A DNA stretch of 64,000 nucleotides from Candidatus Dormiibacterota bacterium (GTDB taxonomy: Bacteria > Chloroflexota > Dormibacteria > CF-121): NCBI GenBank assembly GCA_035544955.1, contig DASZZN010000005.1:62001-126000 (forward strand). Direction: 5' to 3'. Below are positions 1 to 64,000 of the stretch, piece after piece. Every line of letters begins with the position of its first letter. Position 1 is the stretch's first letter. The notes beneath the pieces were generated by a model, which worked only from the letters and a program-made list of their open reading frames with translations, had not been told where the DNA came from and ran no database searches. The position numbers and the translations under genes are program-made.

Positions 1-1
1 G

Positions 2-2563
2 AAGGAGCTCCGCCAGCGCTACGACGCCAACGATGAGGTCACCCTGGTCGCCGAACTCGGGCGCATCCCGCTCGAGGACGCCGCCCGGCTGGTCCGGGCT
101 TTCGCCACCTACTTCCAGCTGGTCAACCTCGCCGAGCTCGAGCGCCAGGCTCGATCCGTGGCGGAGACAACGGAGGACGCTGGGGAGCTGGACCGATCCG
201 TCGCTCGCTTCGCGGCGCAGCGCATCTCCGCCGACCGGCTGACCGCCACGCTCCAACAGCTGGAGGTGCGGCCGGTGCTCACCGCGCATCCCACGGAAGC
301 CGTCCGGCGCAGCATCCTCGACCACCAGGACCGAATCGGCCAGGAGCTGGCGCAGCTGCGCGCACCGCTTTCAACCCGTGAGCGCGACCGAGTCAGGCAA
401 CGGATGGCCACCCAGGTCGAGGTCCTCTGGCATACGGATGAAGTCCGATCGGTCCGTCCGCGCGTGCTCGATGAAGTCGGGAATGCGCTGTTCTACCTGG
501 AGCGCACCTTCTTCGACGCCATTCCGGACGTGCATCAGCAACTCGCCGAGGCGCTGGTTCGGCACTACCCGGGCATCCAGGTGCCGCTGGACCCGCCGAT
601 TCGGCTTGGCTCGTGGGTCGGAAGCGATCAGGATGGCAACCCCAACGCCAATGCCGCGATGCTGACCGAAACGCTGCGGCTGCAACGGCGCACGCTCCTG
701 ACCCGCTACCGGGAGCGCGTGCGCGAGCTGGCGCGGGACCTCAGTCAATCCACGCGCCTGACGCAGGTGAGCGACGAGCTGACGGCGTCGATAAGGCGCG
801 ATGAGGCGGTGCTGGCGGACTATGCCGAGACCCTCTCACCCGGGACTAAGGACGAACCGTACCGGCGCAAACTCTCCTTCGTCTGGCGGCGGTTGGGCGC
901 CACGCTTGATGGAGAACCCGCGGCCTACGCGTCGGCCGATGAGCTGGCCGCGGACCTCGACCTGCTGGACGTCAGCCTTCGCCGCCACGCCGGCGCCGCT
1001 GTCGCGGACGGCGATTTGCTTCGCTTACGCCGCCAGGTGCGGGCCTTCGGATTCATCGGCGCCCGCCTCGATGTCCGCCAGCATCGCGCCGTGGTCCGCG
1101 CGGCTGGGATCGAGGTGGTGAACCGCCTCGGGGCTGCATCGGATCGGCGCCGATCCGCGACGCTCAACCCACCGCCGATCTCGCTCGACGCGGGCCGCTG
1201 GTCAGCCGCGACGGGCAACCTGCTCGCCACACTTTCGGCGATGGCAGCGGCGCAAAAGGCGGCGCCCGGCTCAGCCCAGACCTTCATCCTGAGCATGACC
1301 GAAAGCGGCGACGACATCCTGCAGGCCCTCTTCCTTGCGGGCCTCGCGGGCCTTCACGACCTCTCTGCCGACCCGCCGAGGAGCGACCTCGATATCGTGC
1401 CGCTCTTCGAAACCTCCGAGGCGTTAGAACGCGGCCCCGCGATTATCGAGAGCCTGTTGAGCGATCCGGTCTATGCCCGCCAGCTCGACGGACGGGGCGG
1501 GATCCAGGAAGTGATGCTCGGCTATTCGGACAGCAACAAGGAGGTCGGGTATCTTTCCGCGGCCTGGGCGCTGGACCGCGCGCACCAAGCGATCGCTACG
1601 GTCGTCGCGCGGCATGGACGGCGGCTGCGGATCTTCCACGGGCGCGGCGGAACGGTTGGCCGCGGCGGCGGCCCAACCCATGAGGCCATTCTGGCTCAGC
1701 CGGCGTCCGCGCCGGATCCCAGAATCAAGATCACCGAACAGGGCGAGGTCATCCATCGCAAGTACGCGCGCCCCGAAACCGCGCGCCACAACCTGGAGCT
1801 GGTACTTGGCGCCACGCTCGAGCACGTCTTGATGCCGGCTGAGGTGCGCGAACCGCATCCGGCGTGGCGAGACGCGATGGACGCGATGGCCGAGGAGAGC
1901 CGCCGGCAGTATCGCGCGCTCGTCTACGAGGACCCGGGCTTCCAGTCGTACTTCCAGCAGGCGACGCCGATCGAGGAGATCGCCCAGCTCAACACCGGCT
2001 CACGTCCGGTAAGTCGCGGCGGTACGCTCGCCGTCCAGGATCTGCGAGCCATTCCCTGGGTGTTCGCCTGGATGCAGAACCGGCACCTGCTGCCGGCCTG
2101 GTATGGTGCCGGCTCGGCATTTGCCACGTACGCGCAGCGACCTGGCGGCCTCGAATGCCTGCGCGACATGTATCAGCACTGGCTGTTCTTCCGATCGCTG
2201 GTGGACAACCTCCAGATGGTGCTGGCCAAGGCGGACATGCGGATCGCCCGGCAATACGCGAACCTGGTCGCCGACGCGGGCGAGCGGGACCGCCTCTTTT
2301 CGATCATCGAGGCGGAGTTTCAGCGGGCGCATGACGCGGTACTGCAGATCACTGGCCAGGAGTCTGTCCTCGAGCGGCAGCCCCAGCTTCTGGCGAGCCT
2401 CCGGCTTCGAGACCCCTACATCGATCCGATGAGCTACTTCCAGGTGCGTTTGCTGCGCGAGCTGCGCGGCCTCCCCGCCGGCGATTCGCGTCGCGCCGCA
2501 CACTTGCAGGCGGTGCTGCGGACGATCAATGGCATCGCGGCCGGCATGCAAAACACCGGCTGA
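2..2563 (+). CDS. ppc: Phosphoenolpyruvate carboxylase, 5' end outside window
   Basis: Carboxylates phosphoenolpyruvate with bicarbonate to oxaloacetate in the cytoplasm, refilling the TCA cycle. The frame is open from base 2 and already reads family sequence (YFQLVNLAE at about residues 37-45), so the true start lies upstream; the GTG at 158 is internal. 853 residues are visible; bacterial enzymes are usually 880-940. Visible motifs in order: LTAHPTEAVRR (catalytic His loop), GSWVGSDQDGNPN, MLGYSDSNKEVGYLSAAWAL, FHGRGGTVGRGGGP, GSRPVSRGG, RAIPWVFAWMQ..LPAWYG, and the C-terminal NGIAAGMQNTG typical of the active-site tail. The usual SDSNKDGG is SDSNKEVG here, as in many Gram-positive-type enzymes. 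It runs tail to tail into prephenate dehydratase with one base between the stops. Confidence 0.97.
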   Translation, partial: KELRQRYDANDEVTLVAELGRIPLEDAARLVRAFATYFQLVNLAELERQARSVAETTEDAGELDRSVARFAAQRISADRLTATLQQLEVRPVLTAHPTEAVRRSILDHQDRIGQELAQLRAPLSTRERDRVRQRMATQVEVLWHTDEVRSVRPRVLDEVGNALFYLERTFFDAIPDVHQQLAEALVRHYPGIQVPLDPPIRLGSWVGSDQDGNPNANAAMLTETLRLQRRTLLTRYRERVRELARDLSQSTRLTQVSDELTASIRRDEAVLADYAETLSPGTKDEPYRRKLSFVWRRLGATLDGEPAAYASADELAADLDLLDVSLRRHAGAAVADGDLLRLRRQVRAFGFIGARLDVRQHRAVVRAAGIEVVNRLGAASDRRRSATLNPPPISLDAGRWSAATGNLLATLSAMAAAQKAAPGSAQTFILSMTESGDDILQALFLAGLAGLHDLSADPPRSDLDIVPLFETSEALERGPAIIESLLSDPVYARQLDGRGGIQEVMLGYSDSNKEVGYLSAAWALDRAHQAIATVVARHGRRLRIFHGRGGTVGRGGGPTHEAILAQPASAPDPRIKITEQGEVIHRKYARPETARHNLELVLGATLEHVLMPAEVREPHPAWRDAMDAMAEESRRQYRALVYEDPGFQSYFQQATPIEEIAQLNTGSRPVSRGGTLAVQDLRAIPWVFAWMQNRHLLPAWYGAGSAFATYAQRPGGLECLRDMYQHWLFFRSLVDNLQMVLAKADMRIARQYANLVADAGERDRLFSIIEAEFQRAHDAVLQITGQESVLERQPQLLASLRLRDPYIDPMSYFQVRLLRELRGLPAGDSRRAAHLQAVLRTINGIAAGMQNTG

Positions 2564-2564
2564 T

Positions 2565-3470
2565 TTACGGTTCGGCGGGCGAGCGTCGCTTTCGGCTACG
2601 GCGTTTCGGCGGGGCGGCCGGTGGGAGGGCTCGGGTGTAGGTCCCCATCACCTGCAAGAACGTGGTAGCGTGCCGCGCCGCCCGCAGCGACTCCGCGACA
2701 TGCTTCTCGGATCGGCCGCCGTCCAGGTCGAGGTAAAAGAGGTACTCCCACGGCGGGTCGCGGCGCGGCCGTGACTCCAGCTTGGTGAGATTGACGCCCG
2801 TGTTGGCAAAACAAGCGAGCAAGCGAAAGAGAGCACCAGGCTCGTTGGCGACGGCGCAGACCACGGAGGTCTTCTTCCCGTGGCGCGGGCGCTTGATGCG
2901 CGGTGGCTTGGGCCGGCGCGGACCCCGCCGGGTAATGAGGAAGAAGCGGGTGATGTTCTCCTGCACCGTCTGGATCCGCTCCGCCATGATTTCCAATCCG
3001 TACAGCTCGGCGGCGCGACGCCCGGCGATCGCCGCCTGGTCCTTGCGGCCCTCCCGTTGAATCTGCTTCGCGGCCCCGGCCGTGTCATAGGCAGGGATGG
3101 GTTCGAGATGTTCTCGCACGATGAAGGCCTCGCACTGCGCCAGTGCCTGCGGATGTGACAGGACGCGGTTGATCCGGCCGCGCTCGGCGCCTGGCATTGC
3201 CAGGAGGCAGTGGTCGACCTGGAGGGCCACCTCCGCGACCACGAGCGCGCGGTACTCGAGCAGGAGGTCGTAGGTCTCGAGCACGCTGCCCCCCTGCGAG
3301 TTCTCGACCGGGACCAACGCGAAGTCCACCGACTGGTCGGCAACCCGGTGGAAGGCATGCCGCAGCGTTCGAAACGCCTGAGGCTTCGCGGTGGGGAAGG
3401 TGGCGTGGAGCGCCTCTTCGGAATAGGCGCCCGGTTCCCCCTGGTAGCCGATCGTGAGATCGCTGGCGAT
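2565..3470 (-). CDS. pheA: Prephenate dehydratase with ACT domain, apparent ATC start
   Basis: Converts prephenate to phenylpyruvate in phenylalanine synthesis. The catalytic domain starts TIGYQGEPGAYSEEAL and continues through VPVENSQGGSV and the catalytic TRF triad (ENITRFFLI); the C-terminal ACT domain has the EPGALFRLL and ESRP elements that bind phenylalanine, so feedback inhibition is expected. No chorismate mutase domain is present (monofunctional). The frame is closed by TAG at 3482-3480, and between it and the conserved N-terminus there is no ATG, GTG or TTG; the first GTG (3329) would delete about 46 conserved residues. ATC at 3470-3468 lies exactly 6 nt after TAGAGT and would give a 301-residue protein starting (M)ASDLTIGYQG. 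A base error in the assembly is the alternative. Function is certain; the start is inferred. Confidence 0.93.
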   Translation of the reverse strand: MASDLTIGYQGEPGAYSEEALHATFPTAKPQAFRTLRHAFHRVADQSVDFALVPVENSQGGSVLETYDLLLEYRALVVAEVALQVDHCLLAMPGAERGRINRVLSHPQALAQCEAFIVREHLEPIPAYDTAGAAKQIQREGRKDQAAIAGRRAAELYGLEIMAERIQTVQENITRFFLITRRGPRRPKPPRIKRPRHGKKTSVVCAVANEPGALFRLLACFANTGVNLTKLESRPRRDPPWEYLFYLDLDGGRSEKHVAESLRAARHATTFLQVMGTYTRALPPAAPPKRRSRKRRSPAEP

Positions 3471-3476
3471 CTCGCA

Positions 3477-3482
3477 ACTCTA
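3477..3482 (-). promoter_or_regulatory. -10 box for leaderless pheA
   Basis: TAGAGT on the minus strand, 6 nt before the proposed ATC start at 3470. It fits TANNNT and places transcription initiation at or next to the first codon. No convincing -35 box is visible. The opposing -10 box for the next gene lies 8 bp away. Confidence 0.45.
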
Positions 3483-3489
3483 TCGAACC

Positions 3490-3495
3490 TAGGAT
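3490..3495 (+). promoter_or_regulatory. -10 box of leaderless gene at 3502
   Basis: TAGGAT followed by six bases and then ATG at 3502. No Shine-Dalgarno sequence fits in the space, so the transcript should start at the ATG. No clear -35 hexamer is seen. Confidence 0.55.
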
Positions 3496-3501
3496 CTATT
3501 C

Positions 3502-3831
3502 ATGAGCCAGGTCAATGTCATCGTGATCCACGTGCGAGCGAAGCAAGCGGCCGAGTATGAAAAGTTGTTCGTCGAACGTCAGCTGCCGCGGTGGCGCGAC
3601 TATCACAAACGGGGCAAGTTCATCAGTGCCCGGTTTTTCCGATCACAGTTCGGTTCGGACGAACGCAAGTCTGTTGTCAAATACGTCATCGTCGTCGAGG
3701 TTCCCAGCATGGCGGAGCACCACGAACATGACTCGGACCCCGACTTCCAGGAGTTCGATCGGCTGGCCGACGAGTTTCAACCGGAAGGCCCCCTGGTTTT
3801 TGGAGGAGATCTGATCCACTCCGTGGGTTGA
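3502..3831 (+). CDS. Conserved hypothetical protein, possible dimeric alpha-beta barrel
   Basis: 109 residues, no signal peptide or membrane segment. The start reads MSQVNVIVIHVRAKQAAEYE, a beta strand then helix, followed by QLPRWRDYHKRGKFISARFF and a strand VVKYVIVVEV, then an acidic, His-rich stretch (MAEHHEHDSDPDFQEFD). The strand-helix-strand rhythm and small size recall dimeric alpha-beta barrel (ABM/EthD-like) proteins, but I see no diagnostic motif, so function is unassigned. ATG at 3502 is chosen because a TANNNT box sits exactly 6 nt upstream. It is divergent from pheA with 31 bp between start codons and converges on the glycosyltransferase gene, ending one base before it. Confidence 0.75.
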   Translation: MSQVNVIVIHVRAKQAAEYEKLFVERQLPRWRDYHKRGKFISARFFRSQFGSDERKSVVKYVIVVEVPSMAEHHEHDSDPDFQEFDRLADEFQPEGPLVFGGDLIHSVG

Positions 3832-3832
3832 G

Positions 3833-5281
3833 CTAATCGAGGGCTTTCAGGCGCGGCCAGGCCTGGTCGAGCGGAACCAGCGGGCTGCGACAGATCCAGA
3901 TCGCCTTTCCGTATTCCTCGTTACGCAGTCCGTAAGAGTTCGTGATGGTGCCGGCCTGCTGGATGTCGCCAAAGAGCGTCGCCAGGTATCCCCGTGGATA
4001 GCCGACCACGATGACGGTCGACGGCGCCATGTGCGCCGGCGCCCAGTAATAGTAGGTAAGGTGTGCCGACACCACCGGCGGCAGGCCGTGCCCGTAGAAA
4101 TCGAGCGCGCCGGCCTCGCCGTAGTTGCTCGCCAGGATCATCACCGAACTGCGGTCGGATAACGGCAGCCGCTGGTAGACGGTGGTCACCTGTTCGACCA
4201 GGTCGGGCCAGCCGTACATGTCGGCAAAATCTTTTCGCGCCTTCCAGATGCCCGAGTCGGCCATGGCCTTCGCAGGCAGGATCGGCAACCCAATGGGCAG
4301 GAGGACGAGCGTGATCGCCACGGCGACCGACACCGCGACGCGGCGGATCCAGCGATGGCGCACCGCCTCGACGAACCAGATGGCCCCCGCCGCGTAGGCG
4401 AGCGGATAAATCGGCGCGGGATAGTAGGCCTTTCCGCCGACGAGGAAGAAGAACAGCTCGACGGCAATGATCGTGACCGCGGCCGCCTTGAGGCGTTCGT
4501 CGCGCCAGAGCCACCACACACCCATGACGATGGGAGGGAGGAGCTGCGGACCGGCAAGCAGGAGTTGCTGCAGGACGTAGGCGATGGGACCGTCGGTGGC
4601 CCCACGGTGGTGGATCGTATACGCGACGCTGTCCCAGTGATGCCCAACCTGCCAGACGAGGTTCGGCACCAGGAGAAGGATGGCGATGCCGAAGCCAAGC
4701 CACGGCCAGCGGCTCGCAAGATGCCAGCGGGCCTTTGTGGCGAGGAGTCCGACCAGCATGGCGATGCCGAGGCCGATCACGGTGTACTTCGTCTCCAGGC
4801 CGACGCCGAACACCACTCCGAGCAGCAGCCACTCCCTCGGGTCGGCTCCGCGGAGCAACCGGACGAAGAGCAGGCACACGACTGCCCAGACGAGCTCGTC
4901 GAAGCTGACCGTCTGGTAGAGGATGTTGGCCCCGACGAACATCGGCGAGATCAACACGGCCAGCGCCGCGAGCGTCTGCGCCAGCCGATTGCCGCCAAGC
5001 TCGCGGGCAATGAGGGCCGCGACGACGATGATCCCGGCGCCGGCCAGCACAGTGAGCAACCGTAGCGCCGGCAGCAAACCCGGGAAGATCGCCTGGTCGA
5101 GCCTCGCCAGCAATGGGGTGATTGGCGGGTAGTCGACGTAGCCGAGGGCGAGATGCTGGCTCGACGCCAGGTAGTAAAGCTCGTCTCGGTGCCAGCCGTA
5201 GCGGTCCGCGACCGCCATCGTCACCCCCACCTTGGCAGCGACCAGCAGGAGCAGGGCCGTCCAGGGTGGGCTTGCCTTGAT
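3833..5281 (-). CDS. GT39-type membrane glycosyltransferase, apparent ATC start
   Basis: Polytopic membrane protein of the dolichol-phosphate-mannose transferase/ArnT-like superfamily, which moves a sugar from a polyprenyl-phosphate donor to a protein or lipid on the outer face. The signature acidic motif HRDELYYLASS lies directly after the first membrane helix and is followed by YVDYPPITPLLARLD; about ten hydrophobic segments follow, then a soluble C-terminal part. The first canonical start (GTG 5230) falls in the middle of helix 1. The frame is open back to TAG at 5293, with no ATG/GTG/TTG. ATC at 5281-5279, 6 nt after TAGCTT, would give (M)KASPPWTALLLLVAAKVG, a proper first helix, and a 482-residue protein. 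Donor and acceptor are unknown. Confidence 0.85.
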   Translation of the reverse strand: MKASPPWTALLLLVAAKVGVTMAVADRYGWHRDELYYLASSQHLALGYVDYPPITPLLARLDQAIFPGLLPALRLLTVLAGAGIIVVAALIARELGGNRLAQTLAALAVLISPMFVGANILYQTVSFDELVWAVVCLLFVRLLRGADPREWLLLGVVFGVGLETKYTVIGLGIAMLVGLLATKARWHLASRWPWLGFGIAILLLVPNLVWQVGHHWDSVAYTIHHRGATDGPIAYVLQQLLLAGPQLLPPIVMGVWWLWRDERLKAAAVTIIAVELFFFLVGGKAYYPAPIYPLAYAAGAIWFVEAVRHRWIRRVAVSVAVAITLVLLPIGLPILPAKAMADSGIWKARKDFADMYGWPDLVEQVTTVYQRLPLSDRSSVMILASNYGEAGALDFYGHGLPPVVSAHLTYYYWAPAHMAPSTVIVVGYPRGYLATLFGDIQQAGTITNSYGLRNEEYGKAIWICRSPLVPLDQAWPRLKALD

Positions 5282-5287
5282 GGTGCC

Positions 5288-5293
5288 AAGCTA
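5288..5293 (-). promoter_or_regulatory. -10 box for leaderless glycosyltransferase gene
   Basis: TAGCTT on the minus strand followed by six bases and the proposed ATC start at 5281. The geometry is identical to that of pheA and of the ATG genes at 3502 and 5313. Confidence 0.45.
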
Positions 5294-5300
5294 GCACAGC

Positions 5301-5306
5301 GATAAT
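5301..5306 (+). promoter_or_regulatory. -10 box of leaderless gene at 5313
   Basis: GATAAT, one mismatch from TATAAT, followed by TGCTTG and ATG at 5313 (6-nt gap). No room for a ribosome binding site after the predicted transcription start. Confidence 0.6.
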
Positions 5307-5312
5307 TGCTTG

Positions 5313-5738
5313 ATGGACTCAGAGGGACAAACGGGCGTCACGGCGGCCGACGAACAGTTCCTCGCCGCGTTCGAGGCAGGAAAGATCGCCAATCAGGACT
5401 TCCATCATCGCGACCACCTTCGGCTGGCCTGGATCCAAATCCGCCGGCTGGAACTCGATCGAGCAGCCGATACCGTCGCCGGGGCGATCCGGCGATTCGC
5501 CGCCCACCACGGGCATGCCGACCGCTACCACGAGACAATGACGCGCTTCTGGGTGCGCGTGGTCGGCATGGGAATCACCCGTCACCCGACGCTGTCCTTT
5601 GACGACCTGCTGGCCGCTGAACCGCACCTCCTCGACAAGAACCTGCCGTTCCGTCACTGGTCGCGGGAGCGCATGGCCAGCGATGACGCGAGGCGGCAGT
5701 GGTTGGAGCCGGATATCAGGCTGATGCCCGCGTCGTAG
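5313..5738 (+). CDS. Conserved hypothetical protein, HHRDHLRLAW motif
   Basis: 141 residues, soluble, mostly helical. The clearest feature is DFHHRDHLRLAWIQIRRLELDRA near residues 29-51, with a cluster of three histidines and two aspartates, followed by AHHGHADRYHETMTRFWVRVV, which adds more His residues, and a C-terminal PFRHWSRERMASDDARRQWLEPD. The spaced His/Asp residues on two helices could bind a metal, but this is inference. ATG 5313 is preferred over TTG 5310 because of the leaderless -10 spacing. The gene is divergent from the glycosyltransferase with 31 bp between starts. I do not recognise a named family. Confidence 0.75.
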   Translation: MDSEGQTGVTAADEQFLAAFEAGKIANQDFHHRDHLRLAWIQIRRLELDRAADTVAGAIRRFAAHHGHADRYHETMTRFWVRVVGMGITRHPTLSFDDLLAAEPHLLDKNLPFRHWSRERMASDDARRQWLEPDIRLMPAS

Positions 5739-6081
5739 TCCTCATCCCGAACGTCTCAAACGCTCGCATGGCACTGAAGCGCCGCTCGCGTGGGCCGACG
5801 GGCCCGGGGGCGAGCGGACGATCAAAGTCCGCGGCAAGATCTTTGCCTTTCTCAGCGAGGACGGGGAGAAGCTGTACTTGACGGTCAAGCTGCCAGAATC
5901 CTCAGAGGCCGCGCTCGGTTTGCCGTTCACCTTCCCGACCCGCTATCGCCTTGGTCGGAGCGGCTGGGTTTCGGTACGGTTTCCGAAGGGCTCCGCGATC
6001 CCGGTGGACATGTTCCGGGATTGGATCGCAGAGAGCTATCGTGCGGTCGCGCCGGCGAGCCTGGTCAAAAAACTGGGCTAG
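5725..6081 (+). pseudogene. MmcQ/YjbR-like protein remnant, N-terminus lost
   Basis: The C-terminal two thirds match the MmcQ/YjbR fold (small DNA-binding-like proteins of unknown role): GERTIKVRGKIFAFLSEDGE, VKLPESSEAALGLPF, GRSGWVSVRFP, IAESYRAVAPASLVKKLG. The frame is open from 5725 (after TGA 5722-5724), but the usual N-terminal helix ending in a LSLPG-like turn is replaced by unrelated sequence, and no ATG/GTG/TTG occurs before TTG 5878, which would leave only 67 residues. No TANNNT box precedes the in-frame ATC at 5821. Most likely a 5'-truncated gene; a noncanonical start cannot be excluded. Its stop overlaps the stop of the converging debranching enzyme gene. Confidence 0.55.
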
Positions 6082-8252
6082 GTCCGCGCTAGCGGCGTTT
6101 CCTGGAGCGGCGGTCGTGGCATTCGACCGTGGACGATCTCGAATCCCGTCGTATTGCTCAGGACGTCGACCTCGTCGCGTTTCAACCGCAGCTGGGCGGC
6201 ACCTTTACCGGCGCGCAGATTGGTCAGCGTCAGGTCGGGCAGCCAGTCGGGTAAGTCGGGATTCACATAGATGACCTTCGCGTTGCCGGCGGTATGAATC
6301 CCACAGAGGACGGCGACCAGTCGAAAGATCGCGGCGGCCGCCCAAGCTTGGGGCACGTTGGTCCCGAGATAGGGGACCGGATAGGCTCCCGGCTCGCGCG
6401 CAACCCCCGCCCACAGCTCCGGCAGGCTGTAGTGTTCGAAGCGCTCGGCGGCGGCGAAGATGCCCTCCGCGATCTGGTGCGCCTCGGTGTGCCGGCCGGC
6501 ACGTCGAAATCCGCCGGCGATCGTGGCGTTGTCGTGCGGCCAGACCGATCCCAGGTGATAGGAGTTGGGATTGTAGGAGGGATGCTTCATCGAGAGCGTG
6601 CGGATGCCCCAGCCGCTCCACATATCGGGCTGCATCAGGCGGTCGACAACGCGGTTGGCACGATCGGGTGGGACGATGCCGCTGGCGAGGCAGTGCCCCG
6701 CGTTCGACGCCACCGATCGGATGGGCCGTTTCTCACCGTCGAGGCCCAGGTAATAGGTGCCCTCTTCCTCCCACCAGAACCGCTCGTTGAACTCTTCAAA
6801 GAGGCGGATGGCACGTTGTCGCAGCTCCGCGGACCGTGCGTCGTCGCCCCAGATCTGATAGGCCTCCGACATGCGCAGCAGCGCGTCGAAGGCGTAGCCC
6901 TGGAGCTCGCACAACGCAATCGGTAGCGGGGCAATCGTGCCGTCCTCGTGCTGGATGCTGTCGTGCGAGTCTTTCCATCCCTGGTTATAGAAGCCGACCG
7001 GCGAGCGTGTCTTGTATTCCTGGAAGCCATCGCCGTCACGGTCGCCGTACTCGAGCATCCATTTGAGCGCGGCCTCGGCATTCGGCCGGTAGCGGTTGAG
7101 GATCTCCTTGTCGCCCGACCATTGGTAGGCATAGGAGAAAACGATCAGGAACAGGAGCGTGGCATCCGCCGTGCCGTAGTAAGGCGTGAAGGGAAGGAGG
7201 CCGAGGCTGGCCAGTTCCCCATAGCGCAGCTCGTGCGGGATCTTGCCTGGTTCTTTGTCCTGCGTGGGATTGTCATCGGTCGCCTGCACCCGCGACAGCC
7301 GATCGAGGGCGCCGAAGGCGAACTCGGGAAAGCCGCTGATGCTTTCCATCGCGACCACCAGTGAGTCACGACCGAAGAGCGTCACGTACCAGGGGATGCC
7401 GGCCGCGGGAATGTAGACGCCGCGGCGCACCGCGAAATCCGACATCCGGAGTGCCTCCATGTCGGCGACGGCTTGACGCCAGATGCGGGGCAGCGTCGCG
7501 TGGCCGGTGGCGGCGACGGCGACCGCCGGCAGCACGCCGGTGGCCATCTCCGGGTCGCGGTTCTGGATGGCACGGCAGGGCAGCACCCGGGCGCGCTTCC
7601 CACCGATGACGGGCAGCCACTCGATGCAGGTGTGCCAGGTCTGCTTCGGTGCGAGGTTGATGACGAACTGCATCCGGCCATTGGCGAACTCGGGGTGCGA
7701 GTCTTCCCGTTCGACACAGACATGCAGCTCGCGCTTGAACGAGCCGTTGGTGTAGGTCGTGCGCAACTCACCGGCTTTCTCGTGCCACGAACTCTGCAGG
7801 TCGCCGCGGCGCACCAGCCGCTTTCGCCGCACGTCGAAGATGTCGGCGAAGTCCGACTCGATGGCGACTTCCAGGATCAGGCGGACCGGATGCGCCGCGT
7901 AACTGACCAGGTCGTAGTCCTCGTGGACCCCTTCGAAGATCGTGCGATCGAGGCGGAAGCCGATCGCCCGTTCTTTGAGGACGATGTCGTGTTCGGCGCC
8001 ATTCTGCGTGCCGGCCAGCGGAAGTTCCGGGGTGGTGAACTCGTGGCGCACCGAAAAGTGATCGATCGTGCTGGCGTCGAGCAGGAGCGGGACCCGCCCG
8101 TTGATCGTGACGGAGTAGCTGGACACGAAACGGGTATCGCGGGCGAAGAAGCCGAAGGCGCCAGTCGGATCCAGCGTGGCGTTGGGGTCGGAGACCATGA
8201 ACTGGTGGTCGTGGTTGATGGTGATCGTCGGCAAGCCGTGGGTGACCGGCAT
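6078..8252 (-). CDS. Amylo-alpha-1,6-glucosidase (glycogen debranching type), copy 1
   Basis: 724 residues, cytoplasmic. An N-terminal beta-sandwich domain (about residues 1-250; ITINHDHQFMVSDPNATLD, FARDTRFVSSYSVTING) precedes an (alpha/alpha)6-barrel catalytic domain (GIPWYVTLFGRDSLVVAMES, EPGKIPHELRYGE, GDRDGDGFQEY, NQGWKDSHDSIQ, GSVWPHDNATIAGGFRRAG). This is the bis-domain GDE family, which hydrolyses alpha-1,6 branches in glycogen or related glucans. ATG 8252 follows AGGAG at a 9-nt gap, so unlike its neighbours it uses a Shine-Dalgarno site. A close paralogue of nearly equal length lies at 50082-52247; the two share the same domain order and most motifs. Substrate is inferred from the family. 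Confidence 0.9.
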   Translation of the reverse strand: MPVTHGLPTITINHDHQFMVSDPNATLDPTGAFGFFARDTRFVSSYSVTINGRVPLLLDASTIDHFSVRHEFTTPELPLAGTQNGAEHDIVLKERAIGFRLDRTIFEGVHEDYDLVSYAAHPVRLILEVAIESDFADIFDVRRKRLVRRGDLQSSWHEKAGELRTTYTNGSFKRELHVCVEREDSHPEFANGRMQFVINLAPKQTWHTCIEWLPVIGGKRARVLPCRAIQNRDPEMATGVLPAVAVAATGHATLPRIWRQAVADMEALRMSDFAVRRGVYIPAAGIPWYVTLFGRDSLVVAMESISGFPEFAFGALDRLSRVQATDDNPTQDKEPGKIPHELRYGELASLGLLPFTPYYGTADATLLFLIVFSYAYQWSGDKEILNRYRPNAEAALKWMLEYGDRDGDGFQEYKTRSPVGFYNQGWKDSHDSIQHEDGTIAPLPIALCELQGYAFDALLRMSEAYQIWGDDARSAELRQRAIRLFEEFNERFWWEEEGTYYLGLDGEKRPIRSVASNAGHCLASGIVPPDRANRVVDRLMQPDMWSGWGIRTLSMKHPSYNPNSYHLGSVWPHDNATIAGGFRRAGRHTEAHQIAEGIFAAAERFEHYSLPELWAGVAREPGAYPVPYLGTNVPQAWAAAAIFRLVAVLCGIHTAGNAKVIYVNPDLPDWLPDLTLTNLRAGKGAAQLRLKRDEVDVLSNTTGFEIVHGRMPRPPLQETPLART

Positions 8253-8331
8253 CTGCGGTGTCTCCTAGCGTAGCTGGAGGTTGGCGTCAACGCCACTTCC
8301 ACGCGTCGTCACCCGTTGTCTGCCTGCGCCG

Positions 8332-9366
8332 TCACCGAGCCGGGATCGCCTGCGGGGCCATGCGAATACGCGCCAGGCGGTCGATGACCTCCTCGGCTTC
8401 GCGGACGATATCGCGCACGATCTGGCCCGCCGGTTTGATGTCGTGTACGAGGCTGACCGACTGGCCGGCCCACCAGGCGATGGCTTCGAGATCGCCAGTG
8501 AAATTGGTACTGGGCATGACGGCTCCGTAGCGTGGAACCTCCCAGGTCTTGCCGGCGCGCGTGATGCTCCCCACGATCTTCCCTTCGCCGGGGCGATATC
8601 CGCTCCGCGGCCTTCCCGCCGCCTCCCATTCGCGCACGATGGCATTACGCAGGACCCGGTGTGGGGCGTCCTTCCAACCGACGTCGAATAGGTCCTCGCT
8701 GTAGATGGTGTCTTCCGCCCGTCCGGTCACGATTCCCTCTTTGTAGATTTGCGGGACGAAGGCCTCGACGCTGGCGACGAATCGGGTGCCCAGCGAAACG
8801 CCCTGCGCGCCAAGGGCCAGCGCCGCGACCAAACCCCGTCCGTCGGCGATACCGCCGGATGCAACCACCGGAACCGGGGCGATCGCGTCGACAACGGCGG
8901 GAACAAGGACGGAGAGTGCCGTCGTGCCTCGCACATGGCCACCGGCTTCGACACCCTGGGCGATCACGAAATCGACGCCCGCGTCGGCCGCCGCGGCCGC
9001 CTCTTGGACCGAGCCGACCTGGATGGCCACCTTCACGCCATTTCTGTGGGCCGGCACGACGTACGGTCGAGGATCACCCCAGAAGAAGACAAGCAGCGGG
9101 ACGCGCTCATCGATGCATGTCTCGATCGGGCCTTCTTCAATCTGTTCGAGGATGACGTTGACACCGAATGGCTTCGCTGTCAGGGCTCGCACCCGCTGGA
9201 TCTGTTCGCGCAGGTAGGGGAGTGGATAGCGAGCCCCGCCGCCCAACACGCCGAAGGCACCGGCGTTCGACACGGCCGCAACCAGCTCTGGCCCGGCACC
9301 GGCGCCAAAGCCCACCGAAAGAATCGGGTGCTCGATGCCAAGGCGCTCGCACAGCTTCGTCTTCAT
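8332..9366 (-). CDS. Nitronate monooxygenase family FMN enzyme
   Basis: 344-residue TIM-barrel flavoprotein of the 2-nitropropane dioxygenase/nitronate monooxygenase family, which oxidises nitronates with O2 using FMN. Visible elements: SVGFGAGAGPELVAAVSNAGAFGVLGGG at the N-terminus, VIAQGVEAGGHVRG (Gly-His catalytic region), PVVASGGIADGRGLVAALALGAQGVSLGTRF (phosphate-binding loops of FMN). The C-terminal stretch after about residue 220 is family-typical. ATG 9366 is set by AAGGAGG seven to eight bases upstream. The physiological substrate in this organism is unknown; related enzymes detoxify propionate-3-nitronate or act as enoyl reductases. Confidence 0.88.
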   Translation of the reverse strand: MKTKLCERLGIEHPILSVGFGAGAGPELVAAVSNAGAFGVLGGGARYPLPYLREQIQRVRALTAKPFGVNVILEQIEEGPIETCIDERVPLLVFFWGDPRPYVVPAHRNGVKVAIQVGSVQEAAAAADAGVDFVIAQGVEAGGHVRGTTALSVLVPAVVDAIAPVPVVASGGIADGRGLVAALALGAQGVSLGTRFVASVEAFVPQIYKEGIVTGRAEDTIYSEDLFDVGWKDAPHRVLRNAIVREWEAAGRPRSGYRPGEGKIVGSITRAGKTWEVPRYGAVMPSTNFTGDLEAIAWWAGQSVSLVHDIKPAGQIVRDIVREAEEVIDRLARIRMAPQAIPAR

Positions 9367-9419
9367 CGAATTCCCTCCTTGCCGCCCGGCTTGCCGGACC
9401 GGACACCGCTCAGCCTAGG

Positions 9420-9746
9420 CTAGCGCGGCGGCATAATCGGCGGAGGCGCGAGGTTCATGTCGTTGAAATCCGCATGCGTGTTGACGTAGGACTCGCTGTC
9501 GACGATCTGCGTCTTGAGGAGCGCGAGCCTGGCCGCGCTGTCGCCCAATTGGCACCTGGCATAGCGGTGCCTTAGCTCGTCCCAGAACATTCCAACCGTG
9601 AGATTCACGCAGGAGCCGCCGGTGACCGCCGAATGATCGCCGACCTGGTCCGACGTCGATTTAACGCGCTCGAACGTAGGGCATTCCCGGAAGTCATCCG
9701 GAAAGGGACGCGAGTAGGGGCAGGCATCGTTTGGGAGCTTCCCGAT
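9420..9746 (-). CDS. Small Cys-motif protein, no canonical start
   Basis: The open frame runs from TAA at 9752-9750 to the stop at 9420. It encodes ACPYSRPFPDDFRECPTFERV, then TGGSCVNLTVG and HRYARCQLGDSAARL, i.e. four cysteines in a C-x13-C ... C ... C pattern with the RPFPDDF core that I recall from small uncharacterised actinobacterial-type proteins; the cysteines could hold zinc or an Fe-S cluster. The only canonical start, GTG 9608, would remove the first three cysteines. The in-frame ATC 9746-9744 would give (M)GKLPNDACPYSRPF, but here no good -10 box stands 6 nt upstream. Truncation upstream is also possible. No signal peptide visible. Confidence 0.5.
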   Translation of the reverse strand: MGKLPNDACPYSRPFPDDFRECPTFERVKSTSDQVGDHSAVTGGSCVNLTVGMFWDELRHRYARCQLGDSAARLALLKTQIVDSESYVNTHADFNDMNLAPPPIMPPR

Positions 9747-9834
9747 TCCTTATCCACACCACGTCTGGACCGTGTGTGTCAACGCGTCGAGTTCACGCCG
9801 GCACGTTATTGCTGAGCTTGGTCGCGGGGCGCGG

Positions 9835-9860
9835 GCCCGGGCCCAACGCGGGGCCCGGGC
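9835..9860 (-). terminator. GC-rich hairpin after cupredoxin gene
   Basis: GCCCGGGCCC and GGGCCCGGGC form a perfect 10-bp stem around a 6-nt loop, with an outer GGTC/GACC pair. It lies just downstream of the stop at 9871 for the minus-strand gene. There is no clear T-run, so termination would rest on stem strength. Confidence 0.5.
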
Positions 9861-9870
9861 TCCCAGACCG

Positions 9871-11079
9871 TTAGCTACCGACCGTGATCGTGCCGGTCAT
9901 CCAGTCGTGGATGGCGCAGAAATATTGGTGCGCGCCCAGGGCGCCGGCCTTGACCGACCAGTGATCGGCGCCCAGTGCGCCGTAGTACTGGGCGTAGCTG
10001 GAGCCAACGATCAAGCCGGAGTCGGTGGTGTCCGCGAGCAGCGCGCCGGAGACCTGGCTTCCCGGATCGCCGATGAGTTCCACCGGGAAAATGCCTGGCT
10101 CGGGCTCGGGTGCACCGGACGGGCAGATTGGCTGCTGGTCCGGGCCGGACAGCGGCGCATAACTCGTCTCACAATCAACGCCGAACGGCGAGACCGGTGC
10201 GAACTCTACCGTGTGAATGACGTTCGTCTGCCACTGATAGCGCACCATGTCGCCGGGCTTGAGGCTGAGGTTCGAGGGCAGCATGTCGTGGATCGCGATG
10301 TGCCGATCGCGGCTGGTGACGCCAACGTGGACGTTGTACACCGTGGGCCCCGAATCGTGTTGCTCTGCCTCGACCTGGTTGGCCTCGTTATACAGCGCGA
10401 CGGCCTCGCGCTGAGCGCGACGGAACTGCACCGCCGCCAGGCGGTCGATCTGACTCTGAGATTGAATGTCGCGATTGCCCCGCACGACGTTGAGCGTGCC
10501 GCGCATTCCCGGATGAAGGTGACAGAAGTAGGTATATGTTCCGGGCGCGGCATCGATTTGGATGAACCAGTCCGGCGACTTCGCGACAAAGCCGGGATCC
10601 GATGGGGCTGTGCCAATGAAGACACAGTGGGTCTTCGCCGTTTGGCCACAGGATGGCGTGCCGCCGAAGCCCAGAAAAACCGCGGGCCCGAGCACGATTT
10701 TCGGTCCGCCCGAACCGAGCGCGTTTCCTTCGACGGCGGTGACCTCGTCAGGTGTGAACAGCGGCAACGCCTGCCGGGCCGCAGCTTCGTTCGACGCCAC
10801 CTGGATCAGGTGGTCGGGGATGGCGAAGTGGAAATCCACGGTATCGCCCTGATGGACCTTGATGGACCTCGTGAAGAAGTCGGTGTACTCGAAGACCTTC
10901 GGCTGCACGCCGGGGGGCGCGGTGGAGCGCCCGTTGGAATCGAGTTGCTGGTTCGCCGGATCAGCATGGTCGACGCCGATGGTGAAAGTCTGCGCCGACG
11001 CTGCTGACGCGGTCACAGGGACCCCCATCCAGATCACGGTTGATAGGCCGGCGATCCCGGCCAGCGCTCGTAGACGCAT
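9871..11079 (-). CDS. Secreted two-domain cupredoxin (blue copper protein)
   Basis: 402 residues. ATG 11079 follows GAGGAGG at 4-5 nt and starts a Sec signal peptide (MRLRALAGIAGLSTVIWMGV...ASAASA), so the protein is exported. Two plastocyanin-like domains follow. Each ends in a type 1 copper loop: YFCHLHPGMRG (about residue 210) and YFCAIHDWMTG (near the C-terminus), both Cys-x2-His-x3/4-Met arrangements; upstream His ligands are likely in FHFAIPDHLIQV and TNVIHTVEF. It would carry electrons or store copper outside the membrane. It stands alone as a transcription unit, divergent from a LuxR regulator. It lacks the third domain and trinuclear-site histidines of multicopper oxidases. Confidence 0.8.
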   Translation of the reverse strand: MRLRALAGIAGLSTVIWMGVPVTASAASAQTFTIGVDHADPANQQLDSNGRSTAPPGVQPKVFEYTDFFTRSIKVHQGDTVDFHFAIPDHLIQVASNEAAARQALPLFTPDEVTAVEGNALGSGGPKIVLGPAVFLGFGGTPSCGQTAKTHCVFIGTAPSDPGFVAKSPDWFIQIDAAPGTYTYFCHLHPGMRGTLNVVRGNRDIQSQSQIDRLAAVQFRRAQREAVALYNEANQVEAEQHDSGPTVYNVHVGVTSRDRHIAIHDMLPSNLSLKPGDMVRYQWQTNVIHTVEFAPVSPFGVDCETSYAPLSGPDQQPICPSGAPEPEPGIFPVELIGDPGSQVSGALLADTTDSGLIVGSSYAQYYGALGADHWSVKAGALGAHQYFCAIHDWMTGTITVGS

Positions 11080-11192
11080 GTTCCCTCCTCGGTGCCCTGG
11101 GCACCACCTACCGTCGCCCCCAGCCTGTCTACGCTGGACGATCCGTGGCGTCAATACGCCACAAGGCGTATGCTGCCTGCCAGGAGAGGGCC

Positions 11193-11969
11193 TTGGAGCG
11201 GTTGGGACCGTCGGACTATCAGTCGGTGCTGAACGTCGTACGCGAAATCCATGAGATCGAGCGTATGGACGACTTTCCGCATCGGGCGATGGCCGGCATC
11301 GGCCGCCTCATCGAAAGCGACCTGCTGACCTACAACGAGATCGATACGCGGCGTCGGCGCGCCTTTATGGTCCAGGAGCCTGCCGGTGCCATCGGTGCTA
11401 CCCAGCTCCAGACCTTCGAGCGGCTTGCCCACCAGCATCCCTTGATCAACCACTACGCGCGCATCCGCGACAGCCGGCCCCGAAAGATTTCCGACTTTCT
11501 CAGCCTCGCGGAATTCCGGCGGCTCGACCTGTACCAGGAATTCTTTCGCGATGTCGCGGTCAGCTATCAGATGGCCGTGACGATCCCCTCCGCAAACGCC
11601 CTGGTCATCGGTATTGCCCTCAATCGTGCCCGGCGAGATTTCTCGGAGCGTGACCGATCAGTGCTCGACCTATTGCGGCCGCACCTGGTGCAGGCGTACC
11701 GGAATATCGCCGAACGAGGCACACTCCAAGAGCGCGCCGAAGCCGCTGAGCGAGCGATCTGGGCCGAATCGGCCACCGTCCTCGCCTCGCTGACGACGCG
11801 AGAACACGAGATCCTCGTGCTCGTCGCGGGCGGCAAGACGAACCCGCAGATCGCCGGCCGCCTCTTGGTCAGCCCGCGGACCGTGCAAAAGCACCTCGAG
11901 CACGTCTATGACAAGCTCGGCGTCCGCACGAGGACGGCGGCCGCGATGAAGTTGGGCCAGGCCTCCTAG
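11193..11969 (+). CDS. LuxR-family transcriptional regulator
   Basis: 258 residues if started at TTG 11193, which follows AGGAG at a 6-nt gap; the frame is open further upstream (GTG 11145). The C-terminal GerE helix-turn-helix is clear: TTREHEILVLVAGGKTNPQI, then AGRLLVSPRTVQKHLEHVYD and KLGVRTRTAAAMKL. The N-terminal 190 residues form a PAS/GAF-like sensing region (REIHEIERMDDFPHRAMAGI, SFYQ-like DLYQEFFRDVAVSYQMAVTI) with no receiver aspartate, so it is not a classical response regulator. It is divergent from the cupredoxin gene and may control it; its stop overlaps the stop of the CitB-like regulator by four bases. Ligand unknown. Confidence 0.8.
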   Translation: MERLGPSDYQSVLNVVREIHEIERMDDFPHRAMAGIGRLIESDLLTYNEIDTRRRRAFMVQEPAGAIGATQLQTFERLAHQHPLINHYARIRDSRPRKISDFLSLAEFRRLDLYQEFFRDVAVSYQMAVTIPSANALVIGIALNRARRDFSERDRSVLDLLRPHLVQAYRNIAERGTLQERAEAAERAIWAESATVLASLTTREHEILVLVAGGKTNPQIAGRLLVSPRTVQKHLEHVYDKLGVRTRTAAAMKLGQAS

Positions 11970-12670
11970 GGCGTCGGTCGGGCCATCGAGCCGGCCGCGA
12001 CCAGGTGATAGCGGTGCTCGGGCCGCCCGGGTGATCCGTAGCGCATCACGACTTCCACCCGGCCCGACTGCACCAGGTGGTCGAGATAGCGCCGAGCGGT
12101 GACGCGGCTGAGGCTGGCGACGTCGGCAACCTCGACCGCCGCCAGGTCGCGCCCGGCCTCCTGCAGGATGCGAGTGACCAGGTCAAGCGTCGGTCGCGAG
12201 AGGCCCTTGGGCAGCGTCTCGCCGCCGCCGCCGTGCCTGAGGATCGTGTAAAGCGTGTCGACCGCGTGCTGATCCGCCTCTGAGAGTTGCTTGAGCCGCT
12301 GGTGCATCGCGGCGTAGCTGCGCAGCTTCTCCTCGAGAGCGGCGAATCGAAACGGCTTGATCAGGTAGTGGACGACACCGCCGTGCATCGCGGCCCGCAG
12401 ACTCTCCACGTCGCGGGCGGCCGTAATGGCGATCACGTCGACGCGAGACGCGCCGCCTTCGCGGATGGTGCGCATCACGTCCAGTCCCGAGATGTCTGGC
12501 AGATAGATGTCGAGCAGGACGAGGTCGGGTTTGACTTGTGTGATCAGTCGCAACGCATCGCCACCCGTTCCGGCCTCCCCAACGACGGTGAAGCCCGGCA
12601 TCTTCTCGACGTAGGCGCGGTGCAGGGCGGCTACCCGGAAGTCGTCATCGACGATCAGGGTCCGGATCAA
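11966..12670 (-). CDS. CitB/DcuR-like response regulator
   Basis: 234 residues. Receiver domain 1-120 with acidic pocket DDD at 8-10, phosphorylation Asp54 (LVLLDIYLPD) and Lys in HYLIKPFRF; then a winged helix-turn-helix of the CitB type (LSRVTARRYLDHLVQSGRVE) that recognises DNA. TTG 12670 overlaps the sensor-kinase stop in TTGA, indicating translational coupling. The family regulates transport and use of citrate or C4-dicarboxylates; the ABC importer genes starting at 14388 are the natural candidate target, by position only. Confidence 0.88.
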   Translation of the reverse strand: MIRTLIVDDDFRVAALHRAYVEKMPGFTVVGEAGTGGDALRLITQVKPDLVLLDIYLPDISGLDVMRTIREGGASRVDVIAITAARDVESLRAAMHGGVVHYLIKPFRFAALEEKLRSYAAMHQRLKQLSEADQHAVDTLYTILRHGGGGETLPKGLSRPTLDLVTRILQEAGRDLAAVEVADVASLSRVTARRYLDHLVQSGRVEVVMRYGSPGRPEHRYHLVAAGSMARPTP

Positions 12671-14283
12671 GGCGTTGCCACCGATACCGGTTTTGTGAAA
12701 AGGGGCAGTCGGACGGTAAACAGGGCGCCACCCTGGTTGACGACGGTGACCTCACCGCCGCGACGCGCGGCGACCTGCTGCACGAGAGCGAGGCCGAGTC
12801 CGCGGCGCGAGCCGGGATCCGCCACCTTTGTCGTGTAGCCCTCGGAGAAGATCTGCCCTAGGTGAGCCGGTCCGATCCCAGGGCCGGAATCGTGCACCTG
12901 GATCACGACGTCGCCGTCGGCCTTGTGGATCGAGACTTCAACCCAGCGCGCGCCACCGTTCGACGAGGTGGCGGCCGCGTCCAGCGCGTTGTCGATCAGG
13001 TTTCCGACCACCGTGATCAAGTCGCGCGGGTGACCAGCGTCGCCGTCGAGGCGGCTCTCGGGCGACAGCCGAAATTGGATGCCGCGCTCGGCGGCCACGG
13101 CAGACTTTCCGAGCAAGAGCGCGCCGAGCACCGGGTCGCCCACCCGCTCGAGCAACGACTCGGTGAGTTCCTGCGACACGCTCGATGATTCGGTCGTCAG
13201 CTGGATCGCTTCCTCCTGGCGTCCGAGCTCGATCATCCCCGCGATGGTGTGCAGCCGATTGGAGAAGTCGTGCGCCTGTGCGCGCAACGCCTCGCTCACG
13301 CTGCGCGCATTGTCCAGCTCGCGCAGCAGGTTCTCGAGCTCGGTGCGATCCCGGAAGGTCGCGACATGTCCGATCGTGCGCCCGCGCACCACGACCGGCA
13401 TCCTGCTCACCACCAGCACACGGTCGGCGGCGAGCACCACCTCGTCGGCGCCGGTGATCTCACCGGTCAGCAGTTCGCGGACTCGCCCCGGAGGCAGAAC
13501 CTCCGTGAGCGGCCGTCCCTGGCTGTCCGCGGACAGCCGGAGCAGTCGGCGTGCCTCGTCGTTGATCAGCGTGATGCGGCCTTCGATATCGGTCGCGACG
13601 GTTCCTTCGCGGATCCCATGCAGGCTCGCCTCGCGTTGTTCGAGGAGCGCCGCGATCTCGCCCGGCTCCAGGCCGAAGGTCTGCCGCTTGAGCCGCTGCG
13701 CAAGAAAGATTGATCCGGCGACGCCGAGGGCGAGGGCCACGAGCATGTACAGGACAAGCTGCGGAAGCATAGCCGCGAGCTGCTGCGAAAGTGTTCCTTC
13801 GGTGAAGCCGACCGACACGATTCCGATGACGCGGCCCTGCCCGTCGAAGATCGGTGCCTTTCCGCGCGCTGACGGGCCGAGGGTGCCCTGCTCGACACCC
13901 TTCCATGGCTTTCCGGCGAGGACGGTGCGGAAGTCCTCATCGATCGGCTTGCCGATCAATGCCGAATTCGGGTGGGAGTAGCGGACCCCATTCACGCCGG
14001 CGATCACGACGAAGCTTGCGCCCGACGCCTTACGGATCCCCTCAGCGAGCGGCTGTAGGGTTCGGGACGGATCCGAGTCGCGGAGTCCGTCGCCCACGGA
14101 TGGCATGCCGGCTACCGATTGCGCGATGGTGAGCGAGCGCTGCTCGTAGCGCTGATCGAGCTGCCGGCTTTCGTTGAGGTAAGACGCGGCGGCGCCAATA
14201 ATCAGCGCTCCCAGTACGATCGCGAGCTGGAAGACGAGGATCTGCGACGCCAGGCTGAGGCGAGGTCGGCGCACCGACCTCAT
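12667..14283 (-). CDS. CitA/DcuS-like sensor histidine kinase
   Basis: 538 residues. TM1 about 14-34, extracytoplasmic single-Cache sensor domain about 35-170 (VIAGVNGVRYSHPNSALIGK, GRVIGIVSVGFTEG), TM2 about 175-195, a PAS domain (LHGIREGTVATDIEGRITLI), an SpoOB-type H box (ALRAQAHDFSNRLHTIAGM) and an ATPase domain with N box VVGNLIDNALDA and G boxes DSGPGIG and RRGLGLALV. This is the CitA/DcuS family that binds citrate, malate or related carboxylates outside the membrane. It is coupled to the regulator gene behind it and divergent from the NitT/TauT-type importer, 105 bp away. Ligand is not readable from sequence. Confidence 0.9.
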   Translation of the reverse strand: MRSVRRPRLSLASQILVFQLAIVLGALIIGAAASYLNESRQLDQRYEQRSLTIAQSVAGMPSVGDGLRDSDPSRTLQPLAEGIRKASGASFVVIAGVNGVRYSHPNSALIGKPIDEDFRTVLAGKPWKGVEQGTLGPSARGKAPIFDGQGRVIGIVSVGFTEGTLSQQLAAMLPQLVLYMLVALALGVAGSIFLAQRLKRQTFGLEPGEIAALLEQREASLHGIREGTVATDIEGRITLINDEARRLLRLSADSQGRPLTEVLPPGRVRELLTGEITGADEVVLAADRVLVVSRMPVVVRGRTIGHVATFRDRTELENLLRELDNARSVSEALRAQAHDFSNRLHTIAGMIELGRQEEAIQLTTESSSVSQELTESLLERVGDPVLGALLLGKSAVAAERGIQFRLSPESRLDGDAGHPRDLITVVGNLIDNALDAAATSSNGGARWVEVSIHKADGDVVIQVHDSGPGIGPAHLGQIFSEGYTTKVADPGSRRGLGLALVQQVAARRGGEVTVVNQGGALFTVRLPLFTKPVSVATP

Positions 14284-14374
14284 CGTATCCCGTCGTCACG
14301 AGTGCCGGCAGCGACCATAACGACCACAACGGTCGCAAACTCCGCAAGGCTATTCAGCGGCCGTCCGGCCCATT

Positions 14375-14380
14375 TACGGT
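14375..14380 (+). promoter_or_regulatory. -10 box before ABC ATPase gene
   Basis: TACGGT, then seven bases, then ATG 14388. The spacing predicts a leaderless transcript. No clear -35 box. Confidence 0.45.
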
Positions 14381-14387
14381 AGCGGCA

Positions 14388-15197
14388 ATGGCCGGGCCGG
14401 CGATCGAGCTGCGTGGCGTCACGAAGCGCTTCGCCACGCCCAAAGGGGGCATCTACACGGCGTTGCGCGACCTGACGCTGGACGTGGCGCCGGGCGAGTT
14501 CTGCGCCGTGGTCGGGCCGACCGGCTGTGGGAAGTCGACGACGCTGGCGCTGATTTCCGGCCTCGAGCTGGCCAGCGCCGGCGAGGTTCGGGTCGAGGGC
14601 CGCCCGGTCAAGGGCATCACCGAGGGCGTCGGTTACGTCTTTCAGAGCGATGCCGTCTTCCCCTGGAAGACCGTCCTGGAGAACGTCGCGGCCGGTCCCC
14701 GTTACCACGGTGCAGCGGGCCGCGACGCCCGGGTCCGGGCGAGGGAGTGGATCACTCGCGTTGGGCTTGCCGGCTTCGAGGATCGCTACCCGCACCAGCT
14801 GTCCGGCGGCATGCGCAAGCGGGTTGGTCTGGCGCAAAGCCTGATCAATGGTCCACGCATCCTACTCATGGACGAGCCGTTCTCCGCCCTCGATGTCCAG
14901 ACGCGGAGCCTGATGGAGAACGAACTGCTGTCCCTCTGGTCATCGACGTCGGCGTCAGTGGTTTTCGTTACGCATGACCTGGAGGAAGCGATTGCGCTCG
15001 CCGATCGGGTGGTTGTTATCACCGCCGGTCCGGGAACGGTCAAGGGTACTTATGAGGTCGACCTGCCCCGGCCGAGGAACGTCGCCGAGATTCGCTTTCA
15101 GCCGCGATTCACCCAGATCTACGAGGCGATCTGGAGTCAGCTGCGCGACGAGGTGTTGGTGAGTTATGAGCGTCAGAAGCACGCTGCCGCGGTCTAG
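14388..15197 (+). CDS. NitT/TauT-type ABC importer ATPase
   Basis: 269 residues. Walker A GPTGCGKSTTL, Q loop YVFQSDAVFPWKT, signature LSGGMRKRVGLAQSL, Walker B ILLMDEPFSALD and the H switch FVTHDLEEAIALADR are all present. The FPWKTVLENV wording is typical of the nitrate/taurine/sulfonate/pyrimidine-precursor branch. It is the first gene of an ATPase-permease-binding protein operon; its 3' end overlaps the permease start. ATG 14388 has a -10 box seven bases upstream rather than a ribosome binding site. Confidence 0.93.
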   Translation: MAGPAIELRGVTKRFATPKGGIYTALRDLTLDVAPGEFCAVVGPTGCGKSTTLALISGLELASAGEVRVEGRPVKGITEGVGYVFQSDAVFPWKTVLENVAAGPRYHGAAGRDARVRAREWITRVGLAGFEDRYPHQLSGGMRKRVGLAQSLINGPRILLMDEPFSALDVQTRSLMENELLSLWSSTSASVVFVTHDLEEAIALADRVVVITAGPGTVKGTYEVDLPRPRNVAEIRFQPRFTQIYEAIWSQLRDEVLVSYERQKHAAAV

Positions 15198-16083
15198 CGT
15201 GGTCGGATCCAACCCGAACCCGCCTCTGCAAGCGGTGGAGGCGAATCCGATCGATGCCGAGCTGACGGCACGCCGGGCACGGGCCGCGCGCCGCCGGCGC
15301 GTGATCGTCTACACGCTGCGCCTGGCGTTCGCGGTGGTCTGGATCGGCAGCTGGGAGCTATCGACCCGCCTTAACTGGGTGGACCCCTTCTTTGTCGGCA
15401 TGCCATCGGGCGTGGTGCAGCGGTTGTGGACCTGGATCACCGACGGAACAGCCCTGGGGCCGCTCTGGCTGCAGGCCGCCGTGACGATGGAGGAAGCGGT
15501 CGTGGGCTTCATCATCGGCTCGGCGCTGGGCGTGGTCTTCGGCATCCTGCTGGGCCGCATCGAGCTTCTGGCGGAAACGCTCTCGCCCTTCATCAAGGCC
15601 GCGAACGCCATCCCGCGTGTCGTTCTCGGCTCACTCTTCGCCATCATGTTCGGTTTGTCACTCTGGGGCAAAGCGGCGACGGCCGTGGTGCTCGTGTTCT
15701 TCGTCGTCTTCTTCAACGCCTTCCAGGGCGTGCGTGAGGTGGACCGCAACCTGATCGCGAATGCACGGATCCTCGGGGCCAACAACCGCCGCCTGACGAC
15801 CGAGATCATCATCCCGTCGGCCCTGTCCTGGATTCTCGCCAGCCTCCACATCAGTTTCGGCCTCGCCATCGTCGGCGCCGTGGTCGGGGAACTGTTCGGC
15901 GCAACCGCGGGCCTCGGCCAACTCATCTACAACGCCGGACACACCTTCGACGTCAATGGCGTGTTCGCGGGCATGTTCGTGCTGGCTGTCCTCGCGCTCA
16001 TTGCGGAGGGGCTCATCAGCGCGCTCGAAAACCGGCTCATCAAGTGGCGACCCAGTCGTGTCAGCGGCGAAATACCGATTTAG
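15166..16083 (+). CDS. NitT/TauT-type ABC importer permease
   Basis: 305 residues from ATG 15166, which overlaps the ATPase gene by 32 bp; GTG 15199, two bases after the ATPase stop, is an alternative start. About six membrane segments, the first near residues 47-65. The cytoplasmic EAA loop reads NARILGANNRRLTTEIIIP, contacting the ATPase. Family members form a homodimer in the inner membrane. Directly followed by the binding protein gene after a GGAGGAG ribosome site. Confidence 0.9.
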   Translation: MSVRSTLPRSSVVGSNPNPPLQAVEANPIDAELTARRARAARRRRVIVYTLRLAFAVVWIGSWELSTRLNWVDPFFVGMPSGVVQRLWTWITDGTALGPLWLQAAVTMEEAVVGFIIGSALGVVFGILLGRIELLAETLSPFIKAANAIPRVVLGSLFAIMFGLSLWGKAATAVVLVFFVVFFNAFQGVREVDRNLIANARILGANNRRLTTEIIIPSALSWILASLHISFGLAIVGAVVGELFGATAGLGQLIYNAGHTFDVNGVFAGMFVLAVLALIAEGLISALENRLIKWRPSRVSGEIPI

Positions 16084-16099
16084 GGAGGAGAAACGATCA

Positions 16100-17143
16100 A
16101 TGCACGGACTCAGTCGTAAAGCGTTTCTGGCGGCGGGGGCGATGGTTGTCCTCGGCGCCTGCGGAAGTTCGGCGAACAACGCCGGCGGAGGCAGCTCGCC
16201 CGCCGCGATGACGCCGGTCGACCTCAAGATGATGGTCGGCGGACTCAACAAACAGATTTATCTGCCGAACATGCTCGCTAAGCAACTCGGCTACTTCGAC
16301 GAGCAGAAGATCAACATCACCCTGGTGGACGAGGGGTCCGGACAGGGGACCGAGCTCGAGGTCGTCGCCGGCAACGTCGACGCGGGCTCGGGCGCGTACA
16401 GCCATCCGATCGAGCTCAACGCCCTGGGGAAAAAGATCGAGACGATCTGCCAGTTCGGCATCGCGCCGGGTGAGGCGGAGATGGTCGCGAGCAGCAAGGC
16501 CGGCTCCATCAAGTCGGCCGCGGACCTCAAGGGGAAAAAGCTGGGGGTCACCGACATCGGCTCGGGTACACACACGATCAGCCTGGCGCTCCTCGGGAAG
16601 GCCGGCTACAAGGGATCCGACGCAACCTTCGTGGCGGTCGGCGCAGGCAACACGTTCATCGCGGCCATCAAGAACGGTCAGATCGATGCCGGCATGACGA
16701 CCGAGCCGACCATCACCCGGCTGCTGCAGAGTGGCGACGCGAAGGTTCTGATCGACCTCCGCACGCCTGAGACGACCCGCGCGGCCCTTGGCGGTGACTA
16801 CCCATTCATCGGCATCTTCGCCAAAAACGACTGGGTGAACAGCCACAAGGACGTCGCCCAGCGGTTGGTCAACGTCTACGTGAAGACGCTGAAGTGGATG
16901 AAGGCCCACACGGCGGCCGAGATCGCCGACAAGATGCCGGCCGACTACCTAGTTCCGAGCAAGGACCTGTATGTGTCGGCGCTCCAGAACCAGCTGTCCA
17001 TCTTCGGGACCGACTGCAAGATGCCGGCCGCCGGGCCGCAGACCGTCTTGAGTATCGAGCAGAACTTTGTCTCGAGCTTCAAGGGCAAGAACGCCAACCT
17101 CCCGGAGACGTTCACGAACGAATTCGCCAACAAGGCGAGCTAA
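16100..17143 (+). CDS. NMT1/SsuA-like substrate-binding lipoprotein
   Basis: 347 residues. ATG 16100 is fixed by GGGAGGAG eleven bases upstream. The N-terminus MHGLSRKAFLAAGAMVVLGAC is a lipoprotein signal with an LGAC lipobox, so the mature protein is tethered by Cys21; LSRKAF hints at, but does not meet, a twin-arginine motif. The mature part is an NMT1-like two-lobe binding protein (VGGLNKQIYLPNMLAKQLGY, GAYSHPIELNALGK, LKGKKLGVTDIGSGTHTISL, QIDAGMTTEPTITRLL). Possible ligands of this family include sulfonates, nitrate, pyrimidine precursors and aromatics; the CitA-like sensor next door might argue for an organic acid. Undecided. Confidence 0.9.
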   Translation: MHGLSRKAFLAAGAMVVLGACGSSANNAGGGSSPAAMTPVDLKMMVGGLNKQIYLPNMLAKQLGYFDEQKINITLVDEGSGQGTELEVVAGNVDAGSGAYSHPIELNALGKKIETICQFGIAPGEAEMVASSKAGSIKSAADLKGKKLGVTDIGSGTHTISLALLGKAGYKGSDATFVAVGAGNTFIAAIKNGQIDAGMTTEPTITRLLQSGDAKVLIDLRTPETTRAALGGDYPFIGIFAKNDWVNSHKDVAQRLVNVYVKTLKWMKAHTAAEIADKMPADYLVPSKDLYVSALQNQLSIFGTDCKMPAAGPQTVLSIEQNFVSSFKGKNANLPETFTNEFANKAS

Positions 17144-17168
17144 CTCGCGTTGACGACCCCCACCCCGA

Positions 17169-17193
17169 CCCTCCCCCCCACAAGGGGGGAGGG
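17169..17193. terminator. C/G-run hairpin between convergent genes
   Basis: CCCTCCCCCC and GGGGGGAGGG form a perfect 10-bp stem with a 5-nt loop, between the stop of the binding protein gene (17143) and that of the DinB-like gene (17208). Works as a candidate bidirectional terminator; similar sequences lie at 47002 and 55558. Confidence 0.55.
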
Positions 17194-17207
17194 GACGGGT
17201 GAGGCGC

Positions 17208-17783
17208 CTACTCGGTCTTTTTCGCCCGCAGGCTTTGAAGCACGATATCAATCTCGCCGGCGTGGACCCGAATATGTGAAACACACGGGCGGGCGAGGAT
17301 CTGCCAGGTTGGAAGTCCGGCGAGATCCCTCACCTCGCTCCAGACCTCAGGCGTCAGATAGCGGGGCTTGACCCGCTGGTGGGCCTCGAGGTCGGGCGCG
17401 CGGTCCAGGTCTTGGTCGCTCAGATCCCCGAACCAGCCCAGCGCGGCCTGTCTGACCTCAGCGATGTATCCAACCATGTCTGTAGGGTTGACGGAGTGAG
17501 CGACTGAGTCGGCTTCCTGCTGTGAGATACCGGCCCCATAAGCGAGCTCGGTCGCGTGAAGCCCGCTCCATTGGGGCCGGTCGGCGACCTCGGGCACACC
17601 CTGAATCGCGCAGTGAATGCCCCAGTCGATGATCCGCGCCGCATGCCAAAAGGTAAAACCGGGCAGGCTGGTTCCTGGAATCTCGCGAGCAATCCATTCC
17701 TGGTCAGTGACCGACGCCAGCCGGTCCCGCAAGATGTTCAAGGAACCCGTGAGTTGCAGCTCGAGGAGGGTTTTCCCGGTCAT
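17208..17783 (-). CDS. DinB-like four-helix protein
   Basis: 191 residues. Four-helix-bundle DinB/YfiT-type protein: LELQLTGSLNILRDRLASVT, FTFWHAARIIDWGIHCAIQG with one likely metal His, and CVSHIRVHAGEIDIVLQSLR with two more, giving the His triad typical of the fold. Such proteins include mycothiol- or bacillithiol-dependent transferases; the exact reaction is unknown. No Shine-Dalgarno site before ATG 17783; a TAAGTT box lies 22 nt upstream. It is upstream of, and in the same direction as, nothing obvious: the NADH dehydrogenase gene behind it ends at 17832 and is transcribed toward it, so it may be the last gene of that unit. Confidence 0.75.
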   Translation of the reverse strand: MTGKTLLELQLTGSLNILRDRLASVTDQEWIAREIPGTSLPGFTFWHAARIIDWGIHCAIQGVPEVADRPQWSGLHATELAYGAGISQQEADSVAHSVNPTDMVGYIAEVRQAALGWFGDLSDQDLDRAPDLEAHQRVKPRYLTPEVWSEVRDLAGLPTWQILARPCVSHIRVHAGEIDIVLQSLRAKKTE

Positions 17784-17831
17784 CTTGGCGTCTGGCTCAC
17801 TGAAGAACTTAGCAGGTGTCAGGAGTGGTGA

Positions 17832-19415
17832 CTACTTCAGGTCGTCGGGCGGTCCCAGCGCATCCTGCAGCGCGGGCAGGTGTTCAACCAGGGCAGCGAA
17901 ATCCTGCCGGGCCAGGCTCAACACGCTGGTGTCGGTCACGGTCCGCACGGTCGCCGTCCGTCGCCGGTTGCCGAGCAGCGCGATCTCGCCGAAGTGGTCG
18001 CCCGGGCCGAGCCGGCGGATCAGGCGCTCCTTGCCGTCGACTTGCTGCACGACCTCTACCTGGCCTGAGGTGATGATGTAGAAGCGCCCGCTCATGTCGC
18101 CTTCGCGCACGATCAACTCGCCCGCGCCGAACCGCATCGGGATGACGGTATTGCTACGACCGAGCGGCAGCGGCGTCAGGTGGTCGGGTAACACGGCGCT
18201 GCCCATCCAGTGCAGCGCCAGGGCGAGCCGCCGACGCCAGGTCGGCATGAAGGAGAGGAACAGTCCGCGGGAGACGACCGACGCGGGCCATCCATGCAAC
18301 GCGATCCCTCGGACCTGCGCGACACCATAGCGACGGCTAAGCAATGCCACCTCACCGAAGCGCGCCGGGTGGCATGGCTCCAGTGGCTGGCCGCGCACAT
18401 CGGCCACGATGTTGCGCGCAGCCTGTGACCCCTCGCCGAACGCGACCATGACCATCGCGCCGTAGGGTTGGCCACTGCCGGGGTCGGGGACCGCGGCGTT
18501 GTCCCCGACGGCATACACACCCGGCCAACTCGGGACTCGACAGAACGGGTCGCAGGGGATGCGTCCACGCTGCAGCTCGAGCGGCATGGTCCTCACCAGG
18601 GGATTTGTCCCGATGCCGACGGTGGCGATGATGCTGCGCGTCTCGATCCGCGAACCGTCGGCCAGCACGATCGCGCTCGCCGTCGCGTCCTTGATGCCGA
18701 CGCCGAGCCGGAGCTCGATGCCGCGTTGCCGCATTCGGTCGAGTACGCGTTGGGCGAGCCCATCGTTGAAGGTGGGAAGAACACGAGTGAGGATGTCCAC
18801 CGTGATGATGCGCAGCTCGGACGGCGAGATCATCGGATAGGAGCGGAGGGAGGCTCGCAGGAACTCATTTGCCTCGGACGCGATCTCCACTCCGGCGTAG
18901 CCCGCGCCGGCGATCACGAAGGTCAATCGTCGCTGTCGCTCGGCGGCGTCGGTTGTCACGCTGGCCGCCTCCAGCATCTCGATCAGGTGGTTGCGCAGAT
19001 GGATGAAGTCACCGATCGTCTTGGTTTGCAGCGCGTGCTCGGTCAAGCCAGGGAATCGCGAGAGGTCGGTGACCGAACCGAGGGCGATGACGAGATAGTC
19101 CGCGTCCAGCACCACCTCGTCCCCCTCGCCATCGAGGCTGAGCGTGGCTCGCCGGTTGACCGGGTCGATCGATTCGATCTCTCGCGTGTAGATCGTGACG
19201 CCGGGAAGGATCTCGCGGAGCGGGATGAGCACGTGCTGCGCCTGCAGCACGCCGGAGACGATCTGGGGCATCAACCCATGCCAGACCTCGACGTTCTCCC
19301 GGCTGACGATGGTGATGTCGATCTCGTCGCCGGTCCGCCGGTGTTTGATCAGCTCGCGGGCGCATCGGACGCCCGCATGACCGCCACCGAGGATCAGGAC
19401 CCTCTTTCGGCTCAT
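17832..19415 (-). CDS. Type II NADH dehydrogenase fused to a cyclic-nucleotide-binding domain
   Basis: 527 residues. The N-terminal 400 residues are a NDH-2-like FAD/NAD oxidoreductase: FAD site LGGGHAGVRCARELI (8-22), NAD site VIAGAGYAGVEIASEANEF (167-185), FAD/quinone-side motif YAVGDNAAVPDP (301-312), and an amphipathic C-terminal stretch (380-415) that could hold it at the membrane. Residues 424-515 form a CNB domain with a phosphate-binding cassette FGEIALLGNRRRTATVRT, keeping Glu477 (ribose contact) and Arg486 (phosphate contact). NDH-2 passes electrons from NADH to quinone without pumping protons; the fusion suggests control by cAMP or cGMP. ATG 19415 overlaps the upstream stop as ATGA. 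Confidence 0.88.
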   Translation of the reverse strand: MSRKRVLILGGGHAGVRCARELIKHRRTGDEIDITIVSRENVEVWHGLMPQIVSGVLQAQHVLIPLREILPGVTIYTREIESIDPVNRRATLSLDGEGDEVVLDADYLVIALGSVTDLSRFPGLTEHALQTKTIGDFIHLRNHLIEMLEAASVTTDAAERQRRLTFVIAGAGYAGVEIASEANEFLRASLRSYPMISPSELRIITVDILTRVLPTFNDGLAQRVLDRMRQRGIELRLGVGIKDATASAIVLADGSRIETRSIIATVGIGTNPLVRTMPLELQRGRIPCDPFCRVPSWPGVYAVGDNAAVPDPGSGQPYGAMVMVAFGEGSQAARNIVADVRGQPLEPCHPARFGEVALLSRRYGVAQVRGIALHGWPASVVSRGLFLSFMPTWRRRLALALHWMGSAVLPDHLTPLPLGRSNTVIPMRFGAGELIVREGDMSGRFYIITSGQVEVVQQVDGKERLIRRLGPGDHFGEIALLGNRRRTATVRTVTDTSVLSLARQDFAALVEHLPALQDALGPPDDLK

Positions 19416-20836
19416 GACCAGCGGGCCCGTTCGAGCGCTTTGCGCGCCCCGAAGTAGCCGCACATCCCGTGCACGCCGCCGCCCGGCGGCGTCGAGGCCG
19501 AGCACAGATACAGCTGCCGGTTCGGTGTGGCGTACAGGCGCGGCGTTGGACGGATGAAGAGCTGCCGCAGGTCGGCGATGCCGCCGTTGATGTCGCCACC
19601 GACGTTGTTCGCGTTGTGTCGTTCGACGTCGGCCGGACCCATGACGTGACGAGCGAGGATCCGGGACGTGAAACCGGGGGCGAACCGCTCGACCTGCGCC
19701 TCGATCCGCTCGCGCATGTCGACGGTCGATCCGTTGGGAACATGGCAATAGGCCCAACCGACATGCTTGCCGGCCGGGGCGCGCGTCGGGTCGGCCATCG
19801 TGGGCTGGGCGAGGATCACGAATGGCCGCTCCGCCACGTCGCCCGCGGCCACCGCGTCCTCGGCCGCCACCACCTCGTCGAACGCGCCGCCAACGTGGAC
19901 GGTGCCGGCCCGCCGGCAGGCCTCGGCGCGCCAGGGGATGGGGCCCTCGAGCGCCCAGTCGACCTTGAACACGCCCGGCCCATAGCGAAACCGTTGCAGC
20001 TGCCGGCTGAAGCCGTCCGGCCACTGGCCGCTCGCGATCGGAAGCACCTGGCGTGGTGTCAGGTCGAATAGCACAACCCGACTGCCTGAAACCTGGGCCA
20101 TGCCGTCCACGCGGCAATCAGTGTCGATCGTCACGCCTCGGGCTCGGAGTAGGGCGACGAGCGCGTCGGCGACGCGTTGCGAGCCACCATGGGCAAACGG
20201 CCACCCGTAAGCATGGCCCGCCGCGGCGAGGACCAGGCCGAACGACGCGGTTGCGGGCCGGCGGAGCGACAGCATCGAGTGCGCCCCTAGTCCCGCGAAG
20301 AGCGCGCGCGCGTGCGCGGTCCGGAAGCGGCTGGCGGCCAGCGCCGCCGCTGAACGCAGCGCCGGAATGCCAAAGCGCGCCAGCGTCACCAGGTGCAGCG
20401 ACGGGCGCGGGGGACCTAGGAACTGCCTCGTTAAGAGGTCTGCGTGCCGGACGATCGGTTCCATCAGGCGGCGGTAGGCCGCGCCGTCCCCGCCCAGCCC
20501 GCTCGCCGTCACGTCAACCGACCGATCGAGCACTGCCGCCGAGCCATCATCGAGCGGGTGGGCCAGCGGGATCGCCGGATGGTCGTACGTCAGCCCGTGC
20601 TCCGCCAGCGGCAGCGTGCGGAAAAAAGGCGACGCGTGCGCCAGCGGCAGGACCGATGAGCAGACGTCGTGAATGAAACCGGGAAGCGTCAGCGCCTCCG
20701 ATCGCGTACCACCGCCGATGGTTGCTTCCGCCTCGAGCACACGGACCTTCTTGCCGGCGCCAGCGAGGACGATGGCCGCCGCGAGCCCGTTCGGTCCGGC
20801 CCCGATGACGACGGCGTCGACCTGGCCGTCAGCCAA
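19412..20836 (-). CDS. Phytoene-desaturase-like FAD oxidoreductase
   Basis: 474 residues from TTG 20836. N-terminal dinucleotide fold VVIGAGPNGLAAAIVLAGAG and the following EAEATIGGGTRS, then a long substrate domain and a C-terminal second FAD motif GGGVHGMCGYFGARKALERA. This is the CrtI/amine-oxidase-like group common in high-GC bacteria, usually without known substrate; no carotenoid genes are near. The start is inferred from the conserved fold and an 8-bp overlap with the upstream MBL gene; a longer open frame upstream is antisense-free coding of that gene. ATGA overlap with the NDH-2-CNB gene downstream shows they are co-translated. Confidence 0.82.
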   Translation of the reverse strand: MADGQVDAVVIGAGPNGLAAAIVLAGAGKKVRVLEAEATIGGGTRSEALTLPGFIHDVCSSVLPLAHASPFFRTLPLAEHGLTYDHPAIPLAHPLDDGSAAVLDRSVDVTASGLGGDGAAYRRLMEPIVRHADLLTRQFLGPPRPSLHLVTLARFGIPALRSAAALAASRFRTAHARALFAGLGAHSMLSLRRPATASFGLVLAAAGHAYGWPFAHGGSQRVADALVALLRARGVTIDTDCRVDGMAQVSGSRVVLFDLTPRQVLPIASGQWPDGFSRQLQRFRYGPGVFKVDWALEGPIPWRAEACRRAGTVHVGGAFDEVVAAEDAVAAGDVAERPFVILAQPTMADPTRAPAGKHVGWAYCHVPNGSTVDMRERIEAQVERFAPGFTSRILARHVMGPADVERHNANNVGGDINGGIADLRQLFIRPTPRLYATPNRQLYLCSASTPPGGGVHGMCGYFGARKALERARWS

Positions 20837-21662
20837 GGTCGATGACAGTGCCCTCCGCGGCGGCTTCGACCGGGATGGCATTGCCGCGATGGGCCGCGAC
20901 GATCGCATCGATCTGGTCGTCGGTCCGCGCCGGGTCATGGTGAAACAGGAGCAGCCGCTTGACGCCGGCCGCTTCGGCAAGGCCGACGGCGTAGTCCACG
21001 GCCGAGTGCCCAAACGGCGAGAGCGTCGGGAACTGGGCCTTTGTTAGCTGCGCGTCATGGATCAGGAGGTCCGCCCCCCGTGCCAGGGCTATCGCGGCGG
21101 GATGATAGGCGCCCAGCCCGGCCGGTCCGGGCCCGAACGCGATCGGGCTGTGGTCCGAGAGGTAGGCGATGGTCGCTCCGGCGCCGGTCACCCGGTACCC
21201 ATAGGTCAGGCCGCCCTTATGCGGGATCTCGCGGGCGACGACGTCGAATCCCTCGACAGCCCGAGGGCCTTCCTGGATTCCGAGGAAGCGCCATTTGCCG
21301 CGGAGCTCCGCCGGTTTTATCGGGAAGTGGGGCGGCGACATGACCCGCGCCAGCACATTGGCCGGATCACCCTGCGCCGGCATCACGAGTGTGACCTCGG
21401 CGTCGGGACGGTCGCCGGCGGCAAAGAACGGGATTCCATGGGTGTGGTCCCAGTGCAGGTGCCCGAGCAGGATCGAGCCTCGAAACGGGCGACCGTCAAG
21501 CAGGGGGGTCAGCCGCTGCAGGCCGGTGCCGGCGTCGAGCACCAGGGTTGGCGCTTGCTTATCGTGGGCGAGCGCGATGCAGGAGGTATTGCCTCCATAG
21601 CGCACGAACGCAGGCCCCGGCGATGGCGTCGAACCTCGCACTCCGCAAACGAACAAACGCAC
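20829..21662 (-). CDS. MBL-fold metallohydrolase
   Basis: 277 residues, first gene of a three- or four-gene unit. The metal motif is GHLHWDHTHGIPFF (HxHxDH), with further ligands in YLSDHSPIAF and a C-terminal LLLFHHDPARTDDQID. The start MRLFVCGVRGSTPSPGPAFV and FVRYGGNTSCIAL resemble phosphodiesterase-type members (PhnP/cyclic-phosphate branch). Given the nucleotide cyclase and CNB genes beside it, hydrolysis of a cyclic nucleotide is a reasonable hypothesis, not shown by any residue. GTG 21662 has TACACT eight bases upstream and no ribosome binding site, so the unit probably starts leaderless. Confidence 0.85.
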   Translation of the reverse strand: MRLFVCGVRGSTPSPGPAFVRYGGNTSCIALAHDKQAPTLVLDAGTGLQRLTPLLDGRPFRGSILLGHLHWDHTHGIPFFAAGDRPDAEVTLVMPAQGDPANVLARVMSPPHFPIKPAELRGKWRFLGIQEGPRAVEGFDVVAREIPHKGGLTYGYRVTGAGATIAYLSDHSPIAFGPGPAGLGAYHPAAIALARGADLLIHDAQLTKAQFPTLSPFGHSAVDYAVGLAEAAGVKRLLLFHHDPARTDDQIDAIVAAHRGNAIPVEAAAEGTVIDLG

Positions 21663-21670
21663 CGAAGGGG

Positions 21671-21676
21671 AGTGTA
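21671..21676 (-). promoter_or_regulatory. -10 box of the MBL/NDH-2 unit
   Basis: TACACT on the minus strand, eight bases before GTG 21662. Predicts leaderless transcription. Confidence 0.45.
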
Positions 21677-21737
21677 CGGGTTACAGGCCGTCGCGAAGAG
21701 GTGGTCAGTACGAAATGGAACCTCGTAGCTACCTCCC

Positions 21738-21766
21738 TTGACCGATCTGGCTCCGCAGGCTCAAAT
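21738..21766 (+). promoter_or_regulatory. Sigma-70-like promoter of cyclase-regulator gene
   Basis: TTGACC, a 17-bp spacer, then TCAAAT, then eight bases to ATG 21775. This is the best two-box promoter in the window. The G-run between the -10 box and ATG is too close to act as a ribosome binding site. Confidence 0.55.
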
Positions 21767-21774
21767 AGGGGGGC

Positions 21775-23091
21775 ATGCCTGAGCCCAGGATCACGGTATT
21801 CCTAGCGGACGACAACTTGATCGTCCGGGAGGGGGTGCGAGCGTTGATCGGCAGCGCTCCGGACATGGAGGTCGTGGGGGTCGCCGGTGACTACGACGGA
21901 CTCGTCGCCGGCGCCGAGCAAGCCGCGCCGCAGGTGGTCGTGACCGATATCCGGATGCCGCCGACCTTCCAGCGTGAAGGAATCGAGGCGGCCAAGCAGG
22001 TGCGCAAGCGCCACCCGGGGACCGGGATCGTAGTGCTGTCGCAATATGACGAACCCGATTACGCAATCTCGCTGCTGAGCGAAGGGGCTGCCGGCTACGC
22101 CTACCTCCTGAAAGATCGAGTCGCCGAAGGGGACCAGTTGTTCCGCGCAATCCGGGCGGTCACGACCGGCGGCTCGATGCTTGACCCGCGGATCGTCGAG
22201 GCGCTCGTACGCCCGGCGAGCCAGGGTACGGACCTTTCATCGGAGGAAGAGGAGTTGCTCCAGGAGCTCGCCGAAGGTCGGCCGATGAAAGCGATCGCGG
22301 TTGCCCACGGGACGACGCCGGCCGACGTCGACGACGCGATCCAGAAGCTGTTCCTCAAGCTGGCGCAGGCCGCCAGCAGCGGCGCGGCCGGCGCGCTGCG
22401 GCGGCTGAAGCTGCTGCACCAGGCGATCGTCGACCGGGAGGAGCAGGGTGAGAGCCTGAGCCGGCTTCTCCCCACCGGGATCGCGGAGAAACTGCGCCGC
22501 GAGGGTCGCAACATAAGCGGAACCGAGACCCTCACGGTCACCGTCCTGATGTCGGACATTCGGGGCTACTCGACGATCGCGGAGGACGCCGACCCAACCG
22601 TCCTGGCCCGCCAGCTCAACGAGCATCGTGCCGAGATGAATCGTGCGATCCTGGCGCAGAGTGGCACCGTGATGCAATTCGTCGGCGATTCGGTGATGGC
22701 GGTCTTCGGCGCCCCGATCCCGGAACAGGATCATGCGCAGCGAGCGCTTGCTGCCGCCCACGCCATGCACGAGGCGCAGGCGGAGGTCAACGCGCGCTGG
22801 GCCGGGGAGCGGCTGCCGGCATTTCAACTCGGGATCGGCCTGTCCACGGGGCAGGTGGCGGCGGCGCTCCTCGGGTCGGAGGAGCGACTCGAGTATTCGG
22901 TGGTCGGCGACAGCGTCAACCTCTGCCAGCGTTTGCAACAGTTCGCCAAGGGTGGCGAAACGGTGCTGAGCGACGCCACCTATCGCGCGTTGGATGGCTC
23001 GGTCGACGCCGATGCCCTGCCGCTGGCCCAGGTCAAAGGACGGCACGCGCCGGTCCAGGCTTACCGGGTCGCCGCGCTGACGCCCGCCTGA
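21775..23091 (+). CDS. Response regulator fused to class III nucleotide cyclase
   Basis: 438 residues. Receiver domain 5-125 with Asp58 (VVTDIRMPP) and Lys113 (YLLKDR). Residues 153-212 align with the LuxR helix-turn-helix of the NarL-type regulator at 36713 but are degraded (SSEEEELLQELAEGRPMKAI, no recognition-helix pattern). A class III cyclase domain follows, 250-430: VTVLMSDIRGYSTIAE (metal Asp261), GTVMQFVGDSVMAVFG (metal Asp305) and YSVVGDSVNLCQRL. The Lys that normally reads adenine just before the second motif is Gln301, so base preference cannot be called cAMP with confidence. Phosphorylation by the kinase three bases downstream probably drives cyclase activity. Confidence 0.9.
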   Translation: MPEPRITVFLADDNLIVREGVRALIGSAPDMEVVGVAGDYDGLVAGAEQAAPQVVVTDIRMPPTFQREGIEAAKQVRKRHPGTGIVVLSQYDEPDYAISLLSEGAAGYAYLLKDRVAEGDQLFRAIRAVTTGGSMLDPRIVEALVRPASQGTDLSSEEEELLQELAEGRPMKAIAVAHGTTPADVDDAIQKLFLKLAQAASSGAAGALRRLKLLHQAIVDREEQGESLSRLLPTGIAEKLRREGRNISGTETLTVTVLMSDIRGYSTIAEDADPTVLARQLNEHRAEMNRAILAQSGTVMQFVGDSVMAVFGAPIPEQDHAQRALAAAHAMHEAQAEVNARWAGERLPAFQLGIGLSTGQVAAALLGSEERLEYSVVGDSVNLCQRLQQFAKGGETVLSDATYRALDGSVDADALPLAQVKGRHAPVQAYRVAALTPA

Positions 23092-23094
23092 CCA

Positions 23095-25200
23095 ATGACG
23101 ATCGCCGTTCGCCGAGGCACGACACCCACGCTCCGCCGGTCGTTCGTCGTGCCAGCTTTGCTCTGGGTCGTGCTGATGGCTCTGCTGGTGTTTCAGTTAT
23201 TCCTCACCTTCGGCTTCGACTGGCGCAGCGCACCGGCCACATTTCGGCCGAACGCTTCGTCGGTCGCCGGCTTCGTAGCGATCCTCGCCATGAGCAGCGT
23301 CGGCGCTCTTCTTGCCTGGCGCCGTCCGTCCAACCGCATCGGATGGTTGTTGCTGGCAATCGCACTGAATGCGATTTTTATCGACGTCCCTCGTCTGTAC
23401 GTCGGCGTCGCCGTTTATGTGCATCCTGGTCTGCTACCGGCCGCGCTCTGGGTGGCCTGGCTTGGTCAAGTGGTCTGGATCTTTCTCTTCACGCAGCTTC
23501 TTGTCGTGCTCCCGTTGGTGTTCCCGACCGGAACCCTCTTGAGCCGCCGCTGGTTCTTCGTTCTATGGCTGGCCGCGATCCCGGTGCTTCTGGTAGTCAT
23601 CGCCTCGCTCGATCCGACGGCGACGGCCCCGCTTCCGAACCCGATGGGGGTCAAGGCAGTGGCGGGATTCCTCAACAGCTCGCTTCAAGTCCCATTTGGC
23701 GTCACCTTCTTTGCGACTTCCGTGTTGGCGACCGCCTCGCTCATCCTTCGCTTTCGCCGGGGCGACGAACGAGAGCGACAGCAGATCAAATGGTTGCTCG
23801 CCGCGGTTTTGCTGGTGCTTGGATCTTTCATCGCTCAGTCGTTGTTCCCGCAACTCCAGAATGCGCCGCTGCTCCCCTTGGCCGCCGCGACCCTGCCCGT
23901 GGCGATCGGGATCGCGGTCTTACGCTACCGCCTCTATGACATCGACGTCATCATCAACAAGGCGCTCGTGTTCGGGGGACTCGCGGCCGTCATCACAGCT
24001 GTGTACGTCCTGCTCGTCGTTGGCATCGGGGCGCTGATTGGAAGCAATCAACGGTTCTTGCTCTCATTGGTCGCAACCGCCGTCATTGCGCTCGCGTTCC
24101 AGCCACTGCGTCACCGAGCTCAGCGCCTTGCCAACCGGTTCGTTTACGGGACGCGGGCGACGCCCTACGAGGTGCTCTCGCAGTTCAGTGAGCATCTCTC
24201 AGCGACGTACTCGCACGAAGACATCCTCGAACGCATGGCACGAATCCTGGCGCAGGGCACCGGTGCGGAGCGAGCCGAGGTCTGGGTCCGGGCAGGGCAG
24301 CGGCTCTTGCTCGCCTCCTCTTCACCGCAACCGGCCGAGCCGCTCATGCCGCTGGTCATGCAAAATGGCGCCCTGCCCGACATGCAACGCGACACGGTCG
24401 TCCCGGTCAGTCACGCGGGAGAGTTGCTCGGCGCCCTGGCGGTCAGCAAGAAACGAGGCGGGACCATGAACAACGTCGAGCAGAAGCTGGTCACGGATCT
24501 CGCCGGCCAGGCCGGCCTGGTGCTGAAGAACGTTGGCCTGAACCAGGAACTGCTCGCAAGGCTCGACGACCTTCGGGCGTCCCGGCAGCGCCTCGTGACG
24601 GCCCAGGACGAGGAGCGCCGTCGGCTCGAGCGCGACCTGCACGACGGGGCGCAGCAGCACCTGGTGGCCCTCAAAATCAAGCTCGGGCTTGCGGAGGCGG
24701 CGGCCCAGCCCGAAACCAAGGTCCGCGCCCTGATTACGCAGCTTAAGCAGGACGCTGACGCCGCCATCGACACCATGCGCGACCTCGCCCGAGGTATCTA
24801 TCCGCCACTCCTGGCGTCGGATGGCCTCGAGGCCGCACTGCGCGGGCAGATCCGCCGCAGCACCGTCCCCGTCGACCTGGAGGTCGACGACGTATCGCGC
24901 CAGCCGCGCGAGGCCGAGGCCGCGGTGTACTTCTGCTGTCTCGAAGCGCTTCAAAACGTAGCCAAGTACGCGCAGGCCCACCGCGTCCGTCTGCGGCTGT
25001 GGACGGAAGAAGCCGATCTCGCCTTCCGCGTCGAGGACGACGGCAAGGGCTTCGATGCCATGACGGTTCCCCAGGGCTCCGGCCTCCAGAACATGAGGGA
25101 CCGAATGGAGGCGCTCGCTGGCTCGCTCGAGGTCCGTAGCACGCCTGGCGGCGGGACCACGATCGAGGGGCGAATTCCGGTAGGGCTAGCTTCCCCCTGA
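23095..25200 (+). CDS. Multi-TM GAF sensor histidine kinase (HisKA_3)
   Basis: 701 residues. Eight to nine membrane segments in the first 330 residues with the family marks LVFPTGTLLSRRW and LRYRLYDIDVIINKALVFGG, then NRFVYGTRATPYEVL, a GAF domain (about 360-480), a dimerisation helix with the phospho-acceptor His517 (RRLERDLHDGAQQHL), and an ATPase domain with N box CLEALQNVAKYAQ and G boxes DDGKGFD and GSGLQNMRDR. All catalytic residues are present. It begins three bases after the cyclase-regulator stop, so the two are a cognate pair; the transmembrane part may sense a membrane-soluble or membrane-state signal. Confidence 0.9.
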   Translation: MTIAVRRGTTPTLRRSFVVPALLWVVLMALLVFQLFLTFGFDWRSAPATFRPNASSVAGFVAILAMSSVGALLAWRRPSNRIGWLLLAIALNAIFIDVPRLYVGVAVYVHPGLLPAALWVAWLGQVVWIFLFTQLLVVLPLVFPTGTLLSRRWFFVLWLAAIPVLLVVIASLDPTATAPLPNPMGVKAVAGFLNSSLQVPFGVTFFATSVLATASLILRFRRGDERERQQIKWLLAAVLLVLGSFIAQSLFPQLQNAPLLPLAAATLPVAIGIAVLRYRLYDIDVIINKALVFGGLAAVITAVYVLLVVGIGALIGSNQRFLLSLVATAVIALAFQPLRHRAQRLANRFVYGTRATPYEVLSQFSEHLSATYSHEDILERMARILAQGTGAERAEVWVRAGQRLLLASSSPQPAEPLMPLVMQNGALPDMQRDTVVPVSHAGELLGALAVSKKRGGTMNNVEQKLVTDLAGQAGLVLKNVGLNQELLARLDDLRASRQRLVTAQDEERRRLERDLHDGAQQHLVALKIKLGLAEAAAQPETKVRALITQLKQDADAAIDTMRDLARGIYPPLLASDGLEAALRGQIRRSTVPVDLEVDDVSRQPREAEAAVYFCCLEALQNVAKYAQAHRVRLRLWTEEADLAFRVEDDGKGFDAMTVPQGSGLQNMRDRMEALAGSLEVRSTPGGGTTIEGRIPVGLASP

Positions 25201-25208
25201 TTTGGGGG
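25193..25208 (+). terminator. Weak hairpin at kinase gene end
   Basis: CCCCC and GGGGG pair around a 6-nt loop that contains the TGA stop. The stem is only 5 bp, so this is a weak call. Confidence 0.25.
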
Positions 25209-25328
25209 CAGGCACCGGCGACGCGGCCCTCGTGGTGCGCCAGAATGCGGGTGCACGAATGAGCCAACCAGCTATGGACAACCCGCCGGGTGGCGGCTAC
25301 CCTCTCGATACCGGAGGGGAAGGGAAAC

Positions 25329-26078
25329 ATGATCGAAACGGAAGAGCCTGAGGTTTTGAAGGCCGAGGTCCCCGACCAGGCAATCGTGACGGCGCGCCGG
25401 GTCCGCAAGGTCTACCGGAGCGGGACCGAGGTCGAGGCGCTTCGCGGCGTGGACTTCGAGGTGGGCCGCGGCGAGATGGTCGCCGTGGTGGGGCCGTCGG
25501 GGTCGGGCAAGACGACCCTCCTGAACTGCCTCTCGGGGCTGGAGCGGATCGATGGTGGCCAGATCCTGGTCGACGGCTCTGATCTGGAAAAGCTGTCCGA
25601 CAACGCCCGCACGGGGTATCGCGCGCGCCACATGGGCTTCGTCTTCCAGGCGTTCAACCTGCTGCCGGTGCTGACCGCGGTCGAGAACGTAGAGATTCCG
25701 CTCCTCCTGCTCGGGCAGCGGCCGCGGCCGGCGCGCGAGCAGGCGATGGCGATGCTGGAAACGCTCGGCCTCGCTGACCGCGCCAAGCACCGCCCCGACA
25801 TGCTATCGGGTGGTGAGCAACAGCGAGTCGCGGTCGCCCGGGCGCTGGTGCATCAGCCGGCCATCGTCTGGGCCGACGAGCCCACCGGCAACCTCGATAC
25901 CGAGGGGACGGAGGTCGTCGTCGAGCTGTTGGTCCGGCTCAACAAAGAAGGCCAGACCATGGTGCTGGTCACGCACAATCCGGCCGTTGCGGCCAGGGCG
26001 CAGCGGACGGTGCGGATGCGGGACGGCCGCGTCGAGGTGCCGCCGCAGCCAGCACGGTCGACGGCTCCGACCAGCTGA
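25329..26078 (+). CDS. LolD/MacB-type ABC ATPase
   Basis: 249 residues. Walker [13 protein letters not shown] loop [20 protein letters not shown], signature [15 protein letters not shown], Walker [14 protein letters not shown] loop [12 protein letters not shown]. This branch partners FtsX-type permeases in lipoprotein release, peptide export or mechanotransmission rather than import. ATG 25329 follows GGAGGGGAAGGG. The 128-bp gap before it holds the only plausible promoter for the four-gene unit that follows. Ends four bases before the first permease. Confidence 0.93.
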
Positions 26079-26082
26079 TCCG

Positions 26083-28971
26083 ATGAAAGGGCCCCTCCTC
26101 CTTTTCGGGGGGCTGTTCGTTGTCGCCTACGGGATCCTCATCCTGATCGCGTTCCGCCGTCCGCTGTTTGCCCGGATTGCGATTCGTGAAGCCACTCGCC
26201 GGCCGTGGCAGTCGGCGCTAGTCGTGGCCGGACTGATGATCGGGTCGGGAGCCATCCTCGTCTCCGAGGTGATGCAGAATTCGGCCGACGACTCATTAAC
26301 CGCCGGAGCGTTTCAGTCATGGGGCCGGGTCGACCTGACGGTGAGCGCGCCCGACAACGGCTACTTCGACCCGACGATCGCGCAAACGCTGGCGAACGAT
26401 CCGCAGGTGCGCCAATCGGCGGCTGGCGTCCAGGCCGGCGTTGAGCTGGTTGGCTCCGTTGCCAACATAGACCGTGGGTCGAGCGACGCGTTCGTCCGCG
26501 TGATCGGCTTCGATCCCGCGACCCAGCCGGCCTTCGGCAGCTTTCGTCTCGTTGATGGGGCAGAGACCTCCGGCGAAAACCTGCAGGCGGCAGAGGTCTT
26601 CATCGGCCAATCGCTCGCCACGGCGACCGGCGCCAGGGTTGGCGACCACCTTCGCGTCTCGATCGGACAGCGTACTGGCGAGGCAATGACCGGCGCCGTC
26701 GTGGTGGCGGGCGTTCTCGCACCCGTCGGACCAGGTTCATATGGTCTACGTCCGGCGGTCTTCGCGCCGCTCGAGACGGTGGCAGGCGTCATCGGCACGC
26801 ACCAGGTCAACATCATTCGCATCGCAGCGCCCGGCTCTGGCCAGCCGGAGCTGGATGCCGGCCACAGGCTCGTCCCGACCGTGGCCGCTGCGCTGACGCG
26901 GCTACCCGGGGCATCGCAGCTCCAGGTACGAGAAGCGAAGGCCGAGGACATCACCGCAGCGCGGCAGAAGCAGGATCCTGGCAATGCCACGGGCGGTTTC
27001 ACGGGGGTGTTGAGCATCATCGTGCTACTCGCCGGCCTCGTTCTCGTGGTGAACCTGATGGCCACGCTCGTCGAGGAGCGCCGCCCGCGGCTCGCTGTCC
27101 TCCGCGCGCTTGGCCTTTCCCGGCTCGGCTTGATTGTGGCTCTCTGCACGGAGGGTGCGCTGTACAGCCTCGTTGCTGCCGTGCTCGGGATCGTGCCCGG
27201 GCTGCTGGTCAGCTGGGTGTTGGTCGCCGCGACGGTGCGGGGAACCGGTGGTGTGGGCGCCGGGGCTGGTATCGCCGTCGGCCGCGACCTGCTCGTTCAG
27301 TTGTCGGTCAGACCGAGCGCGCTGGCGCTGGCGATCACAGCCGGCGCCGCGGTCACACTGGCGGCCGTGATTCTCGCCGCCGTCCTTCGGTCCGACATGA
27401 CGATCGCGGCTGCCATCCGCGATCTGCCGGACCCAAAGAATGTCAACCGCAGTTCGCTGCCGTCGCGCCTGCGTACCTTCGGTGTCGCGCTTGTCGCGCT
27501 GATCGCATTGTTCAATCCATTGCCTGAGTTCCCTGGCGCGCCTCTGCGCCTCCTCGGTGGCACCGGGCTCATCACGTTTGCGGCGCTCGCCATGCGCGGC
27601 CGTGTCCCGGACCGAGCTCGTCTGACCGCGGCGGGGCTGGCCCTGGCCGCCTGGGCCCTGACCAGCCTGACCATTTCCTACTCGACCTCGACGTCGCAAT
27701 CGGGAGGCTTCGAGCTGTTCGTTGCCATTCCCGTGACCGCCCTCGGCTTGTCGCTTGCCGTCGTCAGCAACGTGCGCCTCCTCGAGAGCGCCGCCTCCGT
27801 GGCCGGAGGCGCATCAGGGCGGCTTCGCGCGACGCTGCGACTGGCGCTCGCCTATCTGGTTCGCGGGCCGGTGCGGGCGAGCCTCACGGTCGGCACGATG
27901 GCCATGCTCCTGTCGGTCATCGTGATCTACAACATCTTGATCGCCGATTTCACGAATCAGACGCGGCAGTCCGATGCGCGCGCCCCGTATGACATCAGCA
28001 TCTTCATGCCGGCCCAGCGCTCGATGGTTTTGCCAGCGGCGCTCCAAGGTCAGGTGGCGACCTCGCTGTCCGTCCCGACCCGTTCGTATCTGGGTCCGGT
28101 GCAGGTGAGCTCGCCGGTGGGGACCCCAGCCCTCTGGCACCAGGAGCGCATGTCCTTGTACGAAGTGACGCCGGAGCTGGTCAGCAGTCCGCCGATGGGG
28201 AGGGACATGACCAACCGTGTGCCGCAATTTCCAAACGATGCGGCGGCATGGCGCAGCGTGCAAAACGATCCGGGCTGGGTCTTCTGGACACGCTTCAATA
28301 CTGATGTCCGGCTCACCTTCGTCGGTCCGCAAGGATTGGTGACCAGGTATGTTGCGGGCGACTTCGGCGACCCGATCCTCGACGGGATCATCGGCTCGCC
28401 CCAGGCACTCGCGCCGTTCGGGAATCTTCCGCTTGGCACCACCGTCCTGATCAAGGCGAAACCGGGTGTGGATCCGCACGTCCTGGCCGTTCAGCTGCGT
28501 CAGGCGCTCCTGCCGTCGGGTGCCGAGGTGACCGCCATCGCCGACCTGCTGCGGCAGCGGGCTGTCTCCTTTGAACTCTTCGCGTCGGTCCCGATCCTCT
28601 TCATGCGGATGGGCATGGTGATCGGCATTCTTTCCCTGGCGATCCTCGCCTTCCGCGCGGTGGTGCAGCGACGGCGTGCCATCGGCGTCCTGCGGGCGCT
28701 TGGGTATCGCCGTGGCGAGGTGGTCGCGGGGATCATGACAGAGGCGACCCTGACGACGACCGTCGGGGTTGCGGTTGGGATCGTCACGGGCCTCGCCGCC
28801 GGTTACGTCTATCTGAACGGCACCAGCTCGACCGGGCCCTTCAGCCTCGACCTCGCGAGCCTGGCCGGCACGCTGGCGTTGATCTACGCGGCCGTGCTCC
28901 TGGCCACGTTCGGTGCGGCGCTGGCGGCGGCGCGAACGCCGCCGGCACAGGCGCTGCGGCTGCAGGAGTAG
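26083..28971 (+). CDS. Large FtsX-type ABC permease 1
   Basis: 962 residues, starting MKGPLLLFGGLFVVAYGILI at ATG 26083. Built of two FtsX/MacB-like halves: TM1 5-23 and TM2 47-66, a large extracytoplasmic domain, then the cytoplasmic coupling segment LVEERRPRLAVLRALGLS and more helices; the second half ends with RRRAIGVLRALGYR and the final helices. Double-length permeases of this kind work with one LolD-like ATPase to move or pull on extracytoplasmic substrates such as lipids, lipoproteins or antimicrobial peptides. The upstream in-frame extension into the ATPase gene is not used. Substrate unknown. Confidence 0.88.
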   Translation: MKGPLLLFGGLFVVAYGILILIAFRRPLFARIAIREATRRPWQSALVVAGLMIGSGAILVSEVMQNSADDSLTAGAFQSWGRVDLTVSAPDNGYFDPTIAQTLANDPQVRQSAAGVQAGVELVGSVANIDRGSSDAFVRVIGFDPATQPAFGSFRLVDGAETSGENLQAAEVFIGQSLATATGARVGDHLRVSIGQRTGEAMTGAVVVAGVLAPVGPGSYGLRPAVFAPLETVAGVIGTHQVNIIRIAAPGSGQPELDAGHRLVPTVAAALTRLPGASQLQVREAKAEDITAARQKQDPGNATGGFTGVLSIIVLLAGLVLVVNLMATLVEERRPRLAVLRALGLSRLGLIVALCTEGALYSLVAAVLGIVPGLLVSWVLVAATVRGTGGVGAGAGIAVGRDLLVQLSVRPSALALAITAGAAVTLAAVILAAVLRSDMTIAAAIRDLPDPKNVNRSSLPSRLRTFGVALVALIALFNPLPEFPGAPLRLLGGTGLITFAALAMRGRVPDRARLTAAGLALAAWALTSLTISYSTSTSQSGGFELFVAIPVTALGLSLAVVSNVRLLESAASVAGGASGRLRATLRLALAYLVRGPVRASLTVGTMAMLLSVIVIYNILIADFTNQTRQSDARAPYDISIFMPAQRSMVLPAALQGQVATSLSVPTRSYLGPVQVSSPVGTPALWHQERMSLYEVTPELVSSPPMGRDMTNRVPQFPNDAAAWRSVQNDPGWVFWTRFNTDVRLTFVGPQGLVTRYVAGDFGDPILDGIIGSPQALAPFGNLPLGTTVLIKAKPGVDPHVLAVQLRQALLPSGAEVTAIADLLRQRAVSFELFASVPILFMRMGMVIGILSLAILAFRAVVQRRRAIGVLRALGYRRGEVVAGIMTEATLTTTVGVAVGIVTGLAAGYVYLNGTSSTGPFSLDLASLAGTLALIYAAVLLATFGAALAAARTPPAQALRLQE

Positions 28972-28981
28972 GGGAGCGGCA

Positions 28982-31780
28982 ATGAACTTCCTCACGTTGC
29001 TGGTTGCGATCTTCCTGCTGAGCTACGGCGCGCTGGCGCTCATCATCTGGCGCCGCCCGCTGGTGGGCCGGATCGCCTTGCGGGAGGCCGTTCGCCGGCC
29101 GGGCCAGACTGCGGTGGTCGTGGGCGGGCTGATGATCGCCGGGGCCTCGATCTTCCTGATCCAGGTGATCAGCGACAGCATGTACGAGTACAACCGCGCC
29201 TCGGCTGTTCGCAGTTGGGGACGGGACGACATCGAGGTTACCGCCGGCGGAACGTTGTTTGATCCGGCGTTGACCCAGAGGCTGACTACCGATCCGTCGC
29301 TGAGCTCCGCCGCGGCCTTCCAGAGCACCGTAGTCGTGTCGGGCTCTGTGGTGGACGTCGACCGGAACCTCGGGAAGCCGGGCATTCAGCTCACCGGCTT
29401 CGACATCGGGGTCCAGCGCCGTTTCGATCCATTCGTTCTCGCCGACGGCCGATCAACCTATGGCGACGAACTCGCCACCGGTGGTGTTTTTTTGACGCAG
29501 GCCCTTGCCGACGACATCGGCGCCCGCCTGGGTGACCATCTCAGCGTCCAGGCAAGTGGGCCGTCACCTCAGCTGGCCACGGTCGCCGGGATTATCCAGC
29601 GACAGGGCGCGGGCGCCTACGGCAACCGGCGATCAGCCTTTGGGTCGCTGCCGACGATCCAGCGTCTGGTCGGGTCAGATCGCATCAACCTTGTCCGTGT
29701 GTCCGCACGGGGCGACGGTGATGCTGAGGTGGCAGCGGGCCGCCAGCTCGCGCCGCTGGTCCGGGCGGCCGTCGCCGGCGACGGCGTGCAGGTGCTGGAG
29801 ACCAAGCGTGGGGCGCTGGAGCTCGCCAGCCAAATGCAGAACGCGTCACGGGGCTTCCTCACGTCCTTGGGGGTCATCGTGGCGCTGGCTGCAACCGCCA
29901 TGGTTGCGAACCTGGCGGTGATGCTGGCGGAGGAACGGCGCCCGCGGCTCGCCGTTCTACGCGCCCTCGGCCTGACCCGTGGCGGGCTGGTCCAGCTTTC
30001 TCTAACGGAGGGAGCGCTCTACAGCCTGGCCGCGGCCCTGGTGGGGGTCCCGGTCGGCCTGGCGCTGGGGGCGCTGATCGTCTCGCACCCGCAGAACTCA
30101 GAAGGTACCGGGTTCGTCCTTTCGGTGGTGCCCGGGTCGCTCTTCGGATCGGTCGCCGCCGCCGCACTGATCAACCTGGTCACGGTGCTCATCGTTTCCA
30201 TCGGCACGTCTTCGATGGCCATCTCGGCAGCGATCCGCGACCTGCCCGAGCCGCAGCGACCGAGGCGCTCGTCGCAACGGCGGCTGGCGGTACTGGCGCT
30301 GATCGGGCTCGGCGGGCTGGCCGCGGTCGCGTTCGGCAACCCTTTCCTCCGCGTGTCGGGTGGCGCGCTCGTGATCGCCGCCGTTTCGGGGCTGCTCCGG
30401 GGTCGGGTCTCGGACCGCATCCGTTTCTCGGGCGCTGGTCTGGCGGCCGCCGCGTGGGCGATCGCGTACTGGTGGATCGTCAGCCGCACGATATCGGCAG
30501 CCCAGGGGACGGGGCCCCTTGCGGGAGCGCTAGTCGTTTCGGTCGTGGGCCTCTCCGTGCTGGTGGCGTCGAACCTCGGCTTGCTGGAAAAGGTCGGCGG
30601 GGTCCTTGGCCTCCTTTCTGGTTGGCTGCGGGCAACGCTGCGACCCGCGCTGGCTTACTCGTCGCGCCGCCCGCTGCGCACCGGCCTTGTCATCGCGGCC
30701 TTCTCGATCGTTACGGCCGTGCTGACCATCAGCCAGGCCGCAGTGAGCGGCGCAGAGCGCGATTTACCAGCCAGCACAGGTGGGTGGGATGTCCGGGCGA
30801 CCGTGGTGGGGACAAATGAGCTCGCGCTGCCGGCGGAACTCGCGCCGAAGGTGGCGCGGCAGGAGAGCGTCTCCAATCGCACCTTCCTGGGGCCGGTTAA
30901 GTGGACCTTTGCGGACTTCAGGGGCGCGGTCGACTGGCACCAGGAAGCGGTCACGGTCAACGGGTTGAGCCAGGAGCAGCTCGCCGGCGGCATCATGCCC
31001 CTCATCGATCGCGACCACCGCTTCCAGAACGACGCGGCGGCCTGGGCCGCCATCAGCAACGACCCCGAGTTGGTGGCGTCACCAGAGCCGGTTGGCTCGG
31101 TGGCCTACCTGACGACTGGCCAGGGGACATTGCGGTTCAAGGTCGTCGCGCAGCTCCCCACCGTGGGCAATGGGGCACCAGGGATTCTGCCGGGACTGAC
31201 CGGTTCGCGGCGGGCGCTCGCATCACTGGCAGGCTCCACGCCGGGCGCGACGCTGCTGTTGAAGACCGCCCCCGGCACCACGCCGCAGGGCCTTGCCCGC
31301 GATGTACAGCGGGCGCTGCTGGCGCAAGGAGCCGAGGCAAGCCCGGCGCTCCAGTTGGTGGAGGAGCAGTACGCCGCCAGCCGAGGCGTCCTCGATTTCT
31401 TCGTCCTTCTGATGCGGGTCGGACTCCTGGTCGGCATCCTGGGCCTGGGCGCAGTCGCGCTGCGAGCCGTCATCGAGCGTCGCCGGGCAATCGGTGTCCT
31501 GCGCGCGATTGGCTTCCAACCGCCGCAGGTCCTCACCGGCATGCTGATCGAAACGGCGCTGATCGCTAGCGCTGGGCTTGCCGTCGGCCTGGCTGTTGCC
31601 TATGGGCTTGGAGGGGCGCTCTTCACCAAACTGTCTCCGGACGCGCCCTTCAGGCTCGATGGCGGTGGATTTTTCCTGACGGTGGGGCTCGTCTACGCCG
31701 CCGTCCTCCTCGTAACTTTCCTGCCCGCCCTGCGCGCCGCCCGGCTCCGGCCCGCCGAGGCGCTCCGCGCCGTGGGCTGA
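28982..31780 (+). CDS. Large FtsX-type ABC permease 2
   Basis: 932 residues from ATG 28982, preceded by GGAG. Same layout as permease 1 with clear similarity: ALREAVRRPGQTAVVVGGLM near the N-terminus, coupling segment AEERRPRLAVLRALGLT in the first half and ERRRAIGVLRAIGFQ in the second. Probably forms a heterodimer with permease 1 on the single ATPase, having arisen by tandem duplication. Ends one base before the kinase gene. Confidence 0.88.
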   Translation: MNFLTLLVAIFLLSYGALALIIWRRPLVGRIALREAVRRPGQTAVVVGGLMIAGASIFLIQVISDSMYEYNRASAVRSWGRDDIEVTAGGTLFDPALTQRLTTDPSLSSAAAFQSTVVVSGSVVDVDRNLGKPGIQLTGFDIGVQRRFDPFVLADGRSTYGDELATGGVFLTQALADDIGARLGDHLSVQASGPSPQLATVAGIIQRQGAGAYGNRRSAFGSLPTIQRLVGSDRINLVRVSARGDGDAEVAAGRQLAPLVRAAVAGDGVQVLETKRGALELASQMQNASRGFLTSLGVIVALAATAMVANLAVMLAEERRPRLAVLRALGLTRGGLVQLSLTEGALYSLAAALVGVPVGLALGALIVSHPQNSEGTGFVLSVVPGSLFGSVAAAALINLVTVLIVSIGTSSMAISAAIRDLPEPQRPRRSSQRRLAVLALIGLGGLAAVAFGNPFLRVSGGALVIAAVSGLLRGRVSDRIRFSGAGLAAAAWAIAYWWIVSRTISAAQGTGPLAGALVVSVVGLSVLVASNLGLLEKVGGVLGLLSGWLRATLRPALAYSSRRPLRTGLVIAAFSIVTAVLTISQAAVSGAERDLPASTGGWDVRATVVGTNELALPAELAPKVARQESVSNRTFLGPVKWTFADFRGAVDWHQEAVTVNGLSQEQLAGGIMPLIDRDHRFQNDAAAWAAISNDPELVASPEPVGSVAYLTTGQGTLRFKVVAQLPTVGNGAPGILPGLTGSRRALASLAGSTPGATLLLKTAPGTTPQGLARDVQRALLAQGAEASPALQLVEEQYAASRGVLDFFVLLMRVGLLVGILGLGAVALRAVIERRRAIGVLRAIGFQPPQVLTGMLIETALIASAGLAVGLAVAYGLGGALFTKLSPDAPFRLDGGGFFLTVGLVYAAVLLVTFLPALRAARLRPAEALRAVG

Positions 31781-31781
31781 G

Positions 31782-33068
31782 ATGCCCCAGCTCGACACCG
31801 GGACGCTGCTCCTCGGGGCCATCCTGGCGGCAATGGCGCTCGCGACCGTCGGCTACGTCGCCGTCACCGCCGTTCGCGGGCAGCGCCGTGATGCGGCGCG
31901 CCTCGGTGCGATCGGCTTCGTGCGAAGCAGTTTCGCCAGCCGCCTCGATCGCACGATCCCGTTGAACGAAGTCCTGCGCGACATGACCGAGTCCCTTCGT
32001 CGCAACCTCGGGCTGGACGCCGCCGAAGTCTGGACCGCGTCCGGGGGAGCGCTCGAACGCACGATCTCCGATCCCGAGCGGGGACCGGCACGTTTTCCGC
32101 TGACCGGATCTGAAGAGTCGATCGTCGCTCACGCGCCGGTCTCGGGGATCGCCTGGGCGAAAGTCTGGCTGCCGGCAGTGCTCGCGGGGAGAAATGGGGC
32201 AGCGATCCGCATTGCGCCGGTGAGCCACACCGGCCACCTGCTGGGGCTGATCGTGGCGGAGCGCCGATCGGGCGCGCCGGCGTTGCCGGCTGAGGCCGAT
32301 GCGACCCTCAAAGAGCTCGCCCGCGAAGTCGGGGTGGCGATCAACAACGCCCGCCTCGACTCGGCGCTCGAGGCCACGCTCGAGGATCTGCGGCAGCACG
32401 CCGAGGCGCTGGAGGCGTCACGGGCTCGCGTCGTGGTGGCTGCTGACGCCGAGCGTCGGCGGATCGAACGCGACATCCACGACGGGGTGCAGCAGTATCT
32501 GGTCGCGATTTCTGTGAAGGCGCGCCTGGCCCGCCAGCTGAACGACCGTGACCCGAAGCGAGCCGCCCAGCTACTTGAGGAGCTCGGCCAGGATATCTCG
32601 AAAGCGCTCGATGAGCTGCGCACGCTCGCGCACGGTATCTATCCGCCGTTGCTCGCCAGCGAGGGACTCGGTGCCGCGATGGTGGCCGCGGCGCGCCGGG
32701 CGGTCATTCCGACGCAAGTGCACGCGGACGGTATTGGTCGCTACCCTGCCGAGCTGGAAGCGGCCGTCTACTTCTGCTGCCTGGAGGCGTTGCAGAATGC
32801 CGGCAAATACGCCGGCGAGGGCGCCACGGCAACGGTTGGGATCCGGCAGGAGAATGACACCCTGCTGTTTGACGTTCAGGACACCGGTGCCGGCTTTGAT
32901 CTCTCGACGCAGGCGCGTGGCGCCGGCATGACGAACATGATGGACCGCGTTGGCGCCGTAGGCGGCACGCTGCGGGTCGATTCCTCGCCGGGCCACGGCA
33001 CGACCGTCTCCGGAGCGGTACCGCTGCGAACAGCCGTGGAAGGTCCGGCAAACGCTACGGGATCGTGA
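31782..33068 (+). CDS. GAF-containing sensor histidine kinase, single TM
   Basis: 428 residues. One N-terminal membrane helix (9-30), a GAF domain (55-190), H box with His233 (RRIERDIHDGVQQYL), N box CLEALQNAGKYA, G boxes DTGAGFD and GAGMTNMMDR. Much shorter than the other kinases because it lacks the multi-helix membrane domain. Start ATG 31782 is two bases after the permease stop; it is the last gene of the transporter operon. No response regulator is in the operon, so a distant one, or the orphans at 36713 and 37496, would be needed. Its last 14 bases overlap the converging cupredoxin gene. Confidence 0.9.
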   Translation: MPQLDTGTLLLGAILAAMALATVGYVAVTAVRGQRRDAARLGAIGFVRSSFASRLDRTIPLNEVLRDMTESLRRNLGLDAAEVWTASGGALERTISDPERGPARFPLTGSEESIVAHAPVSGIAWAKVWLPAVLAGRNGAAIRIAPVSHTGHLLGLIVAERRSGAPALPAEADATLKELAREVGVAINNARLDSALEATLEDLRQHAEALEASRARVVVAADAERRRIERDIHDGVQQYLVAISVKARLARQLNDRDPKRAAQLLEELGQDISKALDELRTLAHGIYPPLLASEGLGAAMVAAARRAVIPTQVHADGIGRYPAELEAAVYFCCLEALQNAGKYAGEGATATVGIRQENDTLLFDVQDTGAGFDLSTQARGAGMTNMMDRVGAVGGTLRVDSSPGHGTTVSGAVPLRTAVEGPANATGS

Positions 33069-33831
33069 TCGTGCCGACCATCCCGGCCTGACGATGCCCG
33101 GGGATCCGGCAGTAGAACGTGTAGGTGCCGGACGGCGCTGTGAACGTGATGCGCCGGTGGCTCCCGACCGGTAGCGGCAGCTCGACGGCGAGCTGATCGA
33201 TGGTGACCGTGTGCCAGAAGAGGTCGTCGTTGGTCACGTAGAGGGTGACCTGGTGCGAGGTTGCGGTGATGCTCGCGCTGGAGTACGCGGTGTTATGGAT
33301 CCGAAGTGCCAGATCGTTCGGCCCCTGCGTCTGCTCCTTGCCCCAACCGGTGACCGCGGCGGCACCCAGGCAGAGGACGAAGGTCGCAATCGCCCCGATT
33401 GTCACCGCAGCCGCAGCGCTCTGCGCCGCCCGCTGCCGGCGGTCGAGAAGCCGGCCGGCGACGGCGATAAGCCCGGCGACCGAGGCGCACGCAAGCGCCA
33501 GCGGCTCCACGATGTAGAGCAGCTGCTCGTGATTGCGAGCGTTGCTCCAGGTGGCGGTGATCATCCAGAAGGCGACATCGGTGAAGAGCAGGCCGAGGAC
33601 GATGACGGCCGCCGTGTAGACGCCGCGTCTTTGCCTTGCCCTGGCAAGAATCACCACGCCAATCGCGAACAGGACGGCGAAGGCGAGCGCCTCCCGGTCG
33701 AAATGGGCGATGCCAACGACGGCCTGCAGCATCGCGACCGCGATCGCGGCCCAGAGAAGGAGCCTTGACCATCCCGCGGGGGTCCCCGCCGTGCTCTCCT
33801 TCAAAGCGGGACGGTAAATTTCCGTTCTCAT
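33055..33831 (-). CDS. Membrane protein with C-terminal cupredoxin domain
   Basis: 258 residues. Five membrane helices (about 22-42, 48-65, 72-92, 108-130, 143-165) and a C-terminal extracytoplasmic cupredoxin of about 90 residues. Copper ligands visible: His in DDLFWHTVTID, then YTFYCRIPGHRQAGMVG giving Cys, His and Met, a complete type 1 set. It is likely an electron carrier anchored in the membrane, resembling the subunit II-like parts of respiratory enzymes but without a CuA site. ATG 33831 follows GGAGG and overlaps the stop of the CNB gene as ATGA. Confidence 0.8.
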   Translation of the reverse strand: MRTEIYRPALKESTAGTPAGWSRLLLWAAIAVAMLQAVVGIAHFDREALAFAVLFAIGVVILARARQRRGVYTAAVIVLGLLFTDVAFWMITATWSNARNHEQLLYIVEPLALACASVAGLIAVAGRLLDRRQRAAQSAAAAVTIGAIATFVLCLGAAAVTGWGKEQTQGPNDLALRIHNTAYSSASITATSHQVTLYVTNDDLFWHTVTIDQLAVELPLPVGSHRRITFTAPSGTYTFYCRIPGHRQAGMVGTITIP

Positions 33832-34826
33832 CTGCCGTCCTCCTCACGGCGGTGGCCCGTCGCCAGCTCTGCGAGCGCGTCGGGTGAAATCTGATCAGCG
33901 CTGGCCACCGCGACGCGGGCGGGAGTAAGCGCGCGCAGCGTGGCGGTTCGCCTTCCGCCTTCGAGCAATGCCCGCTCCCCGAGGATGGCGCCCGGTCCGA
34001 CCTCGGCCAGGCCCTTTCCATCGACCTCCACCGAGAGGACGCCGTCGAGCAGCAGGAACAGCTCCTCCCCGGATTGACCCTGCTCGACGAGCGCGTCGCC
34101 CTGGTTGAGTTTCCGAACCTTTGGCTTGGCACCGCCCCGCATGATGGTCTGGGACAGTTCGCGTTCGAGCGCGGTCTCGACTTCGGTCACGAAGGCGGGC
34201 GAATCCTCGGCACCCCACGGCGTGCGCTCGCCGAAGATATCGCCGGACCAGCTCTTGAAATCGGTGACCGCCACTTTGTTCGCCAGGCGGCCGGCATCGT
34301 CATAGATCCAATGCCTCGGGAAGGGACTGGCGCCGACGACATCGGCCTTCGACGAACCATCGGCGTGGATCGTGAGCGCAAGTGTGGTCCAAACGAGCGG
34401 TGGCACGATCTGCACGAACGGGGGGCGGTTGAGCTTGCGGGGCAGCGGCATCGCGACGCGTCCGCCACTGGTCTGGACGAAGCGAACGGACAGCTTGCCG
34501 GCTTCCGGCTCCGAGCGGATATCGGGCATGCCGATCGCCGAAAAGAGAATTTTGCGCGAGCCGAACCCCAATTTGGTCTTGCCAATCCAGCCCCGGCCCG
34601 AATGCCCGTGGCCGACGATCAAGCCATTCTCGACCTCGACCCAGGCACGAAGTTCGTTGATGAACCGGACCGCCCCGGAACGCGACAAGGCCGGGATGTC
34701 GCCAAGTTGATCCCCGGGTGGATCGTCGTAGTGCACCGGACCCAGGTCAAATGGCAAGCGCATCATTCCCGGGATCGCTTCCGACGGTATCCAGGAGACC
34801 GAGGTTGTCGACGATTCGTAGCGCAT
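33828..34826 (-). CDS. Protein with C-terminal cyclic-nucleotide-binding domain
   Basis: 332 residues from ATG 34826, chosen because GGGAGG stands six bases upstream (the TTG at 34832 lies inside that gap). The N-terminal 225 residues (GPVHYDDPPGDQLGDIPALS, HGHSGRGWIGKTKLGFGSRK) are an unrecognised domain of beta-rich appearance. The C-terminal part is a CNB domain with cassette ILGERALLEGGRRTATLRAL, keeping the Glu and Arg that hold a cyclic nucleotide. No helix-turn-helix, so not a CRP-type regulator. Coupled to the cupredoxin membrane protein by ATGA, making it the second protein in this window where a CNB domain meets electron transfer. Confidence 0.75.
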   Translation of the reverse strand: MRYESSTTSVSWIPSEAIPGMMRLPFDLGPVHYDDPPGDQLGDIPALSRSGAVRFINELRAWVEVENGLIVGHGHSGRGWIGKTKLGFGSRKILFSAIGMPDIRSEPEAGKLSVRFVQTSGGRVAMPLPRKLNRPPFVQIVPPLVWTTLALTIHADGSSKADVVGASPFPRHWIYDDAGRLANKVAVTDFKSWSGDIFGERTPWGAEDSPAFVTEVETALERELSQTIMRGGAKPKVRKLNQGDALVEQGQSGEELFLLLDGVLSVEVDGKGLAEVGPGAILGERALLEGGRRTATLRALTPARVAVASADQISPDALAELATGHRREEDGR

Positions 34827-34957
34827 AGCCAACCTCCCCTTGCGGTGTGTTCGGTTCTATCGCAAGGCTAGACGGATGGAAGATCGCCGTCCATGGTGGA
34901 AACAGGCCGCACAACGGGCGGGTACCACGAATCTGAAGAGGGTGGCCGCCCCCAGCC

Positions 34958-36709
34958 CTATTCCAGCAGCCTTCCGGCCACCTCCATTTCCTCGTCGGTC
35001 AGCTGCCGCTTCAACGTGGCCGGAATGGCGGGAACCGGCTCGCTCCAGACCGTCAACGGCCGGTCTCGCGCCTCCAGCCGGGTGTAGAAGTTGCGCTCCA
35101 AGGCTGGATCCAGAGCCGGGAAGTCGGATCGGTTATGAGCCCCGCGGCTCTCCCGCCGCTCGAGCGCGCAGCGAAGCGTTGCCTCCGCCGTTCGGAGTCC
35201 GGCGCGGAGGTCGAGTACATGGCCCAGCTCGAACCATCCTTCCTGCCCGGGCCGGATGTCGACCGTCTCCGCGGCCTCCGCGAGCTCGCCAACTTTTCGT
35301 AAACCGCCGCGCATTCTGGCCTCATCGCGAACGACCCCACAGTGCTCCCACATGAGATTGCGCAGCGCCCGCTGCAGTGGACGCGCCAGCTCGCTTCCCG
35401 GCTTGATCAGACGCTGGAGCTCGTCTTCCGCCTCAAGCACCGCCTTCTTGGAGCGACGCTGTACTTCGGATTCCTGCGAATGGGCGGCCGCGGCAGCGCC
35501 GGCCCGCCGACCGAAGATGACGGTCTCCGCGAGCGAATTGCCCCCCAGGCGATTGGCGCCGTGCAGACCGGAGGTGCACTCCCCAGCCGCGTAGAGGCCA
35601 ACCACGTCGGTGGCATGCGTCTCCGGATCGACGGAGATGCCGCCCATCGAGTAATGCGCCGTCGGCGCCACCTCCATCGGTTGCTTGGAGATGTCGAGCA
35701 TCTGGTATTCGATGAACTGCCGGTACATCCTCGGCAGCTTCTGGAGGATCTCGTCCTTGGGGTGATGGGAAATGTCCAGGAACACTCCACCGTTAGGGCC
35801 GCCTCGGCCCTCGATGATCTCGGTGTAGATGGCCAGCGCGACTCGATCGCGCGCGCTCAGCTCCATGCGCGCCGGGTCATAGCGGGTCATGAACCGCTCA
35901 TGGTCCTTGTTGTAGAGATGGCCGCCCTCGCCGCGAACCGCCTCGGTGACGAGCGTGCCGGCGACCTCTTCCGGCATGACCATGCCGGTTGGATGGAACT
36001 GAACCAATTCCATGTCCATCAGGCGGCAGCCGGCCTCGAGCGCGAGGAACATGCCCTCGCCATAGTTTTCGTCACGGCGCGAGGAGCTGCGCCGCCAGAG
36101 CCGGGTGTGCCCTCCGGCCGCGATGACAACCGCGTCCGCCTCGAAGACCGTCCGCTCCCCGGATACGAGGTCGAAACCATAGGCGCCGAAGCAGTTGCCG
36201 TCGGCGACGAGGAGACGCGAGACATATTGATCTTCGATCACCGGGATCCCGAGCTGCTGCACTTTGCCGGCCAGCGTGTACAGGATGGCCCGGCCGGTGT
36301 AGTCGCCCGCGTAGCAGGTGCGCCGGTACTTATGCGCGCCGAAGAAGCGCTGATCGAGCCGGCCATCCTCGAGGCGCGCGAACTGGCAGCCCCAGTCGGC
36401 GAGCTCGCGCACCGCGTCCGGCGCCTCCCGGGCCATGATCTCGACCACGCGCGGATGGCCGAGGAAGTAGCCCTCGCGCAGCGTATCGGCGAAGTGTTGC
36501 TCCCACGAGTCCTGCGGATCGCGCGTGCCGAGAACGGCATTGATGCCGCCCGCCGCCAGGACGGTATGGGCGTCCAGCCGGTCGCGCTTGCCCACCACCA
36601 GGACCTGGCTGCCAGCCTCGGTCGCGGCGATCGCCGCGCGCAACCCGGCGGCGCCCGAGCCGATGACGAGCACGTTGCAGACCCGGCTGCGCGCCGATGC
36701 TGGGGGCAT
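34958..36709 (-). CDS. Fumarate reductase/succinate dehydrogenase flavoprotein subunit, stand-alone
   Basis: 583 residues. N-terminal FAD fold VLVIGSGAAGLRAAIAATEAG, then DAHTVLAAGGINAVL, whose His is the covalent FAD attachment residue of SdhA/FrdA and is absent from L-aspartate oxidase. Active-site and fold marks RRTCYAGDYTGRAILYTL, QFHPTGMVMP, PTAHYSMGGISVD, GLHGANRLGGNSLAE. The C-terminal helical domain is intact. No iron-sulfur (SdhB) or membrane subunit gene is adjacent. It follows the NarL-type regulator by three bases, with GAAGGGG as ribosome site. It could pair with subunits encoded elsewhere or act alone as a soluble fumarate reductase. Confidence 0.87.
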   Translation of the reverse strand: MPPASARSRVCNVLVIGSGAAGLRAAIAATEAGSQVLVVGKRDRLDAHTVLAAGGINAVLGTRDPQDSWEQHFADTLREGYFLGHPRVVEIMAREAPDAVRELADWGCQFARLEDGRLDQRFFGAHKYRRTCYAGDYTGRAILYTLAGKVQQLGIPVIEDQYVSRLLVADGNCFGAYGFDLVSGERTVFEADAVVIAAGGHTRLWRRSSSRRDENYGEGMFLALEAGCRLMDMELVQFHPTGMVMPEEVAGTLVTEAVRGEGGHLYNKDHERFMTRYDPARMELSARDRVALAIYTEIIEGRGGPNGGVFLDISHHPKDEILQKLPRMYRQFIEYQMLDISKQPMEVAPTAHYSMGGISVDPETHATDVVGLYAAGECTSGLHGANRLGGNSLAETVIFGRRAGAAAAAHSQESEVQRRSKKAVLEAEDELQRLIKPGSELARPLQRALRNLMWEHCGVVRDEARMRGGLRKVGELAEAAETVDIRPGQEGWFELGHVLDLRAGLRTAEATLRCALERRESRGAHNRSDFPALDPALERNFYTRLEARDRPLTVWSEPVPAIPATLKRQLTDEEMEVAGRLLE

Positions 36710-36712
36710 GGA

Positions 36713-37381
36713 TTACCCCTTCTCTTCCGACAGGTAGAGCAGGGCAGCTCTGACTCGCCGGTGCGTGTCCTTCTCCTCGGCCAGGCTGAGCTTGGAAAAG
36801 ATCGAGTTGATGTGCTTCTCGACAGCTCGCTCGGTGAGGAAGAGCGTGGCCGCGATCGCCGCGTTGTTCTTCCCCTGGGCCATGAGCGCGAGGACCTCGT
36901 GCTCACGCGGGGTGAGCTCGGCGAGCGGCGACTTTGGCTTGCGGGCCTTGGCCGCCACCAGGCTCTCGATCACCTTGGGATCGATGACCGAACCGCCGTT
37001 GGCCACCTCGCGGATGGCGGTCACCAGCTGCTCGATGTCGGAGACGCGCTCTTTTAATAGGTACGCGCGGCCGCTGGCGCCCTTCTGCAACAGCGCCAGC
37101 GCATAGTCCGGCTCGCTGAACTGGCTGAGGATGACGACGCCGATCCGTGGGTGGTGCTGGCGCAGCTGCTCGGCGGCTCGAATCCCTTCGTCGGTCCCGG
37201 TTGGCGGCATGCGGATGTCAGTCAGCACGACGTCCGGCTGATGCTGCTCGACCGCCGCTAACAGGGAGTCAAAGTCCGTGCACACGGCGACCACTTGGAG
37301 CTCCGGCTGGGCGTCGATCAGTTGCCGGACGCCTTCACGGACGAGGTAGTTGTCCTCGGCCAGCACGACGCGGATTGGCAC
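36713..37381 (-). CDS. NarL-type response regulator
   Basis: 222 residues from GTG 37381. Receiver with Asp55 (VVLTDIRMPPTG) and Lys (YLLKERVSD), then a GerE helix-turn-helix LTPREHEVLALMAQGKNNAA, IAATLFLTERAVEKHINSIF. GTG 37381 rather than the upstream GTG 37402 is chosen because TATTCT lies six bases before it and because it begins the fold exactly (MPIRVVLAEDN). Receiver sequence is close to that of the cyclase fusion at 21775, including the shared insert after TDIRMPP. First gene of a two-gene unit with the fumarate-reductase flavoprotein. Its kinase may be one of the HisKA_3 kinases nearby. Confidence 0.9.
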   Translation of the reverse strand: MPIRVVLAEDNYLVREGVRQLIDAQPELQVVAVCTDFDSLLAAVEQHQPDVVLTDIRMPPTGTDEGIRAAEQLRQHHPRIGVVILSQFSEPDYALALLQKGASGRAYLLKERVSDIEQLVTAIREVANGGSVIDPKVIESLVAAKARKPKSPLAELTPREHEVLALMAQGKNNAAIAATLFLTERAVEKHINSIFSKLSLAEEKDTHRRVRAALLYLSEEKG

Positions 37382-37387
37382 GGCAAC

Positions 37388-37393
37388 AGAATA
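37388..37393 (-). promoter_or_regulatory. -10 box of leaderless NarL-type regulator gene
   Basis: TATTCT on the minus strand, then GTTGCC, then GTG 37381. The 6-nt gap decides the start codon. Confidence 0.6.
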
Positions 37394-37495
37394 GGGCTTC
37401 ACGCGGGGTCCAGCGGGTCGAGCTGGCCGCCGAGCTCAGGGGGTGCTGGCACCATTTTTGCGGCCCTGAAAATCTGTCATTCTGTATCTGGTCAC

Positions 37496-37870
37496 ATGGC
37501 AGTACGGGTACTCATCGTTGACGATCAGGCGCCGTTCCGGCAGGCGGCGCGGGCCGTCGTCGAGGCGACCGACGGCTTCGAGGTGATTGCCGAATCCGAA
37601 ACCGGCGAGGCTTCGGTCGAGGCAAGCCAGACCCTGCACCCCGACCTGGTCTTGATGGATGTCAACCTGCCTGGGATCAACGGCCTCGAGGCCACCCGGC
37701 AGATCCTCAAGAACTCCAACGGCACCGTGGTCGTGCTGCTCCTCTCCACCTACGAAGAGGCCGAGTACGCGCCGCGTGCCGCCGAATGCGGGGCATCCAC
37801 CTACATTTCGAAGTCCAAATTCGAGCCCGACCGGCTTGCAGCTGCCTGGGAAGGTGCCCAGAAGCACTAG
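37496..37870 (+). CDS. Receiver-only response regulator
   Basis: 124 residues: acidic residues DD at 9-10, Asp55 (LVLMDVNLPGINGLEATRQI), Thr/Ser and Lys positions in LLLSTYEEAEYAPRAAECGA and YISKSKFEPD. No output domain, so it acts by protein contact, as a phosphate sink or a relay. ATG 37496 lies five to six bases after GTATCTG, again with no ribosome site. Divergent from the NarL-type regulator and 17 bp overlapping the membrane protein gene behind it. Confidence 0.85.
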   Translation: MAVRVLIVDDQAPFRQAARAVVEATDGFEVIAESETGEASVEASQTLHPDLVLMDVNLPGINGLEATRQILKNSNGTVVVLLLSTYEEAEYAPRAAECGASTYISKSKFEPDRLAAAWEGAQKH

Positions 37871-38450
37871 GATCTCGAGTCGCGTCGCGATCGCGTTCGC
37901 CACAGTGGCGGTGACGTTCGAGCTGGTGGCGGGTTTGATGTACTCCGCGGCCGCCGGTTTCTCCAACGGCCTGAGCGTCGACCCATCGAAGCTGCTCGCG
38001 TCAGGTCTCACCGGCGCCACGCTCATCCACTGGGGCAGCCTGATCGACATGTTCGGATACGTGTGCCTCGCCCCCGTCGTCCTCTACCTGCGCGATCGTT
38101 ACGCATCTGCGAAATACGTTGATCTCTTTGCGGCGGCCGGCCTGGCGGTCGTCGTCATCGGGTCGATCGGCGCGGCCTCGATGGCGACGGCAGCCCCGGC
38201 AATGATCAGCGACTACGTCGCGGCGAGCGCGGCGCAGAAGCAGGTCATCGTGCCCGCCTTTGCGACCTTGTACCGCGTCGTCGTCCTGGGAATGTGGCAG
38301 ACGCTGGAGACAATCCCCGCGGCAGTGTGGCTCCTCGGCACCGCGTACGCCGCGAGGAGAGAGGGGCCGCGGTCTGTCTTTGCGATCCTGCTTGTCATTG
38401 GAATCGTCAACGCGGCCATCGCGCTCTACCGGCTGGTTGCCGCCGGCTAG
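37854..38450 (+). CDS. Hypothetical membrane protein, about six TM
   Basis: 198 residues from GTG 37854, which overlaps the receiver gene by 17 bp. Hydrophobic segments near 13-33, 62-80, 92-115, 135-150, 155-170 and 178-195. No motif that I recognise; the layout resembles DUF4386-like small membrane proteins. The gene is translationally tied to the receiver-only regulator, so the two may act together. Its stop overlaps the stop of the converging kinase array by four bases. Confidence 0.7.
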   Translation: MPRSTRISSRVAIAFATVAVTFELVAGLMYSAAAGFSNGLSVDPSKLLASGLTGATLIHWGSLIDMFGYVCLAPVVLYLRDRYASAKYVDLFAAAGLAVVVIGSIGAASMATAAPAMISDYVAASAAQKQVIVPAFATLYRVVVLGMWQTLETIPAAVWLLGTAYAARREGPRSVFAILLVIGIVNAAIALYRLVAAG

Positions 38451-40459
38451 ACCAACAGCCCAAGCGGGATTGACCCGCCGAGGGTGCCGTTCTCGAATTG
38501 CAACGAGCCTCCAAGGGCTTCGACCCGGTCCTCCATCCGCTGTAACCGACCGTCCAGAGGTCCGCAGCCGCTGATCGAAAAGTCGACGCCGGTATCGCGC
38601 CCCCCAAGGCGCACGGCAGCCGGACCGGTTGCGCCCTGTAATGCCTCGACACAGCAGTAGTAGATCGCGGCCTCGACTTCGGACGGATAACGGTCGATCG
38701 TGTCGCTGTCGATCGCCACGGCTGGACTCACTCTGGCGAGGTGCGTCCTGAGCGCAGCGGCGAGTCCCTCGTCTTGGAGTACCGGCGGGTAGATCCCGCG
38801 AGCAAGGTCGCGTAGCTCCTCGAGGACCGCGGTGGCCTGCCCGGTCAATTGCTCAAGGGTCACCACGGCAGCTCCCGGGTCGCTGGTCAATCCCAGCTCT
38901 ACCGAGGTCAACGTCTCTCTGATGCGGATGAGCTCCTCCTCGCTACCGCGCCGGATCGTTTCCTCGAGGCGCCGACGCTCTTCGTCCTGCGCCGCGACGA
39001 TGCGCTGACGGGAGGTCCGCAGCTGGGCGGCTTGCGACGAGATTTCCGCAAGGCGGCTCCGGAGTTCTACGGTCATCCGCACGTTGTGCATCACCAGCCC
39101 GGCCTGGGCTGCGAGGTCAGTTAGCAGCTTGCCCTCCGCCGGCGTGATCGGCTCGCGCGCGGCTTTGGCGACCGCGATTTCGCCCATCGCCTCGCCGCGA
39201 TACGAAACTGGCAGAACTCGGTCGAATTGGTCAGCTTCCAGTCCGGCCGGCCAGGACACGACGCGCTCCGATCCATTCGGAAGGCCGAGGCGGATCCGGG
39301 TGGCCTTCGCTCCGACGCCGCGCGCCGCCGCCTCGGCCATCCTCGGCAGCACCTCATCGGCGGAAAGGGCGCCGGCCACCCGGTCGGAGAAATCGGCCAT
39401 GACCTCGTACGGTGTTGCCCGCTTGCCGTAGACCAGCCGGTTGGCGATCCGTTGCACTCGCTCCCGCACCGGCTGAAACGCGACCGCCACGATCGCGGTC
39501 GCGACGATCGAGAGAGCCAGGTTGGGTCTGCCCGCGCTGCCGACCAAGGTCCCGATCCCGACCACGATCCCAACATAGACGCCGGTGATGAAAATCGCGA
39601 GGGTGCCGAACACCAATGACTTGTTGATAACGATGTCGATGTCATAGAGCCGGTATTTCAGCATCGCGATCGCGATGCTGATTGGCAGCGCTGGAATGAA
39701 TAGCGTCAGCACGACCGACTGGATCTGCTGCGGAATTCCGGAACCGTGCATCATGAAGGGGACGATGACTAGCACGCCGCCGAACACAAACCATTTGAGC
39801 TGCTGACGCTCCTGACCTCGCGAACGCCTGAATCGCACCACCAGGGAAGCGACCGCGCCGGCTACCGCGATGAACAGGGGGATGACGCCGACGTTTGCGA
39901 GGGTGGTTAGGAGGGCGGTCTGACCGACGAGCCCCATCGGGTTGTTGATGCCGTGAAGGCCCGATAGCGGTCCGGGAACAAATGCATTGCCGATCCCGGC
40001 CAGCACGATGAACGGGATCGCAAGCCAGGCGGGGAAGCGCCATCGCGGCGACAGGGCGCGGCCGGTAGGGAAGAGCAGCGGGACGAAGACGACGAGCAGT
40101 GTGCTGATCGGAATCCAGAGCCAACCCGAGGTGAGCCAGGCGATGGCGAGGCCGCCGGGCCAGGATCCGTGCTCTCGAATCAGCGCGAACGCCGCATAGA
40201 CGGATCCGGCGTAGTTGAAGGTGATCAGCAGGCCAATAAGGGTGAAGACCCATCCCAGCGCGTTTCTCGGCTGACGTGAAACAACCAGTGCTCCGATCGC
40301 TGAGAGGGACAGCGCCCAGAGCATCGGATAGAACGACCACACAAGCGATGTCGACACCCCAAGTCCAGGCACCGTGTCGAGTAGGGAGCCGCCGATGCCC
40401 AGCGCGGCGGACAGCCCGGCGGCGCTCCAGGCGATCCGGGCCGCAGTACGGGTGGTCAC
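38447..40459 (-). CDS. Degenerate GAF sensor kinase (array member 4), predicted inactive
   Basis: 670 residues. The membrane domain (FPTGRALSPRW, LKYRLYDIDIVINKSLVFGT), the linker NRLVYGKRATPYEV and the GAF domain are well kept, but the kinase core is not: the H box reads RRLEETIRRGSEEEL, with Arg503 where paralogues have His; the N box reads CVEALQGATGPAAVRLGG, lacking the Asn; G1 is GCGPLDG, lacking the Asp. Neither phosphorylation nor ATP binding is expected, yet the frame is intact to the end, arguing for selection as a sensing or partner subunit. GTG 40459 overlaps the stop of member 3 as GTGA. Confidence 0.88.
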   Translation of the reverse strand: MTTRTAARIAWSAAGLSAALGIGGSLLDTVPGLGVSTSLVWSFYPMLWALSLSAIGALVVSRQPRNALGWVFTLIGLLITFNYAGSVYAAFALIREHGSWPGGLAIAWLTSGWLWIPISTLLVVFVPLLFPTGRALSPRWRFPAWLAIPFIVLAGIGNAFVPGPLSGLHGINNPMGLVGQTALLTTLANVGVIPLFIAVAGAVASLVVRFRRSRGQERQQLKWFVFGGVLVIVPFMMHGSGIPQQIQSVVLTLFIPALPISIAIAMLKYRLYDIDIVINKSLVFGTLAIFITGVYVGIVVGIGTLVGSAGRPNLALSIVATAIVAVAFQPVRERVQRIANRLVYGKRATPYEVMADFSDRVAGALSADEVLPRMAEAAARGVGAKATRIRLGLPNGSERVVSWPAGLEADQFDRVLPVSYRGEAMGEIAVAKAAREPITPAEGKLLTDLAAQAGLVMHNVRMTVELRSRLAEISSQAAQLRTSRQRIVAAQDEERRRLEETIRRGSEEELIRIRETLTSVELGLTSDPGAAVVTLEQLTGQATAVLEELRDLARGIYPPVLQDEGLAAALRTHLARVSPAVAIDSDTIDRYPSEVEAAIYYCCVEALQGATGPAAVRLGGRDTGVDFSISGCGPLDGRLQRMEDRVEALGGSLQFENGTLGGSIPLGLLV

Positions 40460-42624
40460 AACACAGCCTCCATCGCCCCAATGGGGACCGTTCCGCGGAC
40501 ACGTGTGCCGCCGTTGGCCGTGGAGCGGATCTCGAGCCAGCCGCCCATGCCTTCGATCCGATCCATCATGTTTCGAAGTCCGGAACCCCTGGCTTCCCTG
40601 GCCACGTCGAAGCCGGCTCCGTCGTCGCTCACCTCAAACGAGAGCTCATGGATAGACGAGCGCAGGTTGATCTCGACGCGAGAGGCCCGGGCGTGCTTGG
40701 TAACGTTCTGCAGCGCTTCGAGGCAGACGAAGTAGACGGCGGCCTCGACCTCGACCGGGTAGCGTTCGAGGTGACCAGCGTGGAGGGTGACTGAAAAGGG
40801 CAGCTTCGCCACCTCGACGCGTATCGCCGCAGCGAGTCCTTGCTCCCGAAGCAGCGGTGGGTAAATGCCGCTCGCTAATGCGCGGAGCGTCTCCAGCGCC
40901 TGATCGCTATCGGACTCGAGCGCCTTCACCGAAGCCCGCGCGCGCTCAGGATCACGCTTGGCCAGGCTGGTGGCGAGGCGCAGTCTTACGGTCAGCGCCA
41001 CGAGATTCTGCTGAGCGCCGTCGTGAATGTTTCGCTCGAGCCGGCGCCGCTCCGCATCTTGCGTCGCCACGATGCGCTGCCGCGACGCCCGCAGCTCGAC
41101 GGCCTGTTGCGAGATCTCCGTCAGTCGCGCCTGCAGTTCAGCCGTGAGGCGGACGGTCTGCAGCACGAGGCCCGCTTGCGCCGCCAGATCGGCGAGGAGC
41201 TTCTCTTCGATCGGTGTCAGCAGTTCACCGGTGCGCTTGTTGATGCTCAGAGCCCCGAGCAGCTCCCCCTGGTGCCGAACGGGCACGATGCGGCTGACCC
41301 CGGGGACCGCCGGGAGCAGCTGGCCGCTGATCGCGACGCGCGGCGACACAGGGCCGTCACCGGAGGGCCAGGAGGCGGCGGGCGCAATGCCATCACCGAG
41401 CCGAATCCACACATCCGCGCGCGATGCGCCGGTGCCCTCGGAGAGCACGCGAGCCATCCGCGGGAGGACGTCCTCACTCGAATAGGTGCCGGCGACGCGG
41501 TGCGAAAACTGCGAGAGGACCTCATAGGGAGTGGCGCGTTTGCCATAGACCAGGCGGTTGGCCAGGCGCTGGACTCGCTCGCGGACGGGCTGGAAGGCAA
41601 CGGCGACGATCGCGGTAGCAAGGACCGACAAAGCGAGGTTCGGCCGGCTTCCGCTGCCGAGCAATCCGCCGATGCCCACGACGATGGCGACGTAGACCGC
41701 CGTGATGAATGTCGCCATCGCCCCGAAGACGACCGACTTGTTGATGACCAGGTCGATGTCGTACAGGCGGTATTTGAGAACCGCGATGGTCGTCGCCACC
41801 GGTAGTCCGTAGGCCACGGCATAGGCGCCGACCGTCCATTCGATGTCACCGACCCAGTGCGAATGAGTCAGGGCGCCGAGAGGTATCGCGATAAGGACGT
41901 CCACGCAAACAAGCACCACCACGTAGAGAAACCACTTGAGCTGTTGCCGCTCTTCGCTCGCCGCCCGGCGAAATCGGGAGAGCATGCCGGCGCCGCAGGT
42001 GAGGATAAGCAGGACGAGACTGATGTTGAAGACCGCCAGCGCGATGTTGATCAGGCCCGCCAGCTGCGGCAAACCGGTCGGGTTCGGTAGGAGAGCGAAC
42101 TGGTGATAGATTCCCTGATTACCGGCCCGAAGCTCAAGCGGCCGGACCATGTAGACCACCCCCTCGAGGGCAGCCTCGATCACGATCAACCAGAGGATCG
42201 GCCGCCACCGCGGTGACGGCGGCCGCCCGGTCGGAAACAGCAGAACCAGGAGCGGAAGAATGGCCCCCGTGGCCACCTGACCGACCCATGGATAGAACCA
42301 GGCGACGAAGGCGGCCGCGGGGAGAGACCCGGGCGCGATGACAAAAGCGCGGAGCGCGTACTCGCCGGCGAACGATTGGATCTGGATCCATAGGGCAAAC
42401 CCCAGGACGAGCCAGCCAATCGGATTCTCGGGCCGTCGCAAGGCGATCAGCAGGCCGAGCGCGGGAAAGACCAGGAAGAACCCGAGTCCCAGGCCCACGA
42501 GAACAGGGTTGCCAAAGCCCACCGCTGTGCTGTCGATGATGGTGAGAGCGAGGAAGGCCGCGCCGATGGCGAGCGTCAAGCCGAGGAGGAACCAGGCGAG
42601 CCGCCGGGCCTTACGCTGATTCAC
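40456..42624 (-). CDS. Multi-TM GAF sensor histidine kinase (array member 3), intact
   Basis: 722 residues from GTG 42624, overlapping member 2's stop as GTGA. Membrane domain with FPTGRPPSPRW and LKYRLYDIDLVINKSVVFGA, NRLVYGKRATPYEVL, GAF 365-490 (VRHQGELLGALSINKR), His534 (RRLERNIHDGAQQNL), N box CLEALQNVTKHAR, G boxes DDGAGFD and GSGLRNMMDR. All catalytic residues present. The longer open frame upstream is coding sequence of member 2 in another phase. Confidence 0.9.
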   Translation of the reverse strand: MNQRKARRLAWFLLGLTLAIGAAFLALTIIDSTAVGFGNPVLVGLGLGFFLVFPALGLLIALRRPENPIGWLVLGFALWIQIQSFAGEYALRAFVIAPGSLPAAAFVAWFYPWVGQVATGAILPLLVLLFPTGRPPSPRWRPILWLIVIEAALEGVVYMVRPLELRAGNQGIYHQFALLPNPTGLPQLAGLINIALAVFNISLVLLILTCGAGMLSRFRRAASEERQQLKWFLYVVVLVCVDVLIAIPLGALTHSHWVGDIEWTVGAYAVAYGLPVATTIAVLKYRLYDIDLVINKSVVFGAMATFITAVYVAIVVGIGGLLGSGSRPNLALSVLATAIVAVAFQPVRERVQRLANRLVYGKRATPYEVLSQFSHRVAGTYSSEDVLPRMARVLSEGTGASRADVWIRLGDGIAPAASWPSGDGPVSPRVAISGQLLPAVPGVSRIVPVRHQGELLGALSINKRTGELLTPIEEKLLADLAAQAGLVLQTVRLTAELQARLTEISQQAVELRASRQRIVATQDAERRRLERNIHDGAQQNLVALTVRLRLATSLAKRDPERARASVKALESDSDQALETLRALASGIYPPLLREQGLAAAIRVEVAKLPFSVTLHAGHLERYPVEVEAAVYFVCLEALQNVTKHARASRVEINLRSSIHELSFEVSDDGAGFDVAREARGSGLRNMMDRIEGMGGWLEIRSTANGGTRVRGTVPIGAMEAVL

Positions 42625-44783
42625 GCGATCGGCTCCAGGGCGCGCGCCGGAATCCAGCCTTCGACGGTGGTTCCGGCACCTCGCGCCGATCGCACCTCGA
42701 GGCTGCCGCCCAGTGCGCGGACGCGGTCGGTCATCGTTTGCAGGCCGGGGCCTGGTTCGCCATGTTGCTGCTCGAACCCTGGGCCGCTGTCGGTGATCGA
42801 GAATGTCGCGCGGCCGTCTGTCGCGCTTAACCAGACAACCGTCGGGGCCGCGCCGGCGTGCTGGGCAACGTTTTGCAGGGCCTCGACGCAACAGAAGTAC
42901 ACGGCACCTTCGACCTGCTCATCGAAGCGATTGGTTGCGAACTCTCGATCCGTGTCGAGCTGGACGGGGACGCGGGCCTTTTTCAGATAGGCCTGCAGCG
43001 CCGCGACCGCTCCCTTGTCGATAAGCAGCGGAGGGTAGATGCCGCGGGCCAAATCGCGCAGCAGCTCGAGGATTTCGTTGGCCTCATCGGTCAGTTGGCC
43101 GAGGACGGTGGCCGCCCCGGCGGCGTCGCGCTGGACCAGCTGGCGGGCGCCGGCAATTCGGCCCGCGATCGACAGCAGGCGTGGCTCGGTTGCCGCCTGG
43201 ATGTTGCGCTCCAGCTGACTCCGCGCGACGTTCCCCGCGGCCACCAGCCGCTGGCGCGCCGCACGCAGCTCGGCAGCTCGAGCGGAACTCTCACGAAGTC
43301 GCGCCTGGAGCTCCACTGTCAGCCGCACATTCCGGATGACCAACCCCGCCTGGGCGGCCAGGTCGGTCAGCAGATTCTCCTCGACCGGCGTCAGCCCTTC
43401 CCCTGGACGCTTATTGATACTCAGGGCACCGAGCAATTCCCCCTGGTGCCGAACCGGAACGATCCGGCTGACGCCCGAGACCGGCGGAAAGCCCTGTCCG
43501 GCAATCGAGACCGGCGACGGGGTCGGACCGTCGACCGCCGGCCACGCCGCCGCGGGAACGATCTGGTCGTCCAGGCGGATCCAGACGTCCGCGCGCGAGG
43601 CACCCGTCGCCTCGCCCAGCACGGTGGCCATTCGAGGCAAGACCTCTTCACTGGAATAGACACTGCCGACGCGGTCGGAAAACTGCGACAGCACTTCGTA
43701 CGGCGTGGCACGTTTGCCATAAACGAGGCGGTTGGCAAAGCGCTGGACCCGGTCACGAACTGGTTGAAATGCCACCGCCACGACGGCCGTCGCAAGAATC
43801 GATAGGGTGAGATTGGGTTGGCCGGCCGAACCGATGAGGTTTCCGATGCCGACAACGATGCCGACGTAGACCGCGGTAATGAAAGCGGCAAGGGCAGCAA
43901 AGACGACCGACTTGTTGATGATGGGGTCGATGTCGTAGAGACGATATTTGAGGATGGCGACCGCGGCCGCTCCGGGGAGCCCTATATCCAGGGCTAAGGT
44001 CAAGAGCGACCAGCCCACGGCCGACACCAATCCGGTCCCGCTGAAAACCGGAGTGATGGAGACGACGAGGACCGCACCTGCATAAGCAAGCCACTTGAGC
44101 TGCTGCCGCTCCTCACCTCGCGAGCGAATGAAGCGCAGGACGAGCGCGCTCAGCGACGCGATCCCGATCACAGGAAGAGCCAGTTGCAGGGCCGCTGCGC
44201 TCGTCAGCAGCAGGGCGCGCCAATCGTTGACGCCGGTCGGATTCATGGCGAGGTTGAACCGATGTCCCTCGCCAAGGTTGGTGCCCAGGATCGGGCCCGG
44301 TGTGAGGATCGCGACGATCGCTTGCAAACCCGCGACCGTCAGGGCGAGCCAGGCGACGACCTTCCAGCGACCCGACAGCAGCCGACCGTTCGGGAACAGC
44401 AGGAAAAACAGCGGCAGCCCGCCATCGAGGGCCAGATACAACGGCCAGAATTGAAGCCACGCGACGAATGTCGCGGCCGGAAGCGACCCGGGCGCCGTGT
44501 GCAGGCCGAGGATCGCGTACTCCAAACCAAAGAACGCAATCGCGTAATTCAAGCCGAGGACAGCCAGGATCCATCCGACCGGATTCCTGGGATGGCGAAC
44601 CGCAATGAGGGCACCAAGTGTGCTGTATGCCAGGCCCGGAAGGAAGATCGTTGGAACGACGATAAAAGAGGCGCCGCCCAGCGTGGAACGGTTGGGGAAA
44701 AGGAGCAATAGCCCGGCGGCCGTAAAAACGAGAGCGACGCCCCAAATCGACAAGGCGAGCCGGCGCGCCGCAGGCGCGCTCAT
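42621..44783 (-). CDS. GAF sensor kinase lacking phospho-acceptor His (array member 2)
   Basis: 720 residues. Membrane, linker and GAF regions match the paralogues closely. The H box is RSQLERNIQAATEPRLL: Gln529 replaces His and the following DGAQQ is lost. The ATPase domain is complete (N box CVEALQNVAQHAG, G1 DSGPGFE, G2 GPGLQTMTDR). It could bind ATP and phosphorylate a partner in trans but cannot be the acceptor. ATG 44783 overlaps the stop of member 1 as ATGA. Confidence 0.9.
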   Translation of the reverse strand: MSAPAARRLALSIWGVALVFTAAGLLLLFPNRSTLGGASFIVVPTIFLPGLAYSTLGALIAVRHPRNPVGWILAVLGLNYAIAFFGLEYAILGLHTAPGSLPAATFVAWLQFWPLYLALDGGLPLFFLLFPNGRLLSGRWKVVAWLALTVAGLQAIVAILTPGPILGTNLGEGHRFNLAMNPTGVNDWRALLLTSAAALQLALPVIGIASLSALVLRFIRSRGEERQQLKWLAYAGAVLVVSITPVFSGTGLVSAVGWSLLTLALDIGLPGAAAVAILKYRLYDIDPIINKSVVFAALAAFITAVYVGIVVGIGNLIGSAGQPNLTLSILATAVVAVAFQPVRDRVQRFANRLVYGKRATPYEVLSQFSDRVGSVYSSEEVLPRMATVLGEATGASRADVWIRLDDQIVPAAAWPAVDGPTPSPVSIAGQGFPPVSGVSRIVPVRHQGELLGALSINKRPGEGLTPVEENLLTDLAAQAGLVIRNVRLTVELQARLRESSARAAELRAARQRLVAAGNVARSQLERNIQAATEPRLLSIAGRIAGARQLVQRDAAGAATVLGQLTDEANEILELLRDLARGIYPPLLIDKGAVAALQAYLKKARVPVQLDTDREFATNRFDEQVEGAVYFCCVEALQNVAQHAGAAPTVVWLSATDGRATFSITDSGPGFEQQHGEPGPGLQTMTDRVRALGGSLEVRSARGAGTTVEGWIPARALEPIA

Positions 44784-46954
44784 ACGACCGGCTCCAAGTT
44801 GCGGATAGGAACGCGACCCTGCACCGACGTTCCGCCTTCGCGCCCGGGAATCACCGTCAGGTGACCACCGAGGGCTGCCAGCCGGTCGGCGATATTCTGC
44901 AAACCAGAGCCGTGGCGGACGCGCAGCGGGTCGAACCCGCCCCCGTCGTCGTCGACGGAAAACGCCAGTTCACCGCCTCGGTCCTCGAGACGGATTCGCA
45001 CACGTGTCGCTTTGGCGTGCTTCACCACGTTCTGGAGTGCCTCGAGACAGCAGAAGTAGACCGCGCCCTCCACCTCGGACGGATACCGCGTCAGGCTGGT
45101 CGCTGAGACGTCGATAGGGAGGGGAAACCGCGCGCCCTGGGCGCGGACGGCCGACTCCAATCCCAGCTCGCGAAGGATCGGTGGATAGATGCCCCGCGCC
45201 AGCGCGTGAAGCGTCTCGAGCGCCTGGTGGGTCTCCCCCTCGAGCTCGTCAAGGAGCCGGGCCGCGCGAGCGGGGTCGCGTTTCGCGAGCGTCGCCGCCA
45301 GTCGAAGCTTCACGGCGATCGCCACCAGGTGCTGCTGCGCACCGTCGTGGATGTTGCGTTCCAGCCGGCGCCGCGTCGAGTCCTGGGCGGCGATGATCCG
45401 GGCGCTGGACGCCTGCAGCTCAGTGGTTTGGGCCGAGATCTCGGCCAGGCGCGCCTGAAGTTGCCGGGTCAGTTGCAGGTTGCGGAGGACGACGCCTGCC
45501 GGTGATGCGAGATCGGCCAGCATCTTTTCATCGACTGGCGTGACGGCTTCGCCACGGGCCTTTCGAATGCTGAGCGCGCCGAGCAGTTCCCCCTGGTGCT
45601 GCACGGGAACCATGCGATCGCTGCTTGACCGTTCGGTGATCGAAGGCGCCGTCATCGCCGACCCATTTGGTGCGGGCCAAGAGGCGAGGGTGGTATTTTC
45701 AGCGCCCTCCTTCGCCCAGATCACGGCCTGTACGGCGCCAGTCGATTCGGCGATGGTTTGCGCCAACCGCGGCAGGACCTGTTCATCCGAGTAGGTCGAT
45801 GCGAGGCGGTCCGAAAACTGCGACAGTGCCTCATAAGGAGTGGCGCGCTTCCCGTACACGAGCCGGTTCGCTACACGCTGGATCCGTTCACGAACAGGTT
45901 GGAACGCAACCGCCACGAGCGCGGTCGCCAGGATCGAAAGCCCAAGATTTGGCTTACCACTCGTGCCCACCAGGCGGCCGATGCCGACCACGATCGCGAC
46001 GTAAACGGTCGTGATGAAGATGGCCAGAGCGCCGTAAACGAGCGACTTGTTGATCACGAGGTCGATGTCGTAGAGCCGGTACTTCAAGACGGCAATCGCC
46101 GTCGCGACGGGGAGCCCAACGACGAATCCGGCCAGGAGGACGGCAAAGGAAAAGTCCTGTAGTGCTGGGTTGCCTGTAAAGCCAAATGGACCGCCGCTCC
46201 CCAGGAAGGCCGACCCGAGGACTCCGACAGCGATGAACGACCCGACGTAACCCACCCATTTGAGCTGCTGACGCTCATCGCCTCGTGCCCGAACGAGTCG
46301 GATCACAAGTCCAACCGCCGCGATCAGGATCAGCACGAACGCTCCCATCCGTCCGACGATGTCGGCCAGGTCGAGCGCCCCGCCGAGCGCGCCGATGCCG
46401 AATGGATTCTGGACGCCGAAGTCGGTGCCTGGCCCGCTCGGCGGCCGGAGCGCATCGCCCATGCGGCCGGGTGAGAACATCGAGCCAACCACCATGAGCA
46501 GGGCGCAGCTGATGCTGACCCAGACCAGGGGCCGCCAGCGCGCTGACGCCGGCCGGCCGGTCGGGAAGAGCAGCAGCACGAGGGCGATACCGGCGGGGAA
46601 GACGAACCAGAGTGACCAACGCTCCAGCCAGGCGAAATACACGGCCCCGGGCAGCGAGCCCGGATGGTCGACCAGGCCGCGGATCGCGTACTGCTGGGAG
46701 AAGGTGGTCAGGGCTCCCAGGAAACCCATGGCGCAATAGAGCCAGCCGATCGGGTTAGCCGATCGCCTGGATGCGATCACCGCTCCCGTCGTCGACAGGG
46801 CAAACCAGGCGGTGGCGTTCCACCAGGATCTGTTGGTCACGAGCAGCACCAGGGTTGACACGCTCAATCCCAGGGCGAGAACCCACAGCGACCAGGCCAA
46901 CCAGGCGGCGGTCGTCGGCCTCAGTTTCCCGAGCACGCCTCGATCCTGAGCCAT
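44780..46954 (-). CDS. Multi-TM GAF sensor histidine kinase (array member 1), intact
   Basis: 724 residues, first gene of the array. Membrane domain to about residue 335 (LLFPTGRPASARWRPL, LKYRLYDIDLVINKSLVYGA), NRLVYGKRATPYEAL, GAF 375-490, His536 (RRLERNIHDGAQQHL), N box CLEALQNVVKHAK, G boxes DDGGGFD and GSGLQNIADR. Fully equipped. No ribosome site or -10 box was obvious before ATG 46954; the 122-bp gap to the divergent PPOX gene must hold the array promoter. Confidence 0.9.
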   Translation of the reverse strand: MAQDRGVLGKLRPTTAAWLAWSLWVLALGLSVSTLVLLVTNRSWWNATAWFALSTTGAVIASRRSANPIGWLYCAMGFLGALTTFSQQYAIRGLVDHPGSLPGAVYFAWLERWSLWFVFPAGIALVLLLFPTGRPASARWRPLVWVSISCALLMVVGSMFSPGRMGDALRPPSGPGTDFGVQNPFGIGALGGALDLADIVGRMGAFVLILIAAVGLVIRLVRARGDERQQLKWVGYVGSFIAVGVLGSAFLGSGGPFGFTGNPALQDFSFAVLLAGFVVGLPVATAIAVLKYRLYDIDLVINKSLVYGALAIFITTVYVAIVVGIGRLVGTSGKPNLGLSILATALVAVAFQPVRERIQRVANRLVYGKRATPYEALSQFSDRLASTYSDEQVLPRLAQTIAESTGAVQAVIWAKEGAENTTLASWPAPNGSAMTAPSITERSSSDRMVPVQHQGELLGALSIRKARGEAVTPVDEKMLADLASPAGVVLRNLQLTRQLQARLAEISAQTTELQASSARIIAAQDSTRRRLERNIHDGAQQHLVAIAVKLRLAATLAKRDPARAARLLDELEGETHQALETLHALARGIYPPILRELGLESAVRAQGARFPLPIDVSATSLTRYPSEVEGAVYFCCLEALQNVVKHAKATRVRIRLEDRGGELAFSVDDDGGGFDPLRVRHGSGLQNIADRLAALGGHLTVIPGREGGTSVQGRVPIRNLEPVV

Positions 46955-47001
46955 ATTCGGGATTCCGTCGAGGGGGGAGTCACCTACCCGGCCGTAGGGC
47001 T

Positions 47002-47025
47002 AGCCCCCCTTTTCTTGGGGAGGCT
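47002..47025. repeat. GC-rich inverted repeat in divergent gap
   Basis: AGCCCCCC and GGGGAGGCT pair over most of their length around a T-rich loop, next to the 10-bp palindrome GGGCTAGCCC (46997-47006). It lies between two divergent genes, so it is not a terminator for either; it could be an operator or a dispersed palindromic unit related to those at 17169 and 55558. Confidence 0.35.
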
Positions 47026-47076
47026 GCAGGGTTTCCCGCGACGAGTCGAGGCAATAGGCTGGCGGCAGGAGGCGAG

Positions 47077-47583
47077 ATGACCCTTCCGATTCCGGCAGAG
47101 GTGGAGGCGGTGTTTCGGGAATTTCGTACCTGCGAGTTCTCGACCCTGGCGGCGGACGGCACGCCGATCACATGGCCCATGCTGCCGTTTTTTCGGGGAT
47201 CGACCGGCCAGTTCATGACGACGACCTCCATCGGCTTGCCGGACAAGGCGTTCAATATCCGGCGCAATCCACGGGTCTCCCTGCTCTTCTCTGACGCGAC
47301 GGGAAGTGGGCTCTTTGACCCGCCGGCGGTGCTTGTCCAGGGTGACGCTGTCGCCCCGGATGTGGTCAAGACCTCGATCGGCGGCTTCGAGAACGAGGTG
47401 ATGCTGGTCTACCGCCGTCAGCCCGCCGGGACAATGTACACCAGTAACCGCGCGATGCGCTGGTTCTCGGACTGGTATTTCATGCGCCTGGAGATCACGG
47501 TCACGCCTGCGCGCATCCTCTGGTGGGAGCACGGCGATCTCTCCAGCGAGCCGAAGGTTGTTGAGGCGATCCATGTGGGCTGA
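47077..47583 (+). CDS. Pyridoxamine-5'-phosphate-oxidase-like flavin/F420 protein
   Basis: 168 residues from ATG 47077, set by GGAGG seven bases upstream. Split-barrel fold: EFRTCEFSTLAADGTPITWP, TTTSIGLPDKAFNIRRNPRV and SLLFSDATGSGLFDPPAVLV, then MRLEITVTPARILWWEHGD near the end. This group binds FMN, F420 or haem and includes F420-dependent reductases; the cofactor cannot be read here. Overlaps the next gene by 11 bp. Confidence 0.8.
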   Translation: MTLPIPAEVEAVFREFRTCEFSTLAADGTPITWPMLPFFRGSTGQFMTTTSIGLPDKAFNIRRNPRVSLLFSDATGSGLFDPPAVLVQGDAVAPDVVKTSIGGFENEVMLVYRRQPAGTMYTSNRAMRWFSDWYFMRLEITVTPARILWWEHGDLSSEPKVVEAIHVG

Positions 47584-48040
47584 GGTCCGGCGACTCCTGC
47601 CGGGCTTTTCCGGCCCTGTCCTGACCGGCGTGGACTGTGACGGCTACCCGTTCAGCATTCGGTGCATCCCCTCGCTGGATGAGGAGCAACAGGTATTGCG
47701 TGTGTCTCTACCGGAGTGGAGTCGGATCGCGCCGGGGCCGGCCAGCCTGCTGTGCCATGGCCATAACCAGTTGCTCTGGGACCTGCGCAGCTTCATGATT
47801 CGCGGCACGCTAGAGCCGAGCGGCGAGACCTGGCTGTTCCGACCGTCACGTTTCGTGCCAGGCATCGGCATTGGCGGCCTGGCAGGAATGGTGCGGTTCG
47901 CCCTGGCCAAACGGCGGGCCGCCGGGCGTTACCTGGATCGGCGAGGGCTGGCTCGACCTAGGATCGATTGGGCGCAACTGAAGGCGGTGCAGGCCCGAGC
48001 TTGCCAGCCGTCGCCGGCTCAGCGGCAGCCGCCGGGATAG
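47573..48040 (+). CDS. Small protein coupled to PPOX-like gene
   Basis: 155 residues from ATG 47573, whose first 11 bases lie inside the previous gene. VRRLLPGFSGPVLTGVDCDG, YPFSIRCIPS and ASLLCHGHNQLLWDLRSFMI suggest a second, diverged split barrel acting as a partner of the preceding protein. Cys and His residues in CHGH are noteworthy. Its 3' 83 bases are antisense to the tail of the converging kinase gene. Confidence 0.65.
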   Translation: MWAEVRRLLPGFSGPVLTGVDCDGYPFSIRCIPSLDEEQQVLRVSLPEWSRIAPGPASLLCHGHNQLLWDLRSFMIRGTLEPSGETWLFRPSRFVPGIGIGGLAGMVRFALAKRRAAGRYLDRRGLARPRIDWAQLKAVQARACQPSPAQRQPPG

Positions 48041-50060
48041 AACCGGTCACGCGCGTACCCGCTCCCGGCGAGCTCACGACCTGAAGCTCGCCACCCAGCA
48101 CCTCGATCCGGTCCCGCATGTTCTGCATCCCCGAGCCGGATCGTGCCCGCTCGGGATCCAGCCCGCGGCCATCATCGGTGACGGAGAAAACCAGGCGCCC
48201 ATCGCGTTGCTCGATGCGCACCGCCGCCTTTGTCGCGTTGGCGTGCTTCACCATATTCTGCAGCGCCTCCAGTACGCAGAAGTACACGCCCGCCTCGGTC
48301 TCCTGCGGGTAGCGGGGGAGGGGACCGCCCTCCACCTCGACGGGTACGGGGGTTCGGCGGGCTTGCGCCTCAACGGCGGCGAGCAGCCCGTCCTGCGCGA
48401 GGATCGGTGGATAGAGCCCGCGAGCCAGCTCACGAAGCGTCTCGATCGCCTCGTTAGCGTCCCCCGTCAGCTCATCGAGGGTCGCCTGGGCACGCTGCGG
48501 ATCCGTCGCCGCCACGTTCTTCATGAGGGCGATCTTCAACTTCAGCGCAACGAGGTTTTGCTGTGCGCCGTCGTGCAGGTTGCGCTCGAGGCGCCGCCGC
48601 TCGGTGTCCTGGGCACTGACCAGTCGTTGCCGGGATGCTTGCAGCTCATCGAGACGCTGCACCAGCTCGGCGGTGAGACGCGTGTTCTTCAGGACAAGCC
48701 CGGCCTCGCGTGAAAGGTCGGCGAGCAAGCGGCTCTCTGTGGCGGTCATCGGCTGCCGCTTGGAGACGGCCAGCGCTCCCAACAGCTCGCCCTGGTAGCG
48801 GACGGGCACCGCCTCCGCAACCCCGCTGATCAGCGGCAGCTCATCGCTCGATAGGGGGAGGGTGCTCGGGCCGCCGGCGCCGGCCGGCCATGACGCCGCC
48901 CGCCGAAGCTCATGCCCGACCCGCAGCCACACAGTGGCGCTATCCGCCGCGGTTCCCTCGGCCAGCACCTGCGCCATCCGAATCGGCAGCTCATCACTCG
49001 CGTACATTTCCGACACGCGCTTGCTGAACTGCGAGAGCACTTCATACGGCGTCGCGCGTTTGCCGTAGACGAGGCGGTTGGCCAGCCGCTGAAGCCGGCG
49101 CCGAACTGGCTGAAAGGCCAGGGCGACGATGGCACCAACGGCTACCCCCGCCGCAGGGTCGTTCCGTGGCAACTGTCCTACTCGGCTGCCGACGGTGACG
49201 ACCGTGATGAAGTAGATGACGCTGATCAGGACGACGAGCGTGCCGTAAACGAGCGTCTGCCGGATGAGGACGTCGATGTCGTAGAGGTGGTATCTGAGTA
49301 CGGCGATCCCGATCGAGCCCGCCAGCGCAGTGAACGCCAGTGGCGTCAGCACATCAAAGATTGGATTGAAGACGACGGTGTTGTTGTGGTAAACGAGCGA
49401 CCCGACGACGACCCCGGAGAGGGCGACGACGACCAGCAGTAGTCCGGCGAGCGCGAACCAGCGGATTTGCTGGCGCTCATCCGCACCAGCACGGCGGTAA
49501 CGGATGAACAGGCTGGCATTCGCGAGCACCGAACCGACCAGACCCATGAGCTGGCCGACATAGATCCCGAACAAAGCGAGCCCGAAGCCCCCGAGGACGA
49601 GCGGGACGAGGAGCCACCAGCGGGGCGAGACCGGCCTCCCATCGGGGAAGAGCAGGGGCAGGAAAAACAGCATCAGCACGACCGGCAGCGCCCATTCCCA
49701 TTGCTCCAGCCAGCGAACGAAGTCAAGAGCGGGGAGTGATCGGTTGACGTATGTCCCAAAGGTCTCGTACCCTAGCCCGAACTCGTAGACGGCGGTCAGC
49801 AGGCCGATCCCGCACGCCACCCAGCCGATGCGGTTGCCGGGCCGGCGGGCGACGATCAGCGCACCGACGAGCGCAAAGGCGAGCGCGTACAGCAGGCTGA
49901 GCCGAATCCACCACCCGTCGATGACCGCCAGGACCTGTTGCGAAATCAGCGGGGTCGGCGTCGCGCCCCGAAGCGCGTTGCCGGCAATGAAGAGCGCCAG
50001 GGTCCCGATGACGCTCCCCCACGCGAGCCAGTCTGAACGGCGGCGCAGAGCGGGAACCAT
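47958..50060 (-). CDS. Multi-TM GAF sensor histidine kinase, separate from the array
   Basis: 700 residues. Membrane domain (LLFPDGRPVSPRW, LRYHLYDIDVLIRQTLVYGT) to about 320, NRLVYGKRATPYEVL, GAF about 340-460, His496 (RRLERNLHDGAQQNL), N box VLEALQNMVKHAN, G boxes DDGRGLD and GSGMQNMRDR. Intact. More diverged from the four array members than they are from one another, notably in the membrane domain. Divergent from the second debranching enzyme gene with 21 bp between starts; TACCCT lies only two bases before ATG, so the true start may be slightly inside. Confidence 0.9.
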   Translation of the reverse strand: MVPALRRRSDWLAWGSVIGTLALFIAGNALRGATPTPLISQQVLAVIDGWWIRLSLLYALAFALVGALIVARRPGNRIGWVACGIGLLTAVYEFGLGYETFGTYVNRSLPALDFVRWLEQWEWALPVVLMLFFLPLLFPDGRPVSPRWWLLVPLVLGGFGLALFGIYVGQLMGLVGSVLANASLFIRYRRAGADERQQIRWFALAGLLLVVVALSGVVVGSLVYHNNTVVFNPIFDVLTPLAFTALAGSIGIAVLRYHLYDIDVLIRQTLVYGTLVVLISVIYFITVVTVGSRVGQLPRNDPAAGVAVGAIVALAFQPVRRRLQRLANRLVYGKRATPYEVLSQFSKRVSEMYASDELPIRMAQVLAEGTAADSATVWLRVGHELRRAASWPAGAGGPSTLPLSSDELPLISGVAEAVPVRYQGELLGALAVSKRQPMTATESRLLADLSREAGLVLKNTRLTAELVQRLDELQASRQRLVSAQDTERRRLERNLHDGAQQNLVALKLKIALMKNVAATDPQRAQATLDELTGDANEAIETLRELARGLYPPILAQDGLLAAVEAQARRTPVPVEVEGGPLPRYPQETEAGVYFCVLEALQNMVKHANATKAAVRIEQRDGRLVFSVTDDGRGLDPERARSGSGMQNMRDRIEVLGGELQVVSSPGAGTRVTGSIPAAAAEPATAGKLGPAPPSVAPNRS

Positions 50061-50066
50061 TTAGGG

Positions 50067-50072
50067 TATTTT
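50067..50072 (+). promoter_or_regulatory. -10 box of debranching enzyme gene copy 2
   Basis: TATTTT, nine bases before ATG 50082, with no ribosome binding site between. Confidence 0.4.
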
Positions 50073-50081
50073 GCCTAGCGG

Positions 50082-52247
50082 ATGCCAGTCACGGTTGGGC
50101 CGTCGACCCTGACCATCAACTACGATCGACAGTTCCTGATCAGCCAGCCCAACGCCACCATGCTCCCCCAGGATGACGTCGGCTTCTACGCGAGCGACAC
50201 GCGATTCGTCAGCGGATACGGCCTCACCCTTAATGGGCGGTCCCCGAAGTTACTCGACGCCATCGCGGTCGAGCACTTCTCCGCACGGTACGAATTCATG
50301 ACGCCGGAGCTTCCCCTCGGTCCCGGCTCGAATGCCGGTGCCGATGGACTCCTTCCGGAAGGCTCGATCGGGTTGCGGCTGGAGCGCACCATCCTCGAAG
50401 GGATCCATGAGGACTACGACCTCACGAACTACGCGATGTATCCCGTGCGGCTCGTGCTCGAAATCGCCATCGAGTCGGATTTCGCCGACGTCTTCGATGT
50501 CCGGAGTCACCGGCTGATCCGCCGTGGCGACCTGCAGACCACTTGGCTGCCCCGCATGGGGGAGTTGCGCAGCACCTACCGGAACCGCAGTTTCCGGCGC
50601 GGCCTCCTGGTCAAGGTCGAGAAGGCGGGATCCAAGCCGGAATACGCGAATGGTCGACTGGTGTTCCGGCTCGATCTCGCCCCCAGGGCGGAATGGCATA
50701 CCTGTCTGAAATGGCTGCCGGTGATCGGTCCGCGGCCGGCTCGCACGCTGCCCTGTCACGCCCTCCTCCTTGACGAGTCGCGCCGGATGCACAAGCTTCC
50801 GCCGCTCGAGATCGTGACCAGTCATCCCACGCTTCCCGCGATCTGGCGACAGGCGGTGGAGGACACCGATGCGCTGCGCATGGTCGATACCACGGTCAGG
50901 GGCGGCATGTTCGTGCCCGCGGCCGGCATCCCCTGGTTCGTGACCCTGTTCGGCCGCGACTCGCTGGTCGTCTCCATGGAAAGCATCAGCGCCTTTCCCG
51001 AGTTCGCGCTCGGAGCGCTGCGGACCCTGGCCCGGCTGCAGGCGACCGATGACTCAGCGGAGCAGGACAAAGAACCGGGAAAGATCCCGCACGAGATCCG
51101 CACCGGCGAGTTGGCGAGCTTGAAGCTCCTGCCCTTCGCGCCCTACTACGGCACGGCGGATGCCACGCCGCTGTTCATCATCGTGCTCTCTTACGCCTAC
51201 CAGTGGTCGGGGGACGTTGCCTTGCTGCAGCGCTATCGCCGCAATGCTGAGGCCGCCCTGAACTGGCTGCTGCAGTACGGGGATCGGGACGGTGACGGGT
51301 TCCAGGAATACTCGCGGCGCTCGAGCCAGGGCATCTTCAACCAGGGATGGAAGGACTCCTGGGATGGGATCCGGCATGGGGACGGTTCGATCCCGGAGGC
51401 ACCCATCGCGCTCTGCGAGCTGCAGGGCTACGCGTTCGACGCGCTACTGCGGATGGCGGAAATCTACGACCTGCTAAAAGAGCCGGACAAGGCGGCCGAC
51501 CTTCGCGAGCGCGCCCGGCAGCTGTACCAACGGTTCAACGAGGTCTTCTGGTGGGAGGCGGAGGGCACCTACTATCTCGGGCTCGACAAGGACAAGCGGC
51601 CGATGGAGACGGTGGCCTCGAACGCCGGCCACTGCCTCAGCAGCGGGATTGTGCCGCCCGACCGCGCCGAGCGGGTCGTCGACCGGCTAATGGCCGACGA
51701 CATGTGGAGCGGCTGGGGGATCCGGACGCTGTCGAGCAAGCACCCCGGCTACAACCCGTACTCGTACCACTGCGGATCGGTCTGGCCGCACGACAACGCG
51801 ACAATCGCGGGCGGCTTCCGCCGGGCCGGCCGGCACACCGAGGCCCAGCGAGTGGCGGAAGGGATCTTCGCCGCCGCCGAGCGCTTCGACGCCTACCGGC
51901 TGCCCGAACTGTTCAGCGGTCTGCCGCGAGATGCCGGCGCCTTCCCGGTGCCGTACCTTGGGGCAAATGTCCCACAAGCCTGGGCCGCCGCCGCGGTGTT
52001 CCGTCTGGTTGCCATCCTCTGCGGCATCCATACCGTCGGCCGGACGCGGACGATGTACGTCAATCCCGACCTCCCCGACTGGCTGCCCTCGCTGACCCTG
52101 CGCAACCTGCGGGCGGGCCGGGGGGCGATGGAGCTCCATCTCGAGCGCAACCGGGTCCAGGTCGCGGGCAATACCACCGGCTTCAAGGTGGTGCACGGCC
52201 GGCTGCCCCGGCCGGCGCTGGTCGAAGCGCCACTGGCTCGCTCCTGA
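50082..52247 (+). CDS. Amylo-alpha-1,6-glucosidase, copy 2
   Basis: 721 residues, same two-domain structure as the gene at 6078: N-terminal beta domain (LTINYDRQFLISQPNATML, YASDTRFVSGYGLTLNG) and (alpha/alpha)6 barrel (GIPWFVTLFGRDSLVVSMES, EPGKIPHEIRTGE, GDRDGDGFQEY, NQGWKDSWDGIRHG, GSVWPHDNATIAGGFRRAG). The two copies differ mostly in the N-terminal domain, suggesting different glucans. This copy opens the carbohydrate region and sits 150 bp before a sugar importer operon, favouring a role in processing imported oligosaccharides. Confidence 0.9.
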   Translation: MPVTVGPSTLTINYDRQFLISQPNATMLPQDDVGFYASDTRFVSGYGLTLNGRSPKLLDAIAVEHFSARYEFMTPELPLGPGSNAGADGLLPEGSIGLRLERTILEGIHEDYDLTNYAMYPVRLVLEIAIESDFADVFDVRSHRLIRRGDLQTTWLPRMGELRSTYRNRSFRRGLLVKVEKAGSKPEYANGRLVFRLDLAPRAEWHTCLKWLPVIGPRPARTLPCHALLLDESRRMHKLPPLEIVTSHPTLPAIWRQAVEDTDALRMVDTTVRGGMFVPAAGIPWFVTLFGRDSLVVSMESISAFPEFALGALRTLARLQATDDSAEQDKEPGKIPHEIRTGELASLKLLPFAPYYGTADATPLFIIVLSYAYQWSGDVALLQRYRRNAEAALNWLLQYGDRDGDGFQEYSRRSSQGIFNQGWKDSWDGIRHGDGSIPEAPIALCELQGYAFDALLRMAEIYDLLKEPDKAADLRERARQLYQRFNEVFWWEAEGTYYLGLDKDKRPMETVASNAGHCLSSGIVPPDRAERVVDRLMADDMWSGWGIRTLSSKHPGYNPYSYHCGSVWPHDNATIAGGFRRAGRHTEAQRVAEGIFAAAERFDAYRLPELFSGLPRDAGAFPVPYLGANVPQAWAAAAVFRLVAILCGIHTVGRTRTMYVNPDLPDWLPSLTLRNLRAGRGAMELHLERNRVQVAGNTTGFKVVHGRLPRPALVEAPLARS

Positions 52248-52397
52248 ATCGGGGCACTCGCCTATTTGGAGCCTAATGATTTCCAACAAAGGGTCGCCGG
52301 TGTTGACAGAAGATGGTCCACCGTGAATGCTTATAGCTATCCGGTCTTGGACGGACCCTGGGACAGGAAGAGGACGGGAAATACTGGAGGTGTTTTC
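52248..52397 (+). promoter_or_regulatory. Promoter region of sugar importer operon 1
   Basis: 150 bp before ATG 52398. Contains TTGACA at 52303 and an AT-rich TTATAGCTAT at 52331 that includes the palindrome ATAGCTAT; the spacing (22-23 bp) is too long for a standard promoter, so the pair is only a candidate. GGAGG before ATG 52398 is clear. Confidence 0.3.
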
Positions 52398-53654
52398 ATG
52401 CGTTCAATGCGGCTTGGCTTAGCACTGGCTGCGATGTCGGCGGTGCTACTGACGGCCTGCGGCGGTGCGTCGCAGTCGGCGGGCGGCGACATCAGCAAAG
52501 CATCGGGGACGATTCGATTCAGCGGATGGACCTCGACGCCGGCGGAGGACCAGCTCCTCAAGGATGAGCTCGCGGCGTTCAAGGTGAAGTATCCAAATAT
52601 CAATGTCACCTACGAGCCGGTCCCCCAGGACTTCCGGACCAAGCTGAAGGCCCAGTTGGCCAGCGGCACCGAGCCCGACGCCTTCTACGTTGAGCTCGGA
52701 GACGCAGCCGGCTTCATGCAGAAGCATGTCCTGCTCGATCTGCGCAACGAGATGGCGAAGACCGGCACAAACGCTTCGGATTTCTCCGGCCAGGTGCTTA
52801 GCGCCTTCAAGCAGGGCGAGGCGATCTACGGCGTCCCGAAGGACTCCAACACGCTGGCGCTCTTCTACAACAAGGACATGTTCACCGCGGCCGGCGTGGC
52901 CCCGCCGACCAAGGATTGGACCTGGGCGGACCTGACGTCTGCGGCCAAGAAGTTGACCAAGCCAGGCCAGTGGGGCCTGATCACCAACGCCGACTCCGCT
53001 CGCTGGGCGCCCATCGTCTACCAGAACGGCGGCCAGGTGCTCAACGCCGACAATACGAAGTCGATGCTCCTCGATCCCGCCACCGTCGAGGCAACCAAGT
53101 ATTACCTTTCGTTCAAGCAGAACGGGAGTGGCACCTACTCGGGTGCCCTCGGAGCCGGGATTGGTTGGCCAGGCGACGCGTTCGCCAAAGGCAAGGCGGC
53201 GATGGTCATGGAGGGTGGCTGGCTCATCCCCTTCATGAAGGACTACCCGACAATCAATTGGTCGGCGACCGAGCTGCCCCAGGGCAAGAAGCGTGGGAAC
53301 CTGGTCTTCACAGTCGGGTACTCAATCTCGGCCAAGTCCAAGAACCCGGACGCGGCGTGGGTCCTGCTCAACTACCTCACAAGCCCCGACAATCAAAAGA
53401 CCGTTCTTCACTCCGGCTTCGCGCTTCCGACGCGGACCGCCCTCGCGAGCGATCCGTACTTCGCGACCCATCCGGCAGAGGCGGCAATCTTCGCCGGCAA
53501 TGCCTACGCAAAGCCGTTCTCCTGGGGCATCAACTCCGGCAAGGTTGCGGACGCGATCAGCGCAGCCCTCGAACGGGTCCTGCTCGGGAAACAGTCGGTC
53601 GATGATTCGCTGAAGCAAGCCGACAAAGAGGTAACCGACGCGCTGGCAAGCTAG
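52398..53654 (+). CDS. Sugar ABC importer binding lipoprotein 1
   Basis: 418 residues. ATG 52398 follows GGAGG; MRSMRLGLALAAMSAVLLTAC is a lipoprotein signal with lipobox LTAC. Mature part is an extracellular solute-binding protein family 1 fold: TIRFSGWTSTPAEDQLLKDE, YGVPKDSNTLALFYNKDMFT, GWPGDAFAKGKAAMVMEGGW. This family binds oligosaccharides. Operon with two permeases; no ATPase gene, so a shared MsiK/UgpC-type ATPase elsewhere is expected. Confidence 0.92.
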   Translation: MRSMRLGLALAAMSAVLLTACGGASQSAGGDISKASGTIRFSGWTSTPAEDQLLKDELAAFKVKYPNINVTYEPVPQDFRTKLKAQLASGTEPDAFYVELGDAAGFMQKHVLLDLRNEMAKTGTNASDFSGQVLSAFKQGEAIYGVPKDSNTLALFYNKDMFTAAGVAPPTKDWTWADLTSAAKKLTKPGQWGLITNADSARWAPIVYQNGGQVLNADNTKSMLLDPATVEATKYYLSFKQNGSGTYSGALGAGIGWPGDAFAKGKAAMVMEGGWLIPFMKDYPTINWSATELPQGKKRGNLVFTVGYSISAKSKNPDAAWVLLNYLTSPDNQKTVLHSGFALPTRTALASDPYFATHPAEAAIFAGNAYAKPFSWGINSGKVADAISAALERVLLGKQSVDDSLKQADKEVTDALAS

Positions 53655-53668
53655 CTAGCTACGATGGT

Positions 53669-53695
53669 GAGGAGGCGCCAAGGCGGCGCCTCCTC
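53669..53695 (+). terminator. Perfect 11-bp hairpin between binding protein and permease genes
   Basis: GAGGAGGCGCC and GGCGCCTCCTC pair perfectly around a 5-nt loop, 14 bases after the binding-protein stop and followed by AATT. Position matches the intercistronic hairpins that stabilise upstream mRNA or partly terminate, making more binding protein than permease. Confidence 0.6.
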
Positions 53696-53716
53696 AATTC
53701 GGAGGGAGGAGGACCA

Positions 53717-54664
53717 ATGGCTGTAGGGACCAGTCCGGTGGTTGCGATGAATGCGGGGCTGCCCACCCCGGTAAAGGTGGGGGCCCCCCGACGCGGACGT
53801 CCCTGGCGCGAGTGGCTGACCTCGTACGCCTTCCTCATTCCGGCCTTCATCGTCATCGGCGGCTTCACGTTTGTGGCAATGGTGATGGCCGTCTTCATCA
53901 GCTTGTTCAAATACGACGGCTTCACGCTCGAGTGGGCCGGCCTGAACAACTACGCGAAGGCCCTTGTGAACGCCGACTTCCACCGCGCCCTTCTGAACGT
54001 GGTCTATTACATGGTGGTCGTCGTGACCTTCCAGACGATCCTGGCGCTGACGATGGCCCTGGTCCTCGACCGCATCATGGTGGGCCGCGGCGTCTTTCGC
54101 ACCATCTATTACCTGCCCGCGATCACCTCGTCGGTGGTGATGGGGCTGATCTTCAGCTGGCTCTTCTCACCCGGTGGGTGGGTTGGCGGCCTGCTGGGTA
54201 TCGTCATCCCCGGGGCTCGCCAATTCGGCTTTCTCCTCGACCCTGGAACAGCCCTGCCGGCCATCATGACGACAACCATCTGGTCAACGGCCGCCTCCTT
54301 CATGATCGTGTTCGTGGCGGGCCTCCAGGACATCCCGACCCATGTCTACGAGGCGGCGAAGATCGATGGTGCGGTCGGTTGGCGATCCTTGTGGAACATC
54401 ACGATACCGCTTCTCCGGCCGACGATCTTCCTTGTTGTCGTGCTGGGCACAATCGGGACGCTCCAGGTCTTCGACCAGGTCTACGTGATGACCAATGGCG
54501 GTCCGCTGAAGTCGACGCTCACTCCTGTCTTCCTGATATACACCAACGGGTTTCGAGATTTCAGCTTCGGGCTGGGGAGCGCGGAAGCGTTCATCCTCTT
54601 CGCGATCATCTTCGCCTTCACCCTCATCCAGCGCCGTTTCATCGACACGACGGTCGAGTACTGA
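53717..54664 (+). CDS. Sugar ABC importer permease 1 (MalF type)
   Basis: 315 residues, six membrane helices starting near residue 38, EAA loop EAAKIDGAVGWRSLWNI contacting the ATPase. ATG 53717 follows GGAGGGAGGAGG. Pairs with the next gene as a heterodimer in the membrane. Confidence 0.93.
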   Translation: MAVGTSPVVAMNAGLPTPVKVGAPRRGRPWREWLTSYAFLIPAFIVIGGFTFVAMVMAVFISLFKYDGFTLEWAGLNNYAKALVNADFHRALLNVVYYMVVVVTFQTILALTMALVLDRIMVGRGVFRTIYYLPAITSSVVMGLIFSWLFSPGGWVGGLLGIVIPGARQFGFLLDPGTALPAIMTTTIWSTAASFMIVFVAGLQDIPTHVYEAAKIDGAVGWRSLWNITIPLLRPTIFLVVVLGTIGTLQVFDQVYVMTNGGPLKSTLTPVFLIYTNGFRDFSFGLGSAEAFILFAIIFAFTLIQRRFIDTTVEY

Positions 54665-54673
54665 GGAGCGACG

Positions 54674-55543
54674 ATGGCAGCTATCACGGTCGACAAGGTC
54701 GCGCAACAACGCAATCCCCGCGGGGCCATCGTGGCCAAGCAGGTCGCGCTCTACGTCGCGATGACGATCTTCGGGCTCATCATGCTGGGCCCCTTTATCC
54801 TCGCAATTTTCGGCGCGTTCAAGACCGACGTCGACGTCACGTCCTACCCGCCCACGCTCTTCCCCAAGACCTGGCATCCGGAAAACTTTCTCAACGTGGC
54901 CAAGCTTTTTCCGATGTTTCCCCGCTGGTTCGTCAACAGCATCGGCCTCTCGACGGCGGTCACGGTGCTCAACGTTTTCTTTTGCGCGCTGGCCGGCTAC
55001 GCCTTTGCTCGCTTGCGGTTCCCGGCAAGGAACGTGCTGTTCCTGGCCGTGCTCGCGACGCTAATGATCCCGCTTCAGGTGACGCTGATCCCGAAGTTCC
55101 TCATCATGAAGCAGCTTGGACTGATCAACACCTATCCCGGCGTTATCCTGCCCAATGTCTCGACAGCCGCGGGCATCTTTTTGATGACGCAGTTCATGAA
55201 GGCCATCCCGAACGAACTGGAGGAGGCCGCCGTCATCGATGGGGCCAGCAAATGGACGGTGTTCAGGCGGGTGATCCTGCCACTCTCCGCCCCGGCGTTG
55301 ACGGCGCTCGCAATCTTCAGCTTCCAGGGCCAATGGAACGACTTCCTCTGGCCGCTCGTCATCCTTAACGACCCTTCGTTGTTCACGCTTCCCTTGGGCA
55401 TCGCCGGGTTCGGCACCCAGTACGTGGCACATACGAACTGGGTGCTAGTCGGCTCGATCTTCACGACCATCCCGATGGTGCTCCTGGTGTTCTTCTTCCA
55501 GCGCTACATCATCAAGAGCGTCGCGACCACCGGCGGCAAGTAG
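54674..55543 (+). CDS. Sugar ABC importer permease 1 (MalG type)
   Basis: 289 residues, six membrane helices, EAA loop EEAAVIDGASKWTVFRRV. ATG 54674 follows GAGGAG. Last gene of importer operon 1; converges on the GH130 gene across a hairpin. Confidence 0.93.
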   Translation: MAAITVDKVAQQRNPRGAIVAKQVALYVAMTIFGLIMLGPFILAIFGAFKTDVDVTSYPPTLFPKTWHPENFLNVAKLFPMFPRWFVNSIGLSTAVTVLNVFFCALAGYAFARLRFPARNVLFLAVLATLMIPLQVTLIPKFLIMKQLGLINTYPGVILPNVSTAAGIFLMTQFMKAIPNELEEAAVIDGASKWTVFRRVILPLSAPALTALAIFSFQGQWNDFLWPLVILNDPSLFTLPLGIAGFGTQYVAHTNWVLVGSIFTTIPMVLLVFFFQRYIIKSVATTGGK

Positions 55544-55557
55544 GGGCCCCCACCATA

Positions 55558-55581
55558 CCCTCCCCCGGAACCGGGGAAGGG
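55558..55581. terminator. Hairpin between convergent sugar operons
   Basis: CCCTCCCCCGG and CCGGGGAAGGG pair with one mismatch, followed on the plus strand by AAAATTAGG. Between the stop at 55543 and the converging stop at 55586; candidate bidirectional terminator. Confidence 0.55.
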
Positions 55582-55585
55582 AAAA

Positions 55586-56656
55586 TTAGGTAATGCGACG
55601 GAGCCGCGCTGCCCCGATCCGGGTGTCGGCCATCCCGTAGTAGACATCAGCCTCGCCGCCATCGCGCACATCGATCGCGGTTGGGAAGACGACGTTCGGG
55701 ACCGTTCCCTCGCGTTCCTCTTTCGTCTCCGGCTCGAGCAGCGGGAGTTGGGAGCGACTGAGGACGCGGCTGACGTCCTGAGGATCCAGCACCATCGCGC
55801 CGGCGACGTAGCGCACGGGGTCGCGCGGTCCGGGATGGGCATCCATGCGGGCGGTTACGCCGTGGTAGATGATCAGCCATCCCTCCGGGATGCGAATAGG
55901 GGGGGTGCCACCGCCGATCTTGGTCGCTTCCCACGGCTGCTGAGGCTGCGCCACCTGCCGGTGCTGGCCGAGTCGTGTCAGGGCATGCAAATCATTCATG
56001 ACCGCCTCAGCGGGAGCGAACGATACCCATATGCTCTGGCGTTCATCCGTCACGCCCACTGGGAGCGGCCGGCCTGCGTTCGGGCTAATCCAGGACAGGT
56101 TCCACATGGGGCGGTGCAGCATGGCATAGGCGGGCTTGCCATCCGGGCCGGGCACGGCTTTCGGGAAGAACATCGCGTCCTTGTTGGGGTAAAGGTTCAA
56201 ATCCGTCCGCAGGGATGGCTGGTAGTCGAACGACACCGGGCCCATCCGCTCCCAACTGAGCAGGTCCCGACTGATTGCGAGCCCGATGCGCGGACCGAGC
56301 GGCCCATAGGCGGCATACGCCATCACGTAGGCATCCAGACTGTCGACGAACGTGATCCGCGGATCCTCGACGCCGGCCGTGGCTGGATTCCGCTCCCACG
56401 CCTCGTCGGGTTCCAGAGCGATACCGAGCCGCTCGACGCCCGAGGGCTTGCCACCTTGATCGAATACGACTCGCGCGCGCCCGATCCGCGAGTAGTTGCC
56501 CCGGGCCACCATCCGCGGGAAGAGGTAGAGCTCGCCATCGCGGGCGCGCGCGGTTGCCGGGTTGAGCACGCCCTCAACCTCCCGTGGCTCCCCGGGCAAC
56601 GGCTCCATCACGATGCCGAGGCGCTCCAGCCGGTATGGCGGCGCCTTTACCGCCAT
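55586..56656 (-). CDS. GH130 phosphorylase-like protein (mannoside/glycoside)
   Basis: 356 residues from ATG 56656. Five-bladed beta-propeller GH130 marks: VLNPATARARDGELYLFPRM, GVEDPRITFVDS with the catalytic-region Asp, NKDAMFFPKAV, MLHRPMWNLS, GGGTPPIRIPEGWLIIYHGV. GH130 enzymes split beta-mannosides with phosphate to give mannose-1-phosphate, and a few hydrolyse them. Last gene of the five-gene operon of importer 2, suggesting intracellular phosphorolysis of the imported sugar. A longer reading of the frame upstream overlaps the preceding gene and is not used. Confidence 0.85.
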   Translation of the reverse strand: MAVKAPPYRLERLGIVMEPLPGEPREVEGVLNPATARARDGELYLFPRMVARGNYSRIGRARVVFDQGGKPSGVERLGIALEPDEAWERNPATAGVEDPRITFVDSLDAYVMAYAAYGPLGPRIGLAISRDLLSWERMGPVSFDYQPSLRTDLNLYPNKDAMFFPKAVPGPDGKPAYAMLHRPMWNLSWISPNAGRPLPVGVTDERQSIWVSFAPAEAVMNDLHALTRLGQHRQVAQPQQPWEATKIGGGTPPIRIPEGWLIIYHGVTARMDAHPGPRDPVRYVAGAMVLDPQDVSRVLSRSQLPLLEPETKEEREGTVPNVVFPTAIDVRDGGEADVYYGMADTRIGAARLRRIT

Positions 56657-56679
56657 ACCGCTGCCAGCTTCTGGAGGCG

Positions 56680-58725
56680 TCACTCCCCAGAAGCGATCGT
56701 GTAGCCGAAGGGAAGAACCGGCACCGTGCTGATCGGGTCGGACTCGGATGACACGCGCTGGACCAGCCTGCCATCGCGGTCGTACACGAGGACGACCCAC
56801 GTGTCAGTCGGCGTCGGAAGGACGACCCGGGACTGGACATTGGTAAGGCTCTTGTATGCGGCCAGGGTGGCACCGTCAGCGCCTTCCAGGACCTTGCTCT
56901 CGATCACCGGCTGCCACAGAATCGCGTCGATCTTCGCATGGGTGCCGCCGTTGCCGGCGTATTTCAGTGTGACGGTGTGCGCGCCGGCCTTCAGCCGTTG
57001 CGGCACGGCCAGGCTATCGATCCAGAGGTAATCGGGGTTCGGCGAAACGCCCTGGGTGCCGGCCCCACCTTGATTGTCGCGGCCTGCCGGAACACCATCC
57101 ACGCTGACCGTGACACCCACGGAGTCGGGCCGCCCCATCTGTTTGTCGAAGACAAGGTAGACCAGGTAGCTTCCGTCGGCGGGCGAGGTAACCGTGATGC
57201 GATCGCTGCCGCCCTTCCCCAGGTCCACGTACTGACCGTTGCTCCAGAGCGCTTCGCCGGTCCACGCCGAAGCTGGGGTCACCACCGCGGCTGCGCCGCT
57301 GAGCGCGCCGGATTCAGCCTCGACCTTTTGATACGTCGTCTGTGCCAGGAGCCGGTCATAGCGAAGATAGCCTCGAGCCACCGGGTCATTGACCACGTTC
57401 ATGAGGGCGAGCAATCCCTCGATCGTGGATTCCGCTCCCGAGTTGCGGTTGATGCCGCCGTCGCCGTTGAGACCGTCGTAGACGACGCCGGTCGCCGGTT
57501 GATACATCGCCACCCCGGCTCGGTTATTTCCAAAGAACCAGGTCGCGGCGATGCCGGCCCAGCGCCGATAGACATCGTTGCCGGTGGCCCGGCCTAGGAA
57601 GAGAAGACCGTCGACGGTGGTCTCCGCGCCATAGGCGATCTGGGACAGATCGTCGGGGGCAGGCAGGAGGCCGTTGATGGCGCCGAACGAGAGCTGCTGG
57701 TGGGTTTCAAAGGAATTCGCGTCGCGCTCCGCCGGGGAGAGCCACTCGCGATGTCCGAGCTGGGGTCCTGCTGTTGCCAGCGCCATGACCATATGCGCGC
57801 CCCACGCGTGCCAGAGGCTTACCGATCCGGTGAAGGGGAGCAGTGCCTGCCAGGCCCAGTCACGGAAGCTGCCGAGCCGAAAGCCGGCGATGCCATTCCC
57901 GAAGGCCACCCCAAGCTTGCGCGCCTCAGCCTTGCCGGTCGCCGCGTAGTAGGCGCCCAGCCCGAGCAGTGCCTCCGAGGACGCGTCGGCGCCGTCGGCG
58001 ATGAACCACGCGGGCGTTTGATAGCCGTGCAGCGTGTTGTAGCGACCGTTATTGGGCGCGACGAGCTCGGCATCGAGCTTGGCCAGCGCCAGGTCCATCC
58101 GAACGGCGAGCGCACGTGCAAAGCCGGGGTCAACCGTGCGGAACGTGGCGTAGCCTTCGCCCAGCGCCCAGATCGAGCGGGCCAGCCAGAAGGAGGCGCC
58201 GGAATCCGCGGGGTTGGGCGAGTCGGGCGGCGTTGGCGTGAGATTGAGCGCGCCGCCGGGCTGCATCCAGAGCACGAAGTTTCCCGCGTTCGGGCCGGTC
58301 GCGGTCTGCATGTACATCACGAAGCGCAGCGCGCCGCGCGCCAGCCTGAGGCTGTGCTGGTCGTGGTAGTAGCGGTAGTGCGTCAGGTACGCGACCGCCG
58401 CGCGCGTCACATCGTCGGTGTCGAAGGCCCCCTGCCCGTAGGTGTGGGTCGATGGATTGTAGGACCCACCCCCGGTCCTTGTGTAGGTCCCCGTCGCGGA
58501 ATCGTAATTCGCGTAGACCCACCAGGTGTCGATCGCGGTGCCTGGCTCGGTCGTGCTGTGCCCGGCCGGAGGCGTGCCTGGATACGGCACCGAGTCATGC
58601 AAAAAGTCGAGGTGAGCGAGGTTGACCGGGCCGGGTCGAGCGCTGTCCTGGGCCCCGGCCGAAATACCGCCAATCGCGCCGATCAGCACCACCGGAACCG
58701 CCACAAGCGCTGCTCGTAGACGCAT
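56680..58725 (-). CDS. Secreted alpha/alpha-barrel protein with C-terminal carbohydrate-binding domain
   Basis: 681 residues. Signal peptide MRLRAALVAVPVVLIGAIGG...SAGA, ATG 58725 after GGAGG. Residues 40-460 are a helical toroid with repeated aromatic-acidic pairs (DTWWVYANYDSATGTYTRTG, ASFWLARSIWALGEGY, HGYQTPAWFIADGADASSEA, NRNSGAESTIEGLLAL), typical of glycoside hydrolases and epimerases of this fold; I cannot name the family or the catalytic acid. Residues 465-605 start VEAESGALSG and look like a CBM6/35-type beta-sandwich. Likely an extracellular enzyme that releases the sugar carried by importer 2. Confidence 0.75.
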   Translation of the reverse strand: MRLRAALVAVPVVLIGAIGGISAGAQDSARPGPVNLAHLDFLHDSVPYPGTPPAGHSTTEPGTAIDTWWVYANYDSATGTYTRTGGGSYNPSTHTYGQGAFDTDDVTRAAVAYLTHYRYYHDQHSLRLARGALRFVMYMQTATGPNAGNFVLWMQPGGALNLTPTPPDSPNPADSGASFWLARSIWALGEGYATFRTVDPGFARALAVRMDLALAKLDAELVAPNNGRYNTLHGYQTPAWFIADGADASSEALLGLGAYYAATGKAEARKLGVAFGNGIAGFRLGSFRDWAWQALLPFTGSVSLWHAWGAHMVMALATAGPQLGHREWLSPAERDANSFETHQQLSFGAINGLLPAPDDLSQIAYGAETTVDGLLFLGRATGNDVYRRWAGIAATWFFGNNRAGVAMYQPATGVVYDGLNGDGGINRNSGAESTIEGLLALMNVVNDPVARGYLRYDRLLAQTTYQKVEAESGALSGAAAVVTPASAWTGEALWSNGQYVDLGKGGSDRITVTSPADGSYLVYLVFDKQMGRPDSVGVTVSVDGVPAGRDNQGGAGTQGVSPNPDYLWIDSLAVPQRLKAGAHTVTLKYAGNGGTHAKIDAILWQPVIESKVLEGADGATLAAYKSLTNVQSRVVLPTPTDTWVVLVYDRDGRLVQRVSSESDPISTVPVLPFGYTIASGE

Positions 58726-58737
58726 GACCGTCCTCCT

Positions 58738-59646
58738 TTACCCCTTCACGCTCGAACCGACCGACGATTCGATGAACTGCCGCTGGAATATCAGGAAGAG
58801 AATGACCACCGGGATGGCCAGCACGGTGGCCCCCGCCAGGATCGTTCCGTACGGGTTGGCGGCCCGCTGGGCCACTGTGGAGATGTAGTTGGCCAGCGCC
58901 ACCGCCAGTGGTTCGAGCTCCAGTCTCTTGGTGATCAAGAATGGCCAGAGGAATTCGTTCCAGGGACCGATGAAGGTGATCAGCGTCGCGGTCAAGATCG
59001 CGGGCCTGGTCAAGGGCGCGACCACCCGGGTCAGGATTGCCAGCTCGGAAGCGCCGTCGATGCGCGCCGCCTCTAACATCTCACTGGGAATTTGCATAAA
59101 GAACTGGCGGAAGATGAAGACCGCGGTCGGGTTGATGGCGAACGGCAGGATCATGCCCAGGAGCGTGTCGCCGAGGCCGAAGTTCCTGGCGATCAGAACG
59201 TAGAGCGGGATCATCAGCAATTGGAAGGGGAGCACGAGTAACAGAATCAGGGTGTAGAAGAGCGCCTGCCGCCCTCGGAAATGAAGTTGCGCCAGCGCAT
59301 ATCCGGCCAGCCCGCCAAACACCAGCGTTCCCAGGAGCACGCCACCCGTAAAGAGGCCCGAGTTGAGAAGGGTCCTTAAGAGATTGATCGCGGTGTTGAT
59401 GGCGACGAAGTTGTCAAAAGACAGGCTGCCTGGATTTGGGAAGGCGCCCGAGATGTTCGGGTTCGGCTCCCGCTGCAAGGCGCTGACCACCATGTAATAG
59501 AAGGGGAACACGAACACTAGCGCCCCAAGGGAAAGTGCGAAGAGCCTCAACCACGGTGCGGACACCTTTTTTCGATGCTCGGGCGGCCCCTGCGCTTCGA
59601 CCTGCTGCGTGGGCGCCCCGACCAGATCAGTCGTCGCGGTCGCCAT
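58738..59646 (-). CDS. Sugar ABC importer permease 2 (MalG type)
   Basis: 302 residues, six membrane helices, EAA loop EAARIDGASELAILTRV. Starts two bases after the MalF-type gene's stop and ends 12 bases before the secreted protein gene. Confidence 0.93.
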   Translation of the reverse strand: MATATTDLVGAPTQQVEAQGPPEHRKKVSAPWLRLFALSLGALVFVFPFYYMVVSALQREPNPNISGAFPNPGSLSFDNFVAINTAINLLRTLLNSGLFTGGVLLGTLVFGGLAGYALAQLHFRGRQALFYTLILLLVLPFQLLMIPLYVLIARNFGLGDTLLGMILPFAINPTAVFIFRQFFMQIPSEMLEAARIDGASELAILTRVVAPLTRPAILTATLITFIGPWNEFLWPFLITKRLELEPLAVALANYISTVAQRAANPYGTILAGATVLAIPVVILFLIFQRQFIESSVGSSVKG

Positions 59647-59648
59647 AG

Positions 59649-60569
59649 CTAAGGCCGCTCCAGGACGAAGCGGTTGATGCCGGAGATGAGCAGCACTCCA
59701 ATGGCCAGCAGGATCCCGATCGCGGCCGCGTAACCAGGATGGTTCTGCTCAATACCGAACCGGTAAATCAAAAATACCGGCGAGACGGACTGGTTCTCCG
59801 GGCCCCCGCCCCCGGTCAGAAGGTAGGGCTCTGTAAAGAAGTTGGCCCCGGTGATGACGGCGGTAACGATGACCAGCAGGGTCGCCGGCCTCAGTCCGGG
59901 CACGGTCACCGCAAAGAAGCTTTGGATGGGGCTGGCGCCGTCTACCTTTGACGCCTCGTAGAGCTCCTTGGGGATGGTCTGCAGGGCGGCGAGATAGACC
60001 AGGATGTAGAAGCCAAGCCCCTTCCAGGTGACGTAGAGGGCGATGATCGGCATCGCCAACAGGGCATTTATGAGGAACGACGGGTTGGGGGCGAGCGGCC
60101 CAAGGAGCTTATCGACCAGGCCGAAGCCGCTGAATAGCCAGAGCCAGATACCCACCGCCGCGACGCTCGCGGTGATGTAGGGGACGTAGTAGGCGGCGCG
60201 GAAGAAGGTGCGGAACCGAATCGCACTGTTGAGTGCGGTGGCCAGCACCATCGATAAGCCGACGGTCAGTGGGACATTGATCACAAGAAAGATGACGACG
60301 TTTCGAATAGCGATGTGGAACAGCGGGTCCTGCAGCACTCGGGCGTAGTTCCCCAGCCCCACGAAGGGGCGAACGACCTCTGCCCCTGGTGCCGAAAAGA
60401 AGTAATCGAAGAACGACATGTAGATCGCGTAAAAGAACGGGTAAGCGTAAATCCCTATCAGGAAGAGCACGAAGGGGGCGGCGAACAGGTACCCGATCGG
60501 GTGTTCCCCAAACAGGCTCCGCAATCGGTTACGGGGTGCGCGCGCTCGAACCGCCGCCGCCACTGCCAC
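59649..60569 (-). CDS. Sugar ABC importer permease 2 (MalF type)
   Basis: 306 residues, six membrane helices (first near 27-47, GYLFAAPFVLFLIGIYAYPF), EAA loop EASKVDGASPIQSFFAV. Fifteen bases after the binding-protein stop. Confidence 0.93.
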   Translation of the reverse strand: MAVAAAVRARAPRNRLRSLFGEHPIGYLFAAPFVLFLIGIYAYPFFYAIYMSFFDYFFSAPGAEVVRPFVGLGNYARVLQDPLFHIAIRNVVIFLVINVPLTVGLSMVLATALNSAIRFRTFFRAAYYVPYITASVAAVGIWLWLFSGFGLVDKLLGPLAPNPSFLINALLAMPIIALYVTWKGLGFYILVYLAALQTIPKELYEASKVDGASPIQSFFAVTVPGLRPATLLVIVTAVITGANFFTEPYLLTGGGGPENQSVSPVFLIYRFGIEQNHPGYAAAIGILLAIGVLLISGINRFVLERP

Positions 60570-60584
60570 GTTATTGCCTTCGGG

Positions 60585-61865
60585 TTACGACTTGACGAGG
60601 GTCTTGATCTGGGCGGCTGCGTCCTTGAATGCCTGGTCGACACCTTGGCTGCCGAAGATGACCGACTTGGAGTATGCGGCCCGGAAGTCCTGCCACATTT
60701 CCACCGAGTTCGGCACGTTGGGGACTTCGACCGAGCGTGCGGCCTGGTCGGCGAACAACTTGTAGTCAGGGTGGGCTGAGAAATAGCTCGGGTAGGCCGA
60801 CGCAAGGTCGCTCCGCATCGGCATCTGGCCGGTAAGGTCGAGCAACTTGCCGTCGCTGTCCTTGCTGACGGCGAACTTCAAGAACTCCCATGCGGTGCCC
60901 TGATTCTTGCAGCTCGAGTACATGCCGATCGACTTCTCATCGGAAAAGGTGTGGATGGCGCTCGCATCCATCCCGTCCTTGGTCGGAACCGGGGCCACGC
61001 CCCATTTCACCTTGCCGGTATAGACGGGAATCGCCCACGGCCCCACGATTGCCATCGCGCTCTGACCGGTGGCAAAGGAATCGCCCTGGGCCGCTTCCTT
61101 GGGGGCGAGGTTCTTTGTGTAGAGCTGCTTCCAGAAGTTTGCGACCGCCAGACCGTCGGCGCTATTGAACTGCGGTTCCCCGTTCTCGATCAGCTGCTTG
61201 CCCTTGCTCTGGGCGATGAACAGCGGATAGAAGTCGAACCAGGGCTGGTAGAACTCAGAGGTCGGCGACGGCCAGATCGCGGCCTTGGCGCCGCCTTTGC
61301 TGACGACGGCCTGCGCGGTGCTCAGGAACTGGTCGTACGTCTTGAGCGGCGGGTTGGTCGCATCGATGCTCGCCTTCGTGAAGATATCCTTGTTGTAGAA
61401 GATCATCACCGGGTTGCTCTTCCAGGGCATCTGGTAGTAGCTGCCATTGGGAGACTTGTATTGCGAGGCTCGGTCACCAGTGCGCCCCTCGATGAAGGAG
61501 TTTCCGTCGGAGAAACTGCTCAGACTGACCAGACCGCCCTGTTTCTGGAACTGGGATACGGCCGCCGGGGCCGTGTTGAAGATGAGGCAGGGGGTCGTGC
61601 CCGCGGTGATGGCGGCTCCAATGACTTCCTCCGAACTCTTCCCGGCCGGGATCTGCTCGGCGGTCACCTGCTCGCTCGAATGGCTCTGGTTCCAGGCAGC
61701 GACAACGGCGTCCCCCCACTTCACCTCTTCGGCGTTGTTGGAGTACCAGATCTTGATCGAACCCTTTGTGCTGCCCGTCGCGGCATTGCTGCCGCCTCCA
61801 CACGCGGCAAGGCCGAGACTCAGGACGACTCCGGCGGCGAGGAGAGCATGGCGTGAACTCATCAT
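60585..61865 (-). CDS. Sugar ABC importer binding lipoprotein 2
   Basis: 426 residues from ATG 61865, preceded by GGAAGGG. Signal MMSSRHALLAAGVVLSLGLAAC with lipobox LAAC. Family 1 solute-binding fold: IKIWYSNNAEEVKWGDAVVA, YQMPWKSNPVMIFYNKDIFT, DSFATGQSAMAIVGPWAIPV. First gene of a five-gene operon (binding protein, two permeases, secreted barrel protein, GH130); no ATPase. Gene content suggests a mannose-containing or related beta-linked oligosaccharide as ligand. Confidence 0.92.
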   Translation of the reverse strand: MMSSRHALLAAGVVLSLGLAACGGGSNAATGSTKGSIKIWYSNNAEEVKWGDAVVAAWNQSHSSEQVTAEQIPAGKSSEEVIGAAITAGTTPCLIFNTAPAAVSQFQKQGGLVSLSSFSDGNSFIEGRTGDRASQYKSPNGSYYQMPWKSNPVMIFYNKDIFTKASIDATNPPLKTYDQFLSTAQAVVSKGGAKAAIWPSPTSEFYQPWFDFYPLFIAQSKGKQLIENGEPQFNSADGLAVANFWKQLYTKNLAPKEAAQGDSFATGQSAMAIVGPWAIPVYTGKVKWGVAPVPTKDGMDASAIHTFSDEKSIGMYSSCKNQGTAWEFLKFAVSKDSDGKLLDLTGQMPMRSDLASAYPSYFSAHPDYKLFADQAARSVEVPNVPNSVEMWQDFRAAYSKSVIFGSQGVDQAFKDAAAQIKTLVKS

Positions 61866-61993
61866 CAGTACCCTTCCTTTGGAGTGCCAGCCTCGGAGAG
61901 TCGCGTCTCGCCAGACGAGGCAAGGCTCAGCCAATTCGACACTAGCACTGTAGATGTGTTTCAGCTAACTAAGCGATCTCAGCGTTCGTTCAA
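61866..61993. promoter_or_regulatory. Divergent promoter region of sugar operon 2 and dehydrogenase
   Basis: 128 bp between divergent start codons. On the minus strand TACAGT (near 61948) fits TANNNT and would leave a leader of about 75 nt before ATG 61865. An imperfect palindrome GCTAACTAAGC lies near 61963. No regulator gene is adjacent. Confidence 0.35.
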
Positions 61994-62023
61994 ATGAGCC
62001 AGTCACCAATGAGCCAGTCACCG
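61994..62023 (+). repeat. 15-bp tandem duplication over the start codon
   Basis: ATGAGCCAGTCACC is present twice in direct tandem (61994-62008 and 62009-62023; the 15th base differs), encoding MSQSP twice. Confidence 0.9.
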
Positions 62024-63253
62024 CCGCTTGCCCCCGGTCGCCTGGGACTAGGCATGGTCGGCTGCGGTCGTTTTGGCGAATTCTGTCTCACCGCGTTTCG
62101 GACCATCCCCAGCCTGGCGCTGGTCGGGGTGACCGACCGGGACCAGCGCCGGGCGGAGGCAACCGCCGAGGCCTTCGGTGTCGCGGCATATTCGGACTAT
62201 ATGGCTCTGCTCGCAGACCCCCGCGTCCAGGTGGTAGCCATCAACACGCCGCCAGCGCTGCACGCATCAATGGCGGTCGCGGCAGCCGCAGCTGGCAAGC
62301 ATGTCTTTTGTGAGAAACCCCTGGCCACGACCATGGACGACGCGACGGCGGTGCTTCGTGCCGTCCGCGATGCGCGCGTTCGGCTCGCGGTGGACTACGT
62401 CATGCGCTGGAACCCGCTTTACGGTCTGATGCGCCACCTCGGATCGCTACCGGCAGGGAGCGGCCTATTGCTTGGTCGGCTACGCCGGTTCGCCCTGGAA
62501 AACTACGCGGCAGACGAGGACCTCGCCCTGGACCATTGGTTCTGGGACGAGGCGATCAGCGGTGGCATCTTCGTTGAACATGGCGTGCATTTCTTCGATG
62601 TCTGTGACTGGCTGATGGGCAGTCATCCGCTGGCGGTCCAGGCGCTCCAGGTTCGGCGACCTGGCGCCGGTCCGATCGACACCGTGGCGGCGACGTGCAC
62701 CCACGAAGGCGGGGCAACGTCCAGCTTCCTGCATGCCTTTACGCACCCGAACCGTGCCCAGTACCAATCGATCACCCTTGATTGGGGATTTGCTCACGGC
62801 CGGCTGACCGGATGGATCCCGGTCAGCCTCGAATTGGAGGTCTGGACCGACGTCCATGGACGGGCGGTGCTCGAGCATCTTCCGACCGACAGCGGGGAAC
62901 TTCTCAACGTGCCAGGATTCCGGCTGTCAGGTGACGAAACCGTAGAGGTCTCCCAGGTCGAGACGTACGGAAACCGGGGACCGTGGCGTGCACGCAGCGA
63001 GAGCCGGGATGTCAGCACGCGGGTGCGGGTTCGCGCCAGCCTCGGAGGCGAGCCGGCCAAGGAGCACGTCTATCGAGAGAGCGTTCGGGCCGGAATGGTC
63101 GACCTGGTCTCGGCCATCCTGGAGGATCGGTTGCCGCGGGTAGCCGGCGTCGATGCATGGCGCAGCCTGGCGACCGCGGTGGCGGCCCGAGAAGCGGTCG
63201 AATCGGCGCAGCCTGTGGTGCCGGCCACGCTTCCGGTCGACCTTAGCGGCTAG
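61994..63253 (+). CDS. Gfo/Idh/MocA-family dehydrogenase
   Basis: 419 residues. NAD(P)-binding fold LGMVGCGRFGEFCLTAFRTI, catalytic-domain mark CEKPLATTMDDA (EKP lysine) and DHWFWDEAISGGIFVEHGVH with the conserved His. Members oxidise or epimerise sugars, inositols and sugar acids with NAD(P). The start is ambiguous: the first 30 bases are two near-identical 15-bp copies, giving ATG at 61994 and 62009. Divergent from sugar operon 2, so a role in converting its product is likely. Stop overlaps the converging methyltransferase gene by four bases. Confidence 0.9.
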   Translation: MSQSPMSQSPPLAPGRLGLGMVGCGRFGEFCLTAFRTIPSLALVGVTDRDQRRAEATAEAFGVAAYSDYMALLADPRVQVVAINTPPALHASMAVAAAAAGKHVFCEKPLATTMDDATAVLRAVRDARVRLAVDYVMRWNPLYGLMRHLGSLPAGSGLLLGRLRRFALENYAADEDLALDHWFWDEAISGGIFVEHGVHFFDVCDWLMGSHPLAVQALQVRRPGAGPIDTVAATCTHEGGATSSFLHAFTHPNRAQYQSITLDWGFAHGRLTGWIPVSLELEVWTDVHGRAVLEHLPTDSGELLNVPGFRLSGDETVEVSQVETYGNRGPWRARSESRDVSTRVRVRASLGGEPAKEHVYRESVRAGMVDLVSAILEDRLPRVAGVDAWRSLATAVAAREAVESAQPVVPATLPVDLSG

Positions 63254-63951
63254 ACGTCCTGCTGGCCCCAGTAGAAGCGACGACCAGCGCGGCGGACCTC
63301 GACATTCCATCCGAGTGTTCGGAGCTTCGTCTCGAGCTCAGAGGGTTCGTAGAAGACCTTCACCGCGCGGAATTGTCGGCCGTCTTCCAACTGACGGAGC
63401 ACGGCATCGTCGTCGACTCGCGTTTCCAGGCCCCACGATCGCTTCAGCTCGTCGATGAAGAAGACCTGGCCATTCACTGCCAGCGAGTCGCGCACCAGTT
63501 GCCAGAATGCGGCGAACCGATCGTGCGGGATGTGGGACATCCAGAAGGCGAAGAACACGAGGTCGTACTGTCGATCTGGTCGCCACGAAAAGATGTCGGC
63601 CCGTACGTACCGCACGTTGGCGGCTTTAACGCGTTCGCGATTCAGCGCGAGCATCTCCTCCGCGGCGTCGACGGCCGTGACCTGCCGGGCGTGGTGGGCG
63701 AGCCACTGCGTCCACCAGCCGGTGCCGCACGCCAGCTCCAGGACGGTGTCAAACGGACGCATGCCGTCCAGCGCGTTGAGCAGGATGGCGACCTCCTTTC
63801 TATCCTCATCGTCCGGCCGCCCGGCGACGGTTCCTCCCAGGCTGACGTACCGCTCGAGCTGTCGTAAGTTTTCGTCGTACTCGCCAGCACGTGCACGGTA
63901 GTAGGCGATCTGATCAGCGATCAGCGCGTCAGCGTCAGTCTTGTCGGCCAT
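63250..63951 (-). CDS. SAM-dependent methyltransferase
   Basis: 233 residues from ATG 63951; GTG 63972 in the same frame is an alternative. Class I methyltransferase: motif I VLELACGTGWWTQWL, motif II VTAVDAAEEMLALNRERV, motif III ADIFSWRPDRQYDLVFFAFW, and a post-core LAVNGQVFFIDELKRSWG. Substrate unknown. The window ends 28 bases beyond GTG 63972, so its promoter is not visible. Confidence 0.85.
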   Translation of the reverse strand: MADKTDADALIADQIAYYRARAGEYDENLRQLERYVSLGGTVAGRPDDEDRKEVAILLNALDGMRPFDTVLELACGTGWWTQWLAHHARQVTAVDAAEEMLALNRERVKAANVRYVRADIFSWRPDRQYDLVFFAFWMSHIPHDRFAAFWQLVRDSLAVNGQVFFIDELKRSWGLETRVDDDAVLRQLEDGRQFRAVKVFYEPSELETKLRTLGWNVEVRRAGRRFYWGQQDV

Positions 63952-64000
63952 TCCACTCACGCGACGACTCACCCATGCGCTCCACGATACGGAGCCCGGG

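Follow-up and report, generated by a model that had tools for sequence, protein, structure and literature searches.

Why would a soil bacterium carry a row of four overlapping sensor kinase genes, two of which encode proteins without the histidine that accepts phosphate? Bacterial sensor kinases are generally regarded as homodimers, and genes for His-less kinases are easily dismissed as decayed, or overlooked when domain models fail. The question arises from a window of 64,000 nucleotides, in which four paralogous genes, here called K1 to K4, lie in tandem on the minus strand. The answer argued here, to which we assign a probability of about 0.6, is that the array would work through mixed dimers feeding one NarL-type regulator (36713-37402), with K4 as a selected silent subunit and K2 as an ATPase donor.

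Layout of the array and its neighbouring regulators

The array begins with K1 (44780-46954, 724 residues, ATG start) and continues through K2 (42621-44783, 720 residues, ATG start) and K3 (40456-42624, 722 residues, GTG start) to K4 (38447-40459, 670 residues, GTG start), all on the minus strand. Consecutive genes share a four-base stop/start overlap: ATGA at 44780-44783 between K1 and K2, GTGA at 42621-42624 between K2 and K3, and GTGA at 40456-40459 between K3 and K4, the junctions reading GTATGAGC, GCGTGAAT and TTGTGACC, respectively. The sequence-only reading had described four paralogues of about 700 residues joined in this manner, which the sequence bears out, and had given the H-box residues as His536, Gln529, His534 and Arg503 in order; the alignment places the same residues there (codons 45349-45347, 43199-43197, 41025-41023 and 38953-38951). 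Chance is not an issue for this array, because it consists of four open frames of 670-724 codons and the fourth is conserved across species.

All four proteins are built from the same parts: a membrane sensor with several helices, a GAF-like domain, DHp and ATPase regions, and a conserved membrane block (KYRLYDID...YGKRATPYE). The intact kinases are K1, with multi-TM sensor, GAF-like, HisKA_3 and HATPase_c domains, and K3, the upstream partner of K4; both match HisKA_3 (PF07730) and HATPase_c above the Pfam cut-off. The His-less K2 matches HATPase_c and GAF and has no Pfam match to HisKA_3, and the double-dead K4 has no Pfam domain match. Judged by their sequences, K2 and K4 are homologues by descent and not canonical HisKA_3 members. 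A further intact paralogue, K0 (47958-50060, minus strand), stands upstream of K1 with two plus-strand genes between them and is syntenic in the relative G010; another intact member of the same kinase family, K7, occupies 23095-25200 on the plus strand. The window also encodes two paralogous glycogen-debranching-enzyme-like proteins, at 6078-8252 (minus strand) and 50082-52247 (plus strand), and the second gene adjoins K0 and is syntenic in G010.

The likely partner of the array is the NarL-type response regulator (REC and GerE domains; 36713-37402), which lies 1 kb downstream of K4 on the same strand and is 95-97% identical in two relatives. An open frame at about 37436-37870 (plus strand) encodes a receiver-only protein, a neighbour kept at such arrays, and directly upstream of K7 lies the gene for a receiver protein with what reads as a nucleotide cyclase in its C-terminal part (21775-23091, plus strand). 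In both phyla examined, relatives of all three proteins occur beside arrays, and the NarL-type regulator directly precedes the kinase at some loci of the class that have a single kinase (G025:C11, G035:C45, G039:C32). Across 61 genomes, the regulator occurs in 15 of the 24 that have the kinases and in 2 of the 37 that lack them (Fisher p 1.7e-6). We infer that the regulator at 36713-37402 is the phosphotransfer target of the array. The first description had put no regulator in the operon and orphans behind it, but these neighbours are conserved partners rather than unrelated orphans.

Two patterns of loss in K2 and K4

Positions were counted as conserved when shared by at least 90% of 146 complete relatives. 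K2 keeps 8 of 20 such positions in alpha1, 12 of 14 in alpha2 (the second dimerisation helix), 23 of 25 in the ATPase domain and 27 of 29 in GAF, and the disparity between alpha1 and the ATPase domain (Fisher p 0.0003) therefore indicates that the acceptor helix was lost selectively. The N-box Asn, DxGxG and GxG of K2 are retained, and its acceptor His is gone. K4 keeps 11 of 20, 13 of 14, 13 of 25 and 23 of 29 positions in the same four regions, with an N-box that reads EALQG and no DxGxG. Because K4 lacks the ATPase motifs as well, the two proteins are dead in different ways: a histidine pseudokinase, defined by loss of both the acceptor and ATP binding, describes K4 and its orthologues and does not describe K2. 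At the HDGxxQ motif, where the Asp and Gln of DesK serve regulator contact and phosphatase action (PMC5231405), K2 reads Q-A-A..P and K4 reads R-R-G..E.

An AlphaFold model of K4, moderate in quality (mean pLDDT 78, pTM 0.48), retains the paired long helices of the DHp region, together with an ATPase-like sandwich in reduced form. The best PDB structural match to its DHp-CA part, and thus the closest solved fold, is DesK, a HisKA_3 kinase of Bacillus subtilis, and crystal structures of DesK H188E are among the nearest folds. Unlike K4, which has neither residue, DesK is intact, with a phospho-accepting His188 and Gln193 (PMC5231405). Sequence searches against PHROGs and the PDB returned nothing useful.

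The K4 lineage and the wider kinase family

The relatives within the genus are all draft assemblies, mostly metagenomic. G010, G001, G014, G007 and G008 (two copies) have K4 orthologues in which Arg replaces the His and the ATPase motifs are gone, and the N-terminal part of a K4 orthologue is found at a contig end in G013 and G005. Every K4 orthologue adjoins an intact partner through a four-base overlap, and the dead gene follows its partner everywhere but in G008. Pairwise NG86 estimates of dN/dS for the dead kinase region are 0.18 (K4-G010), 0.21 (K4-G001), 0.14 (G014-G007), 0.20 (the two G008 copies) and 0.29 (G014-G008), and intact genes give 0.12-0.19 among close orthologues and more for distant pairs. 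Two of the checks proposed with the sequence-only reading are thereby answered for K4: Arg occupies the same site in its genus orthologues, and dN/dS of 0.14-0.29, mostly 0.14-0.21, indicates purifying selection. A third, on the order of the array, went the other way: of the four-gene alternation, relatives share only the K3-K4 couplet, and K1 and K2 do not exist as separate genes at the syntenic locus of G010.

Comparison across two subgroups locates the relaxation within the dead copies. Their alpha1 identity is 0.46 versus 0.90 for intact copies, while alpha2 stands at 0.54 versus 0.53 and GAF at 0.64 versus 0.60; by these identities, alpha1 is relaxed in the dead copies and alpha2 and GAF are not. 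Frameshifts or stops in relatives, once named as the finding that would point to simple decay, show no excess: by inspection of the same draft genomes, 2 of 9 dead copies are broken, both of them K4 orthologues, versus 4 of 26 intact paralogues (Fisher p 0.64). It is highly probable that K4 is conserved and under selection.

A scan with a dead-kinase profile and further genome searches showed that the family also forms tandem arrays in Actinomycetota, the longest with about nine consecutive genes. The survey comprised 190 family ORFs, of which about 172 had a readable His site, and 15 lack the histidine: K2, seven K4-type copies and seven actinobacterial kinases. All 15 directly adjoin another family kinase, nearly always a complete one, and ATPase motifs are retained in K2 and in all seven actinobacterial members. 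For several kinases from Actinomycetota, an apparent loss of the ATPase proved to be an alignment artefact, the motifs being visible in the profile alignment. One actinobacterial genome carries about nine same-family kinases in tandem (L234 1-17347), the fourth without His. Two others of the family (L242 1004-3334 and L244 1821-4118) have Glu in place of the lost His, which may hint at a phospho-mimic by analogy with the DesK H188E structures near the K4 fold.

A tree built without the catalytic motifs joins K4-type copies to four kinases from Actinomycetota (support 100/99) and groups K2 with K1, K3 and related kinases (97/93). Other dead kinases from Actinomycetota form a clade apart (100/100), and so do the intact kinases next to them (100/99); in G110 and G111, the dead clade and the adjoining intact clade travel together as a couplet. 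On this placement, the K4 lineage has members in both the class of the window and Actinomycetota, and the K4-type and K2-type losses were probably separate events. FastTree suggested a single ancient origin of K2 and K4, which mixture-model trees do not support when either the kinase core or the catalytic motifs are left out; an AU test does not reject a single dead clade (p 0.067). Derivation of K1-K2 and K3-K4 from duplicated intact-dead couplets was dropped, since the mixture-model trees give no shared dead origin. One kinase inside the His-less lineage (L235 11836-14013) nevertheless has His at the site (IHEGPER), possibly by reversion from Arg or as a retained ancestral state.

In a Micromonosporaceae MAG (L156 3747-9248), overlapping genes encode a receiver-only protein, a His-less kinase, an ATPase-less kinase and a NarL-type regulator. 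The first kinase matches HATPase_c without HisKA_3 and keeps 25 of 25 ATPase positions and 12 of 20 in alpha1; the second, which overlaps it, matches HisKA_3 without HATPase_c and keeps 15 of 25 and 18 of 20, respectively. The REC-GerE regulator overlaps the end of the pair. Complementary loss of acceptor and ATPase within a gene pair was found in L156 only; in the window, K2 lacks the acceptor, yet neither K1 nor K3 has lost a function. No other single observation hints at mixed dimers as strongly as the reciprocal pair in L156. Among 198 genomes searched for relatives of this pair, one match outside its own genome stands clearly above the rest (46% identity).

Proposed mixed dimers, their alternatives and the probable exchange of sensors

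Pairing of the paralogous membrane kinases K1 to K4 as mixed dimers is fairly probable. Heterodimers are favoured because intact/dead couplets are conserved, the dimerisation helix is kept, purifying selection acts on the dead copies and one operon carries reciprocal losses; similar dead kinases beside working ones in two phyla suggest selected partner subunits, not broken genes. K4, without an acceptor or the usual ATP-binding motifs, still has a sensor of its own, a GAF relay and the dimerisation helix, and it would most likely partner K3, made just before it, and tune the activity of K3. Were autophosphorylation of K3 confined to trans, a dimer of K3 and K4 would have no activity and K4 would be an inhibitor; were it in cis, K4 could be a modulator. 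The sequence-only reading had taken phosphorylation in trans as general for HisKA_3 kinases, which is too narrow, as cis and trans autophosphorylation are both known among histidine kinases (PMC5956149).

K2 could donate phosphate yet not accept it, because its ATPase domain is kept and its acceptor is lost; paired with K1 or K3, it could phosphorylate its partner's His while itself offering no acceptor there. Whether K2 serves as such an ATPase donor is an even call. From sequence comparison we infer both the physical pairing and the direction of phosphotransfer. The original proposal of heterodimers joining members 2 and 4 to members 1 and 3 is favoured by the comparative evidence, and its K4 is not a case of decay, but its fixed order and its equivalence of K2 and K4 are not upheld. 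That only some subunits can accept phosphate agrees with the missing His of K2 and K4, but it is half the story, as K2 keeps the ATPase and K4 has neither function.

Simple decay would make K2 and K4 dying paralogues left by tandem duplication, and it is unlikely as an account of the pair. Tandem arrays are in flux, and two K4 orthologues, those of G001 and G007, are frameshifted, but decay of K4 is rejected in view of genus-wide purifying selection, an old lineage across two phyla and frameshifts no commoner than in intact paralogues. K2 is the more exposed member: its kinase core has diverged to an identity of 33-47% with any relative, and recent decay may have occurred, because K2 has no orthologue among 14 genus relatives and dN/dS on its kinase-core branch is near 0.9 by a rough triangle estimate that is saturated and unreliable. 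Against this, 23 of 25 ATPase positions are retained despite the low overall identity, and the 720-codon frame is full, with a codon-position GC that resembles its neighbours.

Selected dead subunits could also act in other ways. K4, and perhaps K2, might be a dominant-negative silencer that blocks autophosphorylation of its partner until its own ligand releases it, as RetS does with GacS; we consider this possible, though clearly the weaker account. The absence of acceptor and ATP-binding motifs beside an intact sensor, GAF and dimerisation helix in K4 accords with it, as do the known RetS/GacS and ChrS/HrrS heteromers. By sequence, however, a silencer is indistinguishable from an activating co-subunit, and the ATPase domains kept in K2 and in the seven His-less kinases from Actinomycetota suggest that those proteins contribute positively to catalysis. 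Still less probable, indeed quite improbable, is a kinase-independent role of dead homodimers, such as binding or dephosphorylating the regulator. Regulators are conserved neighbours, and HisKA_3 phosphatase action needs no histidine (PMC5231405). The Asp after the His and the Gln at +5 (PMC5231405) are lost, however, with A and P in K2, R and E in K4, and losses in most relatives too; Gln at +5 is retained in G010, G001 and the first L156 kinase, and the helix bearing these residues is strongly relaxed in dead copies.

The mixed-dimer reading has precedents, since heteromeric or split kinases are already known in FasBC, CheA3/CheA4 and ChrS/HrrS. FasB and FasC of group A Streptococcus, two co-transcribed membrane sensor kinases with one regulator, pair with each other but not with themselves in two-hybrid assays (PMC12675982). 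That system has two kinases, whereas four-kinase and larger arrays with a HisKA_3-type core and GAF are seen here, Arg, Gln or Glu replaces the His, and a conserved dead lineage crosses two phyla. CheA3/CheA4 of Rhodobacter sphaeroides (PMC3591291) splits acceptor and ATPase over two interdependent proteins, like the L156 pair, but these are of CheA type with whole domains missing, unlike the full-length membrane kinases with motif losses described here. For ChrS/HrrS of Corynebacterium glutamicum, a pseudokinase version alters output via the paralogous kinase, and the native kinases form heterodimers by two-hybrid (PMC9491836); in contrast to the present case, that pseudokinase came from laboratory evolution, and the two systems are separate, with no tandem array or natural conserved dead lineage. 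In the open-access literature, we found no description of natural tandem arrays of His-less kinases. To our knowledge, neither DivL (Caulobacter) nor RetS (Pseudomonas) is a tandem paralogue of the kinase it regulates. Like the role proposed for K4, DivL and RetS/GacS involve non-canonical kinases that control another kinase by contact (PMC9491836, PMC12675982).

The locus of G010 corresponds to the window gene by gene, but has a single intact kinase directly before K4. The sensor of this kinase is 79% identical to K1 versus 40% to K3, its kinase region is 74% identical to K3 versus 57% to K1, and the switch point falls in the conserved membrane block. At the K3 position, the sensor is K3-like in G013 (68%) and unrelated in G005 (34% or less), with kinase regions still alike (68% or more), while the K4 sensor is 67-81% identical across the same five genomes. 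The intact partner's sensor thus varies and the dead partner's is kept in the window's genus; the rule fails in Actinomycetota, where the sensors of both partners vary. To judge from these identities, sensors are swapped by recombination, in draft genomes where assembly error is possible. More tentatively, combinatorial heterodimers may operate in this soil lineage and in Actinomycetota, with arrays of complete, ATPase-only, acceptor-only and silent subunits whose sensors are swapped by membrane-block recombination. If so, the cell would rewire the inputs to one regulator and leave the output machinery unchanged. The conserved His-less lineage, always beside a family kinase, and the reciprocal pair offer natural test cases for pairing between unlike partners and for wiring new inputs onto an old output. 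Exchange may also reach beyond the sensors: the GAF region of K2 (residues about 356-500) is 75% identical to that of K3, compared with 35-38% for the sensor and kinase regions, which suggests gene conversion between the two genes.
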